Below are positions 1 to 64,000 of a stretch of 64,000 nucleotides of DNA, piece by piece. Position numbers and translations under genes: made by a program. This DNA is from Sphingomonas ginkgonis (GTDB lineage Bacteria > Pseudomonadota > Alphaproteobacteria > Sphingomonadales > Sphingomonadaceae). The DNA is taken from assembly GCF_003970925.1 (NCBI RefSeq), contig NZ_RWJF01000001.1, positions 800,501-864,500 on the forward strand, in the 5' to 3' direction. The notes beneath the pieces are model-generated. The model did no database searches. It saw nothing but the letters and a program-made list of their open reading frames with translations, and had not been told where the DNA came from. Positions within the stretch are counted from its first letter, which is position 1. Every line of letters starts with the position of its first letter.

Positions 1-678
1 GGTGCCCGCGGCGTTGTGCCAGCTGGCGAGTCCCGACAGCTGCGGGTCGATCTTGTCGGCCCGCTCGCTGTAGACGCCCTGGACATTGCCGGTCAGCCGG
101 AAGGCCGGGAGCTCGAGCGGGTTGAGGGTACGGACGTTGATCGTGCCGCCGACGCCGCCTTCCTCGACGTCCGCCTGCGGGCTCTTGTAGACCTCGAGCC
201 GGCCAACGATGTCCGACGGCAGGATCAGATAGTTGAAGCTTCGAGTCGCGGCGAGCTGATCGAGAATGAACCAGTCGGCGGTGGCGACCGAATGTCCGTT
301 GAGCAACGTCTTGGTGAGGTTCGGCGCGGTTCCGCGGAGCGACACGCGCTCGCCTTCGCCAAATTCGCGGTTGATGACCACGCCCGGCACCCGCTGCAGC
401 GATTCGGCGACGTTCTTGTCGGGAAACTTGCCGATGTCCTCGGCGGAAATGACGTCGGAGATGACGTCGGCGCGGCGCTTGGTGTCGATCGCGTCGCGCT
501 GCGACCGGCGGATGCCGGTGACGACGATCTCGCCGGCATCGGTCGGGTCGCCCGGCTGGCTGGCCTGGGGACCCGGAGACGGATCGACCGGCGGGACCGT
601 CGTCTGTGCGAGCGCCCCGCTCGACACCAACAGCGCCAGCAGGCTGGCGGATCCGGTGAGTATCACTCGTGTGGTCAT
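1..678 (-). CDS. TonB-dependent receptor, N-terminal part (C-terminus beyond window edge)
   Basis: An open frame of 226 codons starts at the ATG at 678 and runs off the left edge without a stop. A Sec signal peptide ends near residue 29 (GALAQ), followed by a Pro-rich linker. The segment GEIVVTGIRRS then leads into a TonB plug domain with DKNVAESLQRVPGV, SLRG, the plug-end motif RLEVYKSPQAD and EGGVGGTINVRT. Such receptors import scarce substrates through the outer membrane using TonB energy. The divergent GlcNAc catabolic genes suggest N-acetylglucosamine or chito-oligosaccharide as substrate; that is inference. The start is supported by GGGGAG about 9 bases upstream. The beta-barrel part cannot be judged here. 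Confidence 0.93.
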   Translation of the reverse strand, partial: MTTRVILTGSASLLALLVSSGALAQTTVPPVDPSPGPQASQPGDPTDAGEIVVTGIRRSQRDAIDTKRRADVISDVISAEDIGKFPDKNVAESLQRVPGVVINREFGEGERVSLRGTAPNLTKTLLNGHSVATADWFILDQLAATRSFNYLILPSDIVGRLEVYKSPQADVEEGGVGGTINVRTLNPLELPAFRLTGNVQGVYSERADKIDPQLSGLASWHNAAGT

Positions 679-723
679 GGCTGCTCCCCTGTCCCTGACA
701 CTGCGCCCGCGCTGCTCTGGCGG

Positions 724-750
724 ACCACTATAATACCAATAGCAGTACCA
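724..750. promoter_or_regulatory. Candidate GntR operator, receptor-proximal (ACCA repeats)
   Basis: Three ACCA half-sites begin at 724, 735 and 747, so they are spaced 11-12 bases apart on one face of the helix. The segment also contains TATTAT on the minus strand, a possible -10 box for the TonB receptor. The complementary TGGT half-sites lie on the other side of the divergent promoter. Assigning them to the adjacent GntR-family regulator is inference. Confidence 0.45.
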
Positions 751-824
751 TCTGCGTGTCTTGTTCGCTCGTCAAGCGTGATTCTGGCAGGCGCTAGAGA
801 GATAAGGAGGAATTATCTGTTGCG

Positions 825-846
825 ATTGGTCCTATATTGGTTATCT
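825..846. promoter_or_regulatory. Candidate GntR operator, regulator-proximal (ATTGGT direct repeat)
   Basis: ATTGGT occurs at 825-830 and again at 836-841, an 11-base period, directly upstream of the regulator gene. It is the complement of the ACCAAT seen at 735-740. TTGCGA (820-825) and TTATCT (841-846) could be -35 and -10 elements, so a bound repressor would block transcription of its own operon. No binding data are available. Confidence 0.45.
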
Positions 847-866
847 AAGTTGTCGAGAGGGGAACC

Positions 867-1607
867 ATGAACGACCTTGCCGCCCACATCGGACCGCTCG
901 ACGCAGCTGGACGCGGATCGCTGCACCAGCGGCTCGCCCGGGGCATGCGCGACGCGATCGAGCGCGGGATCGTCCGCCCCGAGGAAGCGCTCCCCGCCGA
1001 ACGGGACCTCGCGACCGAGTTCTCGGTCTCGCGCATCACCGTCCGCAAGGCGCTCGACGCCCTGGTGGCGGACGGGCTGCTGGTGCGGCGGCAGGGGGCG
1101 GGGACCTTCGTCGCCGGGCGGGTTGAAAAGCAATTCGCCAAGCTTTCCTCCTTCACCGAGGACATGGCGGCGCGCGGCCGGTCGGTGACCAGCCAATGGC
1201 TGATGCAGCTCGAGGGGGCGGTCACGCCCGACGAGTCGCTGATGCTCGGGCTGAGCCCCGGGGCGCCGGTCTATCGTTTCCGCCGGATCCGCTTCGCCGA
1301 CGAGCTGCCGATGGCGATCGAGCATAGCGCGGTGCCGGGGTTCGCCCTGCCGGGCGCGGACGCGGTGGGCGAGTCGCTCTACCAGGCGCTGGAAGAGGCT
1401 GGGCACCGGCCCACTCGGGCGTTGCAACGGCTGCGCGCGGTTCTGTTCGACACGGAGCAGGCGGCCTTGCTGGGGGTCGAGCCGGGCGCGCCCGGCCTGT
1501 TCATCGAGCGTCGGGGTTTCCTCGAGGACGGCCGCGCGATCGAGGCGACCAAGAGCTGGTATCGCGGTGACGCCTACGACTTCGTCGCCGAACTCAGCGC
1601 CCGGTGA
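867..1607 (+). CDS. nagR: GntR-family transcriptional regulator with UTRA domain (NagR-like)
   Basis: 246 aa. Residues about 15-85 form the winged helix-turn-helix of the GntR family (LPAERDLATEFSVSRITVRKAL, then GLLVRRQGAGTFV). Residues about 95-240 are a UTRA effector domain of the HutC/NagR type. It is the first gene of a regulator-deaminase-deacetylase operon and lies divergent from a TonB receptor, so it is expected to repress GlcNAc uptake and catabolism and to respond to a phosphorylated amino sugar. That ligand is known for the family and inferred here. GAGAGGGG precedes the ATG at good spacing. Half-site repeats upstream fit autoregulation. Confidence 0.9.
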   Translation: MNDLAAHIGPLDAAGRGSLHQRLARGMRDAIERGIVRPEEALPAERDLATEFSVSRITVRKALDALVADGLLVRRQGAGTFVAGRVEKQFAKLSSFTEDMAARGRSVTSQWLMQLEGAVTPDESLMLGLSPGAPVYRFRRIRFADELPMAIEHSAVPGFALPGADAVGESLYQALEEAGHRPTRALQRLRAVLFDTEQAALLGVEPGAPGLFIERRGFLEDGRAIEATKSWYRGDAYDFVAELSAR

Positions 1608-1611
1608 TGCG

Positions 1612-2643
1612 GTGATCGCGCCCGAGGCGACCCGCATGTTCGCCGAGGCCGCCGATGCGGCCGCCGCGGTTGCACGCCAGCTCGCCGCCAACCGCGCGAT
1701 CGTGCAGGTCCTGGCCGAACGGCTGCGCGCGGAACCGCCGCCGGTCGTGCTGACTTGCGCGCGCGGCAGTTCGGACCATGCCGCGACCTACCTCAAGCAC
1801 CTGGTCGAGACTCGCGTCGAGATCCCCGTCGCGTCGGTCTCCCCGTCGGTGACGTCGATCTACGGCGCGGCGCCCGCGGCTCGCGGCATGCTGGCGCTGG
1901 CGCTGTCGCAGTCGGGGCGCAGTCCGGACTTGGTCAGCAGCATGGGCCGGGCCGCCGAGGCCGGCGCGCTCACGGTGGCGATGGTCAACGATGCCGATTC
2001 GCCGCTTGCCGCCCGATGCGAGCAGCTGCTGCCGCTGCACGCCGGGCCGGAGACCAGTGTGGCGGCGACCAAATCCTATATCGCGCAGCTCGCCGCGTCG
2101 CTCGCGCTCGTCGCGGCATGGAGCGGCGATACCGAACTGGGGCGGACGCTGGCGGCCTTGCCGGATCGGCTCGCGGCCGCCTGGAAATGTGACTGGTCGA
2201 GCCTGGTCGATCTGCTCGAGGACGCGCGCGGGCTCTACGTGATCGGCCGCGGACCGGGCTTCGGGATCGCCCAGGAGGCTGCGCTCAAGTTCAAGGAGAC
2301 CTGCGGGCTCCATGCCGAGGCGTTCAGCGCGGCGGAGCTCCGCCACGGCCCAATGGCGCTGGTCGGCGCCGACTTCCCCGTGCTGGTGGTGCGCCAGCCC
2401 GACCAGTCGGCGGACGCGACGAACGCGCTGGTCGAGGATCTGGTCGCGCGGCGCGTGCGCGTGCTGGTCACCGGTCCGCCGATCGCGGGCGCGCTCGCGC
2501 TGCCGCTGCCCGCCGCCTGCGCGGTGACCACGCCGATCCTCGCCATCCAGGCCTTCTATCGCGCCGCCAATGCGCTATCGGTCCGCCGCGGCCACGATCC
2601 CGATCGTCCGCCGCTCCTCCGGAAAGTGACCGAGACCGTCTGA
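1612..2643 (+). CDS. nagB-II: SIS-domain glucosamine-6-phosphate deaminase, NagB-II type
   Basis: About 343 aa with two SIS domains: the first has CARGSSDHAATYLKHL and LSQSGRSPDLV, the second has IGRGPGFGIAQEAALKFKE and ELRHGPMAL. This resembles the isomerase half of GlmS without the glutaminase domain, as in NagB-II enzymes that convert GlcN-6-P to fructose-6-P and ammonia. The chosen start is GTG at 1612, just after the regulator stop, because family members begin shortly before a TRMFAEA-like segment. An in-frame ATG at 1567 would overlap the regulator by 41 bases. A fructosamine deglycase is an alternative, but the neighbouring nagA favours the deaminase. Confidence 0.9.
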   Translation: MIAPEATRMFAEAADAAAAVARQLAANRAIVQVLAERLRAEPPPVVLTCARGSSDHAATYLKHLVETRVEIPVASVSPSVTSIYGAAPAARGMLALALSQSGRSPDLVSSMGRAAEAGALTVAMVNDADSPLAARCEQLLPLHAGPETSVAATKSYIAQLAASLALVAAWSGDTELGRTLAALPDRLAAAWKCDWSSLVDLLEDARGLYVIGRGPGFGIAQEAALKFKETCGLHAEAFSAAELRHGPMALVGADFPVLVVRQPDQSADATNALVEDLVARRVRVLVTGPPIAGALALPLPAACAVTTPILAIQAFYRAANALSVRRGHDPDRPPLLRKVTETV

Positions 2644-3803
2644 TGTTCGCGCTGTGCAACGCCCAAGTCCTGATCGACGGTGCCTTCGTGGAAGGACGGG
2701 CGGTGGTCGTCGAGGGTGAACGCATCGGGGCCGTGGTCCCTGCCGCCGGGCTCGATCCGGCGATCGAGCGCCGCGACCTCGCCGGTTGCCGGCTCGTCCC
2801 CGGCTTCATCGACGTGCAGGTCAACGGCGGCGGCGACGCGCTGTTCAACGCCGACCCGAGCGTGGCCACCATCCGGCGGATCGGCGAGGCGCATCGACGC
2901 GCGGGGACGACGGGCTTTCTGCCCACCCTGATCAGCGACGATCTCGCGGTGATCCGGTCGGGGATTGCGGCGGTCGATGCCGCGATCGAGCAGAAGGTGC
3001 CGGGAGTCCTCGGGATCCACATCGAGGGGCCCTTCATCAACGTCGAGCGCAAGGGCATCCACGCCGCGCAGAAGATCCGCACCCTCGACGAAGAGGGGTT
3101 CGCGGTCCTGACCTCGCTGAAGGGCGGCTCCACGCTGGTCACGCTCGCTCCGGAACTGGCGGGACCGGCGATGGTCGAGCGGCTGGCGGCGGCGGGCGTG
3201 ATCGTCGCGGCCGGCCACACCGCGGCGAGCTTCGACGAAGTCAGCGCGGCGGTCGCGGCCGGGCTGCGCGGCGTTACCCACCTGTTCAACGCCATGTCGC
3301 CGCTCGGCAGCCGCGATCCGGGCGCCGTGGGCGCCGCGCTCTACCATGATGCGCTATGGTGCTCGCTGATCGTGGACGGGCACCATGTCGACCCGGTGAC
3401 GCTGAAGCTCGCGCTGCGCTGCAAGCCTGGCAATCGGGTATTGCTGGTCACCGACGCGATGCCTCCGACCGGCGGCGGCCGCGCCGACTTCGTTCTCAAC
3501 GGAAGACCGATCACGAGGCGGGACGGGCGGCTGGTCGATGCGGATGGGGTGCTCGCGGGCGCCGACCTCACCATGTGGGACGCGGTCCGCCGGACAGCGA
3601 CCATGCTGGACGTGCCGTTGCCCAGAGCGCTGGCGATGGCGTCGGAATATCCCGCCGCCTTTCTGCGACGCTCGGACCTCGGTGCGATCGCGCCGGGAAA
3701 GCGCGCCAGCCTGCTGGCCATCGCCGACGACGGGACGATCCGCGAAACATGGATCGATGCCCAGCCGATGAGCCATGGCAAGCCAGAACACGCCAGCAGC
3801 TGA
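2643..3803 (+). CDS. nagA: N-acetylglucosamine-6-phosphate deacetylase
   Basis: 386 aa, close to the usual length. It removes acetate from GlcNAc-6-P and feeds the deaminase encoded just upstream. Family motifs appear in order: PGFIDVQVNGGGD, HIEGPF, GHTAA, THLFNAMSPL, DGHH and the catalytic Asp in VTDAMPP. The His and Glu residues of the metal site are visible in these blocks. The ATG overlaps the deaminase stop by one base (TGATG), so the two are translationally coupled. No GlcNAc kinase or inner-membrane permease is present in the window. Confidence 0.96.
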   Translation: MFALCNAQVLIDGAFVEGRAVVVEGERIGAVVPAAGLDPAIERRDLAGCRLVPGFIDVQVNGGGDALFNADPSVATIRRIGEAHRRAGTTGFLPTLISDDLAVIRSGIAAVDAAIEQKVPGVLGIHIEGPFINVERKGIHAAQKIRTLDEEGFAVLTSLKGGSTLVTLAPELAGPAMVERLAAAGVIVAAGHTAASFDEVSAAVAAGLRGVTHLFNAMSPLGSRDPGAVGAALYHDALWCSLIVDGHHVDPVTLKLALRCKPGNRVLLVTDAMPPTGGGRADFVLNGRPITRRDGRLVDADGVLAGADLTMWDAVRRTATMLDVPLPRALAMASEYPAAFLRRSDLGAIAPGKRASLLAIADDGTIRETWIDAQPMSHGKPEHASS

Positions 3804-3870
3804 CCGGATCGACCCAGGACACGTCCCGGCGACAACCGACAGGGCCGCGTCGGCGCTGGTCCGGGCGCTC

Positions 3871-6525
3871 TTACGCGGGGTGAGCGTTCAGCCAGGCGAG
3901 GCTCGCCGTCTTGAGCCGGGCCGTCTCGCCGAGCCGAGTGCGGATGCGGGTGATCACCTGCTCGATGGGCTTGCGATCGCTCGCCGCGACATGGGCGGTG
4001 GCGTAGGCGTCGAGCTTGGCGATGGTCGCCGGCTGGTCGCTGCCCGAACCCAGTTGCGCAAGGTAGCGCGACCAGCCCGAGCTATCGACCAGGGCGCGAA
4101 CCTGGGCGAGGTGCGCGAGGGCGAAGTCGAGCGCCAGTTCCGGATGCTCGCGGGCGACGGCCGAGATCATCCCCGAGCTGATGGTGGCGCCCGGTTCGGG
4201 GGTCAGCGCGAGCGCCAGGGCACGCCGGGCGAGCGCCTCGTCCTTCGTGCTTCCAAGCAGCTGGTAGTAAGTGGTTCGCTCGACCGAGCCGGTGGTCGAT
4301 TGCGCGAACTGGTGGAGCTTGTCCCAGGTCGCCGCGTCGGCGCCGTACGCGATGACTCCGAGCCAGGCCGAGCGGAGCGCGCCGGGGATCGTCCCGGGCG
4401 AGGCGAACAGCCGGCGGCTCTCGGCCAGCACGGCGGGGTCGCCGACCTGCCCGAGCGCGCTGATCAGGCTGGGCCGCATCGTCGCGTCGAGGATCGGCTC
4501 GCCCGCGCGCGGTGCCATGCCAATCTGGTCGAGCAAGGGCTTGAACCGGCGCTCGATCTGGGCGGCAACCAGGCGCCGGGCGGCCGGCTGGTCGGAGAAG
4601 AGGTCGTAGAGCCCGAGCCACTTGCCGAGCGCGCTGGCGGTGACCTTGCGCTGGGCGTCGACCGGCACCGCCGCGAGCAGATCGAGCGAAGGCGCCACCG
4701 GCTGATAGCCCGAGCGGGACAGCGCGCTGTTGTCATTGAGCAGGCCATATTGGTCGGCCGGGCTCAGGCTGGTGAAAGCGCGGGTCAGGGCGGCGAGTTG
4801 CTGCGGCTGGTAGAGGGTGCGGAAGTAGCCGGTCTGGCCGGCGTTGACGAGCAAGGGCCCGCAGCCGGCGGCGGAGAGCTGCGTGACCGGGCCCACGGTG
4901 ACCAGGGTCGTCGGCGTTGTCCCGGCGGTCATGGCGCGGACCGGCACATGCCAGAGCAGCGGCTTGAGCCGGCCGCGGCGGTCTTCACTGTACTGGTCCT
5001 GGGTCAGCGTGACGCGGGTCACGCCGCCGCTGCAGCTGGCCGGCCCGACGCGGAGCAGCGGCACCCCCGGCTGGAGGGTGAAATCATGGGCGATGCGGGT
5101 CAGGCCCTTGGCGCCCGCCCCCTCGACCGCCGACCACAGGTCGTCGCTGCGGGTGTTCCCGTACTGGTGCCTGGCGATGTAGGCCTGGATGCCACGCTGC
5201 CACACGTCCGCGCCGGCGAAGCCCTCGAGCATGGCGATCACCGATTCACCCTTCTCGTAGGTGATGGTGTCGAACGCCTGGTTGGCCTGCTCGACCGTGC
5301 GGACCTGCTGCACGATCGGGTGGGTGGTCGAGAGCGCGTCGATCCCTAGGGCGGCTTCGCGAGAGGCGACATGCTCGACGTCGCCGCCCCACTCGGGATG
5401 GAAATGCTGCTCGGTCTTGTTCGCCATCCAGCTGGCGAAACCCTCATTCAGCCACAGGTCGTCCCACCACGCCATGGTGACGAGGTCGCCGAACCACTGG
5501 TGCGCCATTTCGTGCGCCTGGACGCCGAAGATCTCCTGGCGCTCGGCGTCGGTGGTGATGGCGGGATCGTCGAGCAGGATGCGCTCGAAGGTGAAGATCG
5601 CGCCCCAATTCTCCATCGCGCCGAAGAACTGCGACTGCCCCGGACCGGCGACGTTCTCGAGCTTGGGCAGCGGATAGCGGGTGCCGAAATAGCGGTTGTA
5701 GTAGGTCAGCACCTCGCCTTCGGCGTCGAGCGCGGTGCGCGCCTTGGCCTCGTTGCCGCGGCTCATGGTGACCGCGACCTCGGTGTTGTCGACGCGCTTG
5801 GCGATCCGGCCGAAGTCGCCGGTGGCGAAGAACAGCAGGTAGCTCGACATCAGGGGCGTGGTGGCGAAGGTCACCCGCTTGGTCCCGTTCGGCAGCGTCT
5901 GGGTGCTGGCCGCCGGCATGTTGCCGATCGCCATCTGCGCGGCGGGAACGATCGCCGACAGGTCCCACCGGGTCTTGTAGTCGGGCTCGTCCCAGCTGGG
6001 CACGAAGGCGCGCGCGTCGGCGGCCTCGAACTGGGTGTAGAGCGAGCGGCGCGGGGTGCCATCCGGCGCCTTGCTGTCGAGAGCGAACAGGCCCGTCGCC
6101 TGCTGGTTGATCGTGCCGGTGTAGTTGATGGTCAGGCGGTAGCGGCCGGGCGCCAGCGTGCCGGGGAAGGCGAGGGTGGCGGTTTCGGTCGCCGGATCGA
6201 CCGTGGCGCGGCCCGGACGGCTCGCGCCGCCGGTGCTGGGCTGGATCGCTGCCGACTGGAAGCGGAGTTCCTTGGCATTGAGGGTGAGGCTGGCCGTCGC
6301 CTTCACCACGTCGAGGTCGATCACGACCGTGCCGGTGAAGCGGAGATTGGCAGCGTCGGGGGTGACCTCCACCCGATAGTGACGCGGGATGGCCGTACGG
6401 GGCAGCTGGGTGACGCTGGACTCGATCCGGTCCTCGCTCGTCGCGGCTGGCTGGCCGATCGCGGCTGCCGGACAGACGAGTGCGGAACCCAGCATCAGCA
6501 GCGGCAGCAACGAACGTGAACGCAT
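3871..6525 (-). CDS. M1-family metallopeptidase (secreted aminopeptidase)
   Basis: 884 aa from the ATG at 6525, which has GAGAAGG upstream; a longer frame to 6579 lacks a ribosome site. A signal peptide (RSLLPLLMLGSALVCPAAAIGQ) suggests export. The N-terminal beta domain is followed by GAMENWGAIF (exopeptidase substrate-binding motif), the zinc motif HEMAHQWFGDL and the distal zinc Glu in WLNEGFASW. The C-terminal half is an ERAP1/PepN-like helical domain. It should release N-terminal residues from peptides in the periplasm. It is monocistronic and convergent with nagA. Confidence 0.93.
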   Translation of the reverse strand: MRSRSLLPLLMLGSALVCPAAAIGQPAATSEDRIESSVTQLPRTAIPRHYRVEVTPDAANLRFTGTVVIDLDVVKATASLTLNAKELRFQSAAIQPSTGGASRPGRATVDPATETATLAFPGTLAPGRYRLTINYTGTINQQATGLFALDSKAPDGTPRRSLYTQFEAADARAFVPSWDEPDYKTRWDLSAIVPAAQMAIGNMPAASTQTLPNGTKRVTFATTPLMSSYLLFFATGDFGRIAKRVDNTEVAVTMSRGNEAKARTALDAEGEVLTYYNRYFGTRYPLPKLENVAGPGQSQFFGAMENWGAIFTFERILLDDPAITTDAERQEIFGVQAHEMAHQWFGDLVTMAWWDDLWLNEGFASWMANKTEQHFHPEWGGDVEHVASREAALGIDALSTTHPIVQQVRTVEQANQAFDTITYEKGESVIAMLEGFAGADVWQRGIQAYIARHQYGNTRSDDLWSAVEGAGAKGLTRIAHDFTLQPGVPLLRVGPASCSGGVTRVTLTQDQYSEDRRGRLKPLLWHVPVRAMTAGTTPTTLVTVGPVTQLSAAGCGPLLVNAGQTGYFRTLYQPQQLAALTRAFTSLSPADQYGLLNDNSALSRSGYQPVAPSLDLLAAVPVDAQRKVTASALGKWLGLYDLFSDQPAARRLVAAQIERRFKPLLDQIGMAPRAGEPILDATMRPSLISALGQVGDPAVLAESRRLFASPGTIPGALRSAWLGVIAYGADAATWDKLHQFAQSTTGSVERTTYYQLLGSTKDEALARRALALALTPEPGATISSGMISAVAREHPELALDFALAHLAQVRALVDSSGWSRYLAQLGSGSDQPATIAKLDAYATAHVAASDRKPIEQVITRIRTRLGETARLKTASLAWLNAHPA

Positions 6526-6743
6526 GACAGACCTTCTCGCAGAAGAGACGTGACGGTGTGGCCGCCCGCGCGGCGACATGCAAACAAGTTACGGTCGGCG
6601 AGCGTGGGCGACGCTTCGACGGACGGCGGCGCGCGTCCGCGACTAATGAGCGCTTCGAACGCGACGATCAGCGGCTGGTCAAATGCGCGGTCGTGCGGCG
6701 GCCGGCTGCCGCTTGCACCAGGGCTATGCTGCGATGGTCCCGA
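6526..6743. other. Intergenic region, no gene seen
   Basis: About 220 bases lie between the aminopeptidase start and the nucleotidyltransferase stop. It should hold the aminopeptidase promoter (read leftward). No convincing ORF, tRNA or strong hairpin with a T-run was found. Confidence 0.5.
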
Positions 6744-7769
6744 TCAGATCCGCGATCCGGCTGCCGGTGCGAACCGGCGGCGGACCTGCCGGACCAGCGC
6801 CGGCGAGCCCTGCCACGAATATCCGCAGATCAGCGCCAGCGAGTGGGAGAGCCTTCCAGCGGACCTGATGACCGCGCCGACCGGGCCCGGCATCGTTGCC
6901 AGGAGTTGCCGCCGGTAGGTCAGCTTCGCCGCTGCCGGCACCGTGGCGGCAAGCTCCTGGGGTATCGGCACGCCGAAAAGATCCTCGAGCGCCACGATCT
7001 GCACCATCAGCGCATGACGACCGACCCTGTCCGACAGGAGCCGCGCGAGCCTCGGCCAGTCGACGCGGGAGGAGCCATCGACCTGAAGGCGGTAAAGATC
7101 GTGCAGGTGGCGCAGGTCGAGCCGGTAGGTCCACAGATCGCCTTCCTTGATCATGTCGTGGACGATCAGGTGAAGCGCGCGCGCCGTCGGCTCGGGCACG
7201 CGGAGCTGAACCCCGTGTCGAGCCGTCGGCGGCGACCAGGAATGAAGGTCATCCCGAAGGTAGGGAGCAGCGCGAGCGCTCGGTCGCGCGTGCAGCTCGA
7301 TCGTCGCCGCATCCTCGACCCTCGCCCACTCGCGTCCGCGGTGGTCAGGAACATAGCCCAGCTCCCGAAGCGCCTCGCTGGCCCGCTCCGCTTCCGCCGG
7401 ACGGATCGACAGATCGATGTCGCTCAGCATGCGGGCGCCAAGATCCTCGTCGCGCGCCAGGAAGAGGTGATTGGCTCCCTTGAGCAGGACAGGTTCGACG
7501 CCCGCCGCCCCGAGTGCCGCGGCGGCCTCGACCAGCTGCCGGCGCAGGCGCCGGTTGCGCTCGAGGTTCCGCGCATGGAGCAGCTCGAGATAGTGGGCCG
7601 CCGCGTTGTCGAGGGCGCCAAGCTTCGCATGCCGCGAAAGCGCCAGGTACAACGCAGGCGCAAGCCAGCCGCGGCTCGCCACGGTGACGATGCTGCGCCA
7701 GTCCGCGCCGGCCGGCACTTGGCCCCGCAGCGCGGCCCCGAGAAGCCGTAGGGGGTGCCGCGCGTTCAT
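6744..7769 (-). CDS. Nucleotidyltransferase-like protein (NTP_transf_5 type) of HprK-related kinase cassette
   Basis: 341 aa. The core matches the uncharacterised nucleotidyltransferase family: VEPVLLKGANHLFL and LGARMLSDIDLSI, the latter giving the D-x-D metal pair of the polymerase-beta fold, followed by ATIELHARP. Helical N- and C-terminal regions flank it. The ATG overlaps the kinase stop (ATGA), so both are made together. In lasso-peptide and HPr-rel-A type clusters such a protein accompanies an HprK-like kinase and is thought to modify a peptide or protein. The substrate here is not known; the small His-rich peptide upstream is the obvious candidate. Confidence 0.8.
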   Translation of the reverse strand: MNARHPLRLLGAALRGQVPAGADWRSIVTVASRGWLAPALYLALSRHAKLGALDNAAAHYLELLHARNLERNRRLRRQLVEAAAALGAAGVEPVLLKGANHLFLARDEDLGARMLSDIDLSIRPAEAERASEALRELGYVPDHRGREWARVEDAATIELHARPSARAAPYLRDDLHSWSPPTARHGVQLRVPEPTARALHLIVHDMIKEGDLWTYRLDLRHLHDLYRLQVDGSSRVDWPRLARLLSDRVGRHALMVQIVALEDLFGVPIPQELAATVPAAAKLTYRRQLLATMPGPVGAVIRSAGRLSHSLALICGYSWQGSPALVRQVRRRFAPAAGSRI

Positions 7770-8863
7770 AGCCGGGCAGCCCCGAGGCAGTCCGCCGCCT
7801 GCTCGAAATCACTATAGCTCAGCCGCCAGCAGGAGGCTTGGTTCAACGCCTTGACGAGCGTCTCGAACGCCGTTGCGGGCAACCGCTCGTCGCGCGTGGC
7901 GCCCTCCGACAGCAGCATCGCCAGGGTGGACAGCCGGTCTGCGCTGGTCAGTCGCGCCGGGCCGGCTTCGCGACGATCGATCAGGACGATCGCGCGAATC
8001 CGATGGCGAGCATCGGCAGGAAGGCCGGGTGGCTGGAGATAGCGAACACGGAGACCGTCGGGACGACGATGGGACATCTGGTCGCCGATCTGCGGATAGT
8101 AGCGGCTGAGCAAAGGCCAGGCGGACGCCTTGGCCGTGAACGGGAGGGTGACGCCGCGGATCTCGCCCGAGGCGCGGAGCAGCGTTACGTCATCGGCAAG
8201 CAGGACCCAGTCGGAATGCGCCAGGGCGACTGCGAGCGTCGTCTTGCCGGCACCGGGGCTTCCCACCAGCAGGATCGCCTCTCCGCCCCGGGCCAATGCG
8301 GCTGCATGGAAAGCCACTTCATAGGTCGCCGATCGAAGGACCTCCGCGATCAGCATCGCCTTCAGCGTCGGCACGAGTTCCGCCGTCGCGCAGCTTGTCG
8401 CCTCCCCAAGAGAGGTCGTCAGCGAGAGGATGGAGCGGCGACGTTCGACCGCCAGCCAGGCTGCGGCGGGTTGATTGCGACCTCGGACCAGGCTCCTGAA
8501 CGGAGTGACGATCGCGTCGCGAAGCGAGGCGGGAAAATGGATGTCGATCGCCACGCCGCCGAGTTCGATGGGCAAGGCTAGAGCATTCGCCGGACGCGCG
8601 CGGGAGACAGGTCCCGACGGTCCCGCCCGCGGATCCTGCGCCCGGGCCGGCGCGAACTGCCGAAGCGCCTCCGTCAACCGCTCCGCGGCGGGCTCGACCG
8701 TTCGAACGTTCGCGCGCTGCACTTCGAAGACGGCCTGGTGCGCTTCGCTGAACACCAGGCAATGATCGTCAACCCAGCCGATCACCGGGGGCGCGCTGCC
8801 CTTCCCGTACAGGACGTCGCCGGTGCCTTCATCCGCGTGCGTCCTGATGACTGCTTCGCCCAT
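7766..8863 (-). CDS. HprK-related kinase A-like protein
   Basis: 365 aa from the ATG at 8863. Residues near 200 hold a Walker A loop (VGSPGAGKTTLA), followed by LLADDVTLL, which supplies the acidic residues of the HPr-kinase/PEPCK-like fold. The N-terminal 80 residues are of unknown fold. True HPr kinases act on PTS HPr; relatives in RiPP clusters phosphorylate peptides. The gene begins 19 bases after the small peptide gene and overlaps the nucleotidyltransferase, so the three form one operon. No PqqD-like chaperone gene is adjacent, although such cassettes often have one. A longer frame to 8980 would overlap the peptide gene and is less likely. Confidence 0.8.
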   Translation of the reverse strand: MGEAVIRTHADEGTGDVLYGKGSAPPVIGWVDDHCLVFSEAHQAVFEVQRANVRTVEPAAERLTEALRQFAPARAQDPRAGPSGPVSRARPANALALPIELGGVAIDIHFPASLRDAIVTPFRSLVRGRNQPAAAWLAVERRRSILSLTTSLGEATSCATAELVPTLKAMLIAEVLRSATYEVAFHAAALARGGEAILLVGSPGAGKTTLAVALAHSDWVLLADDVTLLRASGEIRGVTLPFTAKASAWPLLSRYYPQIGDQMSHRRPDGLRVRYLQPPGLPADARHRIRAIVLIDRREAGPARLTSADRLSTLAMLLSEGATRDERLPATAFETLVKALNQASCWRLSYSDFEQAADCLGAARL

Positions 8864-8882
8864 CGGTGACCGGTTCGGGCGT

Positions 8883-9122
8883 TCAGTGATGGTGTTTCGA
8901 ATGCGCCTTGAGATTGGTTCGCCCGGGCGGTCCGGAATGGGTGTGGTTCTTGTCGCCCCAGCCATGCCCCGGCTTGCCACTCGATGCGGCGATGGCCTTC
9001 GAGCTCATCGACGTCGACAGTAGGAAAGTGACGGCCGGCGGAGTGACCAGCGCGAACGTCCCGCATTTCTTGAGAAAGTCGCGGCGATCGTCTTCGTCTG
9101 GGCGCGGATCATCGTTGTTCAT
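8883..9122 (-). CDS. Small His/Gly-rich peptide, possible target of the HprK-related kinase cassette
   Basis: 79 aa. Residues 1-12 are acidic. RRDFLKKCG (13-21) resembles a twin-arginine signal core and is followed by a hydrophobic stretch to about residue 38. The remaining tail is rich in Gly, His, Lys and Ser: GHGWGDKNHTH, GPPGRTNLK and a terminal HHH, seven His in all. The ATG at 9122 has GGGAG about 10 bases upstream; a longer frame to 9164 has none. It is first in the operon with the kinase and nucleotidyltransferase. It could be a modified, exported peptide (leader plus core) or a Tat-exported metal-binding protein. The role is inference from position and composition. Confidence 0.7.
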   Translation of the reverse strand: MNNDDPRPDEDDRRDFLKKCGTFALVTPPAVTFLLSTSMSSKAIAASSGKPGHGWGDKNHTHSGPPGRTNLKAHSKHHH

Positions 9123-9399
9123 GATGCTACTCCCATTGCAGCCTGGCGGTTTTGCTGCCGGCAAGGCCAGCCGGTCAAACGCTCCGAGGTTCTACAACCT
9201 CTTGGTCATCCCCTATCGCACGAAGGTCCCGGAGGGGTTGTGATTTAGAGGAGAGGCGGCGCCGGGGGGGGGTGGGCGCCCTGGCGCGTGTCTCACTCAT
9301 TTCGACCGTCGGGGTGCATCGATGGGACTTCGGCCGTTCGGCCCATCCTCAAGCGGCCCGTTGTTGCGCCGTCTGACGAGTTGGATCATCATCCGAAAG
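9123..9399. other. Divergent intergenic region with G-rich hairpin
   Basis: This stretch separates the leftward peptide operon from the rightward membrane protein and must hold both promoters. It contains a run of G flanked by GGCGCC / GGCGCC near 9263-9285, which could fold or cause slippage. No gene is supported. Confidence 0.4.
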
Positions 9400-10077
9400 A
9401 TGGACTTCATGAAGTGGCTCAACTCGCTGGGCGAGCTGCTTTACGAAGTGATGAGCTGGCTCATCTTCTATCCTATCACCTTGTGGCGATCCGTCACCCA
9501 TCCGCTGCGCATGATGGCCTATGCCGACAGCGAGCTGCACGACCGGCAGACAGAGCAGTTCACGGACACGCTGAACCCGCCCCTGTTTCTCATCCTGTCG
9601 CTGCTGCTGACGCAGGAGATCGACGAGGCGCTGGGCGGCGGCGTCAACCCGATCGTCGCCAAGCAGACCGGGCTTGCCGCCCTCATCACCGACAGCACGA
9701 CGCTGCTGGCGCTGCGACTGGTCCTCTTCTCGCTGTTCCCGCTGATGATGTCGGCGCGCCTCCTGCGCGCCCAGGGCACCAGCCTCACGCGCCAGTGCCT
9801 CAAGCCGCCTTTCTATGCCCAGTGCTACGCCTGCGCGCCGTTCGCCCTCGTTCTCGGGATCGGGGTTTCGCTGGGCCATGTTTCCGTTCCGCATGCCGGT
9901 CTCGCGAGCGGCTTGCTGTCGATCCTGTCGGTGACCGGCTATCTCGCCGCCGAGACGCTGTGGTTCTCCCGCCGGCTCAACCAGCCGGTTGGCAGGGGGC
10001 TGCTGCATGCGCTCCGCGCCTTCTTCACCGCGGCGGTGCTGGCAATCGCCATCGGCGCGCTGTTCGTGGTGCGCTGA
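9400..10077 (+). CDS. Multi-pass membrane protein, function unknown
   Basis: About 225 aa from the ATG at 9400 (MDFMKWLNS); a longer frame back to 9322 is possible but adds a basic, non-conserved-looking tail. Several hydrophobic segments are visible, among them PPLFLILSLLLT, LALRLVLFSLFPLMM, FALVLGIGVSLGHV and AAVLAIAIGALFVV, so four to five membrane spans. The layout is reminiscent of Yip1-like or permease-like proteins, but I do not recognise a diagnostic motif. It stands alone between the peptide cassette and a secreted protein. Confidence 0.75.
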   Translation: MDFMKWLNSLGELLYEVMSWLIFYPITLWRSVTHPLRMMAYADSELHDRQTEQFTDTLNPPLFLILSLLLTQEIDEALGGGVNPIVAKQTGLAALITDSTTLLALRLVLFSLFPLMMSARLLRAQGTSLTRQCLKPPFYAQCYACAPFALVLGIGVSLGHVSVPHAGLASGLLSILSVTGYLAAETLWFSRRLNQPVGRGLLHALRAFFTAAVLAIAIGALFVVR

Positions 10078-10170
10078 CCCTTCCCGCAGCGAACTGGACC
10101 GGCCCGAAGCATGGGATTAGGCTCGCCACCGTTCGCCTGAAGCCGACTCGCTTGCTCGTGGGAGGTTCGG

Positions 10171-11016
10171 ATGCGTGGCCTGTCTGTCGTCTGCTTGATC
10201 GCCGTCACCGCCGCCGGCGGGATTGCTCTTCCCCAACATGCGCTCGCGCAATCGACCGGCCTGGAAGACATGGTCGGTGCGCGCGCCGGGCAGGCCGAGC
10301 TCGAGCTGCAGCGACGCGGCTACCGCAACACGGGGGGCGAGCAGGGCGACGATCGGTCCTATACCTTCTGGTGGAACGCTGATCGGCGCCAGTGCGTGAC
10401 GATTGCCACGATGGACGGCCGCTACGCCTCGATCACCGCCTCTCCGCCGCCCGACTGTCGCCAGTCTGCGGACAATCGCCCCGCGTCCCGACCGCGCCCC
10501 GGCTATGCGCCGGACCCCGCCTTCGGCCGGCCGGCCCAGCCGCCCTATCCGAAACTCGGTGACGATGTCTCCGGCGGTGAGCCTTCAATAGGGGGGCGTC
10601 CGGTCGATCTTGCGCTCGTCTGCTTCGGCGGCGGGTCGCGCAATGGGGTGGGCACTGATTCGGCCTGGGTCTGGAACCCGGCTCGCGAGCGGTACGAGAA
10701 CCGCAGCTATCCGCAGACGACGATCGAGGAATTCGACGCGACGCTGATGGTCCAGATCGGCGCGGGCGGCGGGCGCATCCGGCTGCCGAGGTCGCTCGTG
10801 CCGCCGATCAACTCGCGCGGGGACCGGGGCTGGTGGGACCTGTACGACGTGTCGGTCGGCCCGGCCCTGATCCGCGCCAGCTACCGCCTGAACGGCCTCA
10901 ACAAGCCACGCGTCCTCATCGATCGCAGGACAGGCCGCATCAGCGTGCAAGGCACCGCCGGCTACGCCTTCCAGGGCTCGTGCGACCTGATCGGCGACAG
11001 GCCCCGGCGGTTCTGA
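10171..11016 (+). CDS. Secreted protein, function unknown
   Basis: 281 aa. A clean signal peptide (VVCLIAVTAAGGIALPQHALAQ) is preceded by GGGAGG at good spacing. The mature N-terminal part (about 30-90) with DMVGARAGQAELELQRRGY and TFWWNADRRQCVTI resembles short repeats seen in sphingomonad periplasmic proteins. A Pro-rich linker follows, then a second domain with DLALVCFGGG, a predicted beta-rich C-terminus and a final Cys. No catalytic motif is evident. Transcribed alone. Confidence 0.75.
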   Translation: MRGLSVVCLIAVTAAGGIALPQHALAQSTGLEDMVGARAGQAELELQRRGYRNTGGEQGDDRSYTFWWNADRRQCVTIATMDGRYASITASPPPDCRQSADNRPASRPRPGYAPDPAFGRPAQPPYPKLGDDVSGGEPSIGGRPVDLALVCFGGGSRNGVGTDSAWVWNPARERYENRSYPQTTIEEFDATLMVQIGAGGGRIRLPRSLVPPINSRGDRGWWDLYDVSVGPALIRASYRLNGLNKPRVLIDRRTGRISVQGTAGYAFQGSCDLIGDRPRRF

Positions 11017-11105
11017 CGGATTTCGCCTGGCGGACGAGAGGCTCATTCGAGCTTGCGAAACCGAGGTGCGGAATTTTGGGGCTTTCCGAGGCACATGAAC
11101 AGCGA

Positions 11106-11181
11106 TGGTGCCGCTTACAGGACTCGAACCTGTGACCCCCTCATTACGAATGAGGTGCTCTACCAACTGAGCTAAAGCGGC
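11106..11181 (-). tRNA. tRNA-Thr (anticodon CGT)
   Basis: On the minus strand the 76-base cloverleaf has acceptor stem GCCGCTT / AAGCGGC, D arm with AGTTGGTAGA, anticodon stem CCTCA / TGAGG with loop TTCGTAA (anticodon CGT), T arm with GGTTCGAGTCC, and an encoded CCA. It reads ACG Thr codons, which suits a high-GC genome. Confidence 0.97.
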
Positions 11182-11313
11182 GTGCCGTCGGGCGACGCGC
11201 CCTAACAAGGTGCGGGCGGGGGAGCAAGGGCCGGGGCCGCCGGCCCATGGTTTACGCTTTGGTAACCGCAACCGTTCATCTTGCTCCAGTTCGGATCGAC
11301 TACGGAAAAGGGC

Positions 11314-12534
11314 ATGGACGGCTACAGTCAGCACGGCGAATTCGACAGCGACGCGCTGGACCTGGCGCCGGCCGCGCCCGTGTCGCCCGTCGGGGACGAC
11401 GAGCGGCGGATGCACGTCCGCGCCTACAACCACTGGGTCTCGCTGCTCGGCGGCCGCGACTTTCCCTCGATCGAGGATCTCGACCCCGGCAACATTGAGG
11501 ATTTCGCCAGCCACAGCGTGCTGCTCGACTTCACCTCGGGCGGGGAGGACCCGGAAACCGCCTACATCGGTCAGGCGATCCGCGAGGAAGGCGGGCTCGG
11601 CCCGACCGTCCGCACCATCGCCGACGTGCCCAGCCGCTCTCTCCTGTCGCGGCTGACCGACCATTATCTCCAGATCATCGCCAACCGCGCGCCGATCGGC
11701 TTCGAGGCCGAGTTCGACAACCAGCGCGGCGACACCATCTTCTACCGCGGCATCCTGATGCCGTTCTCGTCGGACGGCGACACGATCGACTTCATCTACG
11801 GGGTCATCAACTGGAAGACCGGGGGCGAGCAGCGAGCCGCGCTCGCCGCCCGACCGCTCGCCGCGCCAGCGCTCGAGCTGACCGACCTTCACGCGGCTCC
11901 CGGCCGGGAGGAGGAGGAGCTGCTCGAGCTCGAGCAGCCGCTGCTCGACGAGGACGCCGGGCTCGCCGACCGCCTTCATGCCGCGCGCGAAACCGCCGAG
12001 ACGCTGAAGGCGCTCGACGGGCGCAGCCGGGTCGCGCTCTACCGCGCGCTGGCCATGGCGTGGGACTTCACCGTCGCCGCGCGGCGGGTGCCCGATGAAT
12101 ATGCCTCGATCCTCGAGGACGCGGGGGTCAAGGCGCAAGCCCGCGCCCCGATGACGCCGATCGTCAAGCTCGTGTTCGGCGCCGACTATGACAAGACGCG
12201 GCTGACCGAGTTCGCCGCCGCGCTCAGCCATGCCGAACGTTGCGCGGTCGATTTCGGCGGGTTCCAGGCGTTCGTCGAGGCCTGTCCCGGGGGACTGAAG
12301 GGGCTGGTCGCGGCGGAGCGGCAGGCGCGGCGTCCCGCGGCCCGGGGCGACGATCGCGGCGAGCAGGCCCGCGCCGCGCTGCGCGAGGCGGCTCCGATCG
12401 CGCTGGAGACGGCGCTCGGCGACCGCGAGTTCGCGCTGGTGCTGCTGCGCCGGGGCGAGGATGGGGCGGTCGCGGCGGTCGCCGCGCTGGCCGACGAGGC
12501 CATGCTGGAGAAGGCGCTGCGCAAGGTGGTCTGA
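11314..12534 (+). CDS. PAS-domain protein, function unknown
   Basis: 406 aa from the ATG at 11314 (GGAAAAGGGC upstream); a longer frame starts with TTG at 11281. Residues about 30-165 match the PAS_5-type sensor found in alphaproteobacteria: an HVRAYNHWVSLLGGRDFPSIEDLDP segment, SVLLDFTSGGEDP, then RGDTIFYRGILMPFSSDG and DFIYGVINWK. The remaining 240 residues are acidic and helix-rich (EEEELLELEQPLLDEDAGL) and carry no known output domain. It may sense a small ligand or redox state. It lies directly upstream of the GDH gene, but with 113 bases between them. Confidence 0.78.
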   Translation: MDGYSQHGEFDSDALDLAPAAPVSPVGDDERRMHVRAYNHWVSLLGGRDFPSIEDLDPGNIEDFASHSVLLDFTSGGEDPETAYIGQAIREEGGLGPTVRTIADVPSRSLLSRLTDHYLQIIANRAPIGFEAEFDNQRGDTIFYRGILMPFSSDGDTIDFIYGVINWKTGGEQRAALAARPLAAPALELTDLHAAPGREEEELLELEQPLLDEDAGLADRLHAARETAETLKALDGRSRVALYRALAMAWDFTVAARRVPDEYASILEDAGVKAQARAPMTPIVKLVFGADYDKTRLTEFAAALSHAERCAVDFGGFQAFVEACPGGLKGLVAAERQARRPAARGDDRGEQARAALREAAPIALETALGDREFALVLLRRGEDGAVAAVAALADEAMLEKALRKVV

Positions 12535-12647
12535 GCGCCCGCAGCCGCCGCCAACTCGTCTATAAAGGAGGTTGGCGGCCTTCCCCTGCCGCCGGGTCGA
12601 GCCTATAGGCCCGGGTCGTCCCCTCAATGGCAAGGTGAAGTATTGGC

Positions 12648-15600
12648 ATGACGGCCCAGCAGCGCGTGGCGAGGTCCCTCCCTGAAGTGCTGAAGGACGC
12701 ACTGCTGTGCAATGCCCTGCCCGGCGAGCTGGACGGGTTCGGCCCCGACGAGCAGCAGGAAGCGGCGGAGTTCGTGGCCCGCTGCGTCGAGCAGCGCCAG
12801 CCCGGCGAGGCGATCGTCTGCGTCGAATCCGCGGGGACGCCGCTGACCCGCCGCCGGATGCGGGTGTGCATCGCCAACGATGACATGCCGTTCCTGGTCG
12901 ACAGCGTCGCCAACGCGATTGCCGGGCACGACCTGGTCGTCCATCGCCTGCTCCATCCGATCGTCAGCGCCGACCGCGACCCGGCGGGCAAGCTGCGCTT
13001 CGCCGAATGCGACCGTGGCGGCGGCGGGCTTCGCGAATCCATCATGTACATCGAATGCGACCGCGCCGACGCGCGGCTCCGCGCGGCCCTCCGCGGCGAG
13101 CTCGAGCAAGTGCTCGCCGACGTCCGCGCCGCGGTCGCCGACTGGAGCGCAATGCAGGCGCAGATGCGCGCCGATGCGGAGGCGGCGACCGCCGAGCATC
13201 CTGAGGGCGCCGCGCTGATGCAGTGGTTCGCCGACGGGGCGATGACCCTGCTCGGCTACGAGGTCGAGCGTTCGGGCCGCGAGGGCGAGGGCGGGCTCGG
13301 CCTGTTCCGCTTCCCCGGGGAGCCGACCGACGAGGGCGGCTGCGACGAGGCGATCCGCTATTTCGAGAATGGCGGGCAGGTCCCGCTGATGGCCAAGGCC
13401 GATCGCAAGTCGTCGATCCACCGGCGAGTCCCGCTCGACCTGGTCGCGGTCCCGATCCGCGAGAGCGGCAAGGTGACCGCGGTCGGGGTGCATGTCGGGC
13501 TGTGGACCAGCGAGGCGTTGAGCGCGCCGGTCGAGGACACGCCGCTGCTGCGCGACCGGCTCCGTCAGCTCGAGGAGCAGTTCGGGTTCGAGCCGACCAG
13601 CCACAGCGGCAAGGCGCTCCGCCACGCGCTGTCCTCGCTTCCGCACGACCTGCTGCTCAACCTCGACACCGACAGCGTGCGCCGGCTGGTGGTCGCCGCG
13701 ATGCTGCTCGCCGACCGCCCGCAGCCGACGCTGGTGCTCGTCCGCTCGATCCTCAAGGGCCATCTGTTCGCCTGGGTGTGGCTGCCGCGCGAGGAACTCT
13801 CGACGCGGCGCCGGCTGGCGATCGGGACGATGCTCGAGGAAGCGAGCGGCGGCCGCCAGACCGCCTGGTCGGTCGACCTGGGCGACGGCGACCTCGCGCT
13901 CATCCGCTACACCTTCGCGGTCACCGCCGACATGCCCACCCCGGAAGAGGCGCTGCTCGACCGCCGGCTCTACGAGATGGTCCGTGGCTGGGTCCCGGCG
14001 CTCGAGGAGCGGCTGGTGATCGGTGCCGGCGCCAACCGCGCCCGCCGCCTGACGCTCGCCTTCGGCAACGCCTTTCCCGAGGCCTATCGCAGCCGCTATC
14101 CCGCCGCCGATGCCGCCGAGGACGTGCTCCGCCTGGAGGCGCTGGCCGACGAGAGCCGCCGTTCGGTGCGGCTCTACCGGCTGCCGTTCGATCCCCGTAC
14201 GCAGCTCCGGCTCAAGCTCTACCGCCGCGGCGAGCTGGTGCCGCTGTCCGACGTCGTCCCGGTGCTCGAATTCTTCGGTTTCACCGTGCTCAAGGAGACT
14301 CCGACCCGACTCGAGGGCATCAGCGCCAACATCCACGAGTTCGCGCTCGACCTCGCCGACGGCGGCGACGCGGAGGCGCTGCTCGCCCGTGCCGAGGTGA
14401 TCGAGGCGGCGATCGCCGCGGTGCTCGAGGGCAAGACCGAGAACGACAATTTCAACCAGCTGATCATCGCCGGGGTCGAGCCGCAGGCGGTGGTGTGGCT
14501 GCGCGCCTGGTTCCGCTACCTGCGTCAGACCGGCGCCAACTTCGGGCTCGCCACCGTCGCCGACGCGCTCCGCCGCGCGCCCGAGGCGACCGCAGCGCTG
14601 GTCGCCGGCTTCGTCGCCGCGCACGATCCGGCGCTCGAGGGCGACCGCGCGCAGGCGATGCGCGACCAGGGCGGGCGGCTCGACGAGGCGCTGTCGCGGG
14701 TCCAGGGCATCGACGACGATCGCATCCTGCGGCTCTACCGCTCGGTCACCGCGGCGATCATCCGCACCAACGCCTTCGCGCTCAAGCCCGACGAGGCGCT
14801 CGCCTTCAAGCTCAACAGCGCGCTGATCCCCGGGCTGCCGCGGCCGGTGCCGTGGCGCGAGATCTGGGTGTTCAGCCCGCGGGTCGAGGGCATCCACCTG
14901 CGCGGCGGGCCGGTCGCCCGCGGCGGGTTGCGCTGGTCCGACCGCCGCGACGACTTCCGCACCGAGATCCTCGGCCTGATGAAGGCGCAGATGGTCAAGA
15001 ACGCGGTGATCGTTCCGACCGGCGCCAAGGGCGGTTTCTTCCCCAAGCAGCTGCCCTCGCCGGCGAACCGCGAGGCGTGGCTGGCGGAAGGGACCGAGGC
15101 CTACCGGATCTTCATCCGCTCGCTCCTCTCGGTCACCGACAACATCGTCGAGGACCAGGTCGTCCACCCGCCCGAGGTGGTCGTCCACGACGGCGACGAC
15201 CCCTATTTCGTGGTCGCCGCCGACAAGGGCACCGCGACCTTCTCCGACGTCGCCAACGCGCTGGCGCTGGAGCGCAACTTCTGGCTCGGCGACGCCTTCG
15301 CCAGCGGCGGCTCCAACGGCTACGATCACAAGGCGATGGGGATCACCGCCAAGGGCGCGTGGATCAGCGTCCAGCGCCACTTCCGCGAGATGGGCATCGA
15401 CATCCAGTCGGAGCCGGTGACGGTCGCCGGCTGCGGCGACATGTCGGGCGACGTGTTCGGCAACGGCATGCTGCTGTCGAAGTCGATCAAGCTGGTCGCC
15501 GCCTTTGACCATCGCCACATCTTCCTCGATCCCAACCCGGACCCGGCCGCCAGCTGGGCCGAGCGCGAGCGGATGTTCAACCTGCCGCGCTCGAGCTGGG

Positions 15601-17294
15601 AAGATTACGACCATTCGCTGATCAGCGCCGGCGGCGGCATCTTCCCGCGCACCCAGAAGCAGATCCCGCTCTCGCCCGAGGTTCGCGCGCTGCTCGAGGT
15701 CGAAGTGGAGACGATCGACCCGACCAGCCTCATCAACGCCATCCTGAAGGCGCCGGTCGGGCTGCTCTGGTTCGGCGGGATCGGCACCTATGTGAAGGCG
15801 TCGGGGCAGGCCAACTCGGTTGTCGGCGACCCCGCCAACGACGTCCTTCGGGTCAACGGCAGCGAGCTTCGCTGCAAGGTGATCGGGGAGGGCGCCAACC
15901 TTGCCACCACCCAGGCCGGGCGGATCGAGTTCGCCGAGCACGGCGGCCGCATCAACACCGACTTCATCGACAACAGCGCCGGCGTCGATTGCTCGGACAA
16001 CGAGGTCAACATCAAGATCGCGCTCAACCGCGACGTGCGGGACGGGCGGACCAGCCTCGACGAGCGCAATGCGCTGCTGGTGCGGATGACCGACGACGTG
16101 TCGGACCTGGTGCTCGAGGACAACCGGTTGCAGACGCTGGCGCTGTCGATCGCCGAGGCGGGCGGCGCCCGCGCGCTGCCGGGCACGGTGCGGACGATCG
16201 AGATCCTCGAGGCGAGCGGCCGGCTCGACCGCACCGTCGAGGGACTGGAGCAGAGCGACGCGCTGCTGCGGCGGGCGCAGGACGGGCGCGGGCTGACCCG
16301 GCCCGAGCTGGCGGTCGTGCTCTCCATGTCCAAGCTGGCGATGCAGCAGGCGGCCGAGGACCTGCGCCTCGCCGACGACCCGCTGCTGGTCCCGCAGCTG
16401 TTCGCCGCCTTCCCGGCGGAGATGCAGCAGCGGCACGAGGAAGCGATCCGGACGCACCGGCTGCGCCACGAGATTCTCGCCACCAAGGTCGCCAACCGCA
16501 TCGTCAACCGCCTCGGGCCGAGCATGGCGCTCGACATCACCGAGGAGGAGGGGGCTTCGGTCGCGCAGGTGATCACCGCCTTCCTCGCGGTCGAGCAGCT
16601 GCTCCAGCTCGACAAGCTGTGGGGCCGGATCGAGCGCGCCGAGGTCAGCGAGCAGGTCCGGATCGAGCTGTTCGACCAGGCCGCGCGGAGCGTCCGCGGG
16701 CATCTCAGCGACATGCTCCGGCTGATGCCCCCGCACGCCCGTGCGGGCGAGCTGGTCACCCGGCTCCAGCCCGGTCTCGACAAAGTCAACGCCGCGGCGC
16801 GCCGGCTCATCCGGGCCGAGGTTCGGCAGGAGGCCGAGGCGCGCCGGCAGCGGCTTCAGGCGCTCGGCGCGCCGGACGAGATCGTCCGCGGGCTGGTCAA
16901 GCTCTACGAGCTCGACGGAGTGTTCGGGATCGCCGCGCTCGGTGCCCAGCGCCATCTCGACGAGCTCGCGCTGACCCGCGCCTATGTCCGGCTCGGCGAG
17001 GCGCTCGGGCTCGACTGGGCGCAGGGCCAGCTGACCCGCTTCGCGCCCGCCGACAGCTGGGAACGGCTGCTTGCCGCCGGCCTGTCGCGCGACTTCGAGG
17101 CGCTCCGGATCGAATGGCTCGGGCGCGCCCCGGGCGAGGACCCCGAGGCGGCGGTCGAGCAGTGGGTGAAGGACCAGGGCGAGCGGATCGACCAGTTCCG
17201 CCGCCTCGTCTCGCGCGCCCGCTCGACCGGCAGCGTCAGCGTCTCCATGCTCGCGCAGATCGCCAGCCAGGCGCGGATCCTGCTCGCCCGATAA
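12648..17294 (+). CDS. gdhZ: NAD-specific glutamate dehydrogenase, large (about 170-180 kDa) type
   Basis: 1548 aa, the usual size of the large bacterial NAD-GDH. It converts glutamate to 2-oxoglutarate and ammonia in the cytoplasm. The first ~700 residues are the regulatory ACT-rich region (NDDMPFLVDSVANAI, LRLKLYRRGELVPLSDVVPVLEFFGF). The catalytic core follows with RGGLRWSDRRDDFRTEILGLMKAQ and the Lys-bearing MVKNAVIVPTGAKGGFF near residues 755-800. The dinucleotide-binding part has VAGCGDMSGDVFGNGML. AAGGTGA precedes the ATG. The ATP-grasp gene follows after only 8 bases, so the two are probably co-transcribed. Confidence 0.97.
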   Translation: MTAQQRVARSLPEVLKDALLCNALPGELDGFGPDEQQEAAEFVARCVEQRQPGEAIVCVESAGTPLTRRRMRVCIANDDMPFLVDSVANAIAGHDLVVHRLLHPIVSADRDPAGKLRFAECDRGGGGLRESIMYIECDRADARLRAALRGELEQVLADVRAAVADWSAMQAQMRADAEAATAEHPEGAALMQWFADGAMTLLGYEVERSGREGEGGLGLFRFPGEPTDEGGCDEAIRYFENGGQVPLMAKADRKSSIHRRVPLDLVAVPIRESGKVTAVGVHVGLWTSEALSAPVEDTPLLRDRLRQLEEQFGFEPTSHSGKALRHALSSLPHDLLLNLDTDSVRRLVVAAMLLADRPQPTLVLVRSILKGHLFAWVWLPREELSTRRRLAIGTMLEEASGGRQTAWSVDLGDGDLALIRYTFAVTADMPTPEEALLDRRLYEMVRGWVPALEERLVIGAGANRARRLTLAFGNAFPEAYRSRYPAADAAEDVLRLEALADESRRSVRLYRLPFDPRTQLRLKLYRRGELVPLSDVVPVLEFFGFTVLKETPTRLEGISANIHEFALDLADGGDAEALLARAEVIEAAIAAVLEGKTENDNFNQLIIAGVEPQAVVWLRAWFRYLRQTGANFGLATVADALRRAPEATAALVAGFVAAHDPALEGDRAQAMRDQGGRLDEALSRVQGIDDDRILRLYRSVTAAIIRTNAFALKPDEALAFKLNSALIPGLPRPVPWREIWVFSPRVEGIHLRGGPVARGGLRWSDRRDDFRTEILGLMKAQMVKNAVIVPTGAKGGFFPKQLPSPANREAWLAEGTEAYRIFIRSLLSVTDNIVEDQVVHPPEVVVHDGDDPYFVVAADKGTATFSDVANALALERNFWLGDAFASGGSNGYDHKAMGITAKGAWISVQRHFREMGIDIQSEPVTVAGCGDMSGDVFGNGMLLSKSIKLVAAFDHRHIFLDPNPDPAASWAERERMFNLPRSSWEDYDHSLISAGGGIFPRTQKQIPLSPEVRALLEVEVETIDPTSLINAILKAPVGLLWFGGIGTYVKASGQANSVVGDPANDVLRVNGSELRCKVIGEGANLATTQAGRIEFAEHGGRINTDFIDNSAGVDCSDNEVNIKIALNRDVRDGRTSLDERNALLVRMTDDVSDLVLEDNRLQTLALSIAEAGGARALPGTVRTIEILEASGRLDRTVEGLEQSDALLRRAQDGRGLTRPELAVVLSMSKLAMQQAAEDLRLADDPLLVPQLFAAFPAEMQQRHEEAIRTHRLRHEILATKVANRIVNRLGPSMALDITEEEGASVAQVITAFLAVEQLLQLDKLWGRIERAEVSEQVRIELFDQAARSVRGHLSDMLRLMPPHARAGELVTRLQPGLDKVNAAARRLIRAEVRQEAEARRQRLQALGAPDEIVRGLVKLYELDGVFGIAALGAQRHLDELALTRAYVRLGEALGLDWAQGQLTRFAPADSWERLLAAGLSRDFEALRIEWLGRAPGEDPEAAVEQWVKDQGERIDQFRRLVSRARSTGSVSVSMLAQIASQARILLAR

Positions 17295-17302
17295 GGTCTT
17301 CG

Positions 17303-18175
17303 ATGCGCATCCTGTTTCTGACGCCGGCACCGGATTACCCGGAGGCCTTCGACTGGGCGTACCGCCGGCAGGGAGCGGCGCTGGTCGAGGCGGGGGCGAC
17401 GCTTGAGACGCGGCCGTGGACCGCGGCTGGCGACCTCGCGGAGTTCGACCTCGTGCTGCCGATCCTCGCCTGGGGGTACAACCGCCGCTACGCCGAGTGG
17501 CTGGCGTTTCTCGACCGCGCCGAGGCCGATCGCGCCCCGCTGCTGAACGCGCCGCGGCTGCTGCGCTGGAACAGCGACAAGATCTACCTCGCCGAGCTCG
17601 GCCGGCGCGGCATCCCCTCGGTCGCCACGATCGCGGTGGACACGCTCGGCGACGCGGACCTGGCGGCGGCGCGGGCGCAGTTCGGGACCGAGGCGCTGGT
17701 GGTCAAGCCGCCGGTCTCGGCCGGGGCGGACGGGACGTTCCGGATCCGCGCGGGCGAGACGACCCCGGCGGCGGTCGCGGGGCAGCGGATGCTGGTCCAG
17801 CCCTATCTCAAGGCGATCACCAGCAGCGGCGAGGTCTCGCTCTTCTACTTCGGCGGCGAGTTCAGCCACGCCATCGTCAAGCTCCCGCGCGAGGGCGACT
17901 TCCGAGTCCAGCCGACCTGGGGCGGGCACGAGCGCACCATCGCGCCGCCGCCGGCCGCCGAGGCGCTGGCGGTGCAGGCGCTGGCCGCCTGCCCCGACCA
18001 GCCGCTTTACGCCCGGGTCGACATGGTCGACGTCGGCGCGGGCGAGTGGCGGATCATGGAGCTCGAGCTGATCGAGCCGGCGCTGTTCCTCGACCATGCG
18101 GCCGACCTCGGGCGCGGCTTCGCCCAGGCCGTGCTGTCAGCCGCCGAGCGCGCGTCCGAACAGCCACTGGCGTAG
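17303..18175 (+). CDS. ATP-grasp domain protein (RimK/glutathione-synthetase-like)
   Basis: 290 aa. The order fits a compact ATP-grasp ligase: an N-terminal pre-ATP-grasp domain (MRILFLTPAPDYPEAFDWA), RLLRWNSDKIYLAELGRRGI, ATP-binding segment TEALVVKPPVSAGADGTF, VQPYLKAITSSGEVSLFYFGGEFSHAIVK and the metal-binding ARVDMVD ... MELELIEPALFL. The family joins a carboxylate to an amine or thiol using ATP; the substrates are not predictable. It follows gdhZ closely. Its last 39 bases overlap the tail of the convergent RHH gene. Confidence 0.85.
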   Translation: MRILFLTPAPDYPEAFDWAYRRQGAALVEAGATLETRPWTAAGDLAEFDLVLPILAWGYNRRYAEWLAFLDRAEADRAPLLNAPRLLRWNSDKIYLAELGRRGIPSVATIAVDTLGDADLAAARAQFGTEALVVKPPVSAGADGTFRIRAGETTPAAVAGQRMLVQPYLKAITSSGEVSLFYFGGEFSHAIVKLPREGDFRVQPTWGGHERTIAPPPAAEALAVQALAACPDQPLYARVDMVDVGAGEWRIMELELIEPALFLDHAADLGRGFAQAVLSAAERASEQPLA

Positions 18176-18376
18176 CGCCGAGGTCAGGTTCGGCGGGTTC
18201 GGCGACTGCATCCGCGCCTCGTCGATCTCGGCGACGAGGGCGTTCACCGGCCGCCCGGAATCGCGCGCGGCGATCTCCAGCGCGCGCCAGAACAGCGGCT
18301 CCAGGCTGATGGAAGTCGAATGGCCGGCAATCAGGATCGAACGCTTGACCGGTGGGCTGTAGGTAAGGGTCTCCAC
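18137..18376 (-). CDS. Ribbon-helix-helix domain protein
   Basis: 79 aa. The sequence has the compact RHH layout of the alphaproteobacterial RHH_4 family: VKRSILIAGHSTSISLEPLFWRAL (beta strand and first helix), then DSGRPVNALVAEIDEAR and NLTSALRQWLF. These are small DNA-binding or regulatory proteins. The start is a GTG at 18376, just after the phaB stop (ACTGAGG GTG), giving translational coupling. Its 3' end overlaps the ATP-grasp gene on the other strand. A target is not known. Confidence 0.85.
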   Translation of the reverse strand: METLTYSPPVKRSILIAGHSTSISLEPLFWRALEIAARDSGRPVNALVAEIDEARMQSPNPPNLTSALRQWLFGRALGG

Positions 18377-18378
18377 CC

Positions 18379-19101
18379 TCAGTACATGTGCTGCCCGCCG
18401 TTGATGGACAAGGTCGATCCCGTCACGAAGCCGGCGTTCTCGTCGGTCAGGAACGCCACTCCCCGCGCGATCTCGTCGGCTCGTCCCAGCCGCCCGACCG
18501 GGATCCTGGCGACGATCTTGCCGAGCACGTCCTCGGGCACCGCCGCGACCATGTCGGTGTCGATGTAGCCCGGCGCGATCGCGTTGACGGTGATCCCGGT
18601 GCGGGCTCCTTCCTGCGCCAGCGCTTTGGTGAAGCCGTGAATGCCCGACTTCGCCGCGGCGTAGTTGACCTGGCCATATTGGCCGGCCTGGCCGTTGATC
18701 GAGCCGATGTTGACGATCCGCCCATATTTGCGGCCGGTCATGTCGTCCCACACCGCTTTGGCCATGTTGAAGCAGCCGCCGAGGTTGGTGTCCATCACCT
18801 CCTGCCACTTGGCATGGTCCATCCGCTTCATCGTCGTGTCGCGGGTAATGCCGGCGTTGTTGACGAGGATGTCGACCGGGCCGAGCTCCTCCGACACCTG
18901 GCGGACACCCGCCATGCAGGCGTCATAGTCGGACACGTCCCACTTGTAGGCCTTGATGCCGGTCCGGTCGGTGAAGGCCTTCGCCCGCTCGTCGTTGCCG
19001 GCATAGTTGGCGGCGACGGTCACGCCCGCGTCCTTGAGGGCGACGCTGATCGCCTCGCCGATGCCCCGCGTTCCGCCCGTGACGATCGCTACCCGTGCCA
19101 T
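18379..19101 (-). CDS. phaB: Acetoacetyl-CoA reductase
   Basis: 240 aa short-chain dehydrogenase. It has the cofactor motif TGGTRGIGEAI, NNAG, the catalytic set S-Y-K in NIGSINGQAGQYGQVNYAAAKSG, and the PhaB-like segments NAGITRDTTMKRMDHAKWQEVMDTN and GYIDTDMVAAV. It reduces acetoacetyl-CoA to (R)-3-hydroxybutyryl-CoA with NADPH for polyhydroxyalkanoate synthesis. Two ATGs lie in tandem; GGAGG is correctly spaced only from the second, at 19101. No phaA or phaC is nearby. It heads a two-gene unit with the RHH protein. Confidence 0.95.
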   Translation of the reverse strand: MARVAIVTGGTRGIGEAISVALKDAGVTVAANYAGNDERAKAFTDRTGIKAYKWDVSDYDACMAGVRQVSEELGPVDILVNNAGITRDTTMKRMDHAKWQEVMDTNLGGCFNMAKAVWDDMTGRKYGRIVNIGSINGQAGQYGQVNYAAAKSGIHGFTKALAQEGARTGITVNAIAPGYIDTDMVAAVPEDVLGKIVARIPVGRLGRADEIARGVAFLTDENAGFVTGSTLSINGGQHMY

Positions 19102-19132
19102 CTGCATCCTCCATTATGACTTTGGTTAATCT

Positions 19133-20140
19133 CTACGGTCGGTTCCACCACCCGGCAAGCTCGCGGGACAGCAGCCCGTCCAGCATGGCCATGCCCTCGT
19201 CGCTGTCGTTGAGGCAGTCGAGCGCGGCGAACTGCTCGCCCCCCGCCGCGAGGAAGGACTCGCGCCCGCGCAGGCCCAGTTCCTCGATCGTCTCGAGGCA
19301 GTCGGCGGAGAAGCCGGGGGCGGCGATGGCGATCCTTTTCACCCCTTGTGGGGGATAGGCCTCGAGCGTGGCGTCGGTCGCCGGCTCCAGCCACCTGGCG
19401 CGGCCGAAGCGGGACTGGAAGGCGACGTCGACCGGGACGCTCATCCGTTCGGAGACGAGCCGCGCGGTCTTGCGGCACTGGCAGTGATAGGGATCGCCGA
19501 GCCGGAGCGTCCGCTCGGGCATGCCGTGGAAGCTCAGCAGCAGCCGCTCGGGCTCGAAGTCGAGCGCGGCGATCTGCCGCTCGAGGCTGGCGACCAGCGC
19601 ATCGATGTAGAGCGGATCGTCGTGGTAGGCAGGGAGGGTGCGGAGTGCGGGCTGCCAGCGCAGCGCGGCCATCCCCGCGAACAGCGCGTCGTGCGCCGAG
19701 GCGGTCGTCGCCCCGCTGTACTGGGGATAGAGGGGGGCGGCGAGGATCCGCTCGGCTCCCGCCTTCTTGAGCCGCTGCACCGCCGCCGCGATTCCGGGAT
19801 TGCCGTAGCGCATCGCCCAGTCGACCAGCACCGTGTCGCCCCATCGCCCGGCGAGCGCGCGGGCCTGCCGCGCGGTAATCGCAGCTAGCGGCGAGCCCTC
19901 TTCGGTCCACACCTGGCGATAGGCGTGCGCCGACTTGCTCGGCCGGGTGCGCAGGACGATGCCGTGGAGGATCGGCTTCCACGCGATCCGCGGAATCTCG
20001 ACCACGCGCGGGTCGGAGAGGAACTCCGCGAGGTAGCGGCGGACCGCGGCGGCGTCGGGCGCGTCGGGGGTCCCGAGGTTGATCAGCAGCACCCCGACCC
20101 GCGGGGTCGGGACGATCGGGTGGTCGGCGGGCGGTTGCAT
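19133..20140 (-). CDS. hemH: Ferrochelatase
   Basis: 335 aa, normal length. It inserts Fe2+ into protoporphyrin IX, the last step of protoheme synthesis. Family blocks are VGVLLINLGTPDAPDAAAVRRYLAEFLSDPRV, the LYPQYSGATTASAHDAL signature, the active-site His in LLLSFHGMPERTLRLGDPYHCQC, SRFGRARWLEP and the Glu/His-containing APGFSADCLETIEELG. It lies just downstream of the molybdopterin-type gene (6-base gap), so it may be part of that transcript. Confidence 0.96.
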   Translation of the reverse strand: MQPPADHPIVPTPRVGVLLINLGTPDAPDAAAVRRYLAEFLSDPRVVEIPRIAWKPILHGIVLRTRPSKSAHAYRQVWTEEGSPLAAITARQARALAGRWGDTVLVDWAMRYGNPGIAAAVQRLKKAGAERILAAPLYPQYSGATTASAHDALFAGMAALRWQPALRTLPAYHDDPLYIDALVASLERQIAALDFEPERLLLSFHGMPERTLRLGDPYHCQCRKTARLVSERMSVPVDVAFQSRFGRARWLEPATDATLEAYPPQGVKRIAIAAPGFSADCLETIEELGLRGRESFLAAGGEQFAALDCLNDSDEGMAMLDGLLSRELAGWWNRP

Positions 20141-20146
20141 GGGGCG

Positions 20147-22294
20147 CTAGATCAGCGCGAACGGCAGCTTGCGCAAGCGCCGTCCCTGCGCCGCCAGCGC
20201 ATTCGCCACCGCCGGGGCGAGCGGGAGCAGGCCGAGACCGCTCACCCCGCCCGGCGCGGCGTCGCTCGGCACCAGCTCGATCTCGATCCGCGGCAGCCGG
20301 TCGAGGCGCAGCCCGCCCGGGTCCGCGGCGACCGGCATGCCGGCGACGAGGCGGGGGGTTGGGCGCGTCGCCTGCTGCAGCGCGCTGACGAGCCCGCCCT
20401 CGATCTGCTGGCGGACCAGGCCGGGGTTGATTACCCGCCCGCAGTCGACCGCGGCGACCAGCCGGTCGACCCGCACCGTCCGGTCCTCGCCGATCGTCGC
20501 GCTCGCCAGCAGCCCGATGTGCGAGCCGTATGCGCTGACCGCGGCCAGCCCCATCGTGCTGCCGGCGCCGCCCCCGTCCCACCCGCCGATCCGCGCCGCC
20601 GCGAGCAGCGCCTCGGCGAGCCGGAGGTTGGTCCCGAGCATGGCGACCCGGTAGGAGAGGGGCTCGGCCCCGCCGGCGCGGGCCATCTCGTCGACGAAGC
20701 TCTCGGTGGCGAAGGCCGCGGCGGCGAGCTGCTCGCCGCGCACACTGCCGGTGCGGAGCGGCAGGTCGGCGCGCCCGGCCGCGATCCGCAGCGCCGGGAT
20801 GGCATAGGGCGGGATCGCCGTCGCGAGCGCGTCTTCCCCGAGGGTCCCGAACTTCCTGCCGAGCAGTGCGGCGAGCTCGTCGGCCAGCCCGTCGGCGGTG
20901 GCGATCGTCGCACTCCACGCGGCGATGCGGCTCCCGCCGGGCTGCGGGAGCGCGGCCATGCGCGCGCGCAGCGGCGCGGCGAGGGGTCGATGGTTGACCG
21001 TCTCGGCCCATGGCGGGGTGAGCTGGACCGGGGCCTTGAGCCGGCCGGCGAGCGCGATCGCGAGCGGGGCGGCGAGGCTCTCGACCGCGCCGCCGCCAAC
21101 CCCGCCGACCGCCAGTGGATAGAGGACGACCTCCCGCTGGCCGAGCCCGGCCGCCGCCGCTGCCGCCGCGCGGGCCAGCGCCGGCGCCTGCGTCGCGACC
21201 CACAGCTCGAGCCCGTCGGCGCTGAAGCGCGCGGTGGCGCTGTCCGGCTCAAGCCGCTCCGGCGACCGCGCGGCGACCTCATAGGTGGCGGCGAGCGGGC
21301 GCGATCCGGCCACCGCCTGGTCATAGTCGCCGCTCACGTGGAACGGCGTGGCGGCGCCGAGCGCGGCGTCGAGCGCGCGGCCGACTGCGGTCTCGTCACC
21401 GTCGCGGCGTCCCGAGAAACGCGGGTTCGCCGCGGCGAGCGCCTGTTCGGCCACCCACCACTGGTCGGCCACCGCCGCCAACCAGCCATTGGTGGCGACC
21501 AGGGCGCGCAGTCCGGGAACGCGCCTCGCCGCGGCCGCGTCGTGGCCGAGCAGCCGGCAGCCGGGGGGCGCCAGCCGGGCGGAAGCCTGCAGCAGCCCGG
21601 GCAGGCGGACGTCGGCAGCCAGCCGGAAGCTGCCGTCAGACTTGGCGGGAAGATCGAGGCGGGGGAGCGGCTGGCCGGCGAGGCGGCGGGTCGAGGGAGC
21701 GCGCAGCGGCGGCTCGTCCGGCACTCGCTCGCGCGCCGCGGCGTCGGCGAGCGCGGCGAACGCCAGGCGCTTCCCCTCGTGACGGACGAACCCGCCGGCG
21801 CTGTCGCATTCGTCCGCGGCGACCTTCCAGCGGCGCGCGGCGGCGGCGCAGAGCATCGCGCGGGCGGTCGCACCGGCGTGGCGGAGCGGCGCCTCGAAGG
21901 CGCGGACCGAGGTCGACCCGGCGGTCAGCCGCAGCCGCGGGTCGCCGGGATCGAATCCGCCGAGCCGGCCGGCGAGCGGATTGGGATAGTCGCCGGCGAG
22001 CGGGGCCGGCTCGACCGCGACGCTGGCCCAGTCGGCGCCGAGCTCGTCGGCGAGGATCTGCGGCAGCGCGGTCCAGCTGCCCTGGCCCATCTCGACCTGC
22101 GGCACCGCGACCGTGACCCGCCCGTCGGTGCCGACCTTGAGGAAGGAGCCGAACAGCCGGTCCGGGTCCCGCCCGGCCTGGAGCGCGCTGCCCCGCGATC
22201 GCGGCCACAGCGAGAAGGCGAGGACCAGCCCTGCCCCGGCCCCCGCGCCGACCAGCAGCGTGCGCCGGCTGACCGGCGCCAGGCGAGGACTCAA
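20147..22294 (-). CDS. Molybdopterin-binding aldehyde/isoquinoline oxidoreductase-like protein with degenerate active site
   Basis: 715 aa. A Tat signal ([14 protein letters not shown]) precedes a domain order like the large subunit of isoquinoline 1-oxidoreductase (IorB): [28 protein letters not shown], and a C-terminal [24 protein letters not shown]. Two active-site blocks differ from the norm. The family's GGGFGRR loop appears as [11 protein letters not shown]. The C-terminal GVGE-P block with the catalytic Glu appears as GVSGLG, placing Gly at position 686. No 2Fe-2S partner subunit is adjacent. It may be a non-catalytic member or use different chemistry. Its start overlaps the acyl-CoA synthetase stop by 4 bases. 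Confidence 0.82.
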
Positions 22295-23958
22295 GCGCGG
22301 TAGCGCTGCTTGAGCGCGACCCGGTCGATCTTGCCGGTGCCGAGCCGGGGCAGCGGCTCGTCGACGAACACCAGCCGCGCCGGCACCTTGAACGCGGCCA
22401 GCCGGCCGGTCAGGAACTCGCGCAGGCCGGCCTCTTCCAGCGTGCTGTCCTCCTGCCGGTAGAGGATCGCCACCGGTACCTCGCCGAGCCGCTCGTCGGG
22501 AACCCCGAACACCGCCGCCTCGGCGATCGCCGGACAGGCGTAGCAGGCGGCCTCGACCTCGGCCGCGCTGATGTTCTCGCCGCCGCGAATGATGATGTCC
22601 TTCTTGCGGTCGACGATGAAGAGGTAGCCGTCCTCGTCGAGGTAGCCGATGTCGCCGGTGCGCAAATATCCATCCGCGGTGAAGGCCGCGGCGGTCGCCG
22701 CCGGATTGTCCCAGTAGCCGTCGATGTTGGCGGCGGTCCGGATGCCGACCTCGCCGCGCTCGCCAGGCGGAAGCTGGGCGTCGCCGGCACCGAGGATCGC
22801 CACCGTCACAAGCGGCTTCTGCGCGCGGCCGGTCGAGGCCGGCTTCTCGGCATAGTTGGACCAGAAGTTGCTGCAGCCGGTGGCATTGGTCTCGGTGAGG
22901 CCATAGCCGAGCGCCGGCTGGGCGGCGGTGAAGTTCTGCTGGAGCCGCTCGACGTGCGCGACCGGCCGCGGCGCCCCGCCCGCGGTAATGTCGGTCAGGC
23001 TGGCAAGGTCATAGCGGTCCTTGTCGGGATGGTTCATCAGCTCGAGACTCATCGTCGGCACCCCGACGAAATAGGTGACCTTCTCGCGCTCGATCAGCCG
23101 CAGCGCCTCGCCCGCGTCCCACTTGGGCATCAGCACCATGCCGCGCCCGATGACGAAGCTGTTGAGCATGACCGGCACCTCGCCGGTGACATGGAACAGC
23201 GGCACGGTGACCAATGTCCGGGGCGGGTTCTTGGGCGGCTCGCCCCGGCTCTCGAGGATGCCGAGGAGGACGATCAGCCCGCTCGCATAGGCATAGACCG
23301 CGGTGGTGACCGCGCGGTGGCTGGAGAGGGCGCCCTTGGAATCGCCGGTCGAACCCGAGGTGAAGAGGATGGTGGCGGGGTCCTCGGGCGCGATCGCCGG
23401 CAGTTCCGCGTCGCACTCCTCGTCGCCGAGCAACGGGGCGAGCGCCTCGGCGATCGGCCGCTCGATCGGCAGGGTAATGATGCGCTCGGCGCCCGCGACG
23501 GCGCAGCGCTGGGCGCGCGGCGCGTCGGCAAGGACCAGCGCCGGGCGGGTCAGGCCGATCGCATGGGCGAGCTCGGCCGACTGCCACCAGCCATTGACGA
23601 GCGTGGCGATGGCGCCGGCCTTGATCGCCGCCATGTAGGTGACGATCCAGCTCGGGCAGTTGCGCATCGCGATGGCGACCCGGTCGCCCTTGCGCACCCC
23701 GTGGCGGCCGACCAGCGCGCGCGCCAGGCGCGAGCTGATCTCGTGAAGTTCGGCGAAGCTCAGCCGCTCCTCGCCCGCGACCACCGCCTCCACCGCGCCG
23801 TTCAACTGGCAGAAGGCGTCGAAGAAGCCGGGCAGCGTGTCGGGAAAGTTGGTGACGATCGGCCGGCCGCGCTCGTCCTCGCCGATAACCAGCCGCCCGC
23901 CCGGGCCGGTGACCGCCGCCAGCACCTCGTCGAACCGTTGGTCCAGCGCGCTCGGCAT
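22291..23958 (-). CDS. Acyl-CoA synthetase / AMP-dependent ligase
   Basis: 555 aa from the ATG at 23958 (AAAGGAG upstream); the frame extends to 24003 without a ribosome site. The adenylation signature [20 protein letters not shown], the GYGLTETNA motif, [34 protein letters not shown] and the C-terminal Lys in [13 protein letters not shown] are all intact. It activates a carboxylic acid, probably a fatty or aromatic acid, as the CoA thioester; the substrate is not evident. It is first in a leftward run with the molybdopterin-type gene and hemH, and divergent from lgt. Confidence 0.93.
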
Positions 23959-24021
23959 CCTCGCTCCTTTGCCTTTGTTGTGCGTCGTCTTATGAGCGGC
24001 CAATCAACCAGGGGGAAGTCC

Positions 24022-24906
24022 TTGTCGAGCATGCTCATCGCCGCCGCGAACGCCATCGCGTGGACCGACCTCCACCTCGACCCGGTGGCGCTGCAGATCG
24101 GGGCGTTCCAGCTCCGCTGGTACAGCCTCGCCTATCTCGCCGGCATCTTCCTCGGCTACTGGTACCTGCTCAAGCTGATCGCCCAGCCGGGCGCGCCGAT
24201 GGCGCGGCGGCACGCTGACGACCTCGTCTTCTACGCCTCGCTCGGGATCATCTTCGGCGGGCGGCTCGGCTACGTGCTCTTCTACAACCTGCCCTATTAT
24301 CTCCAGCACCCGGTCGACATCCTGAAGCTGTGGGACGGGGGCATGAGCTTTCATGGCGGCGTCGTCGGGACCAGCCTCGGCATCCTCTATCTCGCCCGCA
24401 AGGAGAAGCTGAACTGGCTGCGGCTGCACGACTATGTCGCCTGCTGCGTGCCGTTCGGGCTGTTCTTCGGGCGCCTCGCCAATTTCGTGAACCATGAGCT
24501 GTGGGGCGCGCCGACCAACCTGCCGTGGGCGATCCGCTTCCCCGAGACGATCGGGACGATGACCGTACTCGGACCGCCGCGCCACCCGAGCCAGCTCTAC
24601 GAGGCGGCGATGGAGGGCATCCTCCTGTTCCTCATCCTCGCGGTGATGTTCTGGCGGAGCCAGGCGCGCTACTATCCCGGACGGCTGGTCGGCGCCTTCC
24701 TCCTCTTCTACGGCCTGTTCCGCTTCCTCGTCGAGTTCGTCCGCGAGCCGGACAGCCAGCTGGTCGCCTTCGCCCAGGCGACCGGGCTGCACATGGGGCA
24801 GTGGCTGTGCGTGCCGATGATCCTCGGCGGCGCCTTCCTGATGGCGACGAGCGGCAAGCGCCGGCAGCGGGTCGAGCCGACCTTCGGCACGGAGAGCGTC
24901 GCCTGA
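24022..24906 (+). CDS. lgt: Phosphatidylglycerol-prolipoprotein diacylglyceryl transferase
   Basis: About 294 aa, inner-membrane protein. It transfers diacylglycerol to the lipobox Cys of prolipoproteins. The Lgt signature is seen in [23 protein letters not shown], together with [13 protein letters not shown] and [21 protein letters not shown] lies five bases before a TTG at 24022 and about 14 before the ATG at 24031, so TTG is preferred; the difference is three residues. It begins a tightly coupled run of four genes. Confidence 0.95.
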
Positions 24907-25883
24907 CCCCGCTCGAAAGCGCCATCGTCGAGCGGATCAAGGCCGAGGGGCCGCTGACCGTCGAGGCCTATATGGAGGCCTGCAACGCTTACTATTACGC
25001 GACGCGCGACCCACTGGGCGCGCGCGGCGACTTCACCACCGCGCCGGAGATCAGCCAGATGTTCGGCGAGCTGGTCGGCGCCGCGCTGGCCGACGCTTGG
25101 CAGCGCGCGGGCAAGCCCTGGCCGGTCCGCTTCGTCGAGCTCGGCCCGGGCCGCGGGACGCTCGCCGCCGACGCGCTGCGGGTGATGCGCTCGGCCCGGC
25201 TCGACCCGCCGATCCACTTCGTCGAGACCAGCCCGACGCTGCGCGCCGCGCAGGCGCTCCAGCATCCCGGCGCGCACTGGCACGACCGGATCGACGAGCT
25301 GCCCGACGACGGCCCGCTGCTGCTGGTCGCCAACGAGTTCCTCGACGCGCTGCCGGTGCGCCAGCATGTCGGCGGGCAGGAACGGCGGATCGAGTTCATC
25401 GGGGGGCATCTCGCCTTCGATCGCGACGGCGAGATCGTCGAGACCGCGCCGGCGCGCGACGAGGCGGTGGCGGCGATCGCCAGCCGGCTGGTCGCGCAGG
25501 GCGGGGCGGCGCTGGTGATCGACTATGGCCATCCGGAAAGCGCTCCGGGCGACACGCTGCAGGCGCTCCACGCGCACCGCTTCGCGCGGGTGCTCGACCG
25601 GCCCGGCGAGCAGGACCTGACGGCGCATGTCGACTTCGCCGCAGTGGCCCGGGCCGCGCGTGCCGCCGGGGCCGAGGTGACTCTGCTGGCCGAGCAGGGC
25701 CCGTGGCTCGAGCGGCTCGGGATCATCGCCCGCGCCGCCGCGCTCGCCGCCACCGCGCCCGAGCGCGCCGGCGAGATCGAGGAGGCCCGCGCCCGGCTCT
25801 GCCGCCCGGACCGGATGGGCAGCCTGTTCAAGCTGCTGGCGATCCACGCGCCCGGCTGGCCGGCTCCCGCGGGGCTCGGCTGA
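24903..25883 (+). CDS. Class I SAM-dependent methyltransferase, MidA/NDUFAF7 family
   Basis: About 326 aa. The family blocks are [48 protein letters not shown] (SAM site), [14 protein letters not shown] and DYGHPES. NDUFAF7 methylates an Arg of a complex I subunit; bacterial relatives are assumed to act similarly. The reading frame has no ATG, GTG or TTG where family members begin. The expected N-terminus [19 protein letters not shown] is preceded only by a CTG at 24903 that overlaps the lgt stop (CTGA), with GGAGAG 8 bases upstream. A CTG start is therefore proposed; the first ATG, at 24973, would remove conserved residues. Confidence 0.88.
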
Positions 25884-26398
25884 TGGCCGCCGCGCCGACC
25901 TACCGCGGCGCCACCGCCGCCGACGCCGACGCGATCCACCGCCTGTTCGTCGCCAGCTTCACCGACACGTTCGGCCATCTCTACCGGCCCGAGGACCTCA
26001 CCGCGTTCGTCGCCGGCTTCACCCGCGACGGGTGGGAGCGCGAGCTGCGCGACCCGGCGATGCGCTTCCGCCTCGCCGAGGCGGACGGGCGGCTGCTCGG
26101 CTACGCCAAGATCGGCCCGCAGACGCTGCCGTTCGAGCCGCGCGGCCCGGCGCTCGAGCTCCGCCAGCTCTATCTCGACCGCGACTGGCACGGGCAGGGC
26201 GTCGCGCAGCAGCTGATGCGCTGGGTGCTCGACGAGGCGATGCGGATGCGCGCGGAGGAGGTGTTCCTCTCGGTCTACATCGACAATGAGCGGGCCAAGC
26301 GCTTCTACGCCCGCTACGGATTCGAGCGGGTGGGCCGCTACGACTTCATGGTCGGGCAGCATGCCGACGAGGACATCATCATGCGGCTGGCGCTGTGA
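25883..26398 (+). CDS. GNAT-family N-acetyltransferase
   Basis: 171 aa. The acetyl-CoA fold is visible: YRGATAADADAIHRLFVASF, the strand RLLGYAKIG, LELRQLYLDRDWHGQGVAQQLMRWVL (the R/Q-x-x-G-x-G/A loop) and FYARYGFERVGRYDF. The substrate amine is unknown. It starts inside the MidA stop (TGATG) and its own stop overlaps the GTG of pgeF. Confidence 0.92.
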   Translation: MAAAPTYRGATAADADAIHRLFVASFTDTFGHLYRPEDLTAFVAGFTRDGWERELRDPAMRFRLAEADGRLLGYAKIGPQTLPFEPRGPALELRQLYLDRDWHGQGVAQQLMRWVLDEAMRMRAEEVFLSVYIDNERAKRFYARYGFERVGRYDFMVGQHADEDIIMRLAL

Positions 26399-27159
26399 GC
26401 GCGGTCGAGGTGCTGCGCTCGGCGCGGATCGCGGTGCCGCACGGCTTCCTCGGCCGCCGCGGCGGGACCAGCAGCGGCCCGATGTGGGGCCTCAACACCG
26501 GCCTGGGCAGCGGCGACGATCCCGCGGTCGTCGCGGAGAACCGGCGGCGCGCGGCGGCGGCGGTGCTGCCCGGCGCGCGGCTGGTCGGGGTCTACCAGGT
26601 CCATGGCGCCGACGCGGTGGTCGCGGGCGGCTGGTCGGACGCGGAGCGGCCGCACGCCGACGCGCTGGTCACCGACCGGCCCGGCGTGCTGCTGTCGATC
26701 CTCACTGCCGACTGCGCGCCGGTGCTGTTTGCCGATGCCGAGGCGGGGGTGGTCGGCGCCGCCCATGCCGGGTGGAAGGGCGCGCTCGGCAGGGTGGTCG
26801 AGGCGACGGTCGCGCGGATGGAGGCGCTCGGCGCCCGGCGCGAGCGGATCGCGGCGGCGGTCGGGCCCTGCATCGCCGCGCCCAGCTACGAGGTCGACGA
26901 GGCGTTCCGCGCCCGCTTCCGCGCCGCCGACGAGGGCTTTGACCGCTTCTTCTCGCCCGGGCCCGCGGGCAAGCCGCACTTCGACCTGCCCGGCTTCGTC
27001 GCCGCCCGCGCTGCCGCGGCCGGGCTCGGCGCCGTCGAGGCGCTCGGCGAGGACACCTATGCGCAGGAGAAGCGCTTCTACAGCTTTCGCCGGGCCACCC
27101 ACCGCGCGGAGCCGAGCTACGGCCGGCAGCTCAGCCTGATCGGCCTCGCCGCGGACTGA
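26395..27159 (+). CDS. pgeF: Peptidoglycan editing factor PgeF (DUF152, multicopper polyphenol oxidase-like)
   Basis: 254 aa from a GTG at 26395 overlapping the GNAT stop. The family metal/active-site blocks are present: YQVHGADAVV, LTADCAPVLFAD with the Cys, AAHAGWKGALGRVVE with the His, and VGPCIAAPSYEV. Homologues prevent L-Ser from entering peptidoglycan, and some act as purine nucleoside phosphorylases or deaminases. It is the last gene of the lgt operon, so an envelope role is reasonable. Confidence 0.93.
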   Translation: MSAVEVLRSARIAVPHGFLGRRGGTSSGPMWGLNTGLGSGDDPAVVAENRRRAAAAVLPGARLVGVYQVHGADAVVAGGWSDAERPHADALVTDRPGVLLSILTADCAPVLFADAEAGVVGAAHAGWKGALGRVVEATVARMEALGARRERIAAAVGPCIAAPSYEVDEAFRARFRAADEGFDRFFSPGPAGKPHFDLPGFVAARAAAAGLGAVEALGEDTYAQEKRFYSFRRATHRAEPSYGRQLSLIGLAAD

Positions 27160-27171
27160 CCGGGCGCCGGC

Positions 27172-28248
27172 TCAGTCGGGCGCGCGGATTGCCTTGGGGC
27201 GCTCGCCCGGGTTCTTGCGGATGTTGGGCTCGCCGTCGTTCGACAGCAGCGCCGAGACCCAGGTGGTCGCCTCGAACTGGCCGAACACCATCATCAGCAT
27301 CAGCGTCATCGGCACCGCGAGGAAGGCGCCGGGCAGCCCCCACAGCACGCTCCAGAAGGACAGCGAGAGCAGGGTCGCGACAGGATCGATGTTCTGGGTT
27401 TCCGCCTGCATTCGCGGGTAGATGAGGTTGCCGACGATCGTCGCGACGACCTGGATCACCGCGAAGATCACCACCGACTGCCAGATGGTCGGGAACTGGA
27501 CCAGCGCGAACAGACTGGGGAAGACCGAGCCGACCGTCACCCCGATGTTGGGGATGAAGGTCAGGAGGAAGAAGACCACGCCCCAGAACAGGACATTGTG
27601 GAGCCCCACTGCCGCCATCACGATCACCGCCGCCGCGGTCAGGATCGCGCCGGTGATGGTCTGGACCCAGACATAGGTCTCGATGTCGGCGACGATCTTC
27701 TCGATGGTGTTCTCGACCATCCGCGCCCGCTCGGACGAGCCGGCCGCCTTGTGGACCTTGTCGCCGAGCCGCTTCCGCCCGGCGAGGATGAAGCCGAAGT
27801 AGACGATCACCAGCAGCAGCCCGGAGCCGAAGCCCTGCAGCTCCGAGAGAATCGCGCCCGCCAGCCGCGGAATGCTGATCTCGCCGATCACCGCGGTGAG
27901 GTGGAGCGGCCGCTCGAGATGGAAGGCCTGGCCCGCGCTCATCGCCAGCGCGTCAAGCCGGGCGAGCACGGCCGGCCCCTGCGCGACCATCTGCGCCATT
28001 CCCTGCGCGATCGCGAAGATCCCGCCCGAGGCGATGCTGATGACGATGATTCCGGCGATCGCCGACACCGCCCAGCTCGGCGGCCTGGGCGAGAGGCGGT
28101 GGATGAAGCGGACCAGCGCATTGACCAGCACCGCCAGCACGAACGCCACCACCAGCGGGATCATGATGTTGCGCAGATAATAGAGCAGCGCGATGGCCGC
28201 GGCGATTCCGGTGATGATCTGCGCCGTGGCGACGCTGCGCGACTGCAT
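27172..28248 (-). CDS. AI-2E family transporter (PerM-like membrane protein)
   Basis: 358 aa with about eight hydrophobic segments. The domain matches the AI-2E_transport/PerM family: IPLVVAFVLAVLVNALVRFI near the N-terminus and the C-terminal LTFIPNIGVTVGSVFPSLFALVQFP and GNLIYPRMQAETQNIDPVATLLSLSFWSVLWGLPGAFLAVPMTL. The substrate is uncertain; the AI-2 label comes from one family member. Transcribed alone and convergent with pgeF. Confidence 0.92.
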   Translation of the reverse strand: MQSRSVATAQIITGIAAAIALLYYLRNIMIPLVVAFVLAVLVNALVRFIHRLSPRPPSWAVSAIAGIIVISIASGGIFAIAQGMAQMVAQGPAVLARLDALAMSAGQAFHLERPLHLTAVIGEISIPRLAGAILSELQGFGSGLLLVIVYFGFILAGRKRLGDKVHKAAGSSERARMVENTIEKIVADIETYVWVQTITGAILTAAAVIVMAAVGLHNVLFWGVVFFLLTFIPNIGVTVGSVFPSLFALVQFPTIWQSVVIFAVIQVVATIVGNLIYPRMQAETQNIDPVATLLSLSFWSVLWGLPGAFLAVPMTLMLMMVFGQFEATTWVSALLSNDGEPNIRKNPGERPKAIRAPD

Positions 28249-28473
28249 GGGCCCGTCCTGCGCCGCGCGGCGCGCCGGCGCAAGCGGGCGGGTTGACGGG
28301 CCGTCCGGCTTTCCTACCCGCCGCCTTTCTGCTTCAACCTCGCCGGTGCCGTCCCGCCCGTATTTCCCGTCCGCTCACGATCGCGTCGTGACCGTCTCGC
28401 AGGCTCACCACCGTGACCATTGGGACCTTTCGAGGTGCCCCGCCTCGCTCGGCCAAAGAAGCGGCCGCGGCGC
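28249..28473. other. Divergent intergenic region
   Basis: 225 bases between the AI-2E permease and the MFS gene. It must carry both promoters. I see no gene, tRNA or strong hairpin here. An extended MFS frame begins at 28420, but its added residues are basic and Pro-rich and look untranslated. Confidence 0.4.
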
Positions 28474-29727
28474 ATGATCCGCTTCGAGCATCGCGCGATC
28501 CCGATCGTCATGGCGGCGGTGACCATCGACGTGATCGGGTTCGGGATCGTCATGCCGGTGCTGCCCAGCCTCATCACCCGGCTCGGCCACATGGACCTGC
28601 CGGCGGCGACGCGCATCTCGGGCTGGATGCTCGCGGTGTTCGCGATCGCGCAGTTCTTCGCCGGGCCGGTGATGGGCAACATCGGCGACCGCTTCGGCCG
28701 TCGCCCGGTGCTGATCGCGGCGATGGTGGCGTTCGGGCTCGACTATCTGCTGATGGCGGCGGCGCCGACGCTCGCCTGGCTGTTCGTCGGGCGCGCGGTC
28801 GCCGGGGTGGCGGGAGCGACGATGGGCCCGGCCGGCGCGGTGATCGCCGACGTGACCCCGCCGGAGAAGCGCGCCGCCAGCTACGGCCTGCTCGGCGCCG
28901 CCTTCGGGATCGGCTTCATCATCGGCCCGGCGCTCGGCGGGTTGGTCGCGCACTGGGGCGTGCGGGCGCCGTTCATCGTCGCCTCCGTGCTCGCCTTCCT
29001 CAACGCGGCGGCGATGATCCTCCTCCTGCCCGAGACGCTCGACGCGGCGCACCGTCGCCCGTTCCGGCTGCGCGAGGCGACGGTGGTCGGCGCGTTCCGC
29101 CCGCTGTTCCATGCCGGCAACGCCACCCCGCTGCTGGTTGCCTGGTTCCTGTGGCAGCTGGGCGGGATCGTCTATCCCGCGGTCTGGTCCTTCTGGTCGA
29201 CGATCCGGCTCGGCTGGAACGCGGCGCAGATCGGCTGGAGCCTGGCGTGGGTCGGCTTCCTCCAGCTCGTCGTCCAGATCTGGGTGACGCCGCGGCTGAT
29301 GCCCCGGCTGCACGAGCGCGGCGCCGCCATCGTCGGCCTCTCCGCCGCCGCGCTGACCCTTTTCGCCTACGCCTTCGTGACCCAGGGCTGGCAGGTCTAC
29401 GCCTTCTTCCTGTTCGGAGCGCTCGGCGCGCTGGCGTGGCCGGCGATGAACGGGATCCTCTCGCAGATGGTCGACTCGACCCGCCAGGGCGCGCTGCAGG
29501 GCGGGCTCGGGGCGATGAACAGCGTCGCCGCCATCTTCGGCCCGCTGATCGCCGCGCAGAGCCTCGCCTGGGGCAGCCGCCGCGGCTTCGACGGCGCCGC
29601 CTTCCTCATCTCGGCCGGGCTGATCGGCGCCTCCGCCCTGATCATCGCGCTCGGCACGCCGCGCCGCGCCGCCGCTCCGGCGAGCGCGGACGGTCCCGGG
29701 TTTGAAGCTGGCGGCGGCAACGGCTAG
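28474..29727 (+). CDS. MFS transporter, TCR/Tet-like drug exporter family
   Basis: 417 aa, twelve membrane spans. Motif A of the major facilitator superfamily is clear (GPVMGNIGDRFGRRPVL), along with IDVIGFGIVMPVLPSLI in span 1 and GRAVAGVAGATMGPAGAVIADVTPPEKRAASYGLLGAAFGIGFIIGPALGG (motif C region), typical of TetA-like 12-span exporters. Substrate unknown. The ATG at 28474 is chosen because the protein then starts close to span 1. Confidence 0.92.
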   Translation: MIRFEHRAIPIVMAAVTIDVIGFGIVMPVLPSLITRLGHMDLPAATRISGWMLAVFAIAQFFAGPVMGNIGDRFGRRPVLIAAMVAFGLDYLLMAAAPTLAWLFVGRAVAGVAGATMGPAGAVIADVTPPEKRAASYGLLGAAFGIGFIIGPALGGLVAHWGVRAPFIVASVLAFLNAAAMILLLPETLDAAHRRPFRLREATVVGAFRPLFHAGNATPLLVAWFLWQLGGIVYPAVWSFWSTIRLGWNAAQIGWSLAWVGFLQLVVQIWVTPRLMPRLHERGAAIVGLSAAALTLFAYAFVTQGWQVYAFFLFGALGALAWPAMNGILSQMVDSTRQGALQGGLGAMNSVAAIFGPLIAAQSLAWGSRRGFDGAAFLISAGLIGASALIIALGTPRRAAAPASADGPGFEAGGGNG

Positions 29728-29737
29728 AGGGCCGCGC

Positions 29738-31045
29738 ATGACCGACGAGAATGACCTGTCCGGCGCGCCCGCCAAGCGCGCGCCCAAGCCGTCGCCGACC
29801 AGCATCGGCAACCACCAGCTGTCCGCCCAGACCCTGATGATGGGCTTTGGCTTCGACCCCTCGCTGTCGGAAGGGTCGCTCAAGCCGCCGATCTTTCTGA
29901 CCTCGACCTTCGTGTTCGAGAGCGCGGCGCACGGGAAGCGCTTCTTCGAGGGGATCACCGGCAAGCGGCCGGGCGGCGCCGAGGGGCTGGTCTATTCCCG
30001 CTTCAACGGCCCCAACCAGGAGATCCTCGAAGGCCGTCTGCGGCTGTGGGAAGAGGCGGAGGAGGCGCTGACCTTCTCGTCGGGCATGTCGGCGATCGCC
30101 ACCCTGCTGCTGACCTACTGCAAGCCGGGAGACGTCATCGTCCACTCGGGCCCGCTCTACGCCGCGACTGAAACCCTGATCGCCAAGATCCTCGGGAAGT
30201 TCGGCGTGTCCTGGTTCGACTTCCCGTCGGGCGCGACGCGCGAGGAGATCGACGCGGTCGTCGCCAAGGCCAAGGAGAAGGGTCGGGTCGCGCTCATCTA
30301 CCTGGAGAGCCCGGCCAACCCGACCAACGCGCTGGTCGACGTCGAGGCGGTCGCCGCCGCCCGCGACGCGGCCTTCAGCGGCGGCGACAAGCCGCCGATC
30401 GCGATCGACAATACCTTCCTCGGCCCGCTCTGGGCGCGGCCGCTCGCGCAGGGCGCCGACATCAGCGTCTACAGCCTCACCAAGTACGCGGGCGGGCACA
30501 GCGATCTCGTCGCCGGCGGGCTGGTCGGCTCGAAGAAGTGGCTCGACCCCATCCGCATGATGCGCAACACGATCGGCACCATCTGCGACCCCAACACCGC
30601 CTGGATGCTGCTGCGCAGCCTCGAGACGCTGGAACTCCGGATGACCCGCGCCGGCGAGAATGCGGTCAAGGTGTGCGAGTATCTGCGCGGCCACGACAAG
30701 GTGGAGAGCGTCGGCTATCTCGGCTTCCTCGAGCCGGGGTCGCGCCAGGCCGACATCTACAATCGCCACTGTAGCGGCGCGGGGTCGACCTTCTCGCTCT
30801 ACCTCAAGGGCGGCGAGAGGGAGGCGTTCGCCTTCCTCGACGCGCTGACGATCGCGCATCTGGCCGTGAGCCTCGGCGGGACCGAGACGCTGGCTAGCGC
30901 GCCGGCGGCGATGACCCATTTGTCGGTGCCCGACGAGCGCAAGCAGGCGCTCGGCATCACCGACAATCTCGTCCGCATCTCGATCGGCGTGGAGAATGCC
31001 GACGACCTGATCGCCGACTTCGAGAATGCGCTGAACGCCGTCTAG
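29738..31045 (+). CDS. Cystathionine gamma-synthase family PLP enzyme
   Basis: 435 aa from the ATG at 29738 (AGAGGG upstream). The Cys/Met-metabolism PLP fold is complete: YSRFNGPNQEILEGRL, FSSGMSAIATLLL, YLESPANPTNALVDV, IDNTFLGPL and the PLP Lys in SVYSLTKYAGGHSDLVAGG. The family includes cystathionine synthases and lyases, O-acylhomoserine sulfhydrylases and methionine gamma-lyase. The extended N-terminus and a six-residue insertion after FVFESAAHGK place it in a less studied branch. It lies only 10 bases after the MFS gene. Confidence 0.9.
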   Translation: MTDENDLSGAPAKRAPKPSPTSIGNHQLSAQTLMMGFGFDPSLSEGSLKPPIFLTSTFVFESAAHGKRFFEGITGKRPGGAEGLVYSRFNGPNQEILEGRLRLWEEAEEALTFSSGMSAIATLLLTYCKPGDVIVHSGPLYAATETLIAKILGKFGVSWFDFPSGATREEIDAVVAKAKEKGRVALIYLESPANPTNALVDVEAVAAARDAAFSGGDKPPIAIDNTFLGPLWARPLAQGADISVYSLTKYAGGHSDLVAGGLVGSKKWLDPIRMMRNTIGTICDPNTAWMLLRSLETLELRMTRAGENAVKVCEYLRGHDKVESVGYLGFLEPGSRQADIYNRHCSGAGSTFSLYLKGGEREAFAFLDALTIAHLAVSLGGTETLASAPAAMTHLSVPDERKQALGITDNLVRISIGVENADDLIADFENALNAV

Positions 31046-31710
31046 CGGCGCCAGTCCTCCACCCGCCACCCGCGCTCCGCCGCCAGTCGGCGCAGCGCGG
31101 CGTGGGGGTTCACCGCGACGGGCTCGTCGGCCCATTCGAACATCGGCGCGTCGCTCGCATGGTCCGAATAGAAGCGGACCTTGCCGGGCGCGACCTGCTT
31201 GCGCGCCAGCCAGCGGTCGACCAGCGTCTTCTTGGACGGGCCGTAGCAATTCTCGCCGTCGATCCGCGCCAGCACCCGCCCGTCGGGCGCCAGCCTGAGC
31301 GCCGTCCCGATCGTGTCGTCGAACCCCAGCCGCCGGGCGATCGCGCCGGCGTAGACCTCGTAGCTGGCGGTGGCGAGCACCAGCCGCTGGCCTTCCGCCT
31401 TGTCCCGCTCGATCTGCCGGCGCGCGCCGGGATTGATGTTGGTCGCCAGCGTATGCTCGGCGAAGGCCTCGACCAGCCGGTTGAACTGCTCGGGCTCGCT
31501 CCGGGCGCCGAGCAGCAGCCGCTGGTTGAGTTCCTTGAGCGCTGGGCGGCTGATAATCCGGGCGGCGTAGAAGAGCATCGCCGTCGCCGCGACCGGGACC
31601 AGCGCGAGCCGCCACGGCGCATTGGTCCGCGCGCCCATCAGCAGGAAGGGCGTGTAGGTCGGAACCCGGGTGACGGTCTTGTCGAGGTCGTAAATGGCGA
31701 GGTCGGTCAT
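31042..31710 (-). CDS. HAD-IB family hydrolase (phosphoserine-phosphatase-like)
   Basis: 222 aa. HAD motif I is AIYDLDKTVTRV (nucleophile Asp8 and Asp10), motif II the Thr/Ser in LVLATASYEVYAGAIARRLGF, and motif III/IV the Lys and Asp in FYSDHASDAPMFEWAD. Members dephosphorylate small phosphomonoesters, including glycerol or inositol phosphates and lipid head groups. It is the last gene of an overlapping trio (ATGA overlaps) with an NTP transferase and a CDP-alcohol-transferase-like membrane protein, so a role in making a polar lipid head group is inferred. Confidence 0.88.
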   Translation of the reverse strand: MTDLAIYDLDKTVTRVPTYTPFLLMGARTNAPWRLALVPVAATAMLFYAARIISRPALKELNQRLLLGARSEPEQFNRLVEAFAEHTLATNINPGARRQIERDKAEGQRLVLATASYEVYAGAIARRLGFDDTIGTALRLAPDGRVLARIDGENCYGPSKKTLVDRWLARKQVAPGKVRFYSDHASDAPMFEWADEPVAVNPHAALRRLAAERGWRVEDWRR

Positions 31711-32471
31711 GAGTCTCCGGCAATCAGGCGCTCGGCGAGCTGGAGGTCGGCCTCCTTGTCCACGTCGACCGCGGCGAGCGGGTCGGCCATCCGCACCGCG
31801 CGGACGGCGATGCCGAGCCGCCGCCCGAGCGCGGCAAGCGTCTGGTCGAGCGTGCGCAGCTTGAGCACCGCGCCGAGCAGCACCGCGGGCCCGAAGGCGA
31901 ACAGCAGCCGCCAGCCCTTCTTGCGGTCCTGCTCGACCGAGCGCCACAGCCGCACCGCGCAGATCACGTCGCGGCTGCCGAGCCAGAAGAGGTTGGCGCC
32001 AGAGTAGCGGCCGCCGCGAAACCCGATCCAGGTCCGCCGGCTGCCGGGCAGGCGAGCGAGGAGGTCCACCTCGGCGACCAGTCCGATGGCAAGGTCGGCG
32101 CTGCTCGCGTCGGCGGCGAACTGCTCGATCATGGCGCTGGTCAGCAGCGCATGGTCGGCGGTGGTGACGAGCAGCGGGAAGCGGGTCTGCGGGTCGGCGC
32201 ACAGCGCCTCGATCGTCGCGGCGATGCTCTCCCGGCTCGGCGCGAAGGCGATGCGCGGGTCGTCCGGCAGCACGGCGGCGATCCGCTCCGGCGCCTGGCT
32301 CAGCACCAGCAGCCGGTCGGTGCCCTCGCACGCCAGCAGCGCGCGCGCCGGCCGCGCCACCATCGGCGCGCCGGCGGCCGGGATCAGCGGCTTCAGGTCC
32401 GTCCCGTGCGCCGAGGCGAACGGATCGGTGCCGGGACGGCTCCCGGCGAGCAGCAGCGCGGTCCAGCTCAT
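31707..32471 (-). CDS. MobA-like NTP transferase (probable sugar/alditol-phosphate cytidylyl- or guanylyltransferase)
   Basis: 254 aa. The GT-A nucleotidyltransferase start TALLLAGSRPGTDPFA is followed by the Lys of DLKPLIPAAGAPMVARPARAL and the metal motif LLVTTADHALLT. RYSGANLFWLGS resembles the product loop of this fold. Such enzymes join CTP or GTP to a phosphorylated alcohol. Placed between a CDP-alcohol-transferase-like gene and a HAD phosphatase, with 4-base overlaps on both sides, it probably activates a head group. The exact substrate cannot be read from the sequence. Confidence 0.85.
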   Translation of the reverse strand: MSWTALLLAGSRPGTDPFASAHGTDLKPLIPAAGAPMVARPARALLACEGTDRLLVLSQAPERIAAVLPDDPRIAFAPSRESIAATIEALCADPQTRFPLLVTTADHALLTSAMIEQFAADASSADLAIGLVAEVDLLARLPGSRRTWIGFRGGRYSGANLFWLGSRDVICAVRLWRSVEQDRKKGWRLLFAFGPAVLLGAVLKLRTLDQTLAALGRRLGIAVRAVRMADPLAAVDVDKEADLQLAERLIAGDS

Positions 32472-33187
32472 GCGCGCCAGGCGATGATCTTGCGGCCGCG
32501 GTCGGCGCGGGCATTGGCCTGGGCAAAGCGGAGCCCATGGACGATCAGGCTGACCAGCGACCAGAAGGCGACCAGCTCGAAGCCGAGGTCCGGCCGCCCC
32601 GCGGCGAGCGCGACGAAAAGGATCAGCAGGTCGATGTTGCGCCCGGCGGCGATCAGCCGGAAGCGGCTGTCGAGCGGGCGCCAGGCGTCGATGCCGACGC
32701 CGTGCCGGCCGCGGAACAGCAGTTCGACCAGCCGGTCCATGCCATAGGCCGCGACGGTGACCCAGAAGAGGCAGGCGAGCAGCACCGGCTCGACCGGCGT
32801 CGCGCTGCCGGCGAGGCCATGGGCCCAGCCCCACCACCACAGCGGCAGGTGAACGACTTCGAGCAGCCAGGGCGCGACGCGGTCGGGCTCGCCGCTGCGC
32901 AGCGTCATCGCGCGACCGAGCCGCTCGAGCAGGGCGAAGAGGAAGGCGGCGATCAGCCCGAACCAGAAGATGCCTGCCCAGAACAGCCCGGCGGCGAGCA
33001 GCGCCAGCAGCGTCGCCGCCGCGGTCACCGCGCCGGGGCCGACCCCGAGCTCGGCCGCATCCTCCGCCAGCCACGCCGCGGGCCGGGCGAGGACATAGCG
33101 GGACAGGGCGTCGGTGAGGTCGGCCTCGTCCGGCGGCTTGCGCAGTCGGCGGAGCCGTCCAGCGAGGGGCGGATCGCCTGCAATCAC
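32468..33187 (-). CDS. Membrane protein related to CDP-alcohol phosphatidyltransferases, catalytic motif degenerate
   Basis: 239 aa, GTG start at 33187. About six hydrophobic spans are visible (TAAATLLALLAAGLFWAGIFWFG, LLACLFWVTVAAYGMDRLVELLF, IDLLILFVALAAG). The stretch VVHLPLWWWGWAHGL and the C-terminal layout resemble one subgroup of CDP-alcohol phosphatidyltransferases. The family signature DGxxAR...G...D...D is not present; the corresponding segment reads RLGRAMTLRSGEPDRVAPWLLE, with Pro and Glu where the last two Asp are expected. It is first in the trio with the NTP transferase and HAD protein. The family call is moderate; catalytic activity is doubtful. Confidence 0.7.
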   Translation of the reverse strand: MIAGDPPLAGRLRRLRKPPDEADLTDALSRYVLARPAAWLAEDAAELGVGPGAVTAAATLLALLAAGLFWAGIFWFGLIAAFLFALLERLGRAMTLRSGEPDRVAPWLLEVVHLPLWWWGWAHGLAGSATPVEPVLLACLFWVTVAAYGMDRLVELLFRGRHGVGIDAWRPLDSRFRLIAAGRNIDLLILFVALAAGRPDLGFELVAFWSLVSLIVHGLRFAQANARADRGRKIIAWRA

Positions 33188-33324
33188 CGGGACAAGGAAG
33201 CCGAACCAGCCATGCGGTGCTCATTAACTTTGGGAAAGACGCTTCGCCAGCGCCCCCGGATAACAATCGGACGCCCTGTCGCCCTTGCCCAGTCGCGACT
33301 TTTCGAGCAAGTCTCGCGGCGCTT

Positions 33325-34416
33325 ATGGCCGGAAACGCGACCGACGATCAGCTGAATCGCTACGCGTGCTCCGGCACGCTGACGATCACGCGCGCCGCGT
33401 CGACTGCCCGCGAGCTCGACGCCATGCAGGATCCGATGACGATCGACCTCAGCGGGGTCGAGCGGATGGACACGGTCGGCGCCTATCTGATCCACCGCGC
33501 GATGCGCGACCGCAACGCCAAGGTGACCGGTGCCTCGCCCGAGATCACCAAGTTGCTCGGTCAGGTCGCCGACGCCGACCATCCGACCCAGGTTCGTCCC
33601 GACGAGCGGCCCGGCCTCATCCGCGTGCTGGAAGAGCTCGGGCTGTGGGTGACGGAGAGCGGCCGGACACTGGTCGGGCTGGTGGGCTTTCTCGGCGCGA
33701 CGCTGATCGGCTTCTTCAACGTGGCCCGTCGGCCCAAGCGCTTCCGCTTCAACGCGGTCATCCAGCGGTTCGACGTGGTCGGCGTCCGGGCGCTCGGAAT
33801 CATCGGGCTGATGAGCTTCCTGATCGGCATCGTGATCGGGCAGCAGGGCGCGGTGCAGCTCCAGCAGTTCGGGGCCGAGGTCTACACGATCAACCTCATC
33901 GGCCGCCTGTCGGCGCGCGAGCTGGGCACGCTGATGACCGCGATCATGGTCGCCGGTCGCTCGGGCAGCGCCTTCGCCGCGCAGATCGGGACCATGAAGA
34001 TCACCGAGGAAGTCGATGCGATGCGGACCATCGGCGTCTCGCCGGTCGAGGCGCTGGTCATCCCGCGGATGATCGCTGCGGTGGTGATGATGCCGCTGCT
34101 CTGCTTCTACGCGATCGTCATGTCGCTCCTCGGCGGCGGCATCTTCTGCTGGGTCTCGCTCGGCATTCCGCCGCTCACCTTCACCCAGCGGCTGCAGGAG
34201 GTCATCCCGATCACCGACCTGTGGGTCGGGCTGATCAAGGCGCCGGTGTTCGGCTTCATCATCGCGCTCGCCGGCTGCTTTCAGGGCATGCTGGTCAAGG
34301 GCAACGCCGAGGAGGTCGGGTCCAAGACCACCGCGGCGGTCGTCCAGTCGATCTTCATGGTCATTGTTCTCGATGCGGTGTTCGCGGTGTTCTTTTCGAC
34401 CGTAGGATGGGGCTGA
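33325..34416 (+). CDS. mlaE: Mla-type lipid transport permease with N-terminal STAS segment (MlaB-MlaE fusion)
   Basis: 363 aa from the ATG at 33325; a GTG at 33217 in frame has no ribosome site. Residues about 10-95 resemble a STAS domain (TLTITRAASTARELDA, MTIDLSGVERMDTVGAYLIHR). From residue 120 on it is the MlaE permease: VVGVRALGIIGLMSFLIGIVIGQQGAVQLQQFGAE, RLSARELGTLMTAIMVAGRSGSAFAAQIGTMKITEEVDAMRTIGVSP, ALVIPRMIAAVVMMPLL. It moves phospholipid between the inner membrane and the MCE protein. First gene of a four-gene operon. Confidence 0.94.
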   Translation: MAGNATDDQLNRYACSGTLTITRAASTARELDAMQDPMTIDLSGVERMDTVGAYLIHRAMRDRNAKVTGASPEITKLLGQVADADHPTQVRPDERPGLIRVLEELGLWVTESGRTLVGLVGFLGATLIGFFNVARRPKRFRFNAVIQRFDVVGVRALGIIGLMSFLIGIVIGQQGAVQLQQFGAEVYTINLIGRLSARELGTLMTAIMVAGRSGSAFAAQIGTMKITEEVDAMRTIGVSPVEALVIPRMIAAVVMMPLLCFYAIVMSLLGGGIFCWVSLGIPPLTFTQRLQEVIPITDLWVGLIKAPVFGFIIALAGCFQGMLVKGNAEEVGSKTTAAVVQSIFMVIVLDAVFAVFFSTVGWG

Positions 34417-35207
34417 TGGGCACGTCCCCGATCCTCGACAATGGCGAGACCCCGATCATCAGTGTTCGCGGCCTAAAAAACAGCTTCGGCGACCAGGTCA
34501 TCCACGAGGGGCTCGACCTCGACGTTCGGCGCGGCGAGATCCTCGGCGTTGTCGGCGGCTCGGGAACCGGCAAGTCGGTGCTGATGCGCTCGGTCATCGG
34601 GCTGCAGAAGCCGACCACGGGCGAAATCGACGTCCTTGGCGAGAACATGATCGATCGCACCGAGGACGAGGCGAAGAACATTCGGCGCCGCTGGGGCATC
34701 CTATTCCAAAACGGCGCGCTGTTCTCGACGCTGACGGTGGCGGAGAATGTCGAGGTGCCGATCCGGGAATATTTCCCGTTCATCCGCCCGCCGCTGCTCG
34801 ACGAGATCGCCAGCTACAAGATTGCGATGACCGGTCTGCCGACCAACGCCGGCCCGAAATATCCGAGCGAATTGTCCGGCGGCATGATCAAACGCGCGGG
34901 GCTCGCCCGGGCCTTGGCGCTCGATCCCGAACTGCTATTCCTCGACGAGCCGACGGCGGGGCTCGACCCGATCGCGGCGCAGGGCTTCGACGAGCTCATC
35001 CTCGGGCTCAAGGAACGGCTCGGGCTTACGGTCTTCCTGATCACTCACGACCTCGACACTCTCTACGCGATCTGCGACCGCGTCGCCGTGATCGCGGACC
35101 AGAAGGTCATCGCGGTCGGAACGATTGAGGAATTGCTCGCTTTGGACCATCCTTGGATCCAGGAATATTTCAACGGGCCGCGCGGTCGCGCTGCCAAGGC
35201 GGCTTAA
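34416..35207 (+). CDS. mlaF: Mla-type ABC transporter ATP-binding protein
   Basis: 263 aa. Walker A is VGGSGTGKSVLMRSVIG, the Q-loop FQNGALFSTLTVAEN, the signature YPSELSGGMIKRAGLARAL, Walker B LLFLDEPTAGLDP and the switch His ITHD. FQNGALF, with Gly-Ala-Leu after the Q, is typical of MlaF/MkL proteins rather than importers. The ATG at 34416 overlaps the mlaE stop by one base; an in-frame ATG at 34407 is possible. Confidence 0.95.
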   Translation: MGTSPILDNGETPIISVRGLKNSFGDQVIHEGLDLDVRRGEILGVVGGSGTGKSVLMRSVIGLQKPTTGEIDVLGENMIDRTEDEAKNIRRRWGILFQNGALFSTLTVAENVEVPIREYFPFIRPPLLDEIASYKIAMTGLPTNAGPKYPSELSGGMIKRAGLARALALDPELLFLDEPTAGLDPIAAQGFDELILGLKERLGLTVFLITHDLDTLYAICDRVAVIADQKVIAVGTIEELLALDHPWIQEYFNGPRGRAAKAA

Positions 35208-35224
35208 GGGGGTAGCGGCAGCCA

Positions 35225-36175
35225 ATGGAAACCCGGTCGAACCATGTCCTGGTCGGCAGTGTCGTGCTCGCCCTGCTGGTCGGCCTGGGCTTGTTCGTGG
35301 TCTGGCTGTCGGGCCTGAACACCGAGAAGCGCAACTGCTTCGACATCTATTTCCCAGCGGTCGGTGGGCTCAACAAGGGCTCGACGGTGAGCTTCTCGGG
35401 CGTACCCGTAGGGCAGATCAAGAAGATCAACCTGCTTCCCGATCGCCCCGAGTTCGTGTGGGTGCGGATCGACGTCGACGCGTCGACCCCGGTTCTCCAG
35501 GGCACCACCGCGCAGATCAAGAGCGTCAGCCTGGCCGGTGCCAACGAGATCCAGCTCGAGGGCGCGGTGCGCGGCGCCAAGCCGCTGACCCAGCTCGGTC
35601 CGCAGGGCTGCCCGGTAATCCCGGCGAGCTCGGGCGGGCTCGGCGCACTGCTCAACTCGGCGCCGGAGCTGCTCGACCGCATCCAGCGGCTGACTGAGCG
35701 ACTGACCGAACTGCTCAGCGACAAGAACCAGAACGCGATTGCCGACATCCTCGAGAATGTCGACAAGACCAGCCGCGTGCTGGCCGACCGTGCCCCGCAG
35801 CTCGGCGACGCGCTGAAGGACGCGCAGGTCGCGGCCCGTAACGCCGGGATCGCGGCGCAGAAGGTTGGCATCCTGACCGACACCACGACCCGCCTCGTCA
35901 ACGAGCAGGGGCGGCCTGCTGCCGAGGACCTGCGGAAGGCGATCGGGTCGGTGCAGAAGGCCGCCGACAATCTCGATTCGGTGATGGCGGATGCGCGGCC
36001 GGGGCTGCAAAGCTTCAGCAAGCAGACGATCCCCGAGGCGAACCGACTAGTCCATGACCTGCGCGACCTCTCGCAATCGCTGCAGGGCTTCAGCCAGCGG
36101 CTCGACCAGGAAGGCATTGGCGGTTCGCTGGGGCCGCAGAAGCTGCCCGACTACAAGCCAGGAAAGTCACGATGA
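35225..36175 (+). CDS. mlaD: MCE/MlaD-family periplasmic lipid-binding protein
   Basis: 316 aa. One N-terminal membrane anchor (HVLVGSVVLALLVGLGLFVVWLSGL) leads into an MCE domain: DIYFPAVGGLNKGSTVSFSGVPVGQIKKINLLPDRPEFVWVRIDVD. A long helical C-terminal part (about residues 150-300) is consistent with a periplasmic coiled-coil or tunnel extension. It collects or delivers phospholipids for the permease. GGGGG precedes the ATG after an 18-base gap from mlaF, and the lipoprotein gene overlaps its stop. Confidence 0.95.
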   Translation: METRSNHVLVGSVVLALLVGLGLFVVWLSGLNTEKRNCFDIYFPAVGGLNKGSTVSFSGVPVGQIKKINLLPDRPEFVWVRIDVDASTPVLQGTTAQIKSVSLAGANEIQLEGAVRGAKPLTQLGPQGCPVIPASSGGLGALLNSAPELLDRIQRLTERLTELLSDKNQNAIADILENVDKTSRVLADRAPQLGDALKDAQVAARNAGIAAQKVGILTDTTTRLVNEQGRPAAEDLRKAIGSVQKAADNLDSVMADARPGLQSFSKQTIPEANRLVHDLRDLSQSLQGFSQRLDQEGIGGSLGPQKLPDYKPGKSR

Positions 36176-36777
36176 GCCGAACCCTCCGCTGGACCTTTGC
36201 CGCCGGCGCCGCGCTTGCCCTGTCCGCGTGCGGCGGGCTGCTCGGCGGCGGGAAGCCGCCGGCGCACCTCTACACACTGAGCCCGGAGGCGACCGCGCCG
36301 ACCGACGTGCAGCGCTCTGCCAGTGCGGGCGAGGCGATCACCGTCAACGTGCCGGTCACCGGGCGCGAGCTGCGTTCCAACCGGGTGCCGGTGCAGGAGG
36401 GGCCGACGTCGATCGCCTATGTGGCCAACATGACGCTGATCGACAGCCCCGACCGGCTGCTCCAGGACCTCATCTCCGAAACTCTGCGGCGGACGACCGG
36501 GCGGGTGGTGATGAACCCGCGGCAGGCGACGTTCGACCCCGGCCTGACGGTCAGCGGCGAGCTCCGCCGGTTCGGCTATGACGCCACTGCGCGGCAGGTC
36601 ATGGTGACCTATGACGCGGCGCTGTCGACCCAGGGCGGCACGCGGGTGGAAACCCGCCGCTTCGAGGCGAGCGCGCCGGCCGATGGCACGGTGACCACGG
36701 TCGCCCCTGCGCTCAACCGCGCGGCCAACCAGGTCGCATCGGACGTCGCGCGCTGGGTGGCCGGCCCGGCCCGCTGA
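36172..36777 (+). CDS. ABC-type transport auxiliary lipoprotein (PqiC/MlaB-associated type)
   Basis: 201 aa. The signal peptide ends in a lipobox (LALSACGG, Cys 20). The mature part matches the auxiliary lipoprotein family: HLYTLSPEA, VNVPVTGRELRSNRVPVQEGPTSIAYVANM, RLLQDLISETLRRTTGRV and a predicted beta-rich C-terminal sheet. Partners of this kind sit in the outer membrane and dock to MCE proteins. The 4-base overlap with mlaD supports this pairing. Confidence 0.9.
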   Translation: MSRTLRWTFAAGAALALSACGGLLGGGKPPAHLYTLSPEATAPTDVQRSASAGEAITVNVPVTGRELRSNRVPVQEGPTSIAYVANMTLIDSPDRLLQDLISETLRRTTGRVVMNPRQATFDPGLTVSGELRRFGYDATARQVMVTYDAALSTQGGTRVETRRFEASAPADGTVTTVAPALNRAANQVASDVARWVAGPAR

Positions 36778-37155
36778 TCAGCAACAGGGATAGTTCCTGA
36801 CCAGGATGGCGTGCATCGCCTGCTTGATGTCGAGCCGCCCGAGCTCGGCCGGCGAGATCGCGTGCAGCCCATCGATCAGCTCGCGCGGCGCGAGCAGCTT
36901 GCGGTTGGCCGGCGGGCAATACTCGAGCGGCCCGTGCTCGCGCACCCGCGCCACGTGCTCGGCATGGAGCTGGTCGCCGGCATTTTCGGCCTCCGCCTGC
37001 AGCAGCTTGAGATCCCGGGACAGAAGCGCCAGCGGGCCTCGCGCGCGCAGCGCGTCCGCTTTCTGCAGGAAGGTGACGGCGGGCATCCACGCCGCCGCGG
37101 CCGGCGCGGCGACCGGGAGCAGGAGGAACGCGAGGACCAGTCTCGAAAAGTGCAT
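36778..37155 (-). CDS. Small secreted protein, paralogue of the next gene
   Basis: 125 aa from the ATG at 37155 (AAGGA at good spacing). Signal peptide LVLAFLLLPVAAPAAAAW. The mature part contains a helical segment (LSRDLKLLQAEAENAGDQLHAEHVARVREH), then YCPPANRKLLAPRELIDGLHAISPAELGRLDIKQAMHAILVRNYPCC. The Cys-Pro-Pro and Tyr-Pro-Cys pair suggests a disulfide. It aligns over its whole length with the gene at 37210-37587. Spacing of helices and Cys recalls Rap1a/Tai-type periplasmic proteins, but I am not sure of that family. Confidence 0.8.
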   Translation of the reverse strand: MHFSRLVLAFLLLPVAAPAAAAWMPAVTFLQKADALRARGPLALLSRDLKLLQAEAENAGDQLHAEHVARVREHGPLEYCPPANRKLLAPRELIDGLHAISPAELGRLDIKQAMHAILVRNYPCC

Positions 37156-37209
37156 GTCGATCCTTTCGGAGCGACGCTGCCAGCGCTCCGCGGACCGGCT
37201 CAAGTGAAC

Positions 37210-37587
37210 TTAGCTACAGGGATATTTGCCCGCAAAGACTCGGGTCATGGCCTCGGTCATGTCGATGTGGGCGCGCTCGCCCGGCGGGATCTGCCCGAAG
37301 CGGCTGAGGAATTCCTTCTGGCCGAGCGCCAGGTTCTGGCCCGCGGGCGGGCAGAAGCGCGGCTTGCCGCCCGAGCGGACCGCCGCCAGCCGCAAATTGT
37401 TCGACTTGATCCCCGCCGCCTTGGCCTCCGCCGTCAGCTTGTTGATCTCGCCCATCGAGAAGAGCGCCATCGCACCCTTCTTCATCAGCGCCTGAATGCG
37501 CTGGTTGTAGACCTCGGCGTTCATCGACTGAGCCATGGCCGGCCCGGCGACCGTCAGTGCGACAGCGAACATTAGAGATTTTCGCAC
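37210..37587 (-). CDS. Small secreted protein, tandem paralogue
   Basis: 125 aa from a GTG at 37587 with GGGAG about 8 bases upstream; signal peptide LMFAVALTVAGPAMAQ. The same plan as its neighbour: GAMALFSMGEINKLTAEAKAAG, FCPPAGQNLALGQKEFLSRFGQIPPGERAHIDMTEAMTRVFAGKYPCS. It lies 55 bases upstream of the paralogue and just beyond the ftsH terminator, so the pair probably has its own promoter between 37588 and 37625. Function unknown; periplasmic. Confidence 0.82.
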   Translation of the reverse strand: MRKSLMFAVALTVAGPAMAQSMNAEVYNQRIQALMKKGAMALFSMGEINKLTAEAKAAGIKSNNLRLAAVRSGGKPRFCPPAGQNLALGQKEFLSRFGQIPPGERAHIDMTEAMTRVFAGKYPCS

Positions 37588-37624
37588 GAAGACAGCTCCC
37601 ACCCTTTTTTGTCTTGCTGGAATG

Positions 37625-37659
37625 AAAAGGGCCTCTCCGCCGCGGTGGTGGAGAGGCCC
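37625..37659 (-). terminator. Rho-independent terminator of ftsH
   Basis: A perfect 10-base-pair stem (GGGCCTCTCC / GGAGAGGCCC) with an 11-base loop, followed on the minus strand by TTTTC. It begins 8 bases after the ftsH stop codon. Confidence 0.92.
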
Positions 37660-37666
37660 GATGCGA

Positions 37667-39613
<1,947 letters not shown>

Positions 39614-39705
39614 TCTTCTCGTCTCGCTAGAGGCGTCCGCCTGCCGCGCCAATGTAGGCTCTTGCGGACATTAAACAATGCGCGGGCTTGAGAAGGGATG
39701 AACGG

Positions 39706-39735
39706 GGCCGGGAGCGCCGCAGGGCGTCTCCCGGC
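39706..39735 (-). terminator. Possible hairpin terminator after the DUF3597 gene
   Basis: CCGGGAG-C-GCC / GGC-GT-CTCCCGG forms a strong interrupted stem 14 bases beyond the DUF3597 stop. No run of T follows on the minus strand, so intrinsic termination is uncertain. Confidence 0.35.
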
Positions 39736-39748
39736 CGCTCGCCGATGC

Positions 39749-40150
39749 TTAGTTGCGAAGCGATTCCGGCACCTTGCCGCCATTCTGGGCGAGCTTCTCC
39801 ATCACCGCCCGATGGAGCGCGATATTCTCCTCGGCCGTCCCGTCGCCAGCGACATGGACGTTGAGCTCGTTGGCGAGCTCCTTGCGCGCGTCGAGGCTGG
39901 AATCGAGGTCGAGCAGCTTAAGAAGGTCGACGATCGACGACTGGTAATTGCCGCCGCCGCCCTTTTGGGCCGCCATCTGCTCGAGCACCGCACCAACGTC
40001 GACCGGAGCCTGCTGGATCGGCTGCTGCTGCTGCTGCTGTTGCGGCGGGGCGACCGCGGGGCGCTGCTGCTGCTGCTGCTGCGGGGCGCCGCCGCCCTGC
40101 GGGTTTCCGTGATGGAAGATCTTGTTCATGATGTTGGAAAAGATGCTCAC
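39749..40150 (-). CDS. DUF3597 domain protein with two polyglutamine tracts
   Basis: 133 aa from a GTG at 40150 with AGGAGA at ideal spacing. N-terminal SIFSNIMNKIFHHG is followed by two runs of Gln (six and seven) separated by RPAVAPP. The C-terminal DUF3597 domain holds VLEQMAAQKGGGGNYQSSIVDLLKLLDLDSSLDARKELANELNV and ENIALHRAVMEKLAQNGGKVPESLR. No signal peptide is apparent. The domain's function is unknown. The Gln tracts are encoded by near-perfect CAG repeats, so the linker length may vary between strains. Confidence 0.88.
   Translation of the reverse strand: MSIFSNIMNKIFHHGNPQGGGAPQQQQQQRPAVAPPQQQQQQQPIQQAPVDVGAVLEQMAAQKGGGGNYQSSIVDLLKLLDLDSSLDARKELANELNVHVAGDGTAEENIALHRAVMEKLAQNGGKVPESLRN
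40021..40082. repeat. Two CTG/CAG trinucleotide repeat tracts
   Basis: GCT repeated six times from 40021 and six more times from 40063, separated by 20 bases. They encode the two Gln runs of the DUF3597 protein on the minus strand. Confidence 0.9.
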
Positions 40151-40303
40151 GCCTACTCTCCTGACCTGGTGAATGATGCCCGCTTGAACGCACCCGGAAC
40201 GGCATCTTTCCCCCTCGCCGCTCCGCGATCGGCCCAAGCCATGCGATGCTGCGGCGAGCCGTCGCGCTTCACAGAAGAGCCACCGGCTCCTAGGTGAGGA
40301 GCG

Positions 40304-40666
40304 ATGGCGTCCGCGTCTCTCCTCCGTCCCTTGAAGGGGCTGTTCGCCACCTGGCTGCTGCTGGCATGGACGCTGGCGGCCGCCCCGAGCGCCGCAGAGG
40401 CGCCGACCGGCCAGGTGGCGACCAGCGCAGCGGTGGTCGCGGCACCGGCCCACCAGGATCCCCACGCCCGCAAGCTCGAGCCACCCGCGACCGAGCGAGC
40501 CGCCGCCGCGCACGGCGACGGGCCGCCGCTGCCGCTTTCCGGACCGGGCGGAAGCGCCGGTAGCGCGCTCGCGCTCAGCCCGGCGACGGCGGATTCAAAA
40601 CCGCAGGCCGCGCTCAAGTCGCTGAACCTCGCTTCCTACGCTGCGCGAGCACCGCCGACCGCCTGA
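40304..40666 (+). CDS. Small secreted Ala/Pro-rich protein
   Basis: 120 aa. An N-terminal hydrophobic signal-like segment (GLFATWLLLAWTLAAAPSAAEA) is followed by a low-complexity, Ala/Pro-rich mature part with no recognisable domain. GTGAGGAG precedes the ATG. It is divergent from the DUF3597 gene. The reverse frame is also open here, as expected at this GC content, so reality rests on the signal peptide and ribosome site. Confidence 0.5.
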   Translation: MASASLLRPLKGLFATWLLLAWTLAAAPSAAEAPTGQVATSAAVVAAPAHQDPHARKLEPPATERAAAAHGDGPPLPLSGPGGSAGSALALSPATADSKPQAALKSLNLASYAARAPPTA

Positions 40667-40737
40667 TCTCCCGCCAGCAAACCACGATCACGCGCGCCGG
40701 CGAGCCCTGCGCGCGGCTGCAGGAAATCGGAACCAAA

Positions 40738-41052
40738 ATGACCTACAACAGCAAGCCGCGGAGCCTCGCGGTGGACACGGCCGGGCTCGCCCGCGCCGAG
40801 ACACTCCTTCTCGCCTATCCCGACGTCAGCGACGGGGAGCGGGACGAGATCGCCCAGTTTCTCCGCACCGGGCACCCGATGGACGTCGGGCTGCTCTCCT
40901 CCAACAGTCAGGCCTGGGCCAAGGCGGAAGCCTTCCGCCATGTCGAGCGCCACTATTTCGCCCACGGGCCGCGCTTCTACCTGGCGTGGCTCGCCGCGCT
41001 GGTGGCGCTGGTCGCCGGGCTGGTGCTGATCAAGGATCTCGGCATCGAGTAG
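40738..41052 (+). CDS. Small protein with C-terminal membrane anchor
   Basis: 104 aa. A soluble acidic N-terminal part (ARAETLLLAYPDVSDGERDEIAQFLRTGHPMDVGLLSSN) precedes a single C-terminal span (FYLAWLAALVALVAGLVLIKDL). The segment PDVSDGERDEIAQFLRTG is reminiscent of short zinc-finger or anti-sigma-like helices, but no Cys or His cluster is present. Function unknown. Confidence 0.72.
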   Translation: MTYNSKPRSLAVDTAGLARAETLLLAYPDVSDGERDEIAQFLRTGHPMDVGLLSSNSQAWAKAEAFRHVERHYFAHGPRFYLAWLAALVALVAGLVLIKDLGIE

Positions 41053-41137
41053 CGGCGCTGGCGGGCGGCGACGGATGACCAACTCGTCACCGTCGCCACC
41101 TTGCGGTTTGCGCGATCCATTGGCATGGCGCTGCGCC

Positions 41138-42118
41138 ATGACCGCATCCATGCTCGACCCGCGCACCCAGATCGTGACCGTGATCGGCGGGGGCGGCTTC
41201 CTCGGGCGCTACGTCTGCGAGCGGCTGTTCAAGGCGGGCGTCCGGGTGCGGGTCGCGCAGCGCCATCCGCGCGCGGCCTGGTTTCTCCAGCCGCTCGCCG
41301 CGGTCGGGCAGCTCGCGCTGGTCAAGGCCGATGTCGGCCGGCCGGCAACGCTCGAGCGGGCGATCGACGGCGCCAGCAGCGTCATCTACCTGCCCGGCCT
41401 TCTCAAGGGCGACATGGAGCGGGTGCATGTGGACGGCCCGCGCGCCGCCGCGGAGTTCGCGGCCAAGAACGGTGCCAAGAGCTTCGTCCACGTGTCGGCG
41501 ATCGGCGCCAGCAAGGACAGCCCGTCGCGCTACGGGCAGAGCAAGGCGCGCGGCGAGGCGGCGGTCAAGGCAGCCTTTCCCGGGGCGACGATCATCCGCC
41601 CAAGCCTGGTGTTCGGCCCCGAGGACCAGCTGACCAACCGCTTCGCGGCGATGGCGCAGCTGCCCGTCCTGCCAATCATCGCCCCTAACACCAAGTTCCA
41701 GCCGATCTACAGCCGCGACGCCGGCCCGGCGATTGCGCTCGCCGCGCTCGAGCCGGAGCGCTACGCCGGCGAGACGATCGAGTTGGGCGGCCCCGAAATC
41801 ATGACCATGCGCGAGCTGGTCACCACCGTCGCCCGGCTGTCCGGGTCGGAGCGGCAGGTGAGCGACCTGCCGGACATGGCCGCCGACCTCCTGTCGCGCT
41901 TCGGCTTCCTGCCGGGCGCGCCGCTCAACCGGGACCAGTGGGCGATGCTGCAGCAGGACAATGTCGCCAGCGCCGACGGCGGCCTCGCGGCGTTCGGAAT
42001 CATCCCCACCCCGCTCGAGGCGGTCGGCCGCCAGTGGCTGTCACGGTTCAAGGAAGGCGGTCGCTTCCGCGGCCTCCACCAGCCGACCGAGGCCAACGTA
42101 ACCCGCCCCGCCGGTTAG
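41138..42118 (+). CDS. NDUFA9-like complex I assembly/accessory SDR protein
   Basis: 326 aa from the ATG at 41138 (the frame extends to 41075). It is an atypical extended short-chain dehydrogenase: VTVIGGGGFLGRYVCERLFKAG, VVYLPG-like segment IYLPGLLKG, FVHVSAIGASKDSPSRYGQSKARGEAAV with Ser-Tyr-Lys-type spacing, and IIRPSLVFGPEDQLTNRFAAMAQLP. This last block and QPIYSRDAGPAIALAA are characteristic of the NDUFA9 group in alphaproteobacteria, thought to bind NAD(P)H at complex I. uppP follows after 12 bases. Confidence 0.9.
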   Translation: MTASMLDPRTQIVTVIGGGGFLGRYVCERLFKAGVRVRVAQRHPRAAWFLQPLAAVGQLALVKADVGRPATLERAIDGASSVIYLPGLLKGDMERVHVDGPRAAAEFAAKNGAKSFVHVSAIGASKDSPSRYGQSKARGEAAVKAAFPGATIIRPSLVFGPEDQLTNRFAAMAQLPVLPIIAPNTKFQPIYSRDAGPAIALAALEPERYAGETIELGGPEIMTMRELVTTVARLSGSERQVSDLPDMAADLLSRFGFLPGAPLNRDQWAMLQQDNVASADGGLAAFGIIPTPLEAVGRQWLSRFKEGGRFRGLHQPTEANVTRPAG

Positions 42119-42130
42119 TTCGGAGCAGCA

Positions 42131-42931
42131 GTGCCTCTATTTCTCGTCGCGATCATCCTCGGCATCGTCGAGGGCGTTACCGAATTCCTGCCCGTCAGCT
42201 CGACCGGCCACCTGATCCTCGCCAATGCGCTGCTGGGCTTCGACCCGGAGACCTGGAAGGTCTTCAACGTGGTCATCCAGCTCGGCGCGATGCTGGCGGT
42301 GGTGGTGCTCTACTGGCGGACCTTCCTCGCCGTCATCACTGGGCTGGCGAGCCGGCAGCCGGGCGCGTGGCGGTTCGTGCGCAACCTGCTGGTCGCCTTC
42401 CTGCCTGCCGCGATCATCGGGCTCGTCCTCCACAAGCAGGTGGAGGCGCTGCTCGGCTCGGCGCATGTGGTCGCCTGGGCGCTGATCGTCGGCGGCATCG
42501 CCATTCTCGTCGTCGAGCGCAACGCCGGTGAGCAGTCGATCGCGGGGGTCGCGGAGATCCCGCTCACCAAGGCGGTCAGCATCGGTTTCATCCAGTGCCT
42601 GGCGATGATCCCGGGGGTCAGCCGCTCGGGCGCGACGATCCTGGGGGCGGTGAGTCTCGGGGTCGAGCGGCGGACGGCGGCGGAGTTCAGCTTCTTCCTG
42701 GCCCTTCCGACCATGCTCGGGGCGACGGTGCTCGAGCTCTACAAGAATCGCCACGACATGGGCCCGATCGGGCTCGACCTCATCGGCATCGGCTTCGTGG
42801 TGAGCTTCATTGTCGCGACCGTCGTCATCAAGGCGTTCCTGGCGATCGTCACCAAGCGCGGCTTTGGCCCGTTCGCCTGGTACCGGATCGTCGCCGGCAT
42901 CGCCGCGCTGGCATGGCTCGGCATTCGCTGA
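42131..42931 (+). CDS. uppP: Undecaprenyl-diphosphate phosphatase
   Basis: 266 aa, GTG start with GGAG upstream. An inner-membrane enzyme that recycles the lipid carrier of peptidoglycan synthesis; overexpression gives bacitracin resistance in known species. Both active-site motifs are present: EGVTEFLPVSSTGHL near residue 14 and MIPGVSRSGATILGAVSLG near residue 158. Eight spans of usual length. Likely co-transcribed with the NDUFA9-like gene. Confidence 0.96.
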   Translation: MPLFLVAIILGIVEGVTEFLPVSSTGHLILANALLGFDPETWKVFNVVIQLGAMLAVVVLYWRTFLAVITGLASRQPGAWRFVRNLLVAFLPAAIIGLVLHKQVEALLGSAHVVAWALIVGGIAILVVERNAGEQSIAGVAEIPLTKAVSIGFIQCLAMIPGVSRSGATILGAVSLGVERRTAAEFSFFLALPTMLGATVLELYKNRHDMGPIGLDLIGIGFVVSFIVATVVIKAFLAIVTKRGFGPFAWYRIVAGIAALAWLGIR

Positions 42932-43003
42932 TTACCGCCGTTCATTCGCTGGCAAGTGATTGTGATATAAGGATCCCCACTGCCTGATTCGCGGGAGGAT
43001 GAG

Positions 43004-43486
43004 ATGCGTTCGATGTTGCTTGCCGCGCCGCTGCTGCTCGTTGCCGTACCCGCCGCCGCGCAATATGCTCCGCCTCATCCGCCGCCCTACGGCTACGACG
43101 TGCCACCGCCTTATGGCTATACGCCGCCGCCGCCCGGACCGGGCAGCCAGCTGGGCGCGGTGCTCGACGATCCGCATCTTGCCGATCGCGTTACCGATCT
43201 CATGCACGGGCTGACCGACGCGGTGCTCGACCTGCCGGTGGGCGACCTCCAGGCAGCAGTCGAGGGTCGGCCGCCGACCCGCCGCGACCATGACCGCACG
43301 CTCGGCTCGGGGCAGACGCGCCGCGATATTCACCGCCAGATCGCGGAGAGCCGCGGCACGATCCGGGCGGGGCAGCAGGCGATGCAGCGCTCGCTGCCCT
43401 TGATCGCCAACGCGGTCGGCCAGGCCAGCGAGCAGATCAGCCGCGCACTCGATAACCTGCCCAGCCCGGCCTATCCGCACTACTGA
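43004..43486 (+). CDS. Small secreted protein with Pro/Tyr-rich N-terminus
   Basis: 160 aa. Signal peptide MLLAAPLLLVAVPAAAQ, then a Pro/Tyr-rich stretch with repeated PPYGY units (residues 24-45). The rest is helical (LGAVLDDPHLADRVTDLMHGLTDAVLDLPVGDLQAAVEGR, then IAESRGTIRAGQQAMQRSLPLI). GGGAGG precedes the ATG. Proteins of this plan are common in sphingomonads; function unknown, presumably periplasmic or surface. Confidence 0.75.
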   Translation: MRSMLLAAPLLLVAVPAAAQYAPPHPPPYGYDVPPPYGYTPPPPGPGSQLGAVLDDPHLADRVTDLMHGLTDAVLDLPVGDLQAAVEGRPPTRRDHDRTLGSGQTRRDIHRQIAESRGTIRAGQQAMQRSLPLIANAVGQASEQISRALDNLPSPAYPHY

Positions 43487-43534
43487 CGCCGAGGTCACTG
43501 GACGGCGGCCTAGGCTACGTTAAAGCGGCTGCCC

Positions 43535-44206
43535 ATGTGGCAGCTGTTCCAATTTCCCCTATGCCCCTTTTCCCGCAAGGTCCGGCTGATCCTCGCCGAG
43601 AAAGGCGTCGCGCACGAACTGGTGCGGGAAAATCCGTGGGACCGGCGTGACGAGTTCATGGACCTCAATCCGGCCGGCGAGACGCCGGTGCTTGTCGAGA
43701 CGGAGCAGGGCATAACGCTGATCGGCAGTCAGCCGATTGCCGAATATTTCGACGAGACCGTCGACAAGATGCCGATGATCCACGGCAATGCGGTGATGCG
43801 CGCCGAGATCCGCCGGCTGGTGGAATGGTTCGACGAGAAGCTGTTCCGCGAAGTCGTCGAGCCGATGATGGTCGAGCGGATGCGCAAGCGACTGGTCAGC
43901 CACGAGAGTCCCGACACGCGCATCCTGCGCGAGGCGATGCGGGTCGCCAACAATCACCTCGACTATGTCGACTATCTGCTCGACCACCGCCGCTGGATGG
44001 CGGGACCGGGCCTCAGCCTCGCCGATTTCACCGCGGCGGCGCACATCAGCGTAATCGACTATCTCGGCGCGCTGGACTGGCGCGGGCACAAGCCGACGAA
44101 GGACTGGTACGCGGTCATGAAGTCGCGGCCCGCGTTCCGCCCGTTGCTCGGCGAGCGGATGGAGGTGATCGTCCCGCCCAACCACTACGACAAGGTGGAT
44201 TTCTAG
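43535..44206 (+). CDS. fzlA: Glutathione S-transferase-like FtsZ-binding protein FzlA
   Basis: 223 aa. The GST fold is seen as a thioredoxin-like half (FPLCPFSRKVRLILAEKG, NPAGETPVLVE, GSQPIAEYFDE) and a helical half. The segments ENPWDRRDEFMDLNPAGE, RAEIRRLVEWFDEKLFREVVEPMM and the tail RPLLGERMEVIVPPNHYDKVDF match the Caulobacter FzlA pattern, in which the C-terminal tail is important for constriction. FzlA curves FtsZ filaments and is not known to need glutathione. No other division gene is adjacent. Confidence 0.85.
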   Translation: MWQLFQFPLCPFSRKVRLILAEKGVAHELVRENPWDRRDEFMDLNPAGETPVLVETEQGITLIGSQPIAEYFDETVDKMPMIHGNAVMRAEIRRLVEWFDEKLFREVVEPMMVERMRKRLVSHESPDTRILREAMRVANNHLDYVDYLLDHRRWMAGPGLSLADFTAAAHISVIDYLGALDWRGHKPTKDWYAVMKSRPAFRPLLGERMEVIVPPNHYDKVDF

Positions 44207-44410
44207 GGACACCGCCTCATCGAGGTGGTTCGAAGAGCCGCAGCGTCGATAGCGATCGTCGCTTGACCTGATGCCAGATGACGCGAAGCTTTCCGAGCTG
44301 CGGCATCTTTGGCCTGTCCAATGCCATGTTCATCGGAGCGCAAGGCGGCTCCGCCGAGTTCCGCATCCATGCCGGGTGGTCAGCCGGCGGAAGATGGTAC
44401 GGAGATCGAC

Positions 44411-44989
44411 ATGGTACTCGCCTTGCTCCTGGCGTCAGCGCAGGCGGTCGCGGCGAACCCGCCTGCCGATCTTCCCGAATATAGCGAGCGGGCAGCTTAT
44501 GGACCGGCCGCGCCGAAGGCCACCGCCAGACCGCGGCGAGCATCCCTGGCCGACCCGTGTCAGGCGCGCACTCCCGAGCCGGGAGTGATCCTTGTTTGCG
44601 GCAGGCCCGACACCTACCGCATCGATCCCGACCTGTTGCTGGCGAAGCGCCTCGTCCATAACCAGGTTCAACAGCCCCGGCCACCCGAACGCCTGGAGGA
44701 CAGGAGCTGTCAGGTCGTCGGCACGATGGGCTGCATCAACACCCCGACGATCAACGTGTTTCAGGCGGTGATGACGGCTGCGACCATGGTGAAGACGGCG
44801 GCAACCGGCGGGAACGTGGGCAAGATGTTCGTCACCGGTCACGAACTCAGCGAATATGAACTCTACAAGCGGGCTCGCGAGCGCCGGATCCATTGCCCAT
44901 GGTCTTCGATGCGCAACGGCTCGGCCACCGGCGCAGCCTGTTTGGTCGACGATCCAGATGACAGCGCTGAAGGAAAGGCTGGCCATTGA
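44411..44989 (+). CDS. Secreted protein, function unknown
   Basis: 192 aa from the ATG at 44411 (CGGAGAT just upstream). Signal peptide VLALLLASAQAVAA. The mature part has several Cys residues (DPCQARTPEPGVILVCGR, RSCQVVGTMGCINTP, RRIHCPWSSMRNG, GAACLVDDP) that could form disulfides, and an Ala/Thr-rich middle (FQAVMTAATMVKTAATGG). A Cys-containing VILVCGR-type segment followed by a DTYRIDP-like block recurs in sphingomonad periplasmic proteins. The frame continues upstream to 44309 but those residues look untranslated. Confidence 0.7.
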   Translation: MVLALLLASAQAVAANPPADLPEYSERAAYGPAAPKATARPRRASLADPCQARTPEPGVILVCGRPDTYRIDPDLLLAKRLVHNQVQQPRPPERLEDRSCQVVGTMGCINTPTINVFQAVMTAATMVKTAATGGNVGKMFVTGHELSEYELYKRARERRIHCPWSSMRNGSATGAACLVDDPDDSAEGKAGH

Positions 44990-45038
44990 AGACACTTCAC
45001 GGCTGGATGCCATCGGTCTTCAGTCATGTGCAGGCCGC

Positions 45039-45764
45039 TCAACCCTGCACAGCTGCAACGAGATAGTTCAGGCGCAGATCCTCGCTGAGATGGAGGCCGC
45101 GGGCGGGAGTGAAGGCGATACCTTCGATATCCTCGCACCGGAGCCCCGCGGCGGCGACCAGGGTCTGCATCCGCTCGGGCGGGATGAAGCTGTCATAGTC
45201 GTGCGTGCCGCGCGGGATCCGGCCGACCCCCTCCGCCAGCGTGATGGTTAGCAGCTTCGACCAGGCGGTGCGATTGGGGGTGGAGAGGATGAGCAGGCCG
45301 CCGAGGGCCAGCCGGGCGGCGAGGGAGCGGAGGAAGACGGCGGGCTCGGCGACATGCTCGATCACCTCCATCGCGGTGACGAGGTCATAATCGCCGTCGA
45401 GCCGCTCGACCGGGACCGCGCGATAGTCGATGGCGAGGCCGCTCGCCGCCGCATGGGCGCGGGCCGTCGTGATTAATTCACCCGCCGCGTCGATCCCGGT
45501 GACCTCGGCGCCCAGCCGGGCGAGCGGCTCGCACAGCAGGCCGGCGCCGCAGCCGACGTCGAGGGCGCGCTTGCCCGCCAGCGGCTTCAGGTCCCGCTCG
45601 TCCTTCTGCCAGTGCTGATCGACCCGGTCGCGGACATAGGCGAGGCGGACCGGATTGAGCTTGTGGAGCATGGCGGACGAGCCGTCCGGGTCCCACCAGT
45701 CGCCGGCCATTTTCCCAAAATGCTCGGCCTCGCGGGCGACCACGCTGCTGCTTGTCTCGACCAT
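45039..45764 (-). CDS. ubiG: Ubiquinone biosynthesis O-methyltransferase
   Basis: 241 aa. It methylates two hydroxyl groups of the quinone ring during ubiquinone synthesis. EAEHFGKMAGDWWDPDGSSAMLHKLNPVRLAYVRD is the UbiG N-terminal block; the SAM site is ALDVGCGAGLLCEPLARLGAEVTGIDAA; then YDLVTAMEVIEHVAEPAVFL and ILSTPNRTAWSKLL. It is divergent from lysC with 41 bases between the two start codons, a common alphaproteobacterial arrangement. Confidence 0.96.
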   Translation of the reverse strand: MVETSSSVVAREAEHFGKMAGDWWDPDGSSAMLHKLNPVRLAYVRDRVDQHWQKDERDLKPLAGKRALDVGCGAGLLCEPLARLGAEVTGIDAAGELITTARAHAAASGLAIDYRAVPVERLDGDYDLVTAMEVIEHVAEPAVFLRSLAARLALGGLLILSTPNRTAWSKLLTITLAEGVGRIPRGTHDYDSFIPPERMQTLVAAAGLRCEDIEGIAFTPARGLHLSEDLRLNYLVAAVQG

Positions 45765-45805
45765 GGCCTGCCCTTAACAGGGCGCCGCGCAAGCCCCAAG
45801 GAGCA

Positions 45806-47074
45806 ATGACCCTGGCCCGGATCGTGATGAAATTCGGCGGCACGTCGATGGCCGGTATCGAGCGGATCCGCCACGTCGCCGAGCGGGTCAAGCGCGAGGC
45901 CGCGGCGGGCAACCAGGTCGCGGTGGTGGTCTCGGCCATGGCCGGCGAGACCGACCGGCTGGTCCAGCTCTGCCGCGAGGCGGCGCCGCTGTACGACACC
46001 CGCGAATATGACGTGGTCGTCGCCAGCGGCGAGCAGGTGACCAGCGGGCTGCTCGCGATCACTCTCCAGGGCATGGGCGTCCGGGCCTCGAGCTACATGG
46101 GCTGGCAGCTGCCGATCCGCGCCTCGCACCATACCTCGGGCCTCATCGAGGAAATCGATGTCGAGGTACTGGAAAAGGTGTTCGGCGACGGTCGGATCGC
46201 GATCATTCCCGGCTTCCAGGGCGTGACCGCGGCTGGCGACGTCGCGACGCTCGGGCGGGGCGGATCGGACACCAGCGCGGTGGCGCTGGCCGTGGCGATG
46301 AAGGCCGACCGTTGCGACATCTACACCGACGTCGATGGCGTCTACACGACCGACCCGCGGATCGCGCCGCGAGCGAAGAAGCTCGACTATGTCACCTACG
46401 AGGAGATGCTTGAGCTCGCCTCGGTCGGCGCGAAGGTGCTGCAGACCCGCTCGGTCAGCCTCGCCATGCGCTTCAACATGCCGCTGCAGGTGCTGTCCTC
46501 GTTCGAGGACCGGCCGGGCACCCTCATCGCCAGCGAGGAGCAGCTGGCCACGATCGAAGGACCGAAGATGGAACGCAATGTCGTCACCGGCATCGCCCAC
46601 GATTTGAATGAAGCCCAAGTGACCCTGGTCGGCCTGCCCGATCAGCCGGGGATCGTCGCGGGCATCTTCGGGCCGCTCGCGGACGCCAACGTCAACGTCG
46701 ACATGATCGTCCAGTCCGTAACCGCGGCGGGACACCTGTCAGATCTGACCTTCACCGTCCCACGCGCCGCGCTGGCGCACAGCCTGGCCGAGCTGGAGAA
46801 GGTGCGCTCGACGGTCGGTTTCACCGAGATCATCACCGACACCAACATCGCCAAGGTCTCGGCGGTCGGGGCCGGAATGCGGTCGAACGCGGGCATCGCG
46901 GCGCGGATGTTCCGCACGCTCGCCGACCGCGGGATCAACATCCTCGCCATTACCACCTCGGAGATCAAGGTGAGCGTGCTGATCGCGGAGGAATATACCG
47001 AGCTGGCGGTCCGGGTGCTGCACACCGCCTTCGGGCTCGACGCGGCGCAGGATCAGGCGGGAGCGGCGGCATGA
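45806..47074 (+). CDS. lysC: Aspartate kinase
   Basis: 422 aa from the ATG at 45806 (AAGGAG upstream). It phosphorylates aspartate, the first step toward Lys, Met and Thr. The kinase domain has VMKFGGTSMAGIERI, VVVSAMAGETDRL, GFQGVTAAGDVATLGRGGSDTSAVALA and DVDGVYTTDPRI. Two C-terminal ACT domains (GLPDQPGIVAGIFGPLADANVNVDMIVQ and GMRSNAGIAARMFRTLADRGINILAITTSEIKVSVLI) give feedback control by Lys and/or Thr. Confidence 0.97.
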   Translation: MTLARIVMKFGGTSMAGIERIRHVAERVKREAAAGNQVAVVVSAMAGETDRLVQLCREAAPLYDTREYDVVVASGEQVTSGLLAITLQGMGVRASSYMGWQLPIRASHHTSGLIEEIDVEVLEKVFGDGRIAIIPGFQGVTAAGDVATLGRGGSDTSAVALAVAMKADRCDIYTDVDGVYTTDPRIAPRAKKLDYVTYEEMLELASVGAKVLQTRSVSLAMRFNMPLQVLSSFEDRPGTLIASEEQLATIEGPKMERNVVTGIAHDLNEAQVTLVGLPDQPGIVAGIFGPLADANVNVDMIVQSVTAAGHLSDLTFTVPRAALAHSLAELEKVRSTVGFTEIITDTNIAKVSAVGAGMRSNAGIAARMFRTLADRGINILAITTSEIKVSVLIAEEYTELAVRVLHTAFGLDAAQDQAGAAA

Positions 47075-48129
47075 GTGGCGAGGGGCTGATCGCCGACCCG
47101 CGCCCGGTCCACGCCAGCCTAGGGCACGAGCGATTGGCCGAGCTGTGGCAGCGCGGGCGTGATTTCCTTGGCGCCGATCTGGCGATACTCGGTGGCGCGA
47201 TGAGCTGGGTCTCGGAACGCAACCTCGTCGCCGCGATCAGCAATGCCGGCGGTTTCGGGGTGATCGCCTGCGGGGCGATGACACCCGAGCTGCTCGACAC
47301 CGAAATTGACGAGACGAAGAAGCGGACCGCGCGGCCGTTCGGGGTCAATCTCATCACCATGCACCCGCAACTGTCCGAGCTGATCGAGGTCTGCGCCAAG
47401 CATGGCGTCGGCCATGTCGTGCTGGCCGGCGGCCTGCCGCCGGGCGGAGCGATCGAGAAGATCAAGGGGACGGGGGCGAAGCTGATCGCCTTCGCCCCGG
47501 CGCTGAGCCTGGCGAAGAAGCTGGTCCGCTCGGGCGCCGACGCGATCGTAATCGAGGGGATGGAGGCCGGCGGCCACATCGGCCCGGTCTCGACCTCGGT
47601 GCTGGCGCAGGAGATCCTGCCGGTGATCGCCGGGGACGTGCCGGTGTTCGTCGCCGGCGGGATCGGGCGCGGGGAAGCGATCGCCGCCTATCTCGAGATG
47701 GGCGCGGCGGGCGTGCAGCTCGGCACCCGCTTCGTCTGCGCGACCGAGAGCATCGCCCATCCGAACTTCAAGAAGGCGTTCATCCGCGCCTCGGCGCGTG
47801 ACGCGGTGCCGAGCGTGCAGATCGACCCGCGGCTACCGGTGATCCCGGTCCGCGCGCTCAAGAACAAGGAAACCGAGCGGTTTGCCGCCAAGCAGCGCGA
47901 AATTGCGGAGCATCTCGACGGCCAGCGGCTGGAGATGGCCGAGGCGCAGCTGCAGATCGAGCATTACTGGGCGGGCGCGCTGCGCCGCGCGGTGATCGAT
48001 GGCGACGTCGAGACCGGCAGCGTGATGGCCGGACAATCGGTCGGGATGGTCACGAAGGAGCAGCCGCTCGGCGAGATCATGGCCGAGCTGGTCGACCAGG
48101 CCGCGGCGGCGCTGGAAGCGCGGGCCTAG
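47071..48129 (+). CDS. Nitronate monooxygenase-like flavoprotein (FabK/NMO family)
   Basis: 352 aa, a TIM-barrel FMN enzyme. Visible blocks are LAILGGAMSWVSERNLVAAISNAGGFGVIACGAMTPELL, FGVNLITMHPQL, VVLAGGLPP, DAIVIEGMEAGGHIGP and PVFVAGGIGRGEAIAAYLEMGAAGVQLGTRFVCATES, which bind FMN. Relatives oxidise nitronates or reduce enoyl-ACP; a TonB-box or fatty-acid gene context is absent, so the substrate is open. The ATG overlaps the lysC stop (4 bases) and the end overlaps the convergent GH1-like gene. Confidence 0.88.
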   Translation: MSGEGLIADPRPVHASLGHERLAELWQRGRDFLGADLAILGGAMSWVSERNLVAAISNAGGFGVIACGAMTPELLDTEIDETKKRTARPFGVNLITMHPQLSELIEVCAKHGVGHVVLAGGLPPGGAIEKIKGTGAKLIAFAPALSLAKKLVRSGADAIVIEGMEAGGHIGPVSTSVLAQEILPVIAGDVPVFVAGGIGRGEAIAAYLEMGAAGVQLGTRFVCATESIAHPNFKKAFIRASARDAVPSVQIDPRLPVIPVRALKNKETERFAAKQREIAEHLDGQRLEMAEAQLQIEHYWAGALRRAVIDGDVETGSVMAGQSVGMVTKEQPLGEIMAELVDQAAAALEARA

Positions 48130-49382
48130 TACCAGTCGGGGTCGGGACGCGGTTTCCACTCTCTCGCCGCCTCGACAATGTCCTGCAGCTCGACCGGGGT
48201 GTCGAGCGGATCCTCGTCGAGGCTCTCGACCCGCTTCAGCTTGCGCTGCCAGCGGCGGAGCTCCTGAACGTAGGCAACGCAGGGCTTGCGCATCAGCGTT
48301 CCCGACGGGAGTTCTTCCAGGTCGGCGATGCCGTTGTGCAGCCAGCCGCCCTCGCTCCAGCTCGGCATGTCGACCCCCGGGAAGAGGCAGATGCCGTGAA
48401 GGTCGACCCCGCTGTTCACCGCCGCCATGCACTCGAGCAGCAGGTCGCGGAACCAGTCGTCGCGGCCGCCCTTCAAACCGCTGGTCTCGGCGATGATGAT
48501 CGGGCGACCGTAGCGGCGATAGCCGCGAAGGATGAGGTCGAATACCGGCACGATCCGGTCGTCGTCGGGCTTGAGCGCGGGGTAGGGCCCGCCCTCCGGC
48601 TTATATTCCTGCTGACCAAACGCATAATTGTTGAAGCCGACGATATCGAGCAGTTCGGGGCTGCCGCCCCATTCAGGATGGGTCCGCCCGGCGATCGCAT
48701 CGAGCGCCTCGTAGGGCTCGACGCATTCGGCACGGTGGGCGGCTTCGGCAAGGTCGGGGCGGTCGCGCGGCGGAACGACGTGGAGCAGCGGCTCGATGTG
48801 GATGAGCCGCGCTTCGGGGATTACGGCGCGGATCGCCTTGGCGGCGAAGATGTCAGCCTTGGCCAGCGCCATGCCCAGGCGGCGGCGGTCCCCCGCGCTC
48901 TTGCGGAACGGCGCGCACCAGCCCCACGCCCCGCCCATCAGTGCGAAGTGGCTGATCTCGTTGATCGGGGTGAAAAACCAGGGGCCGTGCGGCTGCTGCT
49001 CGAGCACCCAGCGGGCGGCGGCGGCGGCATAGGCGGCGAAACGGTTGGCGAACTGGTCGTCGAACGGATCGCAGCTGTCGGGCACGCCATAGTGGCAGAG
49101 ATCCCAGATGGGGGTCACCTTCCAGCGCTTCTGCGCGGCGGCGAATGACTCGACGGGCGAGAAGTCGTAGGTCCCGGCGCCGCGCTCGACCAGCGGCCAT
49201 GGGATGCCCTCGCGTGCGACCCCGAGGCCGAGACTGGCGAGAAAACGATAGTCCTCGTCGGCGTGGCTGCGGTGCTGCGTCTCCTCGACGAGGTCGCGGC
49301 GGCCCTGGTCCTTCCAGTCGAAGGTTGAGCATTCAAAGCCCGACAGGAAGAAGGTCGGGAAAATCATTGGTTTCTGAGTCAT
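48126..49382 (-). CDS. GH1-like (clan GH-A) glycoside hydrolase
   Basis: 418 aa from the ATG at 49382. Family-1-like blocks: FLSGFECSTFDW, LASLGLGVAREGIPWPLVERGAGTYDFSPVESF, PIWDLCHYGVPDSCDPFDDQFANRFAAYAAA, acid/base Glu in FFTPINEISHFAL and probable nucleophile Glu in IIIAETSGLKGGRDDWFRDLLLE. No signal peptide. The sequence is shorter than classic beta-glucosidases and the sugar specificity cannot be read. It lies 34 bases downstream of the beta-lactamase-like gene on the same strand. Confidence 0.85.
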   Translation of the reverse strand: MTQKPMIFPTFFLSGFECSTFDWKDQGRRDLVEETQHRSHADEDYRFLASLGLGVAREGIPWPLVERGAGTYDFSPVESFAAAQKRWKVTPIWDLCHYGVPDSCDPFDDQFANRFAAYAAAAARWVLEQQPHGPWFFTPINEISHFALMGGAWGWCAPFRKSAGDRRRLGMALAKADIFAAKAIRAVIPEARLIHIEPLLHVVPPRDRPDLAEAAHRAECVEPYEALDAIAGRTHPEWGGSPELLDIVGFNNYAFGQQEYKPEGGPYPALKPDDDRIVPVFDLILRGYRRYGRPIIIAETSGLKGGRDDWFRDLLLECMAAVNSGVDLHGICLFPGVDMPSWSEGGWLHNGIADLEELPSGTLMRKPCVAYVQELRRWQRKLKRVESLDEDPLDTPVELQDIVEAAREWKPRPDPDWY

Positions 49383-49416
49383 GCCAGCGGCAACGCGCCG
49401 CCCGGCGAACGGTTCG

Positions 49417-50340
49417 CTACTGGGCGGTGGCCGCGACCGGAGCGGCGATCGACGCGGCCGACAGCCCGCCGAACGGCTGGCTGACGATCGACCGGAAGCC
49501 CTCGTAGATGGCGAGCGCGGTCGCGGCGATGGTGCGCGGCCGGTTGTTGCCGTTGCGGGCAAAGATGGCGAGCGCCACCCGGCGCCCGTCGGGCATGGTG
49601 ATGAAGCCGACGTCGCCGGTCAGCCCGTTGAGCGTGCCCGTCTTGTGCTCGACCTTGGTGCCGTACGGAAGGAAGGCCTTCATCCGGTTCTTGCCGGTCT
49701 CGCAGCGGCTCATCACGCCGAGCAGATAGGCTCGGCTGGAGGGCGAGATGAAATCGCCGCTGTCGAGCCGCCGGAGAAACTGGACCATCGCTTCCGGGGT
49801 GGTGCTGTCGCGCACGTCCCACAGGTCCCGACGCGCGGCGAGCAGGGCGGCGATCGTCCGGTCCATCCGCATGCCCTTAACCTGGTGCTGGTTGAGCCAG
49901 GCCTGGATCGCGGACGGGCCGCCGAGATTTCTGAGCAGCATGTCGGTCGCAACATTGTTGCTGTGGATGAGCATGGCATCCATCAGCCGCGCCGCCGATT
50001 GGCCGCCAATCATGTCGTTGAGCGAACGCCGGCCATGCTCGACCTGACTGAGATAGTTGGCGGCGATCGCCACCTTGACCGTGCTCGCCATCGGGAAGCG
50101 CTGGTCGCCGCGAACGCTGACCATCTCCCCGGTCTTAAGGTCGATGGCGGCAACACCGACGTCATTGCTGCTGCCAACGACATAGCCGATCTGCTGCTCC
50201 AGCGAGCGCATCGATGGCGAGGACGCGGCGACAGCCGCCTGCGGCGCGGCTAGCAACAGGGCCGCGGCCATGACGACGCCTTTGCCCCACCCGCGCGGAC
50301 CCGACGTCTTCACCTCCGAGGAGAATGGCAGCAGCGACAA
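49417..50340 (-). CDS. Class A beta-lactamase-like serine hydrolase lacking the omega-loop glutamate
   Basis: 307 aa with a signal peptide ending near ALLLAAPQAAVA. The serine-penicillin-recognising motifs are present: SxxK as Ser86-Thr-Val-Lys89 (PMASTVKVAIA), SxN as Ser127-Asn-Asn129 and Lys233-Thr-Gly235. The omega-loop segment RMDRTIAALL, aligned by eye with R-W-E-P-E-L-N of TEM-type enzymes, has Ile where Glu166 is needed for deacylation and Leu where Asn170 is expected. It may bind beta-lactams without turning them over, or act on peptidoglycan peptides. GGGGGA lies six bases before the ATG. Confidence 0.88.
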   Translation of the reverse strand: MSLLPFSSEVKTSGPRGWGKGVVMAAALLLAAPQAAVAASSPSMRSLEQQIGYVVGSSNDVGVAAIDLKTGEMVSVRGDQRFPMASTVKVAIAANYLSQVEHGRRSLNDMIGGQSAARLMDAMLIHSNNVATDMLLRNLGGPSAIQAWLNQHQVKGMRMDRTIAALLAARRDLWDVRDSTTPEAMVQFLRRLDSGDFISPSSRAYLLGVMSRCETGKNRMKAFLPYGTKVEHKTGTLNGLTGDVGFITMPDGRRVALAIFARNGNNRPRTIAATALAIYEGFRSIVSQPFGGLSAASIAAPVAATAQ

Positions 50341-50500
50341 TTCGTTAATCCCCCGAACCGGAACTGGACAGCAAAGCTGAGCACTAAGTTCATCTTGGTG
50401 AACGAAACCTTATCATGGCGGCCCGAACAAGCATGAGTGACACGTAGATGCGGCGACCTGAGTCTTTTCAGCGGTCCGGCGAGTTGATAGCCCGGAACCC
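50341..50500. other. Divergent intergenic region
   Basis: 160 bases between the beta-lactamase-like gene and ptsP, relatively AT-rich for this genome (TTGGTGAACGAAACCTTATCATGG near 50396). It presumably holds both promoters. No gene seen. Confidence 0.4.
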
Positions 50501-52768
50501 ATGCCCTTGAGCGCCGCCTCCTCCGCCCGCGAGATTCTCACCGGTCTCCACGAGATCATGGCCGCTCGCGGCACCCCGCAATCCAAGCTGGACCGGGTCG
50601 TCGACCTGATTGCGACCGCGCTTCGAAGCGAGGTCTGTTCGATCTACCTGCTTCGCGACCATGTCCTCGAGTTGTGGGCTACCCACGGCCTGCGCAAGGA
50701 GGCGGTGCACGTCACCCGGCTGGAGATGGGCCAGGGTCTGGTCGGGGTGATCGCCGAGGAGGGCCGCGTGCTCAACCTCGCTGAGGCGGCCGAGCATCCG
50801 CAGTTCGTGTACCGGCCGGAAACGGGCGAGGAGCGCTACCACAGCTTCGCCGGGGTCCCGATCATTCGCCGTGAGAGCACCATCGGCACGCTCGCGGTCC
50901 AGCATGCCGAACCGCGCCGTTATGCCGACGTTGAGATCGAGGCGCTGCAGACAGTGGCAATGGTGCTGGCCGAGCTGATCGCCGCGGCCCGGCTGACCGA
51001 CGGGGTAGGGCGGCGACGGGCGCGCTCGAGCGGGATGGTCCGGCTGGCGGGGCTCAAGCTGGTCTCCGGCATGGCGCGCGGGGTCGCCGTGTTCCACCAG
51101 CCGCGGGTGGTGGTCGAGCATACGGTCGCGGAGGACACCGAGGCGGAGCGGGCACGCGTCTATGCCGCCTTCCGCCGCATGCGCGAGCAGATCGAGAACA
51201 TGACCCGCGATGCCGAGTTCGGCACCGCCGGCGAACATCGCGAGATCCTCGAGACCTACAAGATGTTCGCTTACGACGAGGGCTGGGCGCGCCGGATCAA
51301 CGAGGCGATCGACAGCGGCCTCACCGCGGAGGCGGCGATTGAGCGGGTGCAGCAGCGCACCCGCGCCCGAATGCAGGAAATCGACGATCCGCTGCTGAAG
51401 GAGCGGATGCACGACCTCGAGGATCTCGCCAACCGGCTCCTGCGGATCGTCTCGGGGCGGATGGGGACGGCGGCGCAGACCGGCCTCGCCAAGGACGCGA
51501 TCCTGATCGCCCGCAATCTCGGGCCAGCCGAGCTGCTGGAATATGATCGGCGGCGGCTCAAGGGCGTGGTGCTCGAAGAGGGCTCGCTGACCTCGCACAT
51601 GGTGATCGTTGCGCGGGCCCTCGGGATTCCGGTGCTCGGCCGGGTGCAGGACATCCGTCACCTCGCCGACGAGGGCGACGTCATCCTGCTCGACGGCGAC
51701 CAGGGCAGCCTCGCGGTGCGGCCGACGGGGCACATGATCTCGACTTTCGAGCAGCGCATGACGATGAGTCAGCGCCGCCGGGCCGAGTATGCGGCGATCC
51801 GCGGCAAGCCGGCGACGACCAAGGACGGGCTCGCCTGCCAACTGATGGTCAACGCCGGGCTGGCGGAGGACACGGCGCAGCTCGAGAACAGCGGTGCCGA
51901 CGGAATTGGCCTGTTCCGCACCGAGTTCCAGTTCCTCGTCGCCGCCACCCTGCCCGGGCGCGAGAGCCAGTATCGGCTCTACCGGCAGGTGCTCGACGCT
52001 GCGGGCGACAAGCCGGTCGTCTTTCGTACTGTCGACATCGGCGGGGACAAGGCGCTGCCCTACCTGCAGGACGAGAAAGACGAGAGCGAGAACCCGGCGA
52101 TGGGCTGGCGCGCGCTCCGCCTCAGCCTCGAGCGAAGCGCCCTGATGAAGGCGCAGGCGCGAGCGCTGATCGAGGCGGCGGGCGGGCGGACGCTGCGGGT
52201 TATGTTCCCGATGGTCTCGGAACCGTGGGAGTTCGACGAGGCCAAGCAGCTGTTCGAGAAGCAGATCGAATGGGCGGTGCAGGCGAAGCGGCCGACCCCG
52301 GCGAAGATCGAGTATGGCTGCATGCTGGAAGTGCCGAGCCTCGCCGAGGTTCTCGACCTCCTGCTGCCCAAGCTCGACTTCCTGTCGATCGGCACCAACG
52401 ATCTGACCCAGTTCCTGTTCGCAGCGGACCGCGCGGATCCGCGGCTGGCCCAGCGCTACGACTGGCTGAGCCCGGCCATCCTCCGTTTCCTTCGCCGGGT
52501 CATCCGCCAGTGCCGCGAGGCCGGCGTGCCGGTGCGGATCTGCGGCGAGATGGGTGGCCGCCCGCTCGAGGCGCTTGCGCTGGTCGGGATCGGGATGGAG
52601 AGTTTCTCGATCACTCCGGCGGCGGTCGGGGCGATCAAGGCGATGATCCGTTCGCTCGACGCCGGGGCGGCGCGCGCCCGGCTCGAGCAGATGCTCGCCC
52701 GCCCGCCGCGCGACTTCCGCCGCGCGCTGCTGGAGTGGGCACGCAAGCAGGAAGTGGTGCTCGGCTGA
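50501..52768 (+). CDS. ptsP: Nitrogen PTS phosphoenolpyruvate-protein phosphotransferase (GAF domain + EI)
   Basis: 755 aa. The N-terminal GAF domain (about residues 20-160; SEVCSIYLLRDHVLELWATHGL, GQGLVGVIAEEGRVLNL) is followed by Enzyme I. The phosphorylated His lies in EGSLTSHMVIVARALGIPVLG near residue 366. The PEP-binding barrel has GADGIGLFRTEFQFL, FRTVDIGGDKALPYL and the signature DFLSIGTNDLTQFLFAADR near residue 626. It starts the nitrogen-responsive PTS relay (PtsP to NPr to EIIA-Ntr). No NPr or EIIA gene is nearby. Confidence 0.96.
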   Translation: MPLSAASSAREILTGLHEIMAARGTPQSKLDRVVDLIATALRSEVCSIYLLRDHVLELWATHGLRKEAVHVTRLEMGQGLVGVIAEEGRVLNLAEAAEHPQFVYRPETGEERYHSFAGVPIIRRESTIGTLAVQHAEPRRYADVEIEALQTVAMVLAELIAAARLTDGVGRRRARSSGMVRLAGLKLVSGMARGVAVFHQPRVVVEHTVAEDTEAERARVYAAFRRMREQIENMTRDAEFGTAGEHREILETYKMFAYDEGWARRINEAIDSGLTAEAAIERVQQRTRARMQEIDDPLLKERMHDLEDLANRLLRIVSGRMGTAAQTGLAKDAILIARNLGPAELLEYDRRRLKGVVLEEGSLTSHMVIVARALGIPVLGRVQDIRHLADEGDVILLDGDQGSLAVRPTGHMISTFEQRMTMSQRRRAEYAAIRGKPATTKDGLACQLMVNAGLAEDTAQLENSGADGIGLFRTEFQFLVAATLPGRESQYRLYRQVLDAAGDKPVVFRTVDIGGDKALPYLQDEKDESENPAMGWRALRLSLERSALMKAQARALIEAAGGRTLRVMFPMVSEPWEFDEAKQLFEKQIEWAVQAKRPTPAKIEYGCMLEVPSLAEVLDLLLPKLDFLSIGTNDLTQFLFAADRADPRLAQRYDWLSPAILRFLRRVIRQCREAGVPVRICGEMGGRPLEALALVGIGMESFSITPAAVGAIKAMIRSLDAGAARARLEQMLARPPRDFRRALLEWARKQEVVLG

Positions 52769-52841
52769 GCCAACGGTTGACAGGCCGGGAGCCCACCGTG
52801 AAGGTGCCGGCCGGTTCGCAGCAATCACGGACGGGCGGGGT

Positions 52842-53669
52842 ATGGTCGAAACGGACGGGATGGACGGCGGCACGGTCGGCGAGCGGCTGCGGTCGGCGCG
52901 GCAGGCGCAGCAGCTGACGCTCGAGGACGTCGCCGCGCGGACGCGGATCCCGGTCCGCCATCTCGAGAGCATCGAAGGCGGCGACTGGGACCGGCTGCCC
53001 GCCCCGACCTATTCGATGGGGTTCGCCAAGAGCTATGCCTCGGCGCTTGGGCTAGACCGGACCGAGATCGGCGAGCAGCTTCGGGCGGAGATGGGCGGCA
53101 GCACCTATCGCGCGCCCCACGCCGCGCCCGAGGTGTTCGAGCCCGCCGATCCCAAGCGAGTCCCGCCGCGGACGCTGGTGGTGGTCGCGCTGCTGGCGAT
53201 CGTCGCGATCGTCGCTGTCCTCCTTTATCTGCGCAGCGCCTCGCTTGAAGGCGGCCCCGATGCCGCGCCGGGTGCGGCCAACCCGGCGCGGCCGACCGCT
53301 TCGGCGCCCGCCACTCCGGCAGCGGCTCCGGCACCGAGCGGACCGGTGGTGATCACCGCCAACGACGCGGTCTGGCTGCAGGTCAGCGAGAAGGGAGGCG
53401 CGACGCTCTTCTCCGGGCAGCTGGCGCAGGGTCAGGCCTACACCGTGCCGACCACCGCCAAGGCGCCCGTGCTCAAGACCGGCAAGCCCGAGGCAATCCG
53501 CATCTCGGTCGGCACCGCCGACGCGCCGCCCGTCGGCCAGCCCGCAACCACCGTCCGCGACGTCAGCCTGCTCCCGGCCGACCTGCTGCGGCAAGGCGCC
53601 TCGGCGGCGTCGCCGAACGCCGCGACGGGAGCCACTTCCCCTAGTGCAACGGCAGCGCCGCCGCGCTAG
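52842..53669 (+). CDS. RodZ-like helix-turn-helix membrane protein
   Basis: 275 aa. An Xre-type HTH of the RodZ group (VGERLRSARQAQQLTLEDVAARTRIPVRHLESIEGGDWDRLPAPTYSMGFAKSYASALGLD) spans residues about 10-78. One membrane span follows (TLVVVALLAIVAIVAVLLYL, about 110-130), then an Ala/Pro-rich linker and a C-terminal DUF4115 beta domain (VVITANDAVWLQVSEKGGATLFSGQLAQGQAYTVP). RodZ links MreB to the cell wall machinery; this copy sits next to ptsP and a CpoB-like gene, not with ispG. Confidence 0.88.
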   Translation: MVETDGMDGGTVGERLRSARQAQQLTLEDVAARTRIPVRHLESIEGGDWDRLPAPTYSMGFAKSYASALGLDRTEIGEQLRAEMGGSTYRAPHAAPEVFEPADPKRVPPRTLVVVALLAIVAIVAVLLYLRSASLEGGPDAAPGAANPARPTASAPATPAAAPAPSGPVVITANDAVWLQVSEKGGATLFSGQLAQGQAYTVPTTAKAPVLKTGKPEAIRISVGTADAPPVGQPATTVRDVSLLPADLLRQGASAASPNAATGATSPSATAAPPR

Positions 53670-53737
53670 GATTCAGCCGGGGGACAGCTTGCCCGGGCGA
53701 GAGCAGCCGCGGGATTGATGGCGGGGATCAATTGGCT

Positions 53738-54721
53738 ATGCGTTTGAGAATGATGCTTTTGCTCGCGGGCGTCGCGGGCAGTCTTTCGACTGCGGGACTG
53801 ACCCGCGATCCGCCCACCGCGGAACAGCGGCTCGACCGGCTCGAGCGCCAGGTCCGGCAGGTGCAGGGCAAGCTGTTCCCCAAGGGACAGCCAGCCGACA
53901 CCGCCGGCGTTTCGGACGATCCGGCGGCGACCCAGTCGACCGTGACCGATCTCGCGACGCGCATCGACGCGCTCGAGAAGTCGCTGGCGGAGATCACCCG
54001 CGCGTCGGAGGAGAACGGCAACCGCCTGAGCACAATGGAGGCCGACGTCGCGCGCATGCGGGCGGACAGCGACAATCGCTTCAAGGCGCTGGAAAATGCC
54101 GGGCCGCCGCCCGCGGCCGCGGGGAGTGCGGCCGTCGCGCCGACATCGCCCCAGGCCGACGCGAGCGAGCCGCCGGCACCGACTCCGGCGCCCGAGCCGC
54201 GCCCCGCGCCGCGCAAGGTGGTCCGCGAAGGACCGCCGCCCGCGCCCAAGCCGAAGTTCGAGACAGGCGAAGCGGACAGCACGCCCGCCCGCCCGGCAGT
54301 CGCCACCAAATTGGCGAGCGGCGCGGCCGGGCTCGATGCCGAGGCCGCCTATGACGCCGGCTACCAACACTGGATGAAAAAGGACTTTGACGGCGCGGTC
54401 ACCGCGCTGAAGGGCTTCTCGGCCAAGTATCCGGGCAACCGCCGGGTAAGCTGGGCGAACAATCTCTCCGGCCGTGCGCTGCTCGACAGCGGCCAGCCGC
54501 GCGCCGCGGCCGAAGTGCTGCTCGCCAACTACCGCAAGGATCCCAAAGGGGAGCGGGCGCCCGACAGCCTTTTCTATCTCGGCCAGGCGCTGATGCGGCT
54601 CAACCAGTCGACCCAGGCGTGCAAGGCCTACGCCGAGCTGCAGGACGTGTACGGCTCTTCGATGCGCCCCGACCTTCGCAAGCTGCTCACCCCCGCGAAG
54701 GCCGAGGCCGGCTGCAAGTGA
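53738..54721 (+). CDS. cpoB: CpoB/YbgF-like periplasmic TPR protein
   Basis: 327 aa. A signal-like N-terminus is followed by a coiled coil (TAEQRLDRLERQVRQVQGKLF; ATRIDALEKSLAEITRASEENGNRLSTMEADVARMR), a Pro/Ala-rich linker (residues about 115-190) and C-terminal TPRs (AAYDAGYQHWMKKDFDGAVTALKGFSAKYPGNRRVSWANNLSGRALL). This is the CpoB layout. CpoB coordinates PBP1B and Tol during division, but tol-pal genes are absent from the window. The ATG at 53738 is preceded by GGGGAT. It overlaps tilS by 4 bases. Confidence 0.88.
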   Translation: MRLRMMLLLAGVAGSLSTAGLTRDPPTAEQRLDRLERQVRQVQGKLFPKGQPADTAGVSDDPAATQSTVTDLATRIDALEKSLAEITRASEENGNRLSTMEADVARMRADSDNRFKALENAGPPPAAAGSAAVAPTSPQADASEPPAPTPAPEPRPAPRKVVREGPPPAPKPKFETGEADSTPARPAVATKLASGAAGLDAEAAYDAGYQHWMKKDFDGAVTALKGFSAKYPGNRRVSWANNLSGRALLDSGQPRAAAEVLLANYRKDPKGERAPDSLFYLGQALMRLNQSTQACKAYAELQDVYGSSMRPDLRKLLTPAKAEAGCK

Positions 54722-55734
54722 GTTCGGCGGGCGCGGTGTGGGGCGAGGGTCCCGCCGCCTTGCTCGCTTCCGATGCCGTCCGGCGCTTCGAAGCCGATCT
54801 CAACGCCTTGCTACCGCTTGGCGCGGCGTTCGGGCTCGCCGTCTCGGGCGGGCCGGACAGCGTCGCACTTCTCCTCCTCGCGGCGGCGGCTCGCCCAGAG
54901 GGCTGCCTTGTCGCGACCGTCGATCACGATCTTCGACCCGAAAGCGCGGTGGAAGCGCTGCTGGTGGAACGGCTGTGCGCGGCGCTGGAGCTGCCCCACG
55001 AGACGCTCAAGCTGCGCTGGGCCGAACCGCCGCTCAGCGCACTGCAGGAGCAGGCGCGGGCCGCGCGCTACGCGGCGCTGGGGGATTGGGCCGTGGCGAA
55101 TGGGCTCGGCGCGGTCCTGACCGGCCATCACCGTGACGATCAGGCCGAAACAATGCTGATGCGTCTGTCGCGCGGGTCGGGTGTACGAGGTCTTGCGGCG
55201 ATGCGTGCCGACGCTCCGCTTCCCGGCGGCTCGGGCATTCGCCTGATCCGGCCGCTGCTTGACTGGAGCCGGGCCGAGCTGGGCGAGATCTGCGCGGTGG
55301 CGGGCGTGGAGCCCTGCCACGACCCCGGCAATGACAATGCCCAGTTCGAGCGCGTCCGCTTCCGGCAGGCGCTGGCGATGCTGGACCTCGATCCGGCGGC
55401 GCTGGCGCGCAGCGCCCGTGCGCTGGAGGACGCCGATCGTGCGCTGGAGTGGGTCGCAGACGAGCTCTGGGTGGCCCGCGTGCGACCCGACGAGCACGGC
55501 GGGCTCGTGCTGAAGGTTGCCGACTTGCCGGCCGAACTTCGCCGCCGGCTGGTCACGCGGGCCGTGGCCGAGCTCGATCCCGCCGGAGTGCCGCTGCGCG
55601 GGCGGGAATGCGACGAACTTCTCGATCGGTTGGCAGCGGGAACGTCGGCGTCAGTCCGCTCGCTGATCGCACGCGGCGGCCCCCAATGGGCTTTTCTGCC
55701 CGCTCCCCCGCGCCAGCCGCGAAAGCCAGGTTGA
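54718..55734 (+). CDS. tilS: tRNA(Ile)-lysidine synthetase
   Basis: 338 aa from a GTG at 54718 that overlaps the cpoB stop (GTGA). It converts C34 of the CAU isoleucine tRNA to lysidine. The PP-loop is LAVSGGPDSVALLLLA; further blocks are ATVDHDLRPESAVEALLVERLC and TGHHRDDQAETMLMRLSRGSGVRGLAAM. The C-terminal half is short, as in other alphaproteobacterial forms. In the same organism group it is usually followed by ftsH; here ftsH is elsewhere. Confidence 0.94.
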   Translation: MSSAGAVWGEGPAALLASDAVRRFEADLNALLPLGAAFGLAVSGGPDSVALLLLAAAARPEGCLVATVDHDLRPESAVEALLVERLCAALELPHETLKLRWAEPPLSALQEQARAARYAALGDWAVANGLGAVLTGHHRDDQAETMLMRLSRGSGVRGLAAMRADAPLPGGSGIRLIRPLLDWSRAELGEICAVAGVEPCHDPGNDNAQFERVRFRQALAMLDLDPAALARSARALEDADRALEWVADELWVARVRPDEHGGLVLKVADLPAELRRRLVTRAVAELDPAGVPLRGRECDELLDRLAAGTSASVRSLIARGGPQWAFLPAPPRQPRKPG

Positions 55735-55760
55735 CAGGCCCCGCCTAACCCCCCTATCCG
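55731..55760 (+). promoter_or_regulatory. Probable promoter of tRNA-Leu
   Basis: TTGACA (55731-55736) and TATCCG (55755-55760) with an 18-base spacer, ending 25 bases before the mature tRNA 5' end. The -35 box overlaps the tilS stop codon. Confidence 0.6.
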
Positions 55761-55785
55761 CCGCGGCCTGCCAAGCATCATCTGT

Positions 55786-55872
55786 GCCCAGGTGGCGGAA
55801 TTGGTAGACGCACCAGCTTCAGGTGCTGGCGCTCGCAAGGGCGTGGAGGTTCGAGTCCTCTCCTGGGCACCA
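55786..55872 (+). tRNA. tRNA-Leu (anticodon CAG)
   Basis: 87 bases with encoded CCA. Acceptor stem GCCCAGG / CCTGGGC, D arm with AATTGGTAGAC, anticodon stem CCAGC / GCTGG around loop TTCAGGT (anticodon CAG, 55820-55822), a long variable arm typical of class II tRNAs, and T arm GGTTCGAGTCC. It is the probable insertion target of the recombinase element to its right, and the gene remains intact. Confidence 0.97.
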
Positions 55873-57462
55873 CTCCCGGTCAAAGATGGGCACCGGCTCG
55901 CGAGCGGGATCGCCTACTTTGACGAGGGTCCGCTCAAGCGCTGCCTTACTCCCCCTGATGACAATCTCCTCGGGTGTAACGGTGACCTGGTCCACAAACA
56001 GTCGCACGTAGGCGGAGCGGAACTGATGATCGCCCTCCCGGAGGGCCGTTTTCATCCGTTTGCCGAAAGTATCGATCATTTCCTTGGTGATGCGCACCTT
56101 CGCCTTGGCAAGCTGAGCTTCCAGCGCCTTCACGTCCGCTTCGAGCATGCTTTTGCGAGCCCGGTTGTGAGCCATGCGCTCAGCGAACTCTGGCTCATCA
56201 AGGCGAGAGACGTCGCGCTCGACCAAGATCATGAGGTTCGTGATCGCCTTGGACACGCTGGTCAGTTCAGTCCGCGCCAGCGCCAGATCCCTGCGTCTCC
56301 GCTTGTCAGCATCCGCAGAGCGATCCAGCAGATGGGAAAGAAGCACCGGAAGCCTTGAAGGGGCGAAGAGCCGTTCCTGCAGGGCGCCTATCACTGCGCC
56401 TTCAAGTTCATCCCGCTGGGTCGAGGGGAGATTGCAGGCGGCAGCTCCTTCGTTCACGCGCGCGCTGCAGCAATAGTAGTGATAGGCGCCGCTCTTGCCG
56501 GTGCGCACCGTCAACCCGGCGCCGCAGCCTGGCTGGCCACACTTGGCGATCGTGGCAGGCAGCAAGGTCGTGCCGTTCGTCACCCGAGGCGGCGTGACCC
56601 TAGGCGACCGCTTCGCGCGAAGGGCAGCGACTTCGAGGAACTCTTCTTCGCTGATGATCGACGGGCACGGCACCGTGATCCACTGGTCCTCGGGCAAGGG
56701 CTCCTTGAACTCGTTCTTCTTCCCGTCGAGGTAGTAGCCGACATAATGTGTGCGGTTGAGGATACCGGCCACGTTCGAGTTCTTGAAACGGGCGCCACGC
56801 AGCGTGTAGCCCCTCGAGTTGAGCCACTGGGCAATGCCCCTGGCTCCCAGAGGACCCTTCCCGTCACCGTAGCGAGCAAGGCGGAACATCTGGCGGACGA
56901 CCGCGGCCTCATCCTCCCGAATGGCGAGCTTCTTCTTCTCCTTGTCCTTCCGCCGCTCGACCGTGATCGACTGGTAGCCGAAGGGGATAGGGCCTCCGTT
57001 CCAGAAGCCCTGCGCAGCATTCTCATTCATGGTCCTGATCGTGTTGACCGACGACTGGTCAGACACGTGCTGATTGAAGGCGCCGACCATCGAGCGCATC
57101 AGGTTGCCATTAGGGCCTTTGCCGAATGTCTCGGTCACGGAGGCCAGACCCACGCCCACTGCCTGCAGCTGCTCGTATGAGTTCGACTGCAGGGAGAGTT
57201 TGCGGGCGAATCGGCTGAGAGCGAACACGACGATCACGTCGAATGGGCGCAGGGCGCTCTGCGCGAGGCTCATCATCTTGCGGAAGACTGGCCGGCCCTC
57301 GTCCTTGCCCGACATGCCGGGCTCCTGCAGGACGTCGACTAGCTCCCAACCCCGAGCCGCGCAGAACTCCTCAATCTTCGAGATCTGACTGGGAAGGCTG
57401 ATTCCGTGCTGTGCCTGGTCGTCAGTGCTGACCCGCACGTAGCCGCATGCCCGAAGCCTCAC
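55819..57462 (-). CDS. Large serine recombinase (integrase)
   Basis: 547 aa, GTG start at 57462. The resolvase catalytic domain has YVRVSTDDQ (Ser12), SGKDEGRPVFRKMM, FDVIVVFALSRFARK (catalytic Arg pair). The Recombinase domain follows (AAQGFWNGGPIPFGY, ARGIAQWLNSRGYTLRGARFKNSNVAGILNRTHYVGYY), then a zinc ribbon with paired Cys (CGQPGCGAG ... YYCCSARVNEGAAACN) and a coiled coil (about 390-450). The last ~18 residues are encoded by the antisense strand of tRNA-Leu, and the stop codon (55819-55821) falls on the anticodon region. It should insert and excise the element. Its start overlaps the upstream gene by 4 bases (GTGA). Confidence 0.95.
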   Translation of the reverse strand: MRLRACGYVRVSTDDQAQHGISLPSQISKIEEFCAARGWELVDVLQEPGMSGKDEGRPVFRKMMSLAQSALRPFDVIVVFALSRFARKLSLQSNSYEQLQAVGVGLASVTETFGKGPNGNLMRSMVGAFNQHVSDQSSVNTIRTMNENAAQGFWNGGPIPFGYQSITVERRKDKEKKKLAIREDEAAVVRQMFRLARYGDGKGPLGARGIAQWLNSRGYTLRGARFKNSNVAGILNRTHYVGYYLDGKKNEFKEPLPEDQWITVPCPSIISEEEFLEVAALRAKRSPRVTPPRVTNGTTLLPATIAKCGQPGCGAGLTVRTGKSGAYHYYCCSARVNEGAAACNLPSTQRDELEGAVIGALQERLFAPSRLPVLLSHLLDRSADADKRRRRDLALARTELTSVSKAITNLMILVERDVSRLDEPEFAERMAHNRARKSMLEADVKALEAQLAKAKVRITKEMIDTFGKRMKTALREGDHQFRSAYVRLFVDQVTVTPEEIVIRGSKAALERTLVKVGDPAREPVPIFDREWCPGEDSNLHALASAST

Positions 57463-57839
57463 CGCTTCTTTCCTCCGACCAGAACATCATGCTTCGGCTG
57501 AGAACGATCCGAGATGGCCACGAGGGTTAAGCCAGCCCCTAGGAGCATGGCTTCCATCCGTTCGAGCGCGGGTCCAGCCTGCGTGACATGCGACCACCAA
57601 GGAACGACCAAGAGATCGTACGGGCGCTCGGGCCGGCAGGCGGCGGTGACCAGCTCCGCCAGCCGACCATAGTGCTGCTGCCCATCGTACGCCGTCTCGA
57701 CGACCGTGATCACATGCGCAAAGCCGCGTTGGCGGCAATAGGCTTGGATGCTGGCGATCTGTTCGGGCACGATGGACCGGGCGAACTGCAGTTCCAGCGG
57801 CGGATGCACGTAGCCTGCGACCTTGAGGGGAGCCTTCAC
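57459..57839 (-). CDS. Stand-alone resolvase-like domain, catalytic residues lost
   Basis: 126 aa, GTG start with AAGGGGG about six bases upstream, directly abutting the preceding stop (TGA GTG). It follows the resolvase fold: KVAGYVHPPLE in place of YxRVSTxxQ, EQIASIQAYCRQRGFAHVITVVETAYDG, PYDLLVVPWWSHVTQAGPALERMEAMLLGAGLTLVAISD. The catalytic Ser is Pro14, the nearby Arg is His12, and the S-R-x-x-R motif reads S83-H-V-T-Q87. It therefore cannot cut DNA by the known mechanism, and may act as a partner subunit or directionality factor for the other recombinases. The fold assignment is by eye. Confidence 0.8.
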   Translation of the reverse strand: MKAPLKVAGYVHPPLELQFARSIVPEQIASIQAYCRQRGFAHVITVVETAYDGQQHYGRLAELVTAACRPERPYDLLVVPWWSHVTQAGPALERMEAMLLGAGLTLVAISDRSQPKHDVLVGGKKR

Positions 57840-58217
57840 TCAAGCCCCCTTACCAAGGAGGTTGGCGGCGCTGGTGTCGACCGCGATCAGCAGCACGCCG
57901 CCAGCGCTCAGCCGGTCAGCGTAGGTTGCGAATTCGCCAGGGCGGCGCGCGACGCGGGAAGTCGAAGCGACCACGATGGCATCGAAGGGGCGATCCGCGG
58001 AGCAGGCGCGATCAACCAACTCCTCGAAGTCACGCTGGTCGTCACCCGCCCCGACTGCGATCTTTGCGCCCTCGATGGCGGAGGACACGATCGTCATCTT
58101 GTTTGCGGCACAGTATCCGCGAATACGGGCCAGCTGCCGCAGTTCTTCGGTGAGGCGATGCGGCGCGTCGGTGCTGGAACGGGCGTAGGCGGCAACGCGA
58201 AGTCCATGGTACTTCAT
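57840..58217 (-). CDS. Stand-alone serine-recombinase catalytic domain
   Basis: 125 aa with AAAGGA seven bases before the ATG. It covers only the resolvase catalytic domain: VAAYARSSTDAP (Arg13, probable catalytic Ser15), ELRQLARIRGYCAANKMTIV, DFEELVDRACSADRPFDAIVVASTSRVARRPGEFATYADRLSAGGVLLIAVDT, with Arg88 and Arg91 of the S-R-x-x-R motif. There is no DNA-binding HTH or Recombinase domain behind it. It heads the tight trio with the inactive paralogue and the full-length integrase. The tail ends in SAANLLGKGA. Confidence 0.85.
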   Translation of the reverse strand: MKYHGLRVAAYARSSTDAPHRLTEELRQLARIRGYCAANKMTIVSSAIEGAKIAVGAGDDQRDFEELVDRACSADRPFDAIVVASTSRVARRPGEFATYADRLSAGGVLLIAVDTSAANLLGKGA

Positions 58218-58219
58218 CT

Positions 58220-58423
58220 TTAATCCTTTCTTTCTTGTGAGATGTCGCTCGCGCCGCCTGCGGACCCAAGAAGGTCAGAGACGACATCACCCAGCCACGC
58301 TAGGAGCAGGTCGACTTCTTCGGGCGACACGGGGAGCTCCCTGGGCAGGTCGCAGCGGATGCGCCTGGAACCGGCGTTTCGGCTTCCTGCTCTCTGAACA
58401 TGGATGGGCGAATGAAACGACAT
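58220..58423 (-). CDS. Small protein of the element, function unknown
   Basis: 67 aa, ATG at 58423 with GGAACGGG upstream. Its stop is two bases before the first recombinase-domain gene, which fits one operon. The C-terminal half (ELPVSPEEVDLLLAWLGDVVSDLLG) is a likely amphipathic helix pair; the N-terminal 25 residues are basic. No known family. It could be a small DNA-binding or directionality protein, but that is a guess. Confidence 0.45.
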   Translation of the reverse strand: MSFHSPIHVQRAGSRNAGSRRIRCDLPRELPVSPEEVDLLLAWLGDVVSDLLGSAGGASDISQERKD

Positions 58424-58505
58424 GCCCGTTCCATGTCATGCTGGCGCCAGGTCCTTTGCGACCAGGTTGCTTGCTACTTTCGAGGTTAGGCTGTCGCCGC
58501 TCTGG

Positions 58506-58922
58506 CTAGGGTTCGCGCCTTTCTCGGTCGGCTTTCTTGCTGCGCCACGCCGCCTCGGCCGCCGCTGCCCGGAAGCCCCGTAGGATGAAGGCGTTCAAGA
58601 GGTCGATGTCTCGCACGGCTAGAACGTCGAACAGCGTGGGCGGGGATGGCTGCTGCGCCAGCCAGGCATCGAGCTTGGCGAAGATCTCGTCATCAGCCTT
58701 GTTGCGCTCGGTGAGAAGGTAACGGCTGTTGAGCGTTTCGATGATCTCCCCGTCGATCATGGCCTCGGTCGGGCTGACGACGAGCGACGTGGTGATGTAG
58801 GCGCCCTCTCTGAAGCGCTGCTTGCGATCACCGGACACCTTGCCGGCGAGAAAATGCCGGCCATCCGACAACTCGCAGATGATCCAGTTGCTGAGCGTCG
58901 CATCGTGAGAACCTGAGTCCAT
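58506..58922 (-). CDS. Hypothetical protein of the element
   Basis: 138 aa from the ATG at 58922, which has GGAGGAAA upstream. The first part (LSNWIICELSDGRHFLAGKVSGDRKQRFREGAYITTSLVVSPTEAMIDGEIIETLNSRYLLTERNKADDEIFAKLDAWLAQQ) looks like a small beta barrel that might bind nucleic acid; the C-terminus is a charged helix. I do not recognise a family. It lies between the exonuclease and the recombinase trio on the same strand. Confidence 0.7.
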   Translation of the reverse strand: MDSGSHDATLSNWIICELSDGRHFLAGKVSGDRKQRFREGAYITTSLVVSPTEAMIDGEIIETLNSRYLLTERNKADDEIFAKLDAWLAQQPSPPTLFDVLAVRDIDLLNAFILRGFRAAAAEAAWRSKKADRERREP

Positions 58923-59019
58923 TATTTTTCCTCCGGGCATCATTGCCGAAAGGTCAGTTCCTCCAAGTGGGTCTCACCCCGTGAGGGCGGAGGCACCGCG
59001 CCGATGCCGCCCCCGTTCG

Positions 59020-59745
59020 TCAGAAGTCGAAGTCGTCCAGGCCTCGAGTAGGGTAGCTCTGACGAGGCGGCTCCGGGACGGTGGCGAATGCTGCAACGCT
59101 TGGGTATTCGCTGGCGCGCTCGACTGCCCATGAGGCGAACTCACGCCAAGCTGTCCGGGCCGCGCCCGGCTCATGGACCTTGTTCCAGAAGAGGCTGGCG
59201 AGCCAGCAGCCCACCACGTCGGTCTCGCAATAGCGCTCAAGAGCGGCCCAGTCCTCTCGAGTCACGAGTGCGGATACGGTGCTTGCAGGCTCTTGCTTCA
59301 CCGGAATGCCGAAGGGCGCACAGATCTGGGCGAGGCTCGTCGGAGCCGCAGCTCGCTTCAGCTGGTCGAACAGGTCGAGGTGTTTCCCGACCATCGAGCG
59401 GTTGTGCATGTCCATTAGCCTGGGGACATGAAGCTCGTGGAGAGCGGCCCGAGCCAGCAACACGGGCAGGTCGAATTGGTAGCCGTTGAACGTCAGGAGG
59501 ACATCGGCATCGTCGACTGCTGTCTCGAGGGACATGATGATCCCGCGCTCAGACACTAAACCTCGCGAGAAGCTCTCGAGAGCGTAGAAGCGCTGTCCGT
59601 CTGCCTTGCTGAGGACGGCCAGAGCGCTGGCGCAGACGACCTGGTGCAGCGGAAACGGAGCGAACTCATCTGATGGGACGTAGCCGCAGCGAGCAGCAGC
59701 CTCCTCGTCGAGGGCGGTTTCGATATCGATGGTAACGGTCTTCAC
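59020..59745 (-). CDS. DEDDy-type 3'-5' exonuclease
   Basis: 241 aa, GTG start with AAGGAA upstream. The DnaQ-like fold of the PolB-related exonuclease group is visible: TIDIET (Asp7, Glu9), ADVLLTFNGYQFDLPVLLARA (Asp92) and RYCETDVVGCW (Tyr172, Asp176), which completes the DEDDy set. FDQLKRAAAPTSLAQICAPFGIP fits the middle of the fold. Such enzymes are common on phages and plasmids, where they trim DNA or RNA during replication. On this element it may process DNA during transfer, replication or recombination. Confidence 0.85.
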   Translation of the reverse strand: MKTVTIDIETALDEEAAARCGYVPSDEFAPFPLHQVVCASALAVLSKADGQRFYALESFSRGLVSERGIIMSLETAVDDADVLLTFNGYQFDLPVLLARAALHELHVPRLMDMHNRSMVGKHLDLFDQLKRAAAPTSLAQICAPFGIPVKQEPASTVSALVTREDWAALERYCETDVVGCWLASLFWNKVHEPGAARTAWREFASWAVERASEYPSVAAFATVPEPPRQSYPTRGLDDFDF

Positions 59746-59829
59746 TTGGTATTCCTTGGAATTAGGCGCGTGTGCGGTGTCTCCACCGCCGGAGGACGAC
59801 GGTGGATGGTCACGGTTGGTTGGGACGGG

Positions 59830-60375
59830 TCAGGCGTTCCGGTCGGGCCAAGCAGCCCATTCGGCAGCAAGGGTGACCTTTGGCGAGCCCTTGAGCAGGG
59901 GCGTGAACCCGAGGAAGTTGCTGTCGTGGAGCTCACGGGCGAAGATCAGCATGTGGACGTGCGGCTTGCCTTCCGCATAGCCGCTGAGCCCGGGCTGATG
60001 TTGGACCAGAACCACAGGCAGCCGCCGCTCCACGCAGAGCTTGGCCCATGCGAACGAACGGGCAGCCTCGAACTGGGCGTGGAAGGTGCCACCCAGCCTG
60101 AACCTCACCGTAAATAGGATCATCAGGTCCCGCGTTTCGGGCAGACGCTGATCCTCGAAGCGTCGCAGGATCGCACTCAAATCCCGCAACATGTCTGTTG
60201 CGTGCGGCGGAATGAGTAGTTCCTCACGCTGGCACGTCGAGTTCCCATCATGGAGAGTGATGCGGCGACCGACTACCTCGTCGGTGCGGTTGAGCTTGCC
60301 GTTGAACTCGCCCGGGATGATGCCTCCGGCGACGTCTACTGAAACCTTGCTGCGGTCGGCCTTGTAGTCGGCCAT
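59830..60375 (-). CDS. Minimal HUH-type protein (MobA/MobL relaxase-like or replication initiator)
   Basis: 181 aa; GAGAAGG is well placed before the ATG. The C-terminal half resembles MobA/MobL relaxases: ARSFAWAKLCVERRLPVVLVQHQ followed by GKPHVHMLIFAREL, where His139-Val-His141 would be the HUH metal pair. The protein is much shorter than usual relaxases and I could not identify a catalytic Tyr with confidence; Tyr4 is a possibility. The first 100 residues contain no other recognised domain. It may nick an origin for mobilisation or rolling-circle replication of the element. Confidence 0.65.
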   Translation of the reverse strand: MADYKADRSKVSVDVAGGIIPGEFNGKLNRTDEVVGRRITLHDGNSTCQREELLIPPHATDMLRDLSAILRRFEDQRLPETRDLMILFTVRFRLGGTFHAQFEAARSFAWAKLCVERRLPVVLVQHQPGLSGYAEGKPHVHMLIFARELHDSNFLGFTPLLKGSPKVTLAAEWAAWPDRNA

Positions 60376-60378
60376 GGC

Positions 60379-60462
60379 TTAGGCCTTCTCGCCGGAGAGG
60401 TTGGCAGCAACGGGCTGATCATCGAATGCCTGCGAAAACTTAGAAATCTCTTTGATAGACAA
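60379..60462 (-). CDS. Possible 27-residue leader peptide before the HUH gene
   Basis: A TTG at 60462 with AAAGAGGA six bases upstream opens a frame ending in TAA three bases before the HUH gene start. The product begins LSIKEISKFSQAFDDQ and ends VAANLSGEKA. Its end resembles the SAANLLGKGA end of the recombinase-domain protein. An upstream TTG would make it 11 residues longer. Evidence is limited to spacing and ribosome site. Confidence 0.35.
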   Translation of the reverse strand: MSIKEISKFSQAFDDQPVAANLSGEKA

Positions 60463-60786
60463 GGGCGTATCCTCTTTGGATGGATCGCTCCTCAACCCGA
60501 ACTTCTTTTCATCCGCTCGGGCGGAGCAAACTCCTGCCCCTTCTTCATTGATCCTCTTCTTCCCTTGTCACCGGACGTCTGCACTTGGCCGTAAGGAGAC
60601 TGTCCACTTTTCGGCGACAAGGCGGCATTCTAGACAATCGTCCAGTCACGCGGGGATAACTGCTATTGATCCAAAGCCATGGCTCGGCTGTGCACCTCCC
60701 AGCGTTGTCCCCTTTGAGCTGTCGCAAGCTGCAATTGTAAGCTGACAACTCGCGTCAGAAAGACGCGAATGAGCTAGAGAGCGCCC
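60463..60786. other. Intergenic region at the right side of the element
   Basis: About 320 bases, more AT-rich than most of the window. It should hold the leftward promoter of the element operon and the rightward yeiH promoter, and perhaps the right attachment site. GGAGACTGTCCACTTTTCGG at 60595-60614 resembles the start of the repeat near 63737. Short frames on both strands have no ribosome site and no recognisable product. Confidence 0.4.
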
Positions 60787-61857
60787 ATGTTTGCCCGCTT
60801 CGCCCTCCCATTCGGTCCGAGATCGATCGTCCCCGGCCTCTTGCTATGTCTTGCCGTTACCGGGGCGGCATACGCCCTCCAAGCCGGCGAAATCGCGCTG
60901 CTTGGCAAGGCGTGGATCGAGGCATTGGTAATGGCGATTCTGGCGGGAGCGGTGGTTCGCTCGCTGTGGACGCCCGGCGAGCGGTGGCACGAAGGAATCC
61001 AGTTCAGCGTCAAGACCTTGCTGGAAATCGCCGTTGTGCTGCTCGGCGCTTCGGTCAGCGCGGCTACGATCCTGGCTGCCGGCTGGGCCCTTCTGTTCGG
61101 AATCGTCATAGTAGTGACGATTGCCATCGTCGCGAGCTTCGCCATCGGGCGGATGCTGGGATTGCCGACGCGGATGGCACTGCTGGTGGCGTGCGGCAAT
61201 TCGATCTGCGGCAACTCGGCCATCGCGGCGGTTGCGCCGGTGATCGGCGCTGACGGAGACGACGTCGCGGCGTCGATCGCTTTTACCGCAGTGCTGGGGG
61301 TCATCGTGGTGTTGGCGCTGCCGTTCATCGGCATGGCGCTCGGGCTGCGCAGTCATGGCTATGGAGCGTTCGCTGGCCTCACCGTCTATGCCGTGCCACA
61401 GGTGATTGCCGCCGCCGCGCCAATGGGCGCAGTAGCGGTGCAAATGGGAACGCTGGTCAAGCTGGTGCGGGTGCTAATGCTAGGACCGGTGTGCGTGATT
61501 CTGGCCCTCCTCGCGCCGCGCCTCGCGCCTCAGTCCGAGCCGGCCGACGCAGTAATTGCCGGCGAGGCTCCCACTAGAAAAATTCCACCGCTGAGCAAGC
61601 TGGCGCCGTGGTTCATCCTCGGTTTCCTGGCGATGGTTGCGCTCCGCTCGCTGGGGCTGATCCCTGTGGCCATCCTGGCGCCGCTCGCCACCCTGGCGAC
61701 CTTTCTTACGATCGTCTCAATGGCCGCGCTCGGCTTGGGTGTCGATGTCCGCACCGTCGCCAAGGCCGGAGGGCCGGTGACCGCGACGGTCGTCCTGTCG
61801 CTCGTGCTGCTCGGCGCAATCAGCTTTGCGTTGCTATTCGCGATCGGCCTCGCCTAG
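60787..61857 (+). CDS. YeiH-family putative sulfate exporter (membrane protein)
   Basis: 356 aa with about ten spans. The family's repeated helical core is visible: KTLLEIAVVLLGASVSAATILAAGW, LLVACGNSICGNSAIAAVAPVIGADGDDVAASIAFTAVLGVIVVLALPFIG, VYAVPQVIAAAAPMGAVAVQMGTLVKLVRVLMLGP and the C-terminal MAALGLGVDVRTVAKAGG. A substrate is not established for this family; sulfate and sulfur compounds have been proposed. It could be element cargo or resident. Its stop overlaps the convergent beta-propeller gene by 4 bases. Confidence 0.92.
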   Translation: MFARFALPFGPRSIVPGLLLCLAVTGAAYALQAGEIALLGKAWIEALVMAILAGAVVRSLWTPGERWHEGIQFSVKTLLEIAVVLLGASVSAATILAAGWALLFGIVIVVTIAIVASFAIGRMLGLPTRMALLVACGNSICGNSAIAAVAPVIGADGDDVAASIAFTAVLGVIVVLALPFIGMALGLRSHGYGAFAGLTVYAVPQVIAAAAPMGAVAVQMGTLVKLVRVLMLGPVCVILALLAPRLAPQSEPADAVIAGEAPTRKIPPLSKLAPWFILGFLAMVALRSLGLIPVAILAPLATLATFLTIVSMAALGLGVDVRTVAKAGGPVTATVVLSLVLLGAISFALLFAIGLA

Positions 61858-63275
61858 CGCTGCACCTGCACCGGAGCGCCCGGTGCATCGGGCGTCCCAT
61901 TAGCAACGACGAGGTAACGCCGATCGTCACTGGCCTCGTCGGTCACGACCTGACGGATCGGGCCAATCGCGTTGACGATGGCGCTGCCTGCCGGGTTTGT
62001 CGTGAACTTGGCCAGCGGCTGCAGCTTGCCTCGCCCGTCCGGCCGGTCCGCAAGGGCAAGGATGAAGTCGGTCTTGGGCGGCAGGCCCGCGACCGCCGCC
62101 TGCAGGATCTGGACTTGGCCCTGGTCGAACAGCGTGACCTGACTTCGCCCGGTCCCGGACAACTCCAGCTGGGTCTTTGCCAGCGCCTTGGCCAGCGGCA
62201 TCAAATTCGACCGTCCGTCACCGGCGGTGACCGCACCCGGCACATAAGCGACGCCTTGCGGCCCTTGGCCGATGGGCACGTTGGCGATAACCTTGTTTGC
62301 GGCGGTATCGATCACCGCCACCATGTCGGCATTTTCCAGACCGACGTACATCCGGCTTCCGTCGCCCGACGGCCAAAGACCATGGGGTAGCGCACCGACC
62401 GGAACTGACGCCACCTGGGCGAAATCGCTGGTCCGGAAAACCTTTACGACGTTCTCGGTGCCGACCGTGACATAGGCGAACTGCCCCTTCGCGGTGCGCG
62501 CGATGTTGACGTGATTGGTGATCGGGCCAGTATCGATCGTCTTGAGAATATTGAACGGCGGGCGAGCGTCGAACACCATGACCTTTCCGACGTCCTTCAA
62601 TGTTAGCCACACCTGCTTACCGTCCGGCGTGGCGGCAAGGTCGGGGCAGAAAGGGCTGGCCTGCTTGACCCGCCCGGCGACCTTTTTCGTCCGTGTGTCG
62701 ATCGCCACGGTTTCCGGCGAGAAGCTGGAGCAGACGAAGCCATAGCGCCCGTCTGGCGAAAAGATGGTCATACCTGGTCCGGTAGGGACCGTGATCCGCC
62801 CTGTTTCGCGGAACGTCTTGCCGTCGAGCACGGCGACGTAATCCTCGCCCCGGATGCTGACCCATACCTCGCGGCCATCGGGGCGAAAAAAGGCCTCGTG
62901 CGGGGAGCGTCCGACGTAGGCGGTATGCTTCACCGTGTTGGTCTCGGTGTCGATGAAGCTGACCGAATTCGACCCGATCGATACCACCGCCAGCGTCTTC
63001 CCGTCGGGCGAGAAGCCCATGCCGTGAACCAGCAGCTGGCCCTTATAGAGCGGACTGAGATTGCCCGGCGTCTGGTCGCCAAGCTTGATGACCCCAAGCA
63101 ATTGGTTGCTCGATGGGTCGATGACTGAAACCGTGTTCGAGAACTGATCAGACGTGTAGAACCGATCACGCGCGCTGACCGGTACGTCGTATTTGCCGTT
63201 CGGAACCTGCTGCGCCTTGGCGGGCGCGATTGCCAGCAGGCCGGCCGCAATTGCGGCCACTGAACGGTGGGTCAC
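61854..63275 (-). CDS. Secreted YncE-like YVTN beta-propeller protein
   Basis: 473 aa from a GTG at 63275 with AAGGAGAT seven bases upstream; a longer frame to 63350 has no such site. A signal peptide ends near AIAPAKAQQ. Six or seven beta-propeller repeats follow, e.g. QFSNTVSVIDPSSNQLLGVIKLG, GSNSVSFIDTETNTVKHTAYVG, GRYGFVCSSFSPETVAIDTRTKKVAG, ADMVAAVIDTAANKVIANVPIG-like unit. The C-terminal 110 residues form a separate domain. Periplasmic propellers of this type often accompany copper or methylamine oxidation systems. It follows the DUF305 gene on the same strand. Confidence 0.9.
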   Translation of the reverse strand: MTHRSVAAIAAGLLAIAPAKAQQVPNGKYDVPVSARDRFYTSDQFSNTVSVIDPSSNQLLGVIKLGDQTPGNLSPLYKGQLLVHGMGFSPDGKTLAVVSIGSNSVSFIDTETNTVKHTAYVGRSPHEAFFRPDGREVWVSIRGEDYVAVLDGKTFRETGRITVPTGPGMTIFSPDGRYGFVCSSFSPETVAIDTRTKKVAGRVKQASPFCPDLAATPDGKQVWLTLKDVGKVMVFDARPPFNILKTIDTGPITNHVNIARTAKGQFAYVTVGTENVVKVFRTSDFAQVASVPVGALPHGLWPSGDGSRMYVGLENADMVAVIDTAANKVIANVPIGQGPQGVAYVPGAVTAGDGRSNLMPLAKALAKTQLELSGTGRSQVTLFDQGQVQILQAAVAGLPPKTDFILALADRPDGRGKLQPLAKFTTNPAGSAIVNAIGPIRQVVTDEASDDRRYLVVANGTPDAPGAPVQVQR

Positions 63276-63327
63276 AGGCGTATCTCCTTGAAAACTTGCG
63301 AGCCTAACGCGGCCTCCCGCGATACGT

Positions 63328-63648
63328 TCAATGACTGGCTTTATGCTCATCCAGAATGCGTTTCATCGTCGCGATTTCCTGCTGCTGTTCGACGATAATC
63401 CCCTGCGCCAAGCGGCGAAGTTGTTCGTTCTTTCCGTACTGGAGCTGGATTTTCGCCATATCGATCGCACCCTCGTGATGGACAATCATCATCTCGGCGA
63501 AATCGCGGTCTGGATCGCCGCTCGCAGGCCGCATCATGCCGTGATGCATGCGCTCCATCGCGGTCGTCATGTCCGCCAAGAACGTGTTTCCAGGCGGCGA
63601 CGCTGCAGCCGTGAGGACTAAAAGAACGAGCGGGGTAGCAAATTTCAT
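63328..63648 (-). CDS. DUF305 family protein (His/Met-rich, possible copper binding)
   Basis: 106 aa from the ATG at 63648. A signal peptide (TPLVLLVLTAAAS) precedes the DUF305 ferritin-like core: MTTAMERMHHGMM, DPDRDFAEMMIVHHEGAIDMAKIQLQYGKNEQLRRLAQGIIVEQQQEIATMKRIL. The MMIVHHEGAIDMA block with paired His and Met is the family signature and suggests periplasmic metal (copper) binding. The YVTN gene starts 52 bases downstream, so both are probably one operon. Confidence 0.93.
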   Translation of the reverse strand: MKFATPLVLLVLTAAASPPGNTFLADMTTAMERMHHGMMRPASGDPDRDFAEMMIVHHEGAIDMAKIQLQYGKNEQLRRLAQGIIVEQQQEIATMKRILDEHKASH

Positions 63649-63736
63649 GTCGTTTTCCCTCGAAGGAAGCCGAGTTATGGTCAGGCTGCGGTGCGATGAA
63701 CGTGCCACCTCAACACGGGTCGCATGATGGCCGATA

Positions 63737-63840
63737 GGGGACTGTCCAAACTTCGTTGCGAGGTCACGAAAGCGGCCGCTGGTTCATCGGCGGGGAGAGT
63801 GTCTGTTTCCGACCCATTGCGGACATTGCGACGATCTCTA
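63737..63840. repeat. Probable dispersed sphingomonad intergenic repeat
   Basis: GGGGACTGTCCAAACTTCG begins the stretch, which continues to GTGTCTGTTTCCGACCCATTGCGGACATTGCGAC. A short frame across it reads VCFRPIADIATI, a peptide string I associate with spurious ORFs over dispersed repeats in sphingomonad genomes. The shared GACTGTCCA start at 60598 supports a repeat. Only one near-complete copy is in the window. Confidence 0.4.
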
Positions 63841-63850
63841 GTGTGAGGGA

Positions 63851-64000
63851 ATGGATCGCGTCGAACGCAGTATGGTGGTGGCGTGCTTCACCGTCGTTGG
63901 AGCCCTCCTCCTCTATTTCGTCGGCGTTCCCCTGCTCGGATATTTCGTCGGGGACTGGGGCAGGTTTTTATTAGCCGTTTGCATCAGCCTTGCGGTCTTC
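63851..64000 (+). CDS. Small membrane protein, 5' part only (cut by window edge)
   Basis: The frame from the ATG at 63851 stays open for 50 codons to the window end. It begins MDRVERSMVVACFTVVGALLLYFVGVPLLGYFVGDWGRFL, with one clear span and the start of a second. GAGGGA lies just before the ATG, closer than ideal. Family unknown. Confidence 0.5.
   Translation, partial: MDRVERSMVVACFTVVGALLLYFVGVPLLGYFVGDWGRFLLAVCISLAVF

Follow-up and report, generated by a model that had tools for sequence, protein, structure and literature searches.

Large serine integrases such as those of phiC31 and Bxb1 work together with a small recombination directionality factor (RDF), gp3 and gp47, respectively. To our knowledge, none of the known RDFs is related to the catalytic domain; among the accessory tasks described for serine integrases, controlling the direction is the best known. 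In the SCC elements two large serine recombinases (LSRs), CcrA and CcrB, act jointly, and both are full-length. Trios of recombinases occur in the RIT elements, where they are tyrosine enzymes. How LSRs change from insertion to excision is under active study, and the enzymes serve as genome-writing tools.

The locus discussed here lies in a window of 64,000 nucleotides from Sphingomonas ginkgonis (G000). It comprises three adjacent minus-strand genes coding for proteins of 125, 126 and 547 amino acids, P1, P2 and P3, respectively (Table 1). Like the phiC31 and Bxb1 systems, it combines an integrase with small accessory proteins, and the small ORF67 ahead of P1 could be an RDF. Unlike the RDFs of these phages, P1 and P2 are resolvase cores. 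The CcrA/CcrB pair is comparable in that two LSR genes work together, and the top NCBIfam hit of P3 is CcrB; yet both Ccr proteins are full-length, and P3 with 127 bits stays far under the family cut-off of 900. The RIT elements likewise have three recombinase genes in a row, but of an unrelated enzyme family.

Serine integrase triplets are on record from streptococci. The excerpts of Ambroset et al. 2016 (PMC4701971) used here describe them in six ICEs and three decayed ICEs, with a Resolvase and a Recombinase domain in each member, and ascribe their origin to two duplications. As in those excerpts, three serine-recombinase genes of the same orientation here occupy one end of the element, and the direct repeats are very short. 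The streptococcal triplets, however, are all full-length and disrupt mutT, traG or hsdM (PMC4701971, same excerpts), whereas here two of the three proteins are cores only, one of them dead, the target is a tRNA 3' end, and Resolvase and Recombinase domains are combined in P3 only. The earlier note had known of no named serine counterpart to the RIT trios made up of one full-length and two catalytic-domain-only proteins. In the open-licence literature searched, no paper came up on single or inactive catalytic cores as partners of a serine integrase.

The serine-recombinase integrative mobilizable elements (IMEs) in the excerpts of the 2017 IME review (PMC5704250) come from Firmicutes, and no RDF is identified or proposed for them there. 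Those such as Tn4451 share with the present element a relaxase, a serine integrase and very short repeats. They reside inside genes or insert with low specificity, according to these excerpts (PMC5704250), in contrast to the tRNA 3' ends used here in Alphaproteobacteria.

The gene trio and its element

P1 ends with a TGA directly before the GTG of P2, P2 and P3 overlap by the 4 nt GTGA, and the end of ORF67 directly adjoins P1. ORF67, P1, P2 and P3 are presumably co-transcribed as one operon. Coordinates, strands, lengths and joins of the trio proved to be as the earlier note had given them, and so did the classification of P3 as a full-length LSR: it has Resolvase, Recombinase and zinc-ribbon domains. 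It matches the PHROGs integrase family phrog_95 (E 1.2e-93). R10, S12, R84 and R87 are kept and are invariant in 11 aligned LSRs. With these domains and residues P3 can act without a partner. Relatives were found in 13 plasmid records (E 1e-60), all with less than 60% identity; the one record inspected has no annotated gene just upstream.

Table 1. Features of the trio and its surroundings, in window positions
Feature	Position	Strand	Basis
ORF67, 67 aa, first operon gene	58220..58423	-	no Pfam match over cut-off, no NCBIfam family
P1, resolvase core alone, without helix alphaE	57840..58217	-	PF00239 E 7.7e-10, AlphaFold2, Foldseek
P2, resolvase core alone, without alphaE, active site lost (YVHPP, SHVTQ)	57459..57839	-	
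P3, full-length large serine recombinase (LSR, integrase)	55819..57462	-	PF00239, PF07508, PF13408
tRNA-Leu(CAG), integration target	55786..55872	+	
attL core GGCACCA, marking the element's left end	55866..55872	.	both ends compared with G056
Left-end arm CTCCCGGTCAAAGATGGGCACC, also P3 coding end (VPIFDRE)	55873..55894	.	putative attP half-site
Backbone gene, 145 aa, conserved	58506-58943	-	
Backbone gene, PolB-exonuclease-like, 241 aa, conserved	59020-59745	-	
Backbone gene, 181 aa, conserved	59830-60375	-	
Probable cargo: PF03601 membrane protein, YNCE-like beta-propeller, DUF305 protein	60787..63708	.	

The trio forms the left end of an element of 22.8 kb, the right end of which lies beyond the window. 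The same gene order is found in a congener (G056), in an element of 40.8 kb. The S. ginkgonis element sits at the 3' end of tRNA-Leu(CAG), the one of G056 in tRNA-Thr(CGT), and unbroken identity between the two genomes starts at GGCACCA, the last bases of either tRNA gene; the T-arms of the two tRNAs are also alike. GGCACCA is repeated at the right end (G000:C1:879128-879134, window-equivalent 78628-78634). There, 50 bp are common to both genomes (84%; window-equivalent 78585-78634, G056 C1:1740744-1740695), stopping at GGGCACCA. The DNA of G056 is 84% identical over 55847-60609. The probable cargo that follows has no collinear match in G056, the sole relative being a 47% relative of the PF03601 protein outside the G056 element.

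The backbone common with G056 also holds a MobA/MobL relaxase (PF03389, 37.6 bits, cut-off 26.7; NCBIfam MobQ, 62 bits, under the cut-off of 200). With defined ends, a repeated core, an integrase and a relaxase, the element is probably an IME, which P3 probably inserts into tRNA genes. Its two ends and its recurrence in another tRNA gene show a mobile context. Relatives of the right flank of G056, sought for an empty tRNA-Thr site, were found in G035 and G008, with no tRNA gene in the stretches examined.

The left-end arm is the same or similar beside tRNA-Thr in G056, G165 and other loci and is probably an attP half-site. The right-end motif GAGTGCCC-N14-TGGGGCACCA hits 182 of 397 genomes of the family, if up to two mismatches are allowed; many of the hits listed are one tRNA-like sequence. 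Exact matches among those listed occur in G165, G415 and G125, each of which has a core-plus-LSR operon, and also in G113, G147, G228, G310 and G326, where no core was seen. Some of these right ends have GTGCCCATCTTTG as their arm, which exactly inverts CAAAGATGGGCAC of the arm at the left end. When the joined ends were tested for dyad symmetry, at best 15/24 positions matched for G056 and 11/24 for G000, against an average of 11.0 in 2000 shuffles of the G000 sequence, 71 of which reach 14; the symmetry of attP thus rests on the family motif and not on the G000 element.

Another right end, at 69494 (GCGCACCACC), where a conserved block stops, was also considered. This position, immediately ahead of the relaxase gene, was dropped in favour of the end at 78585-78634, which has the exact core GGCACCA and no similarity that we could find beyond it. 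The stretch 69440-69494 (window-equivalent) has a conserved short hairpin, a T-run and TTAATTGCGCACCACC. By eye it resembles the nick regions of MOBQ-type oriTs, and we take it as a candidate oriT.

The P3 gene runs into tRNA-Leu(CAG) with its final 17 codons and its stop. EWC, the conserved end of the LSRs, results from translation of the attachment core TGGTGCC. The residues behind EWC come from the target tRNA, and the integrated and circular forms should therefore have different tails.

The two short proteins and their relatives

P1 matches PF00239 with 39.5 bits (cut-off 23.3). P2 reaches 17.2 bits, which is under the Pfam cut-off, and has no PHROGs match at E 1 and no NCBIfam match. Its family matches being weak, its assignment to the resolvases depends on the predicted fold and on the catalytic domains of LSRs that phmmer retrieves with it (E down to 2.5e-7, as compared to 2e-12 for the best LSR match of P1, both among the ORFs of a first set of loci). 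AlphaFold2 predicts for P1 and P2 alike (mean pLDDT 81.4 and 79.6) a resolvase-type core of alternating strands and helices with a low-confidence end and without the long helix thereafter. Foldseek puts serine recombinase catalytic domains first for both (6dgc, 3guv and 3bvp for P1; 6dgc, 3bvp and 9iu2 for P2). A profile of cores and LSR domains matched the TP901-1 integrase domain to residue 112 of 138. P1 and P2 match LSRs in the N-terminal core only; Recombinase and zinc-ribbon domains are absent.

In P1, R13, S15, R88 and R91 are in place. In P2 these places are taken by H, P, H and Q, so that the Arg-x-Ser and Arg-x-x-Arg places read H-P-P and H-V-T-Q, in both genomes in which P2 was detected. 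The earlier note had seen in them a lone catalytic domain with its residues and a second one with all catalytic positions changed; residues, structure predictions and homology bear this out for both, and both are relatives of resolvases. Neither has the features of an active recombinase subunit: P1 retains the catalytic residues and lacks alphaE, and P2 has lost the catalytic Ser and Arg in both genomes. Helix alphaE makes the dimer and the tetramer of a normal serine recombinase. Without it P1 and P2 should not be ordinary recombinase subunits, and without alphaE and DNA-binding parts they should not bind att sites as subunits.

P1 and P2 are kept by purifying selection. Between S. ginkgonis and G056, the proteins of the set are 82-95% identical: 94.9% for P3, 119/126 residues (94.4%) for P2, 102/125 for P1 and 55/67 for ORF67. 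The dN/dS values are 0.06 for P3, 0.12 for P2, 0.31 for P1, 0.23 for ORF67 and 0.13 for the relaxase. By a simple binomial calculation on this single genome pair, fewer changes than expected alter an amino acid in P2 (9.5 of 33, p 1.8e-7), in P1 (25 of 50, p 2.4e-4) and in ORF67 (12 of 27, p 7.7e-4). P2, its catalytic residues gone, is thus about as conserved as P3. In both genomes the close gene joins are preserved and P1 and P2 are free of stops. The earlier note had suggested searching other genomes for the gene order, and it would have been refuted by short proteins unrelated to resolvases or by recent debris missing from every sister element; neither applies. The order recurs in G056, which makes the trio more than a chance arrangement, and purifying selection together with the presence of both cores in this sister element shows that they are not recent debris.

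Only in G000 and G056 did we find a pair of lone cores ahead of an LSR. Single cores precede related LSRs, on the same strand, at nine further loci from several genera: in G165 (Croceibacterium soli, L167), G171 (Glacieibacterium frigidum, L169), G431 (uncultured Sphingomonadaceae, L184), G415, G108 (catalytic Ser replaced by Pro), G125 (frameshifted), two Erythrobacter loci (L182 and L183) and an uncultured Croceicoccus (L193). In G165 and G431 about 0.3 kb separate the core from the LSR. All aligned cores stop before alphaE, except L182 with an alphaE-like tail; L184 is shorter because a stop codon replaces the Gln after which L182 continues into this tail.

No second resolvase-type ORF (E 1e-3) was detected at 98 of 105 related loci, which were taken from genome and viral contigs and 11 of which have less than 1 kb upstream of the match. 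Six of the other seven have an upstream core, and L171 has a second recombinase downstream. L178 has a possible, very diverged dead core, recognised by place and eye only, which shows that diverged cores are missed at E 1e-3. The LSR of L168 is 62% identical to P3 and is accompanied by an ORF67 relative, with no core found. LSRs without a core, L168 included, indicate that recombination as such can proceed without these proteins. Separate P2-like genes were found neither in the 396 other genomes of the family sample (G056 not being among the matches), nor in phages or plasmids, nor, with a single-sequence query, in genome contigs. No separate P1-like genes were found in plasmids, and the family sample yielded one short frame in G165 and a 180-aa frame in G370 (C194:11969-12130). 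The latter matches P1 residues 55-110 and may be another lone core.

In a tree calculated from 43 catalytic cores and a single outgroup row, a branch with 78% bootstrap support (74/96) separates the 12 lone cores, L178 among them, from the rest; several branches are, however, very long, the tree program warns of false joins, and a single origin of the cores is therefore unsure. A group of P1, P2 and the G165 core is supported at 94/85, one of P1 with P2 at only 84/39, and one of P3 with the LSRs of G056 and G165 at 99/96. The cores stand apart, and P3 is placed among other LSRs; a recent origin of P1 and P2 by copying of P3 is thereby excluded. P1 is closer to the LSR of G171 (43%) than to P3 (36%). 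In G171 (C2:630601-632190; L159:8602-10190) a core, an ORF67 relative and decayed fragments of a second LSR precede an intact LSR. This arrangement suggests past tandem LSR modules, and the G171 core may be a remnant.

Possible roles of the short proteins

The earlier note had inferred a heteromeric serine recombinase complex in which the short proteins control synapsis or direction. This is supported in part: both are resolvase relatives kept by selection, but they should not serve as ordinary subunits and are not generally required, and the complex would be hypothetical. We give about an even chance to P1 and P2 being accessory pseudo-recombinases, i.e., LSR cores that regulate P3. They would be LSR catalytic cores that have lost alphaE and all DNA-binding domains and have turned into small partners of P3. 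The cutting and joining of DNA would be left to P3 alone, which would insert the element at the GGCACCA end of tRNA genes. Most likely, P1 and P2 would bind to the catalytic domain of P3 via the faces that they still have in common with it. We infer that such binding would alter the timing or the direction of synapse assembly by P3. That a dead core matches the integrase so closely in conservation suggests that it acts through protein contacts, and gene order and common fold point to P3 as the likeliest partner. A further-reaching proposal is that stripped cores, one of them dead, are a new class of recombination co-factors, which dock on an LSR and imitate part of a recombinase subunit to set direction, timing or choice of tRNA. 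We consider it tentative, its chance being somewhat below even; the choice of the tRNA end comes into play because the same element occupies tRNA-Leu in S. ginkgonis and tRNA-Thr in G056. If true, a partner derived from the integrase's own catalytic core would offer a new handle on the switch between insertion and excision.

The operon position of P1 and P2 would also suit an RDF, and either or both might switch P3 from integration to excision. ORF67 is the better candidate, since it accompanies most of these LSRs: an iterative profile search detected relatives upstream of 70 of 79 LSR loci. These 79 are 52 loci of one set plus 27 of the 80 of a second one, four seeds included; the other 53 were left out, since either no LSR start was located or fewer than 300 bases precede it, and some genomes occur in both sets and are counted twice (e.g., L131/L167, L132/L169, L133/L172). 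ORF67 is a candidate RDF and a small partner of this LSR family. As LSRs without cores presumably excise as well, we judge an RDF role of P1 or P2 to be unlikely. ORF67, in turn, is a testable RDF candidate for a tRNA-targeting integrase family in Alphaproteobacteria, and the closely related elements in two tRNA genes provide ready attachment sites for assays.

Several related loci have other genes between ORF67 and the LSR, regulator- or toxin-antitoxin-like by eye, which makes a role of P1 and P2 in cargo or competition conceivable. The cores could then be decoys that poison competing LSRs at the same tRNA ends. The site looks contested: a second LSR and prophage-like genes lie directly behind the right end in S. 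ginkgonis, and an LSR-end remnant is found by the tRNA-Leu of G056, which the trio element does not occupy. The likeness of P1 to the foreign LSR of G171 would fit, too. Yet P2 is strongly conserved along with the P3 of its own operon, as would rather be expected of a fixed partner, and decoys are improbable. The same slot before the LSR could be taken to indicate an unrelated role, e.g., in transcription control or relaxase contact; no domain besides the resolvase core was found in P1 or P2, and we regard such a role as highly doubtful. That the cores are functionless, decaying leftovers of a former full-length recombinase set might be read from their patchy occurrence, the fragmented extra LSR in G171 and the frameshifted core in G125. 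This idea was already disfavoured by dN/dS values well below 1, the lack of stops and the close joins in both genomes, and is very improbable. Regulation of P3 by P1 and P2 remains our preferred reading.

Surroundings of the insertion site

The second full LSR gene (window-equivalent 78569-80314; L082:14669-16414, minus strand) runs with its 3' end into the right end of the trio element. It is absent from P3's own matches. The trio element seems to have been inserted between tRNA-Leu and an older LSR element.

The prophage-like genes, named by eye, extend over window-equivalent positions of about 82800-120244 (L082, L086, L087). A probable tyrosine integrase gene (117978-119237, start read by eye) marks the end of this stretch, and a copy of the tRNA-Leu 3' end with two mismatches lies at 120223-120244. 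This copy was considered as attR and dropped; it is 1 kb from the candidate tyrosine integrase gene and most likely bounds the prophage-like region.

The tRNA-Leu(CAG) of G056 is free of the trio element and has the LSR-end remnant beside it (C1:1652559-1652699). This remnant encodes about 47 residues like the end of P3, with 64% identity, the tRNA part included. P3 has similar matches in other genomes. The tRNA-Leu looks like a repeatedly used site. A chromosomal block at about 41154-54715, reaching to a tilS-type region by tRNA-Leu, is inverted relative to tRNA-Leu as compared to G056.
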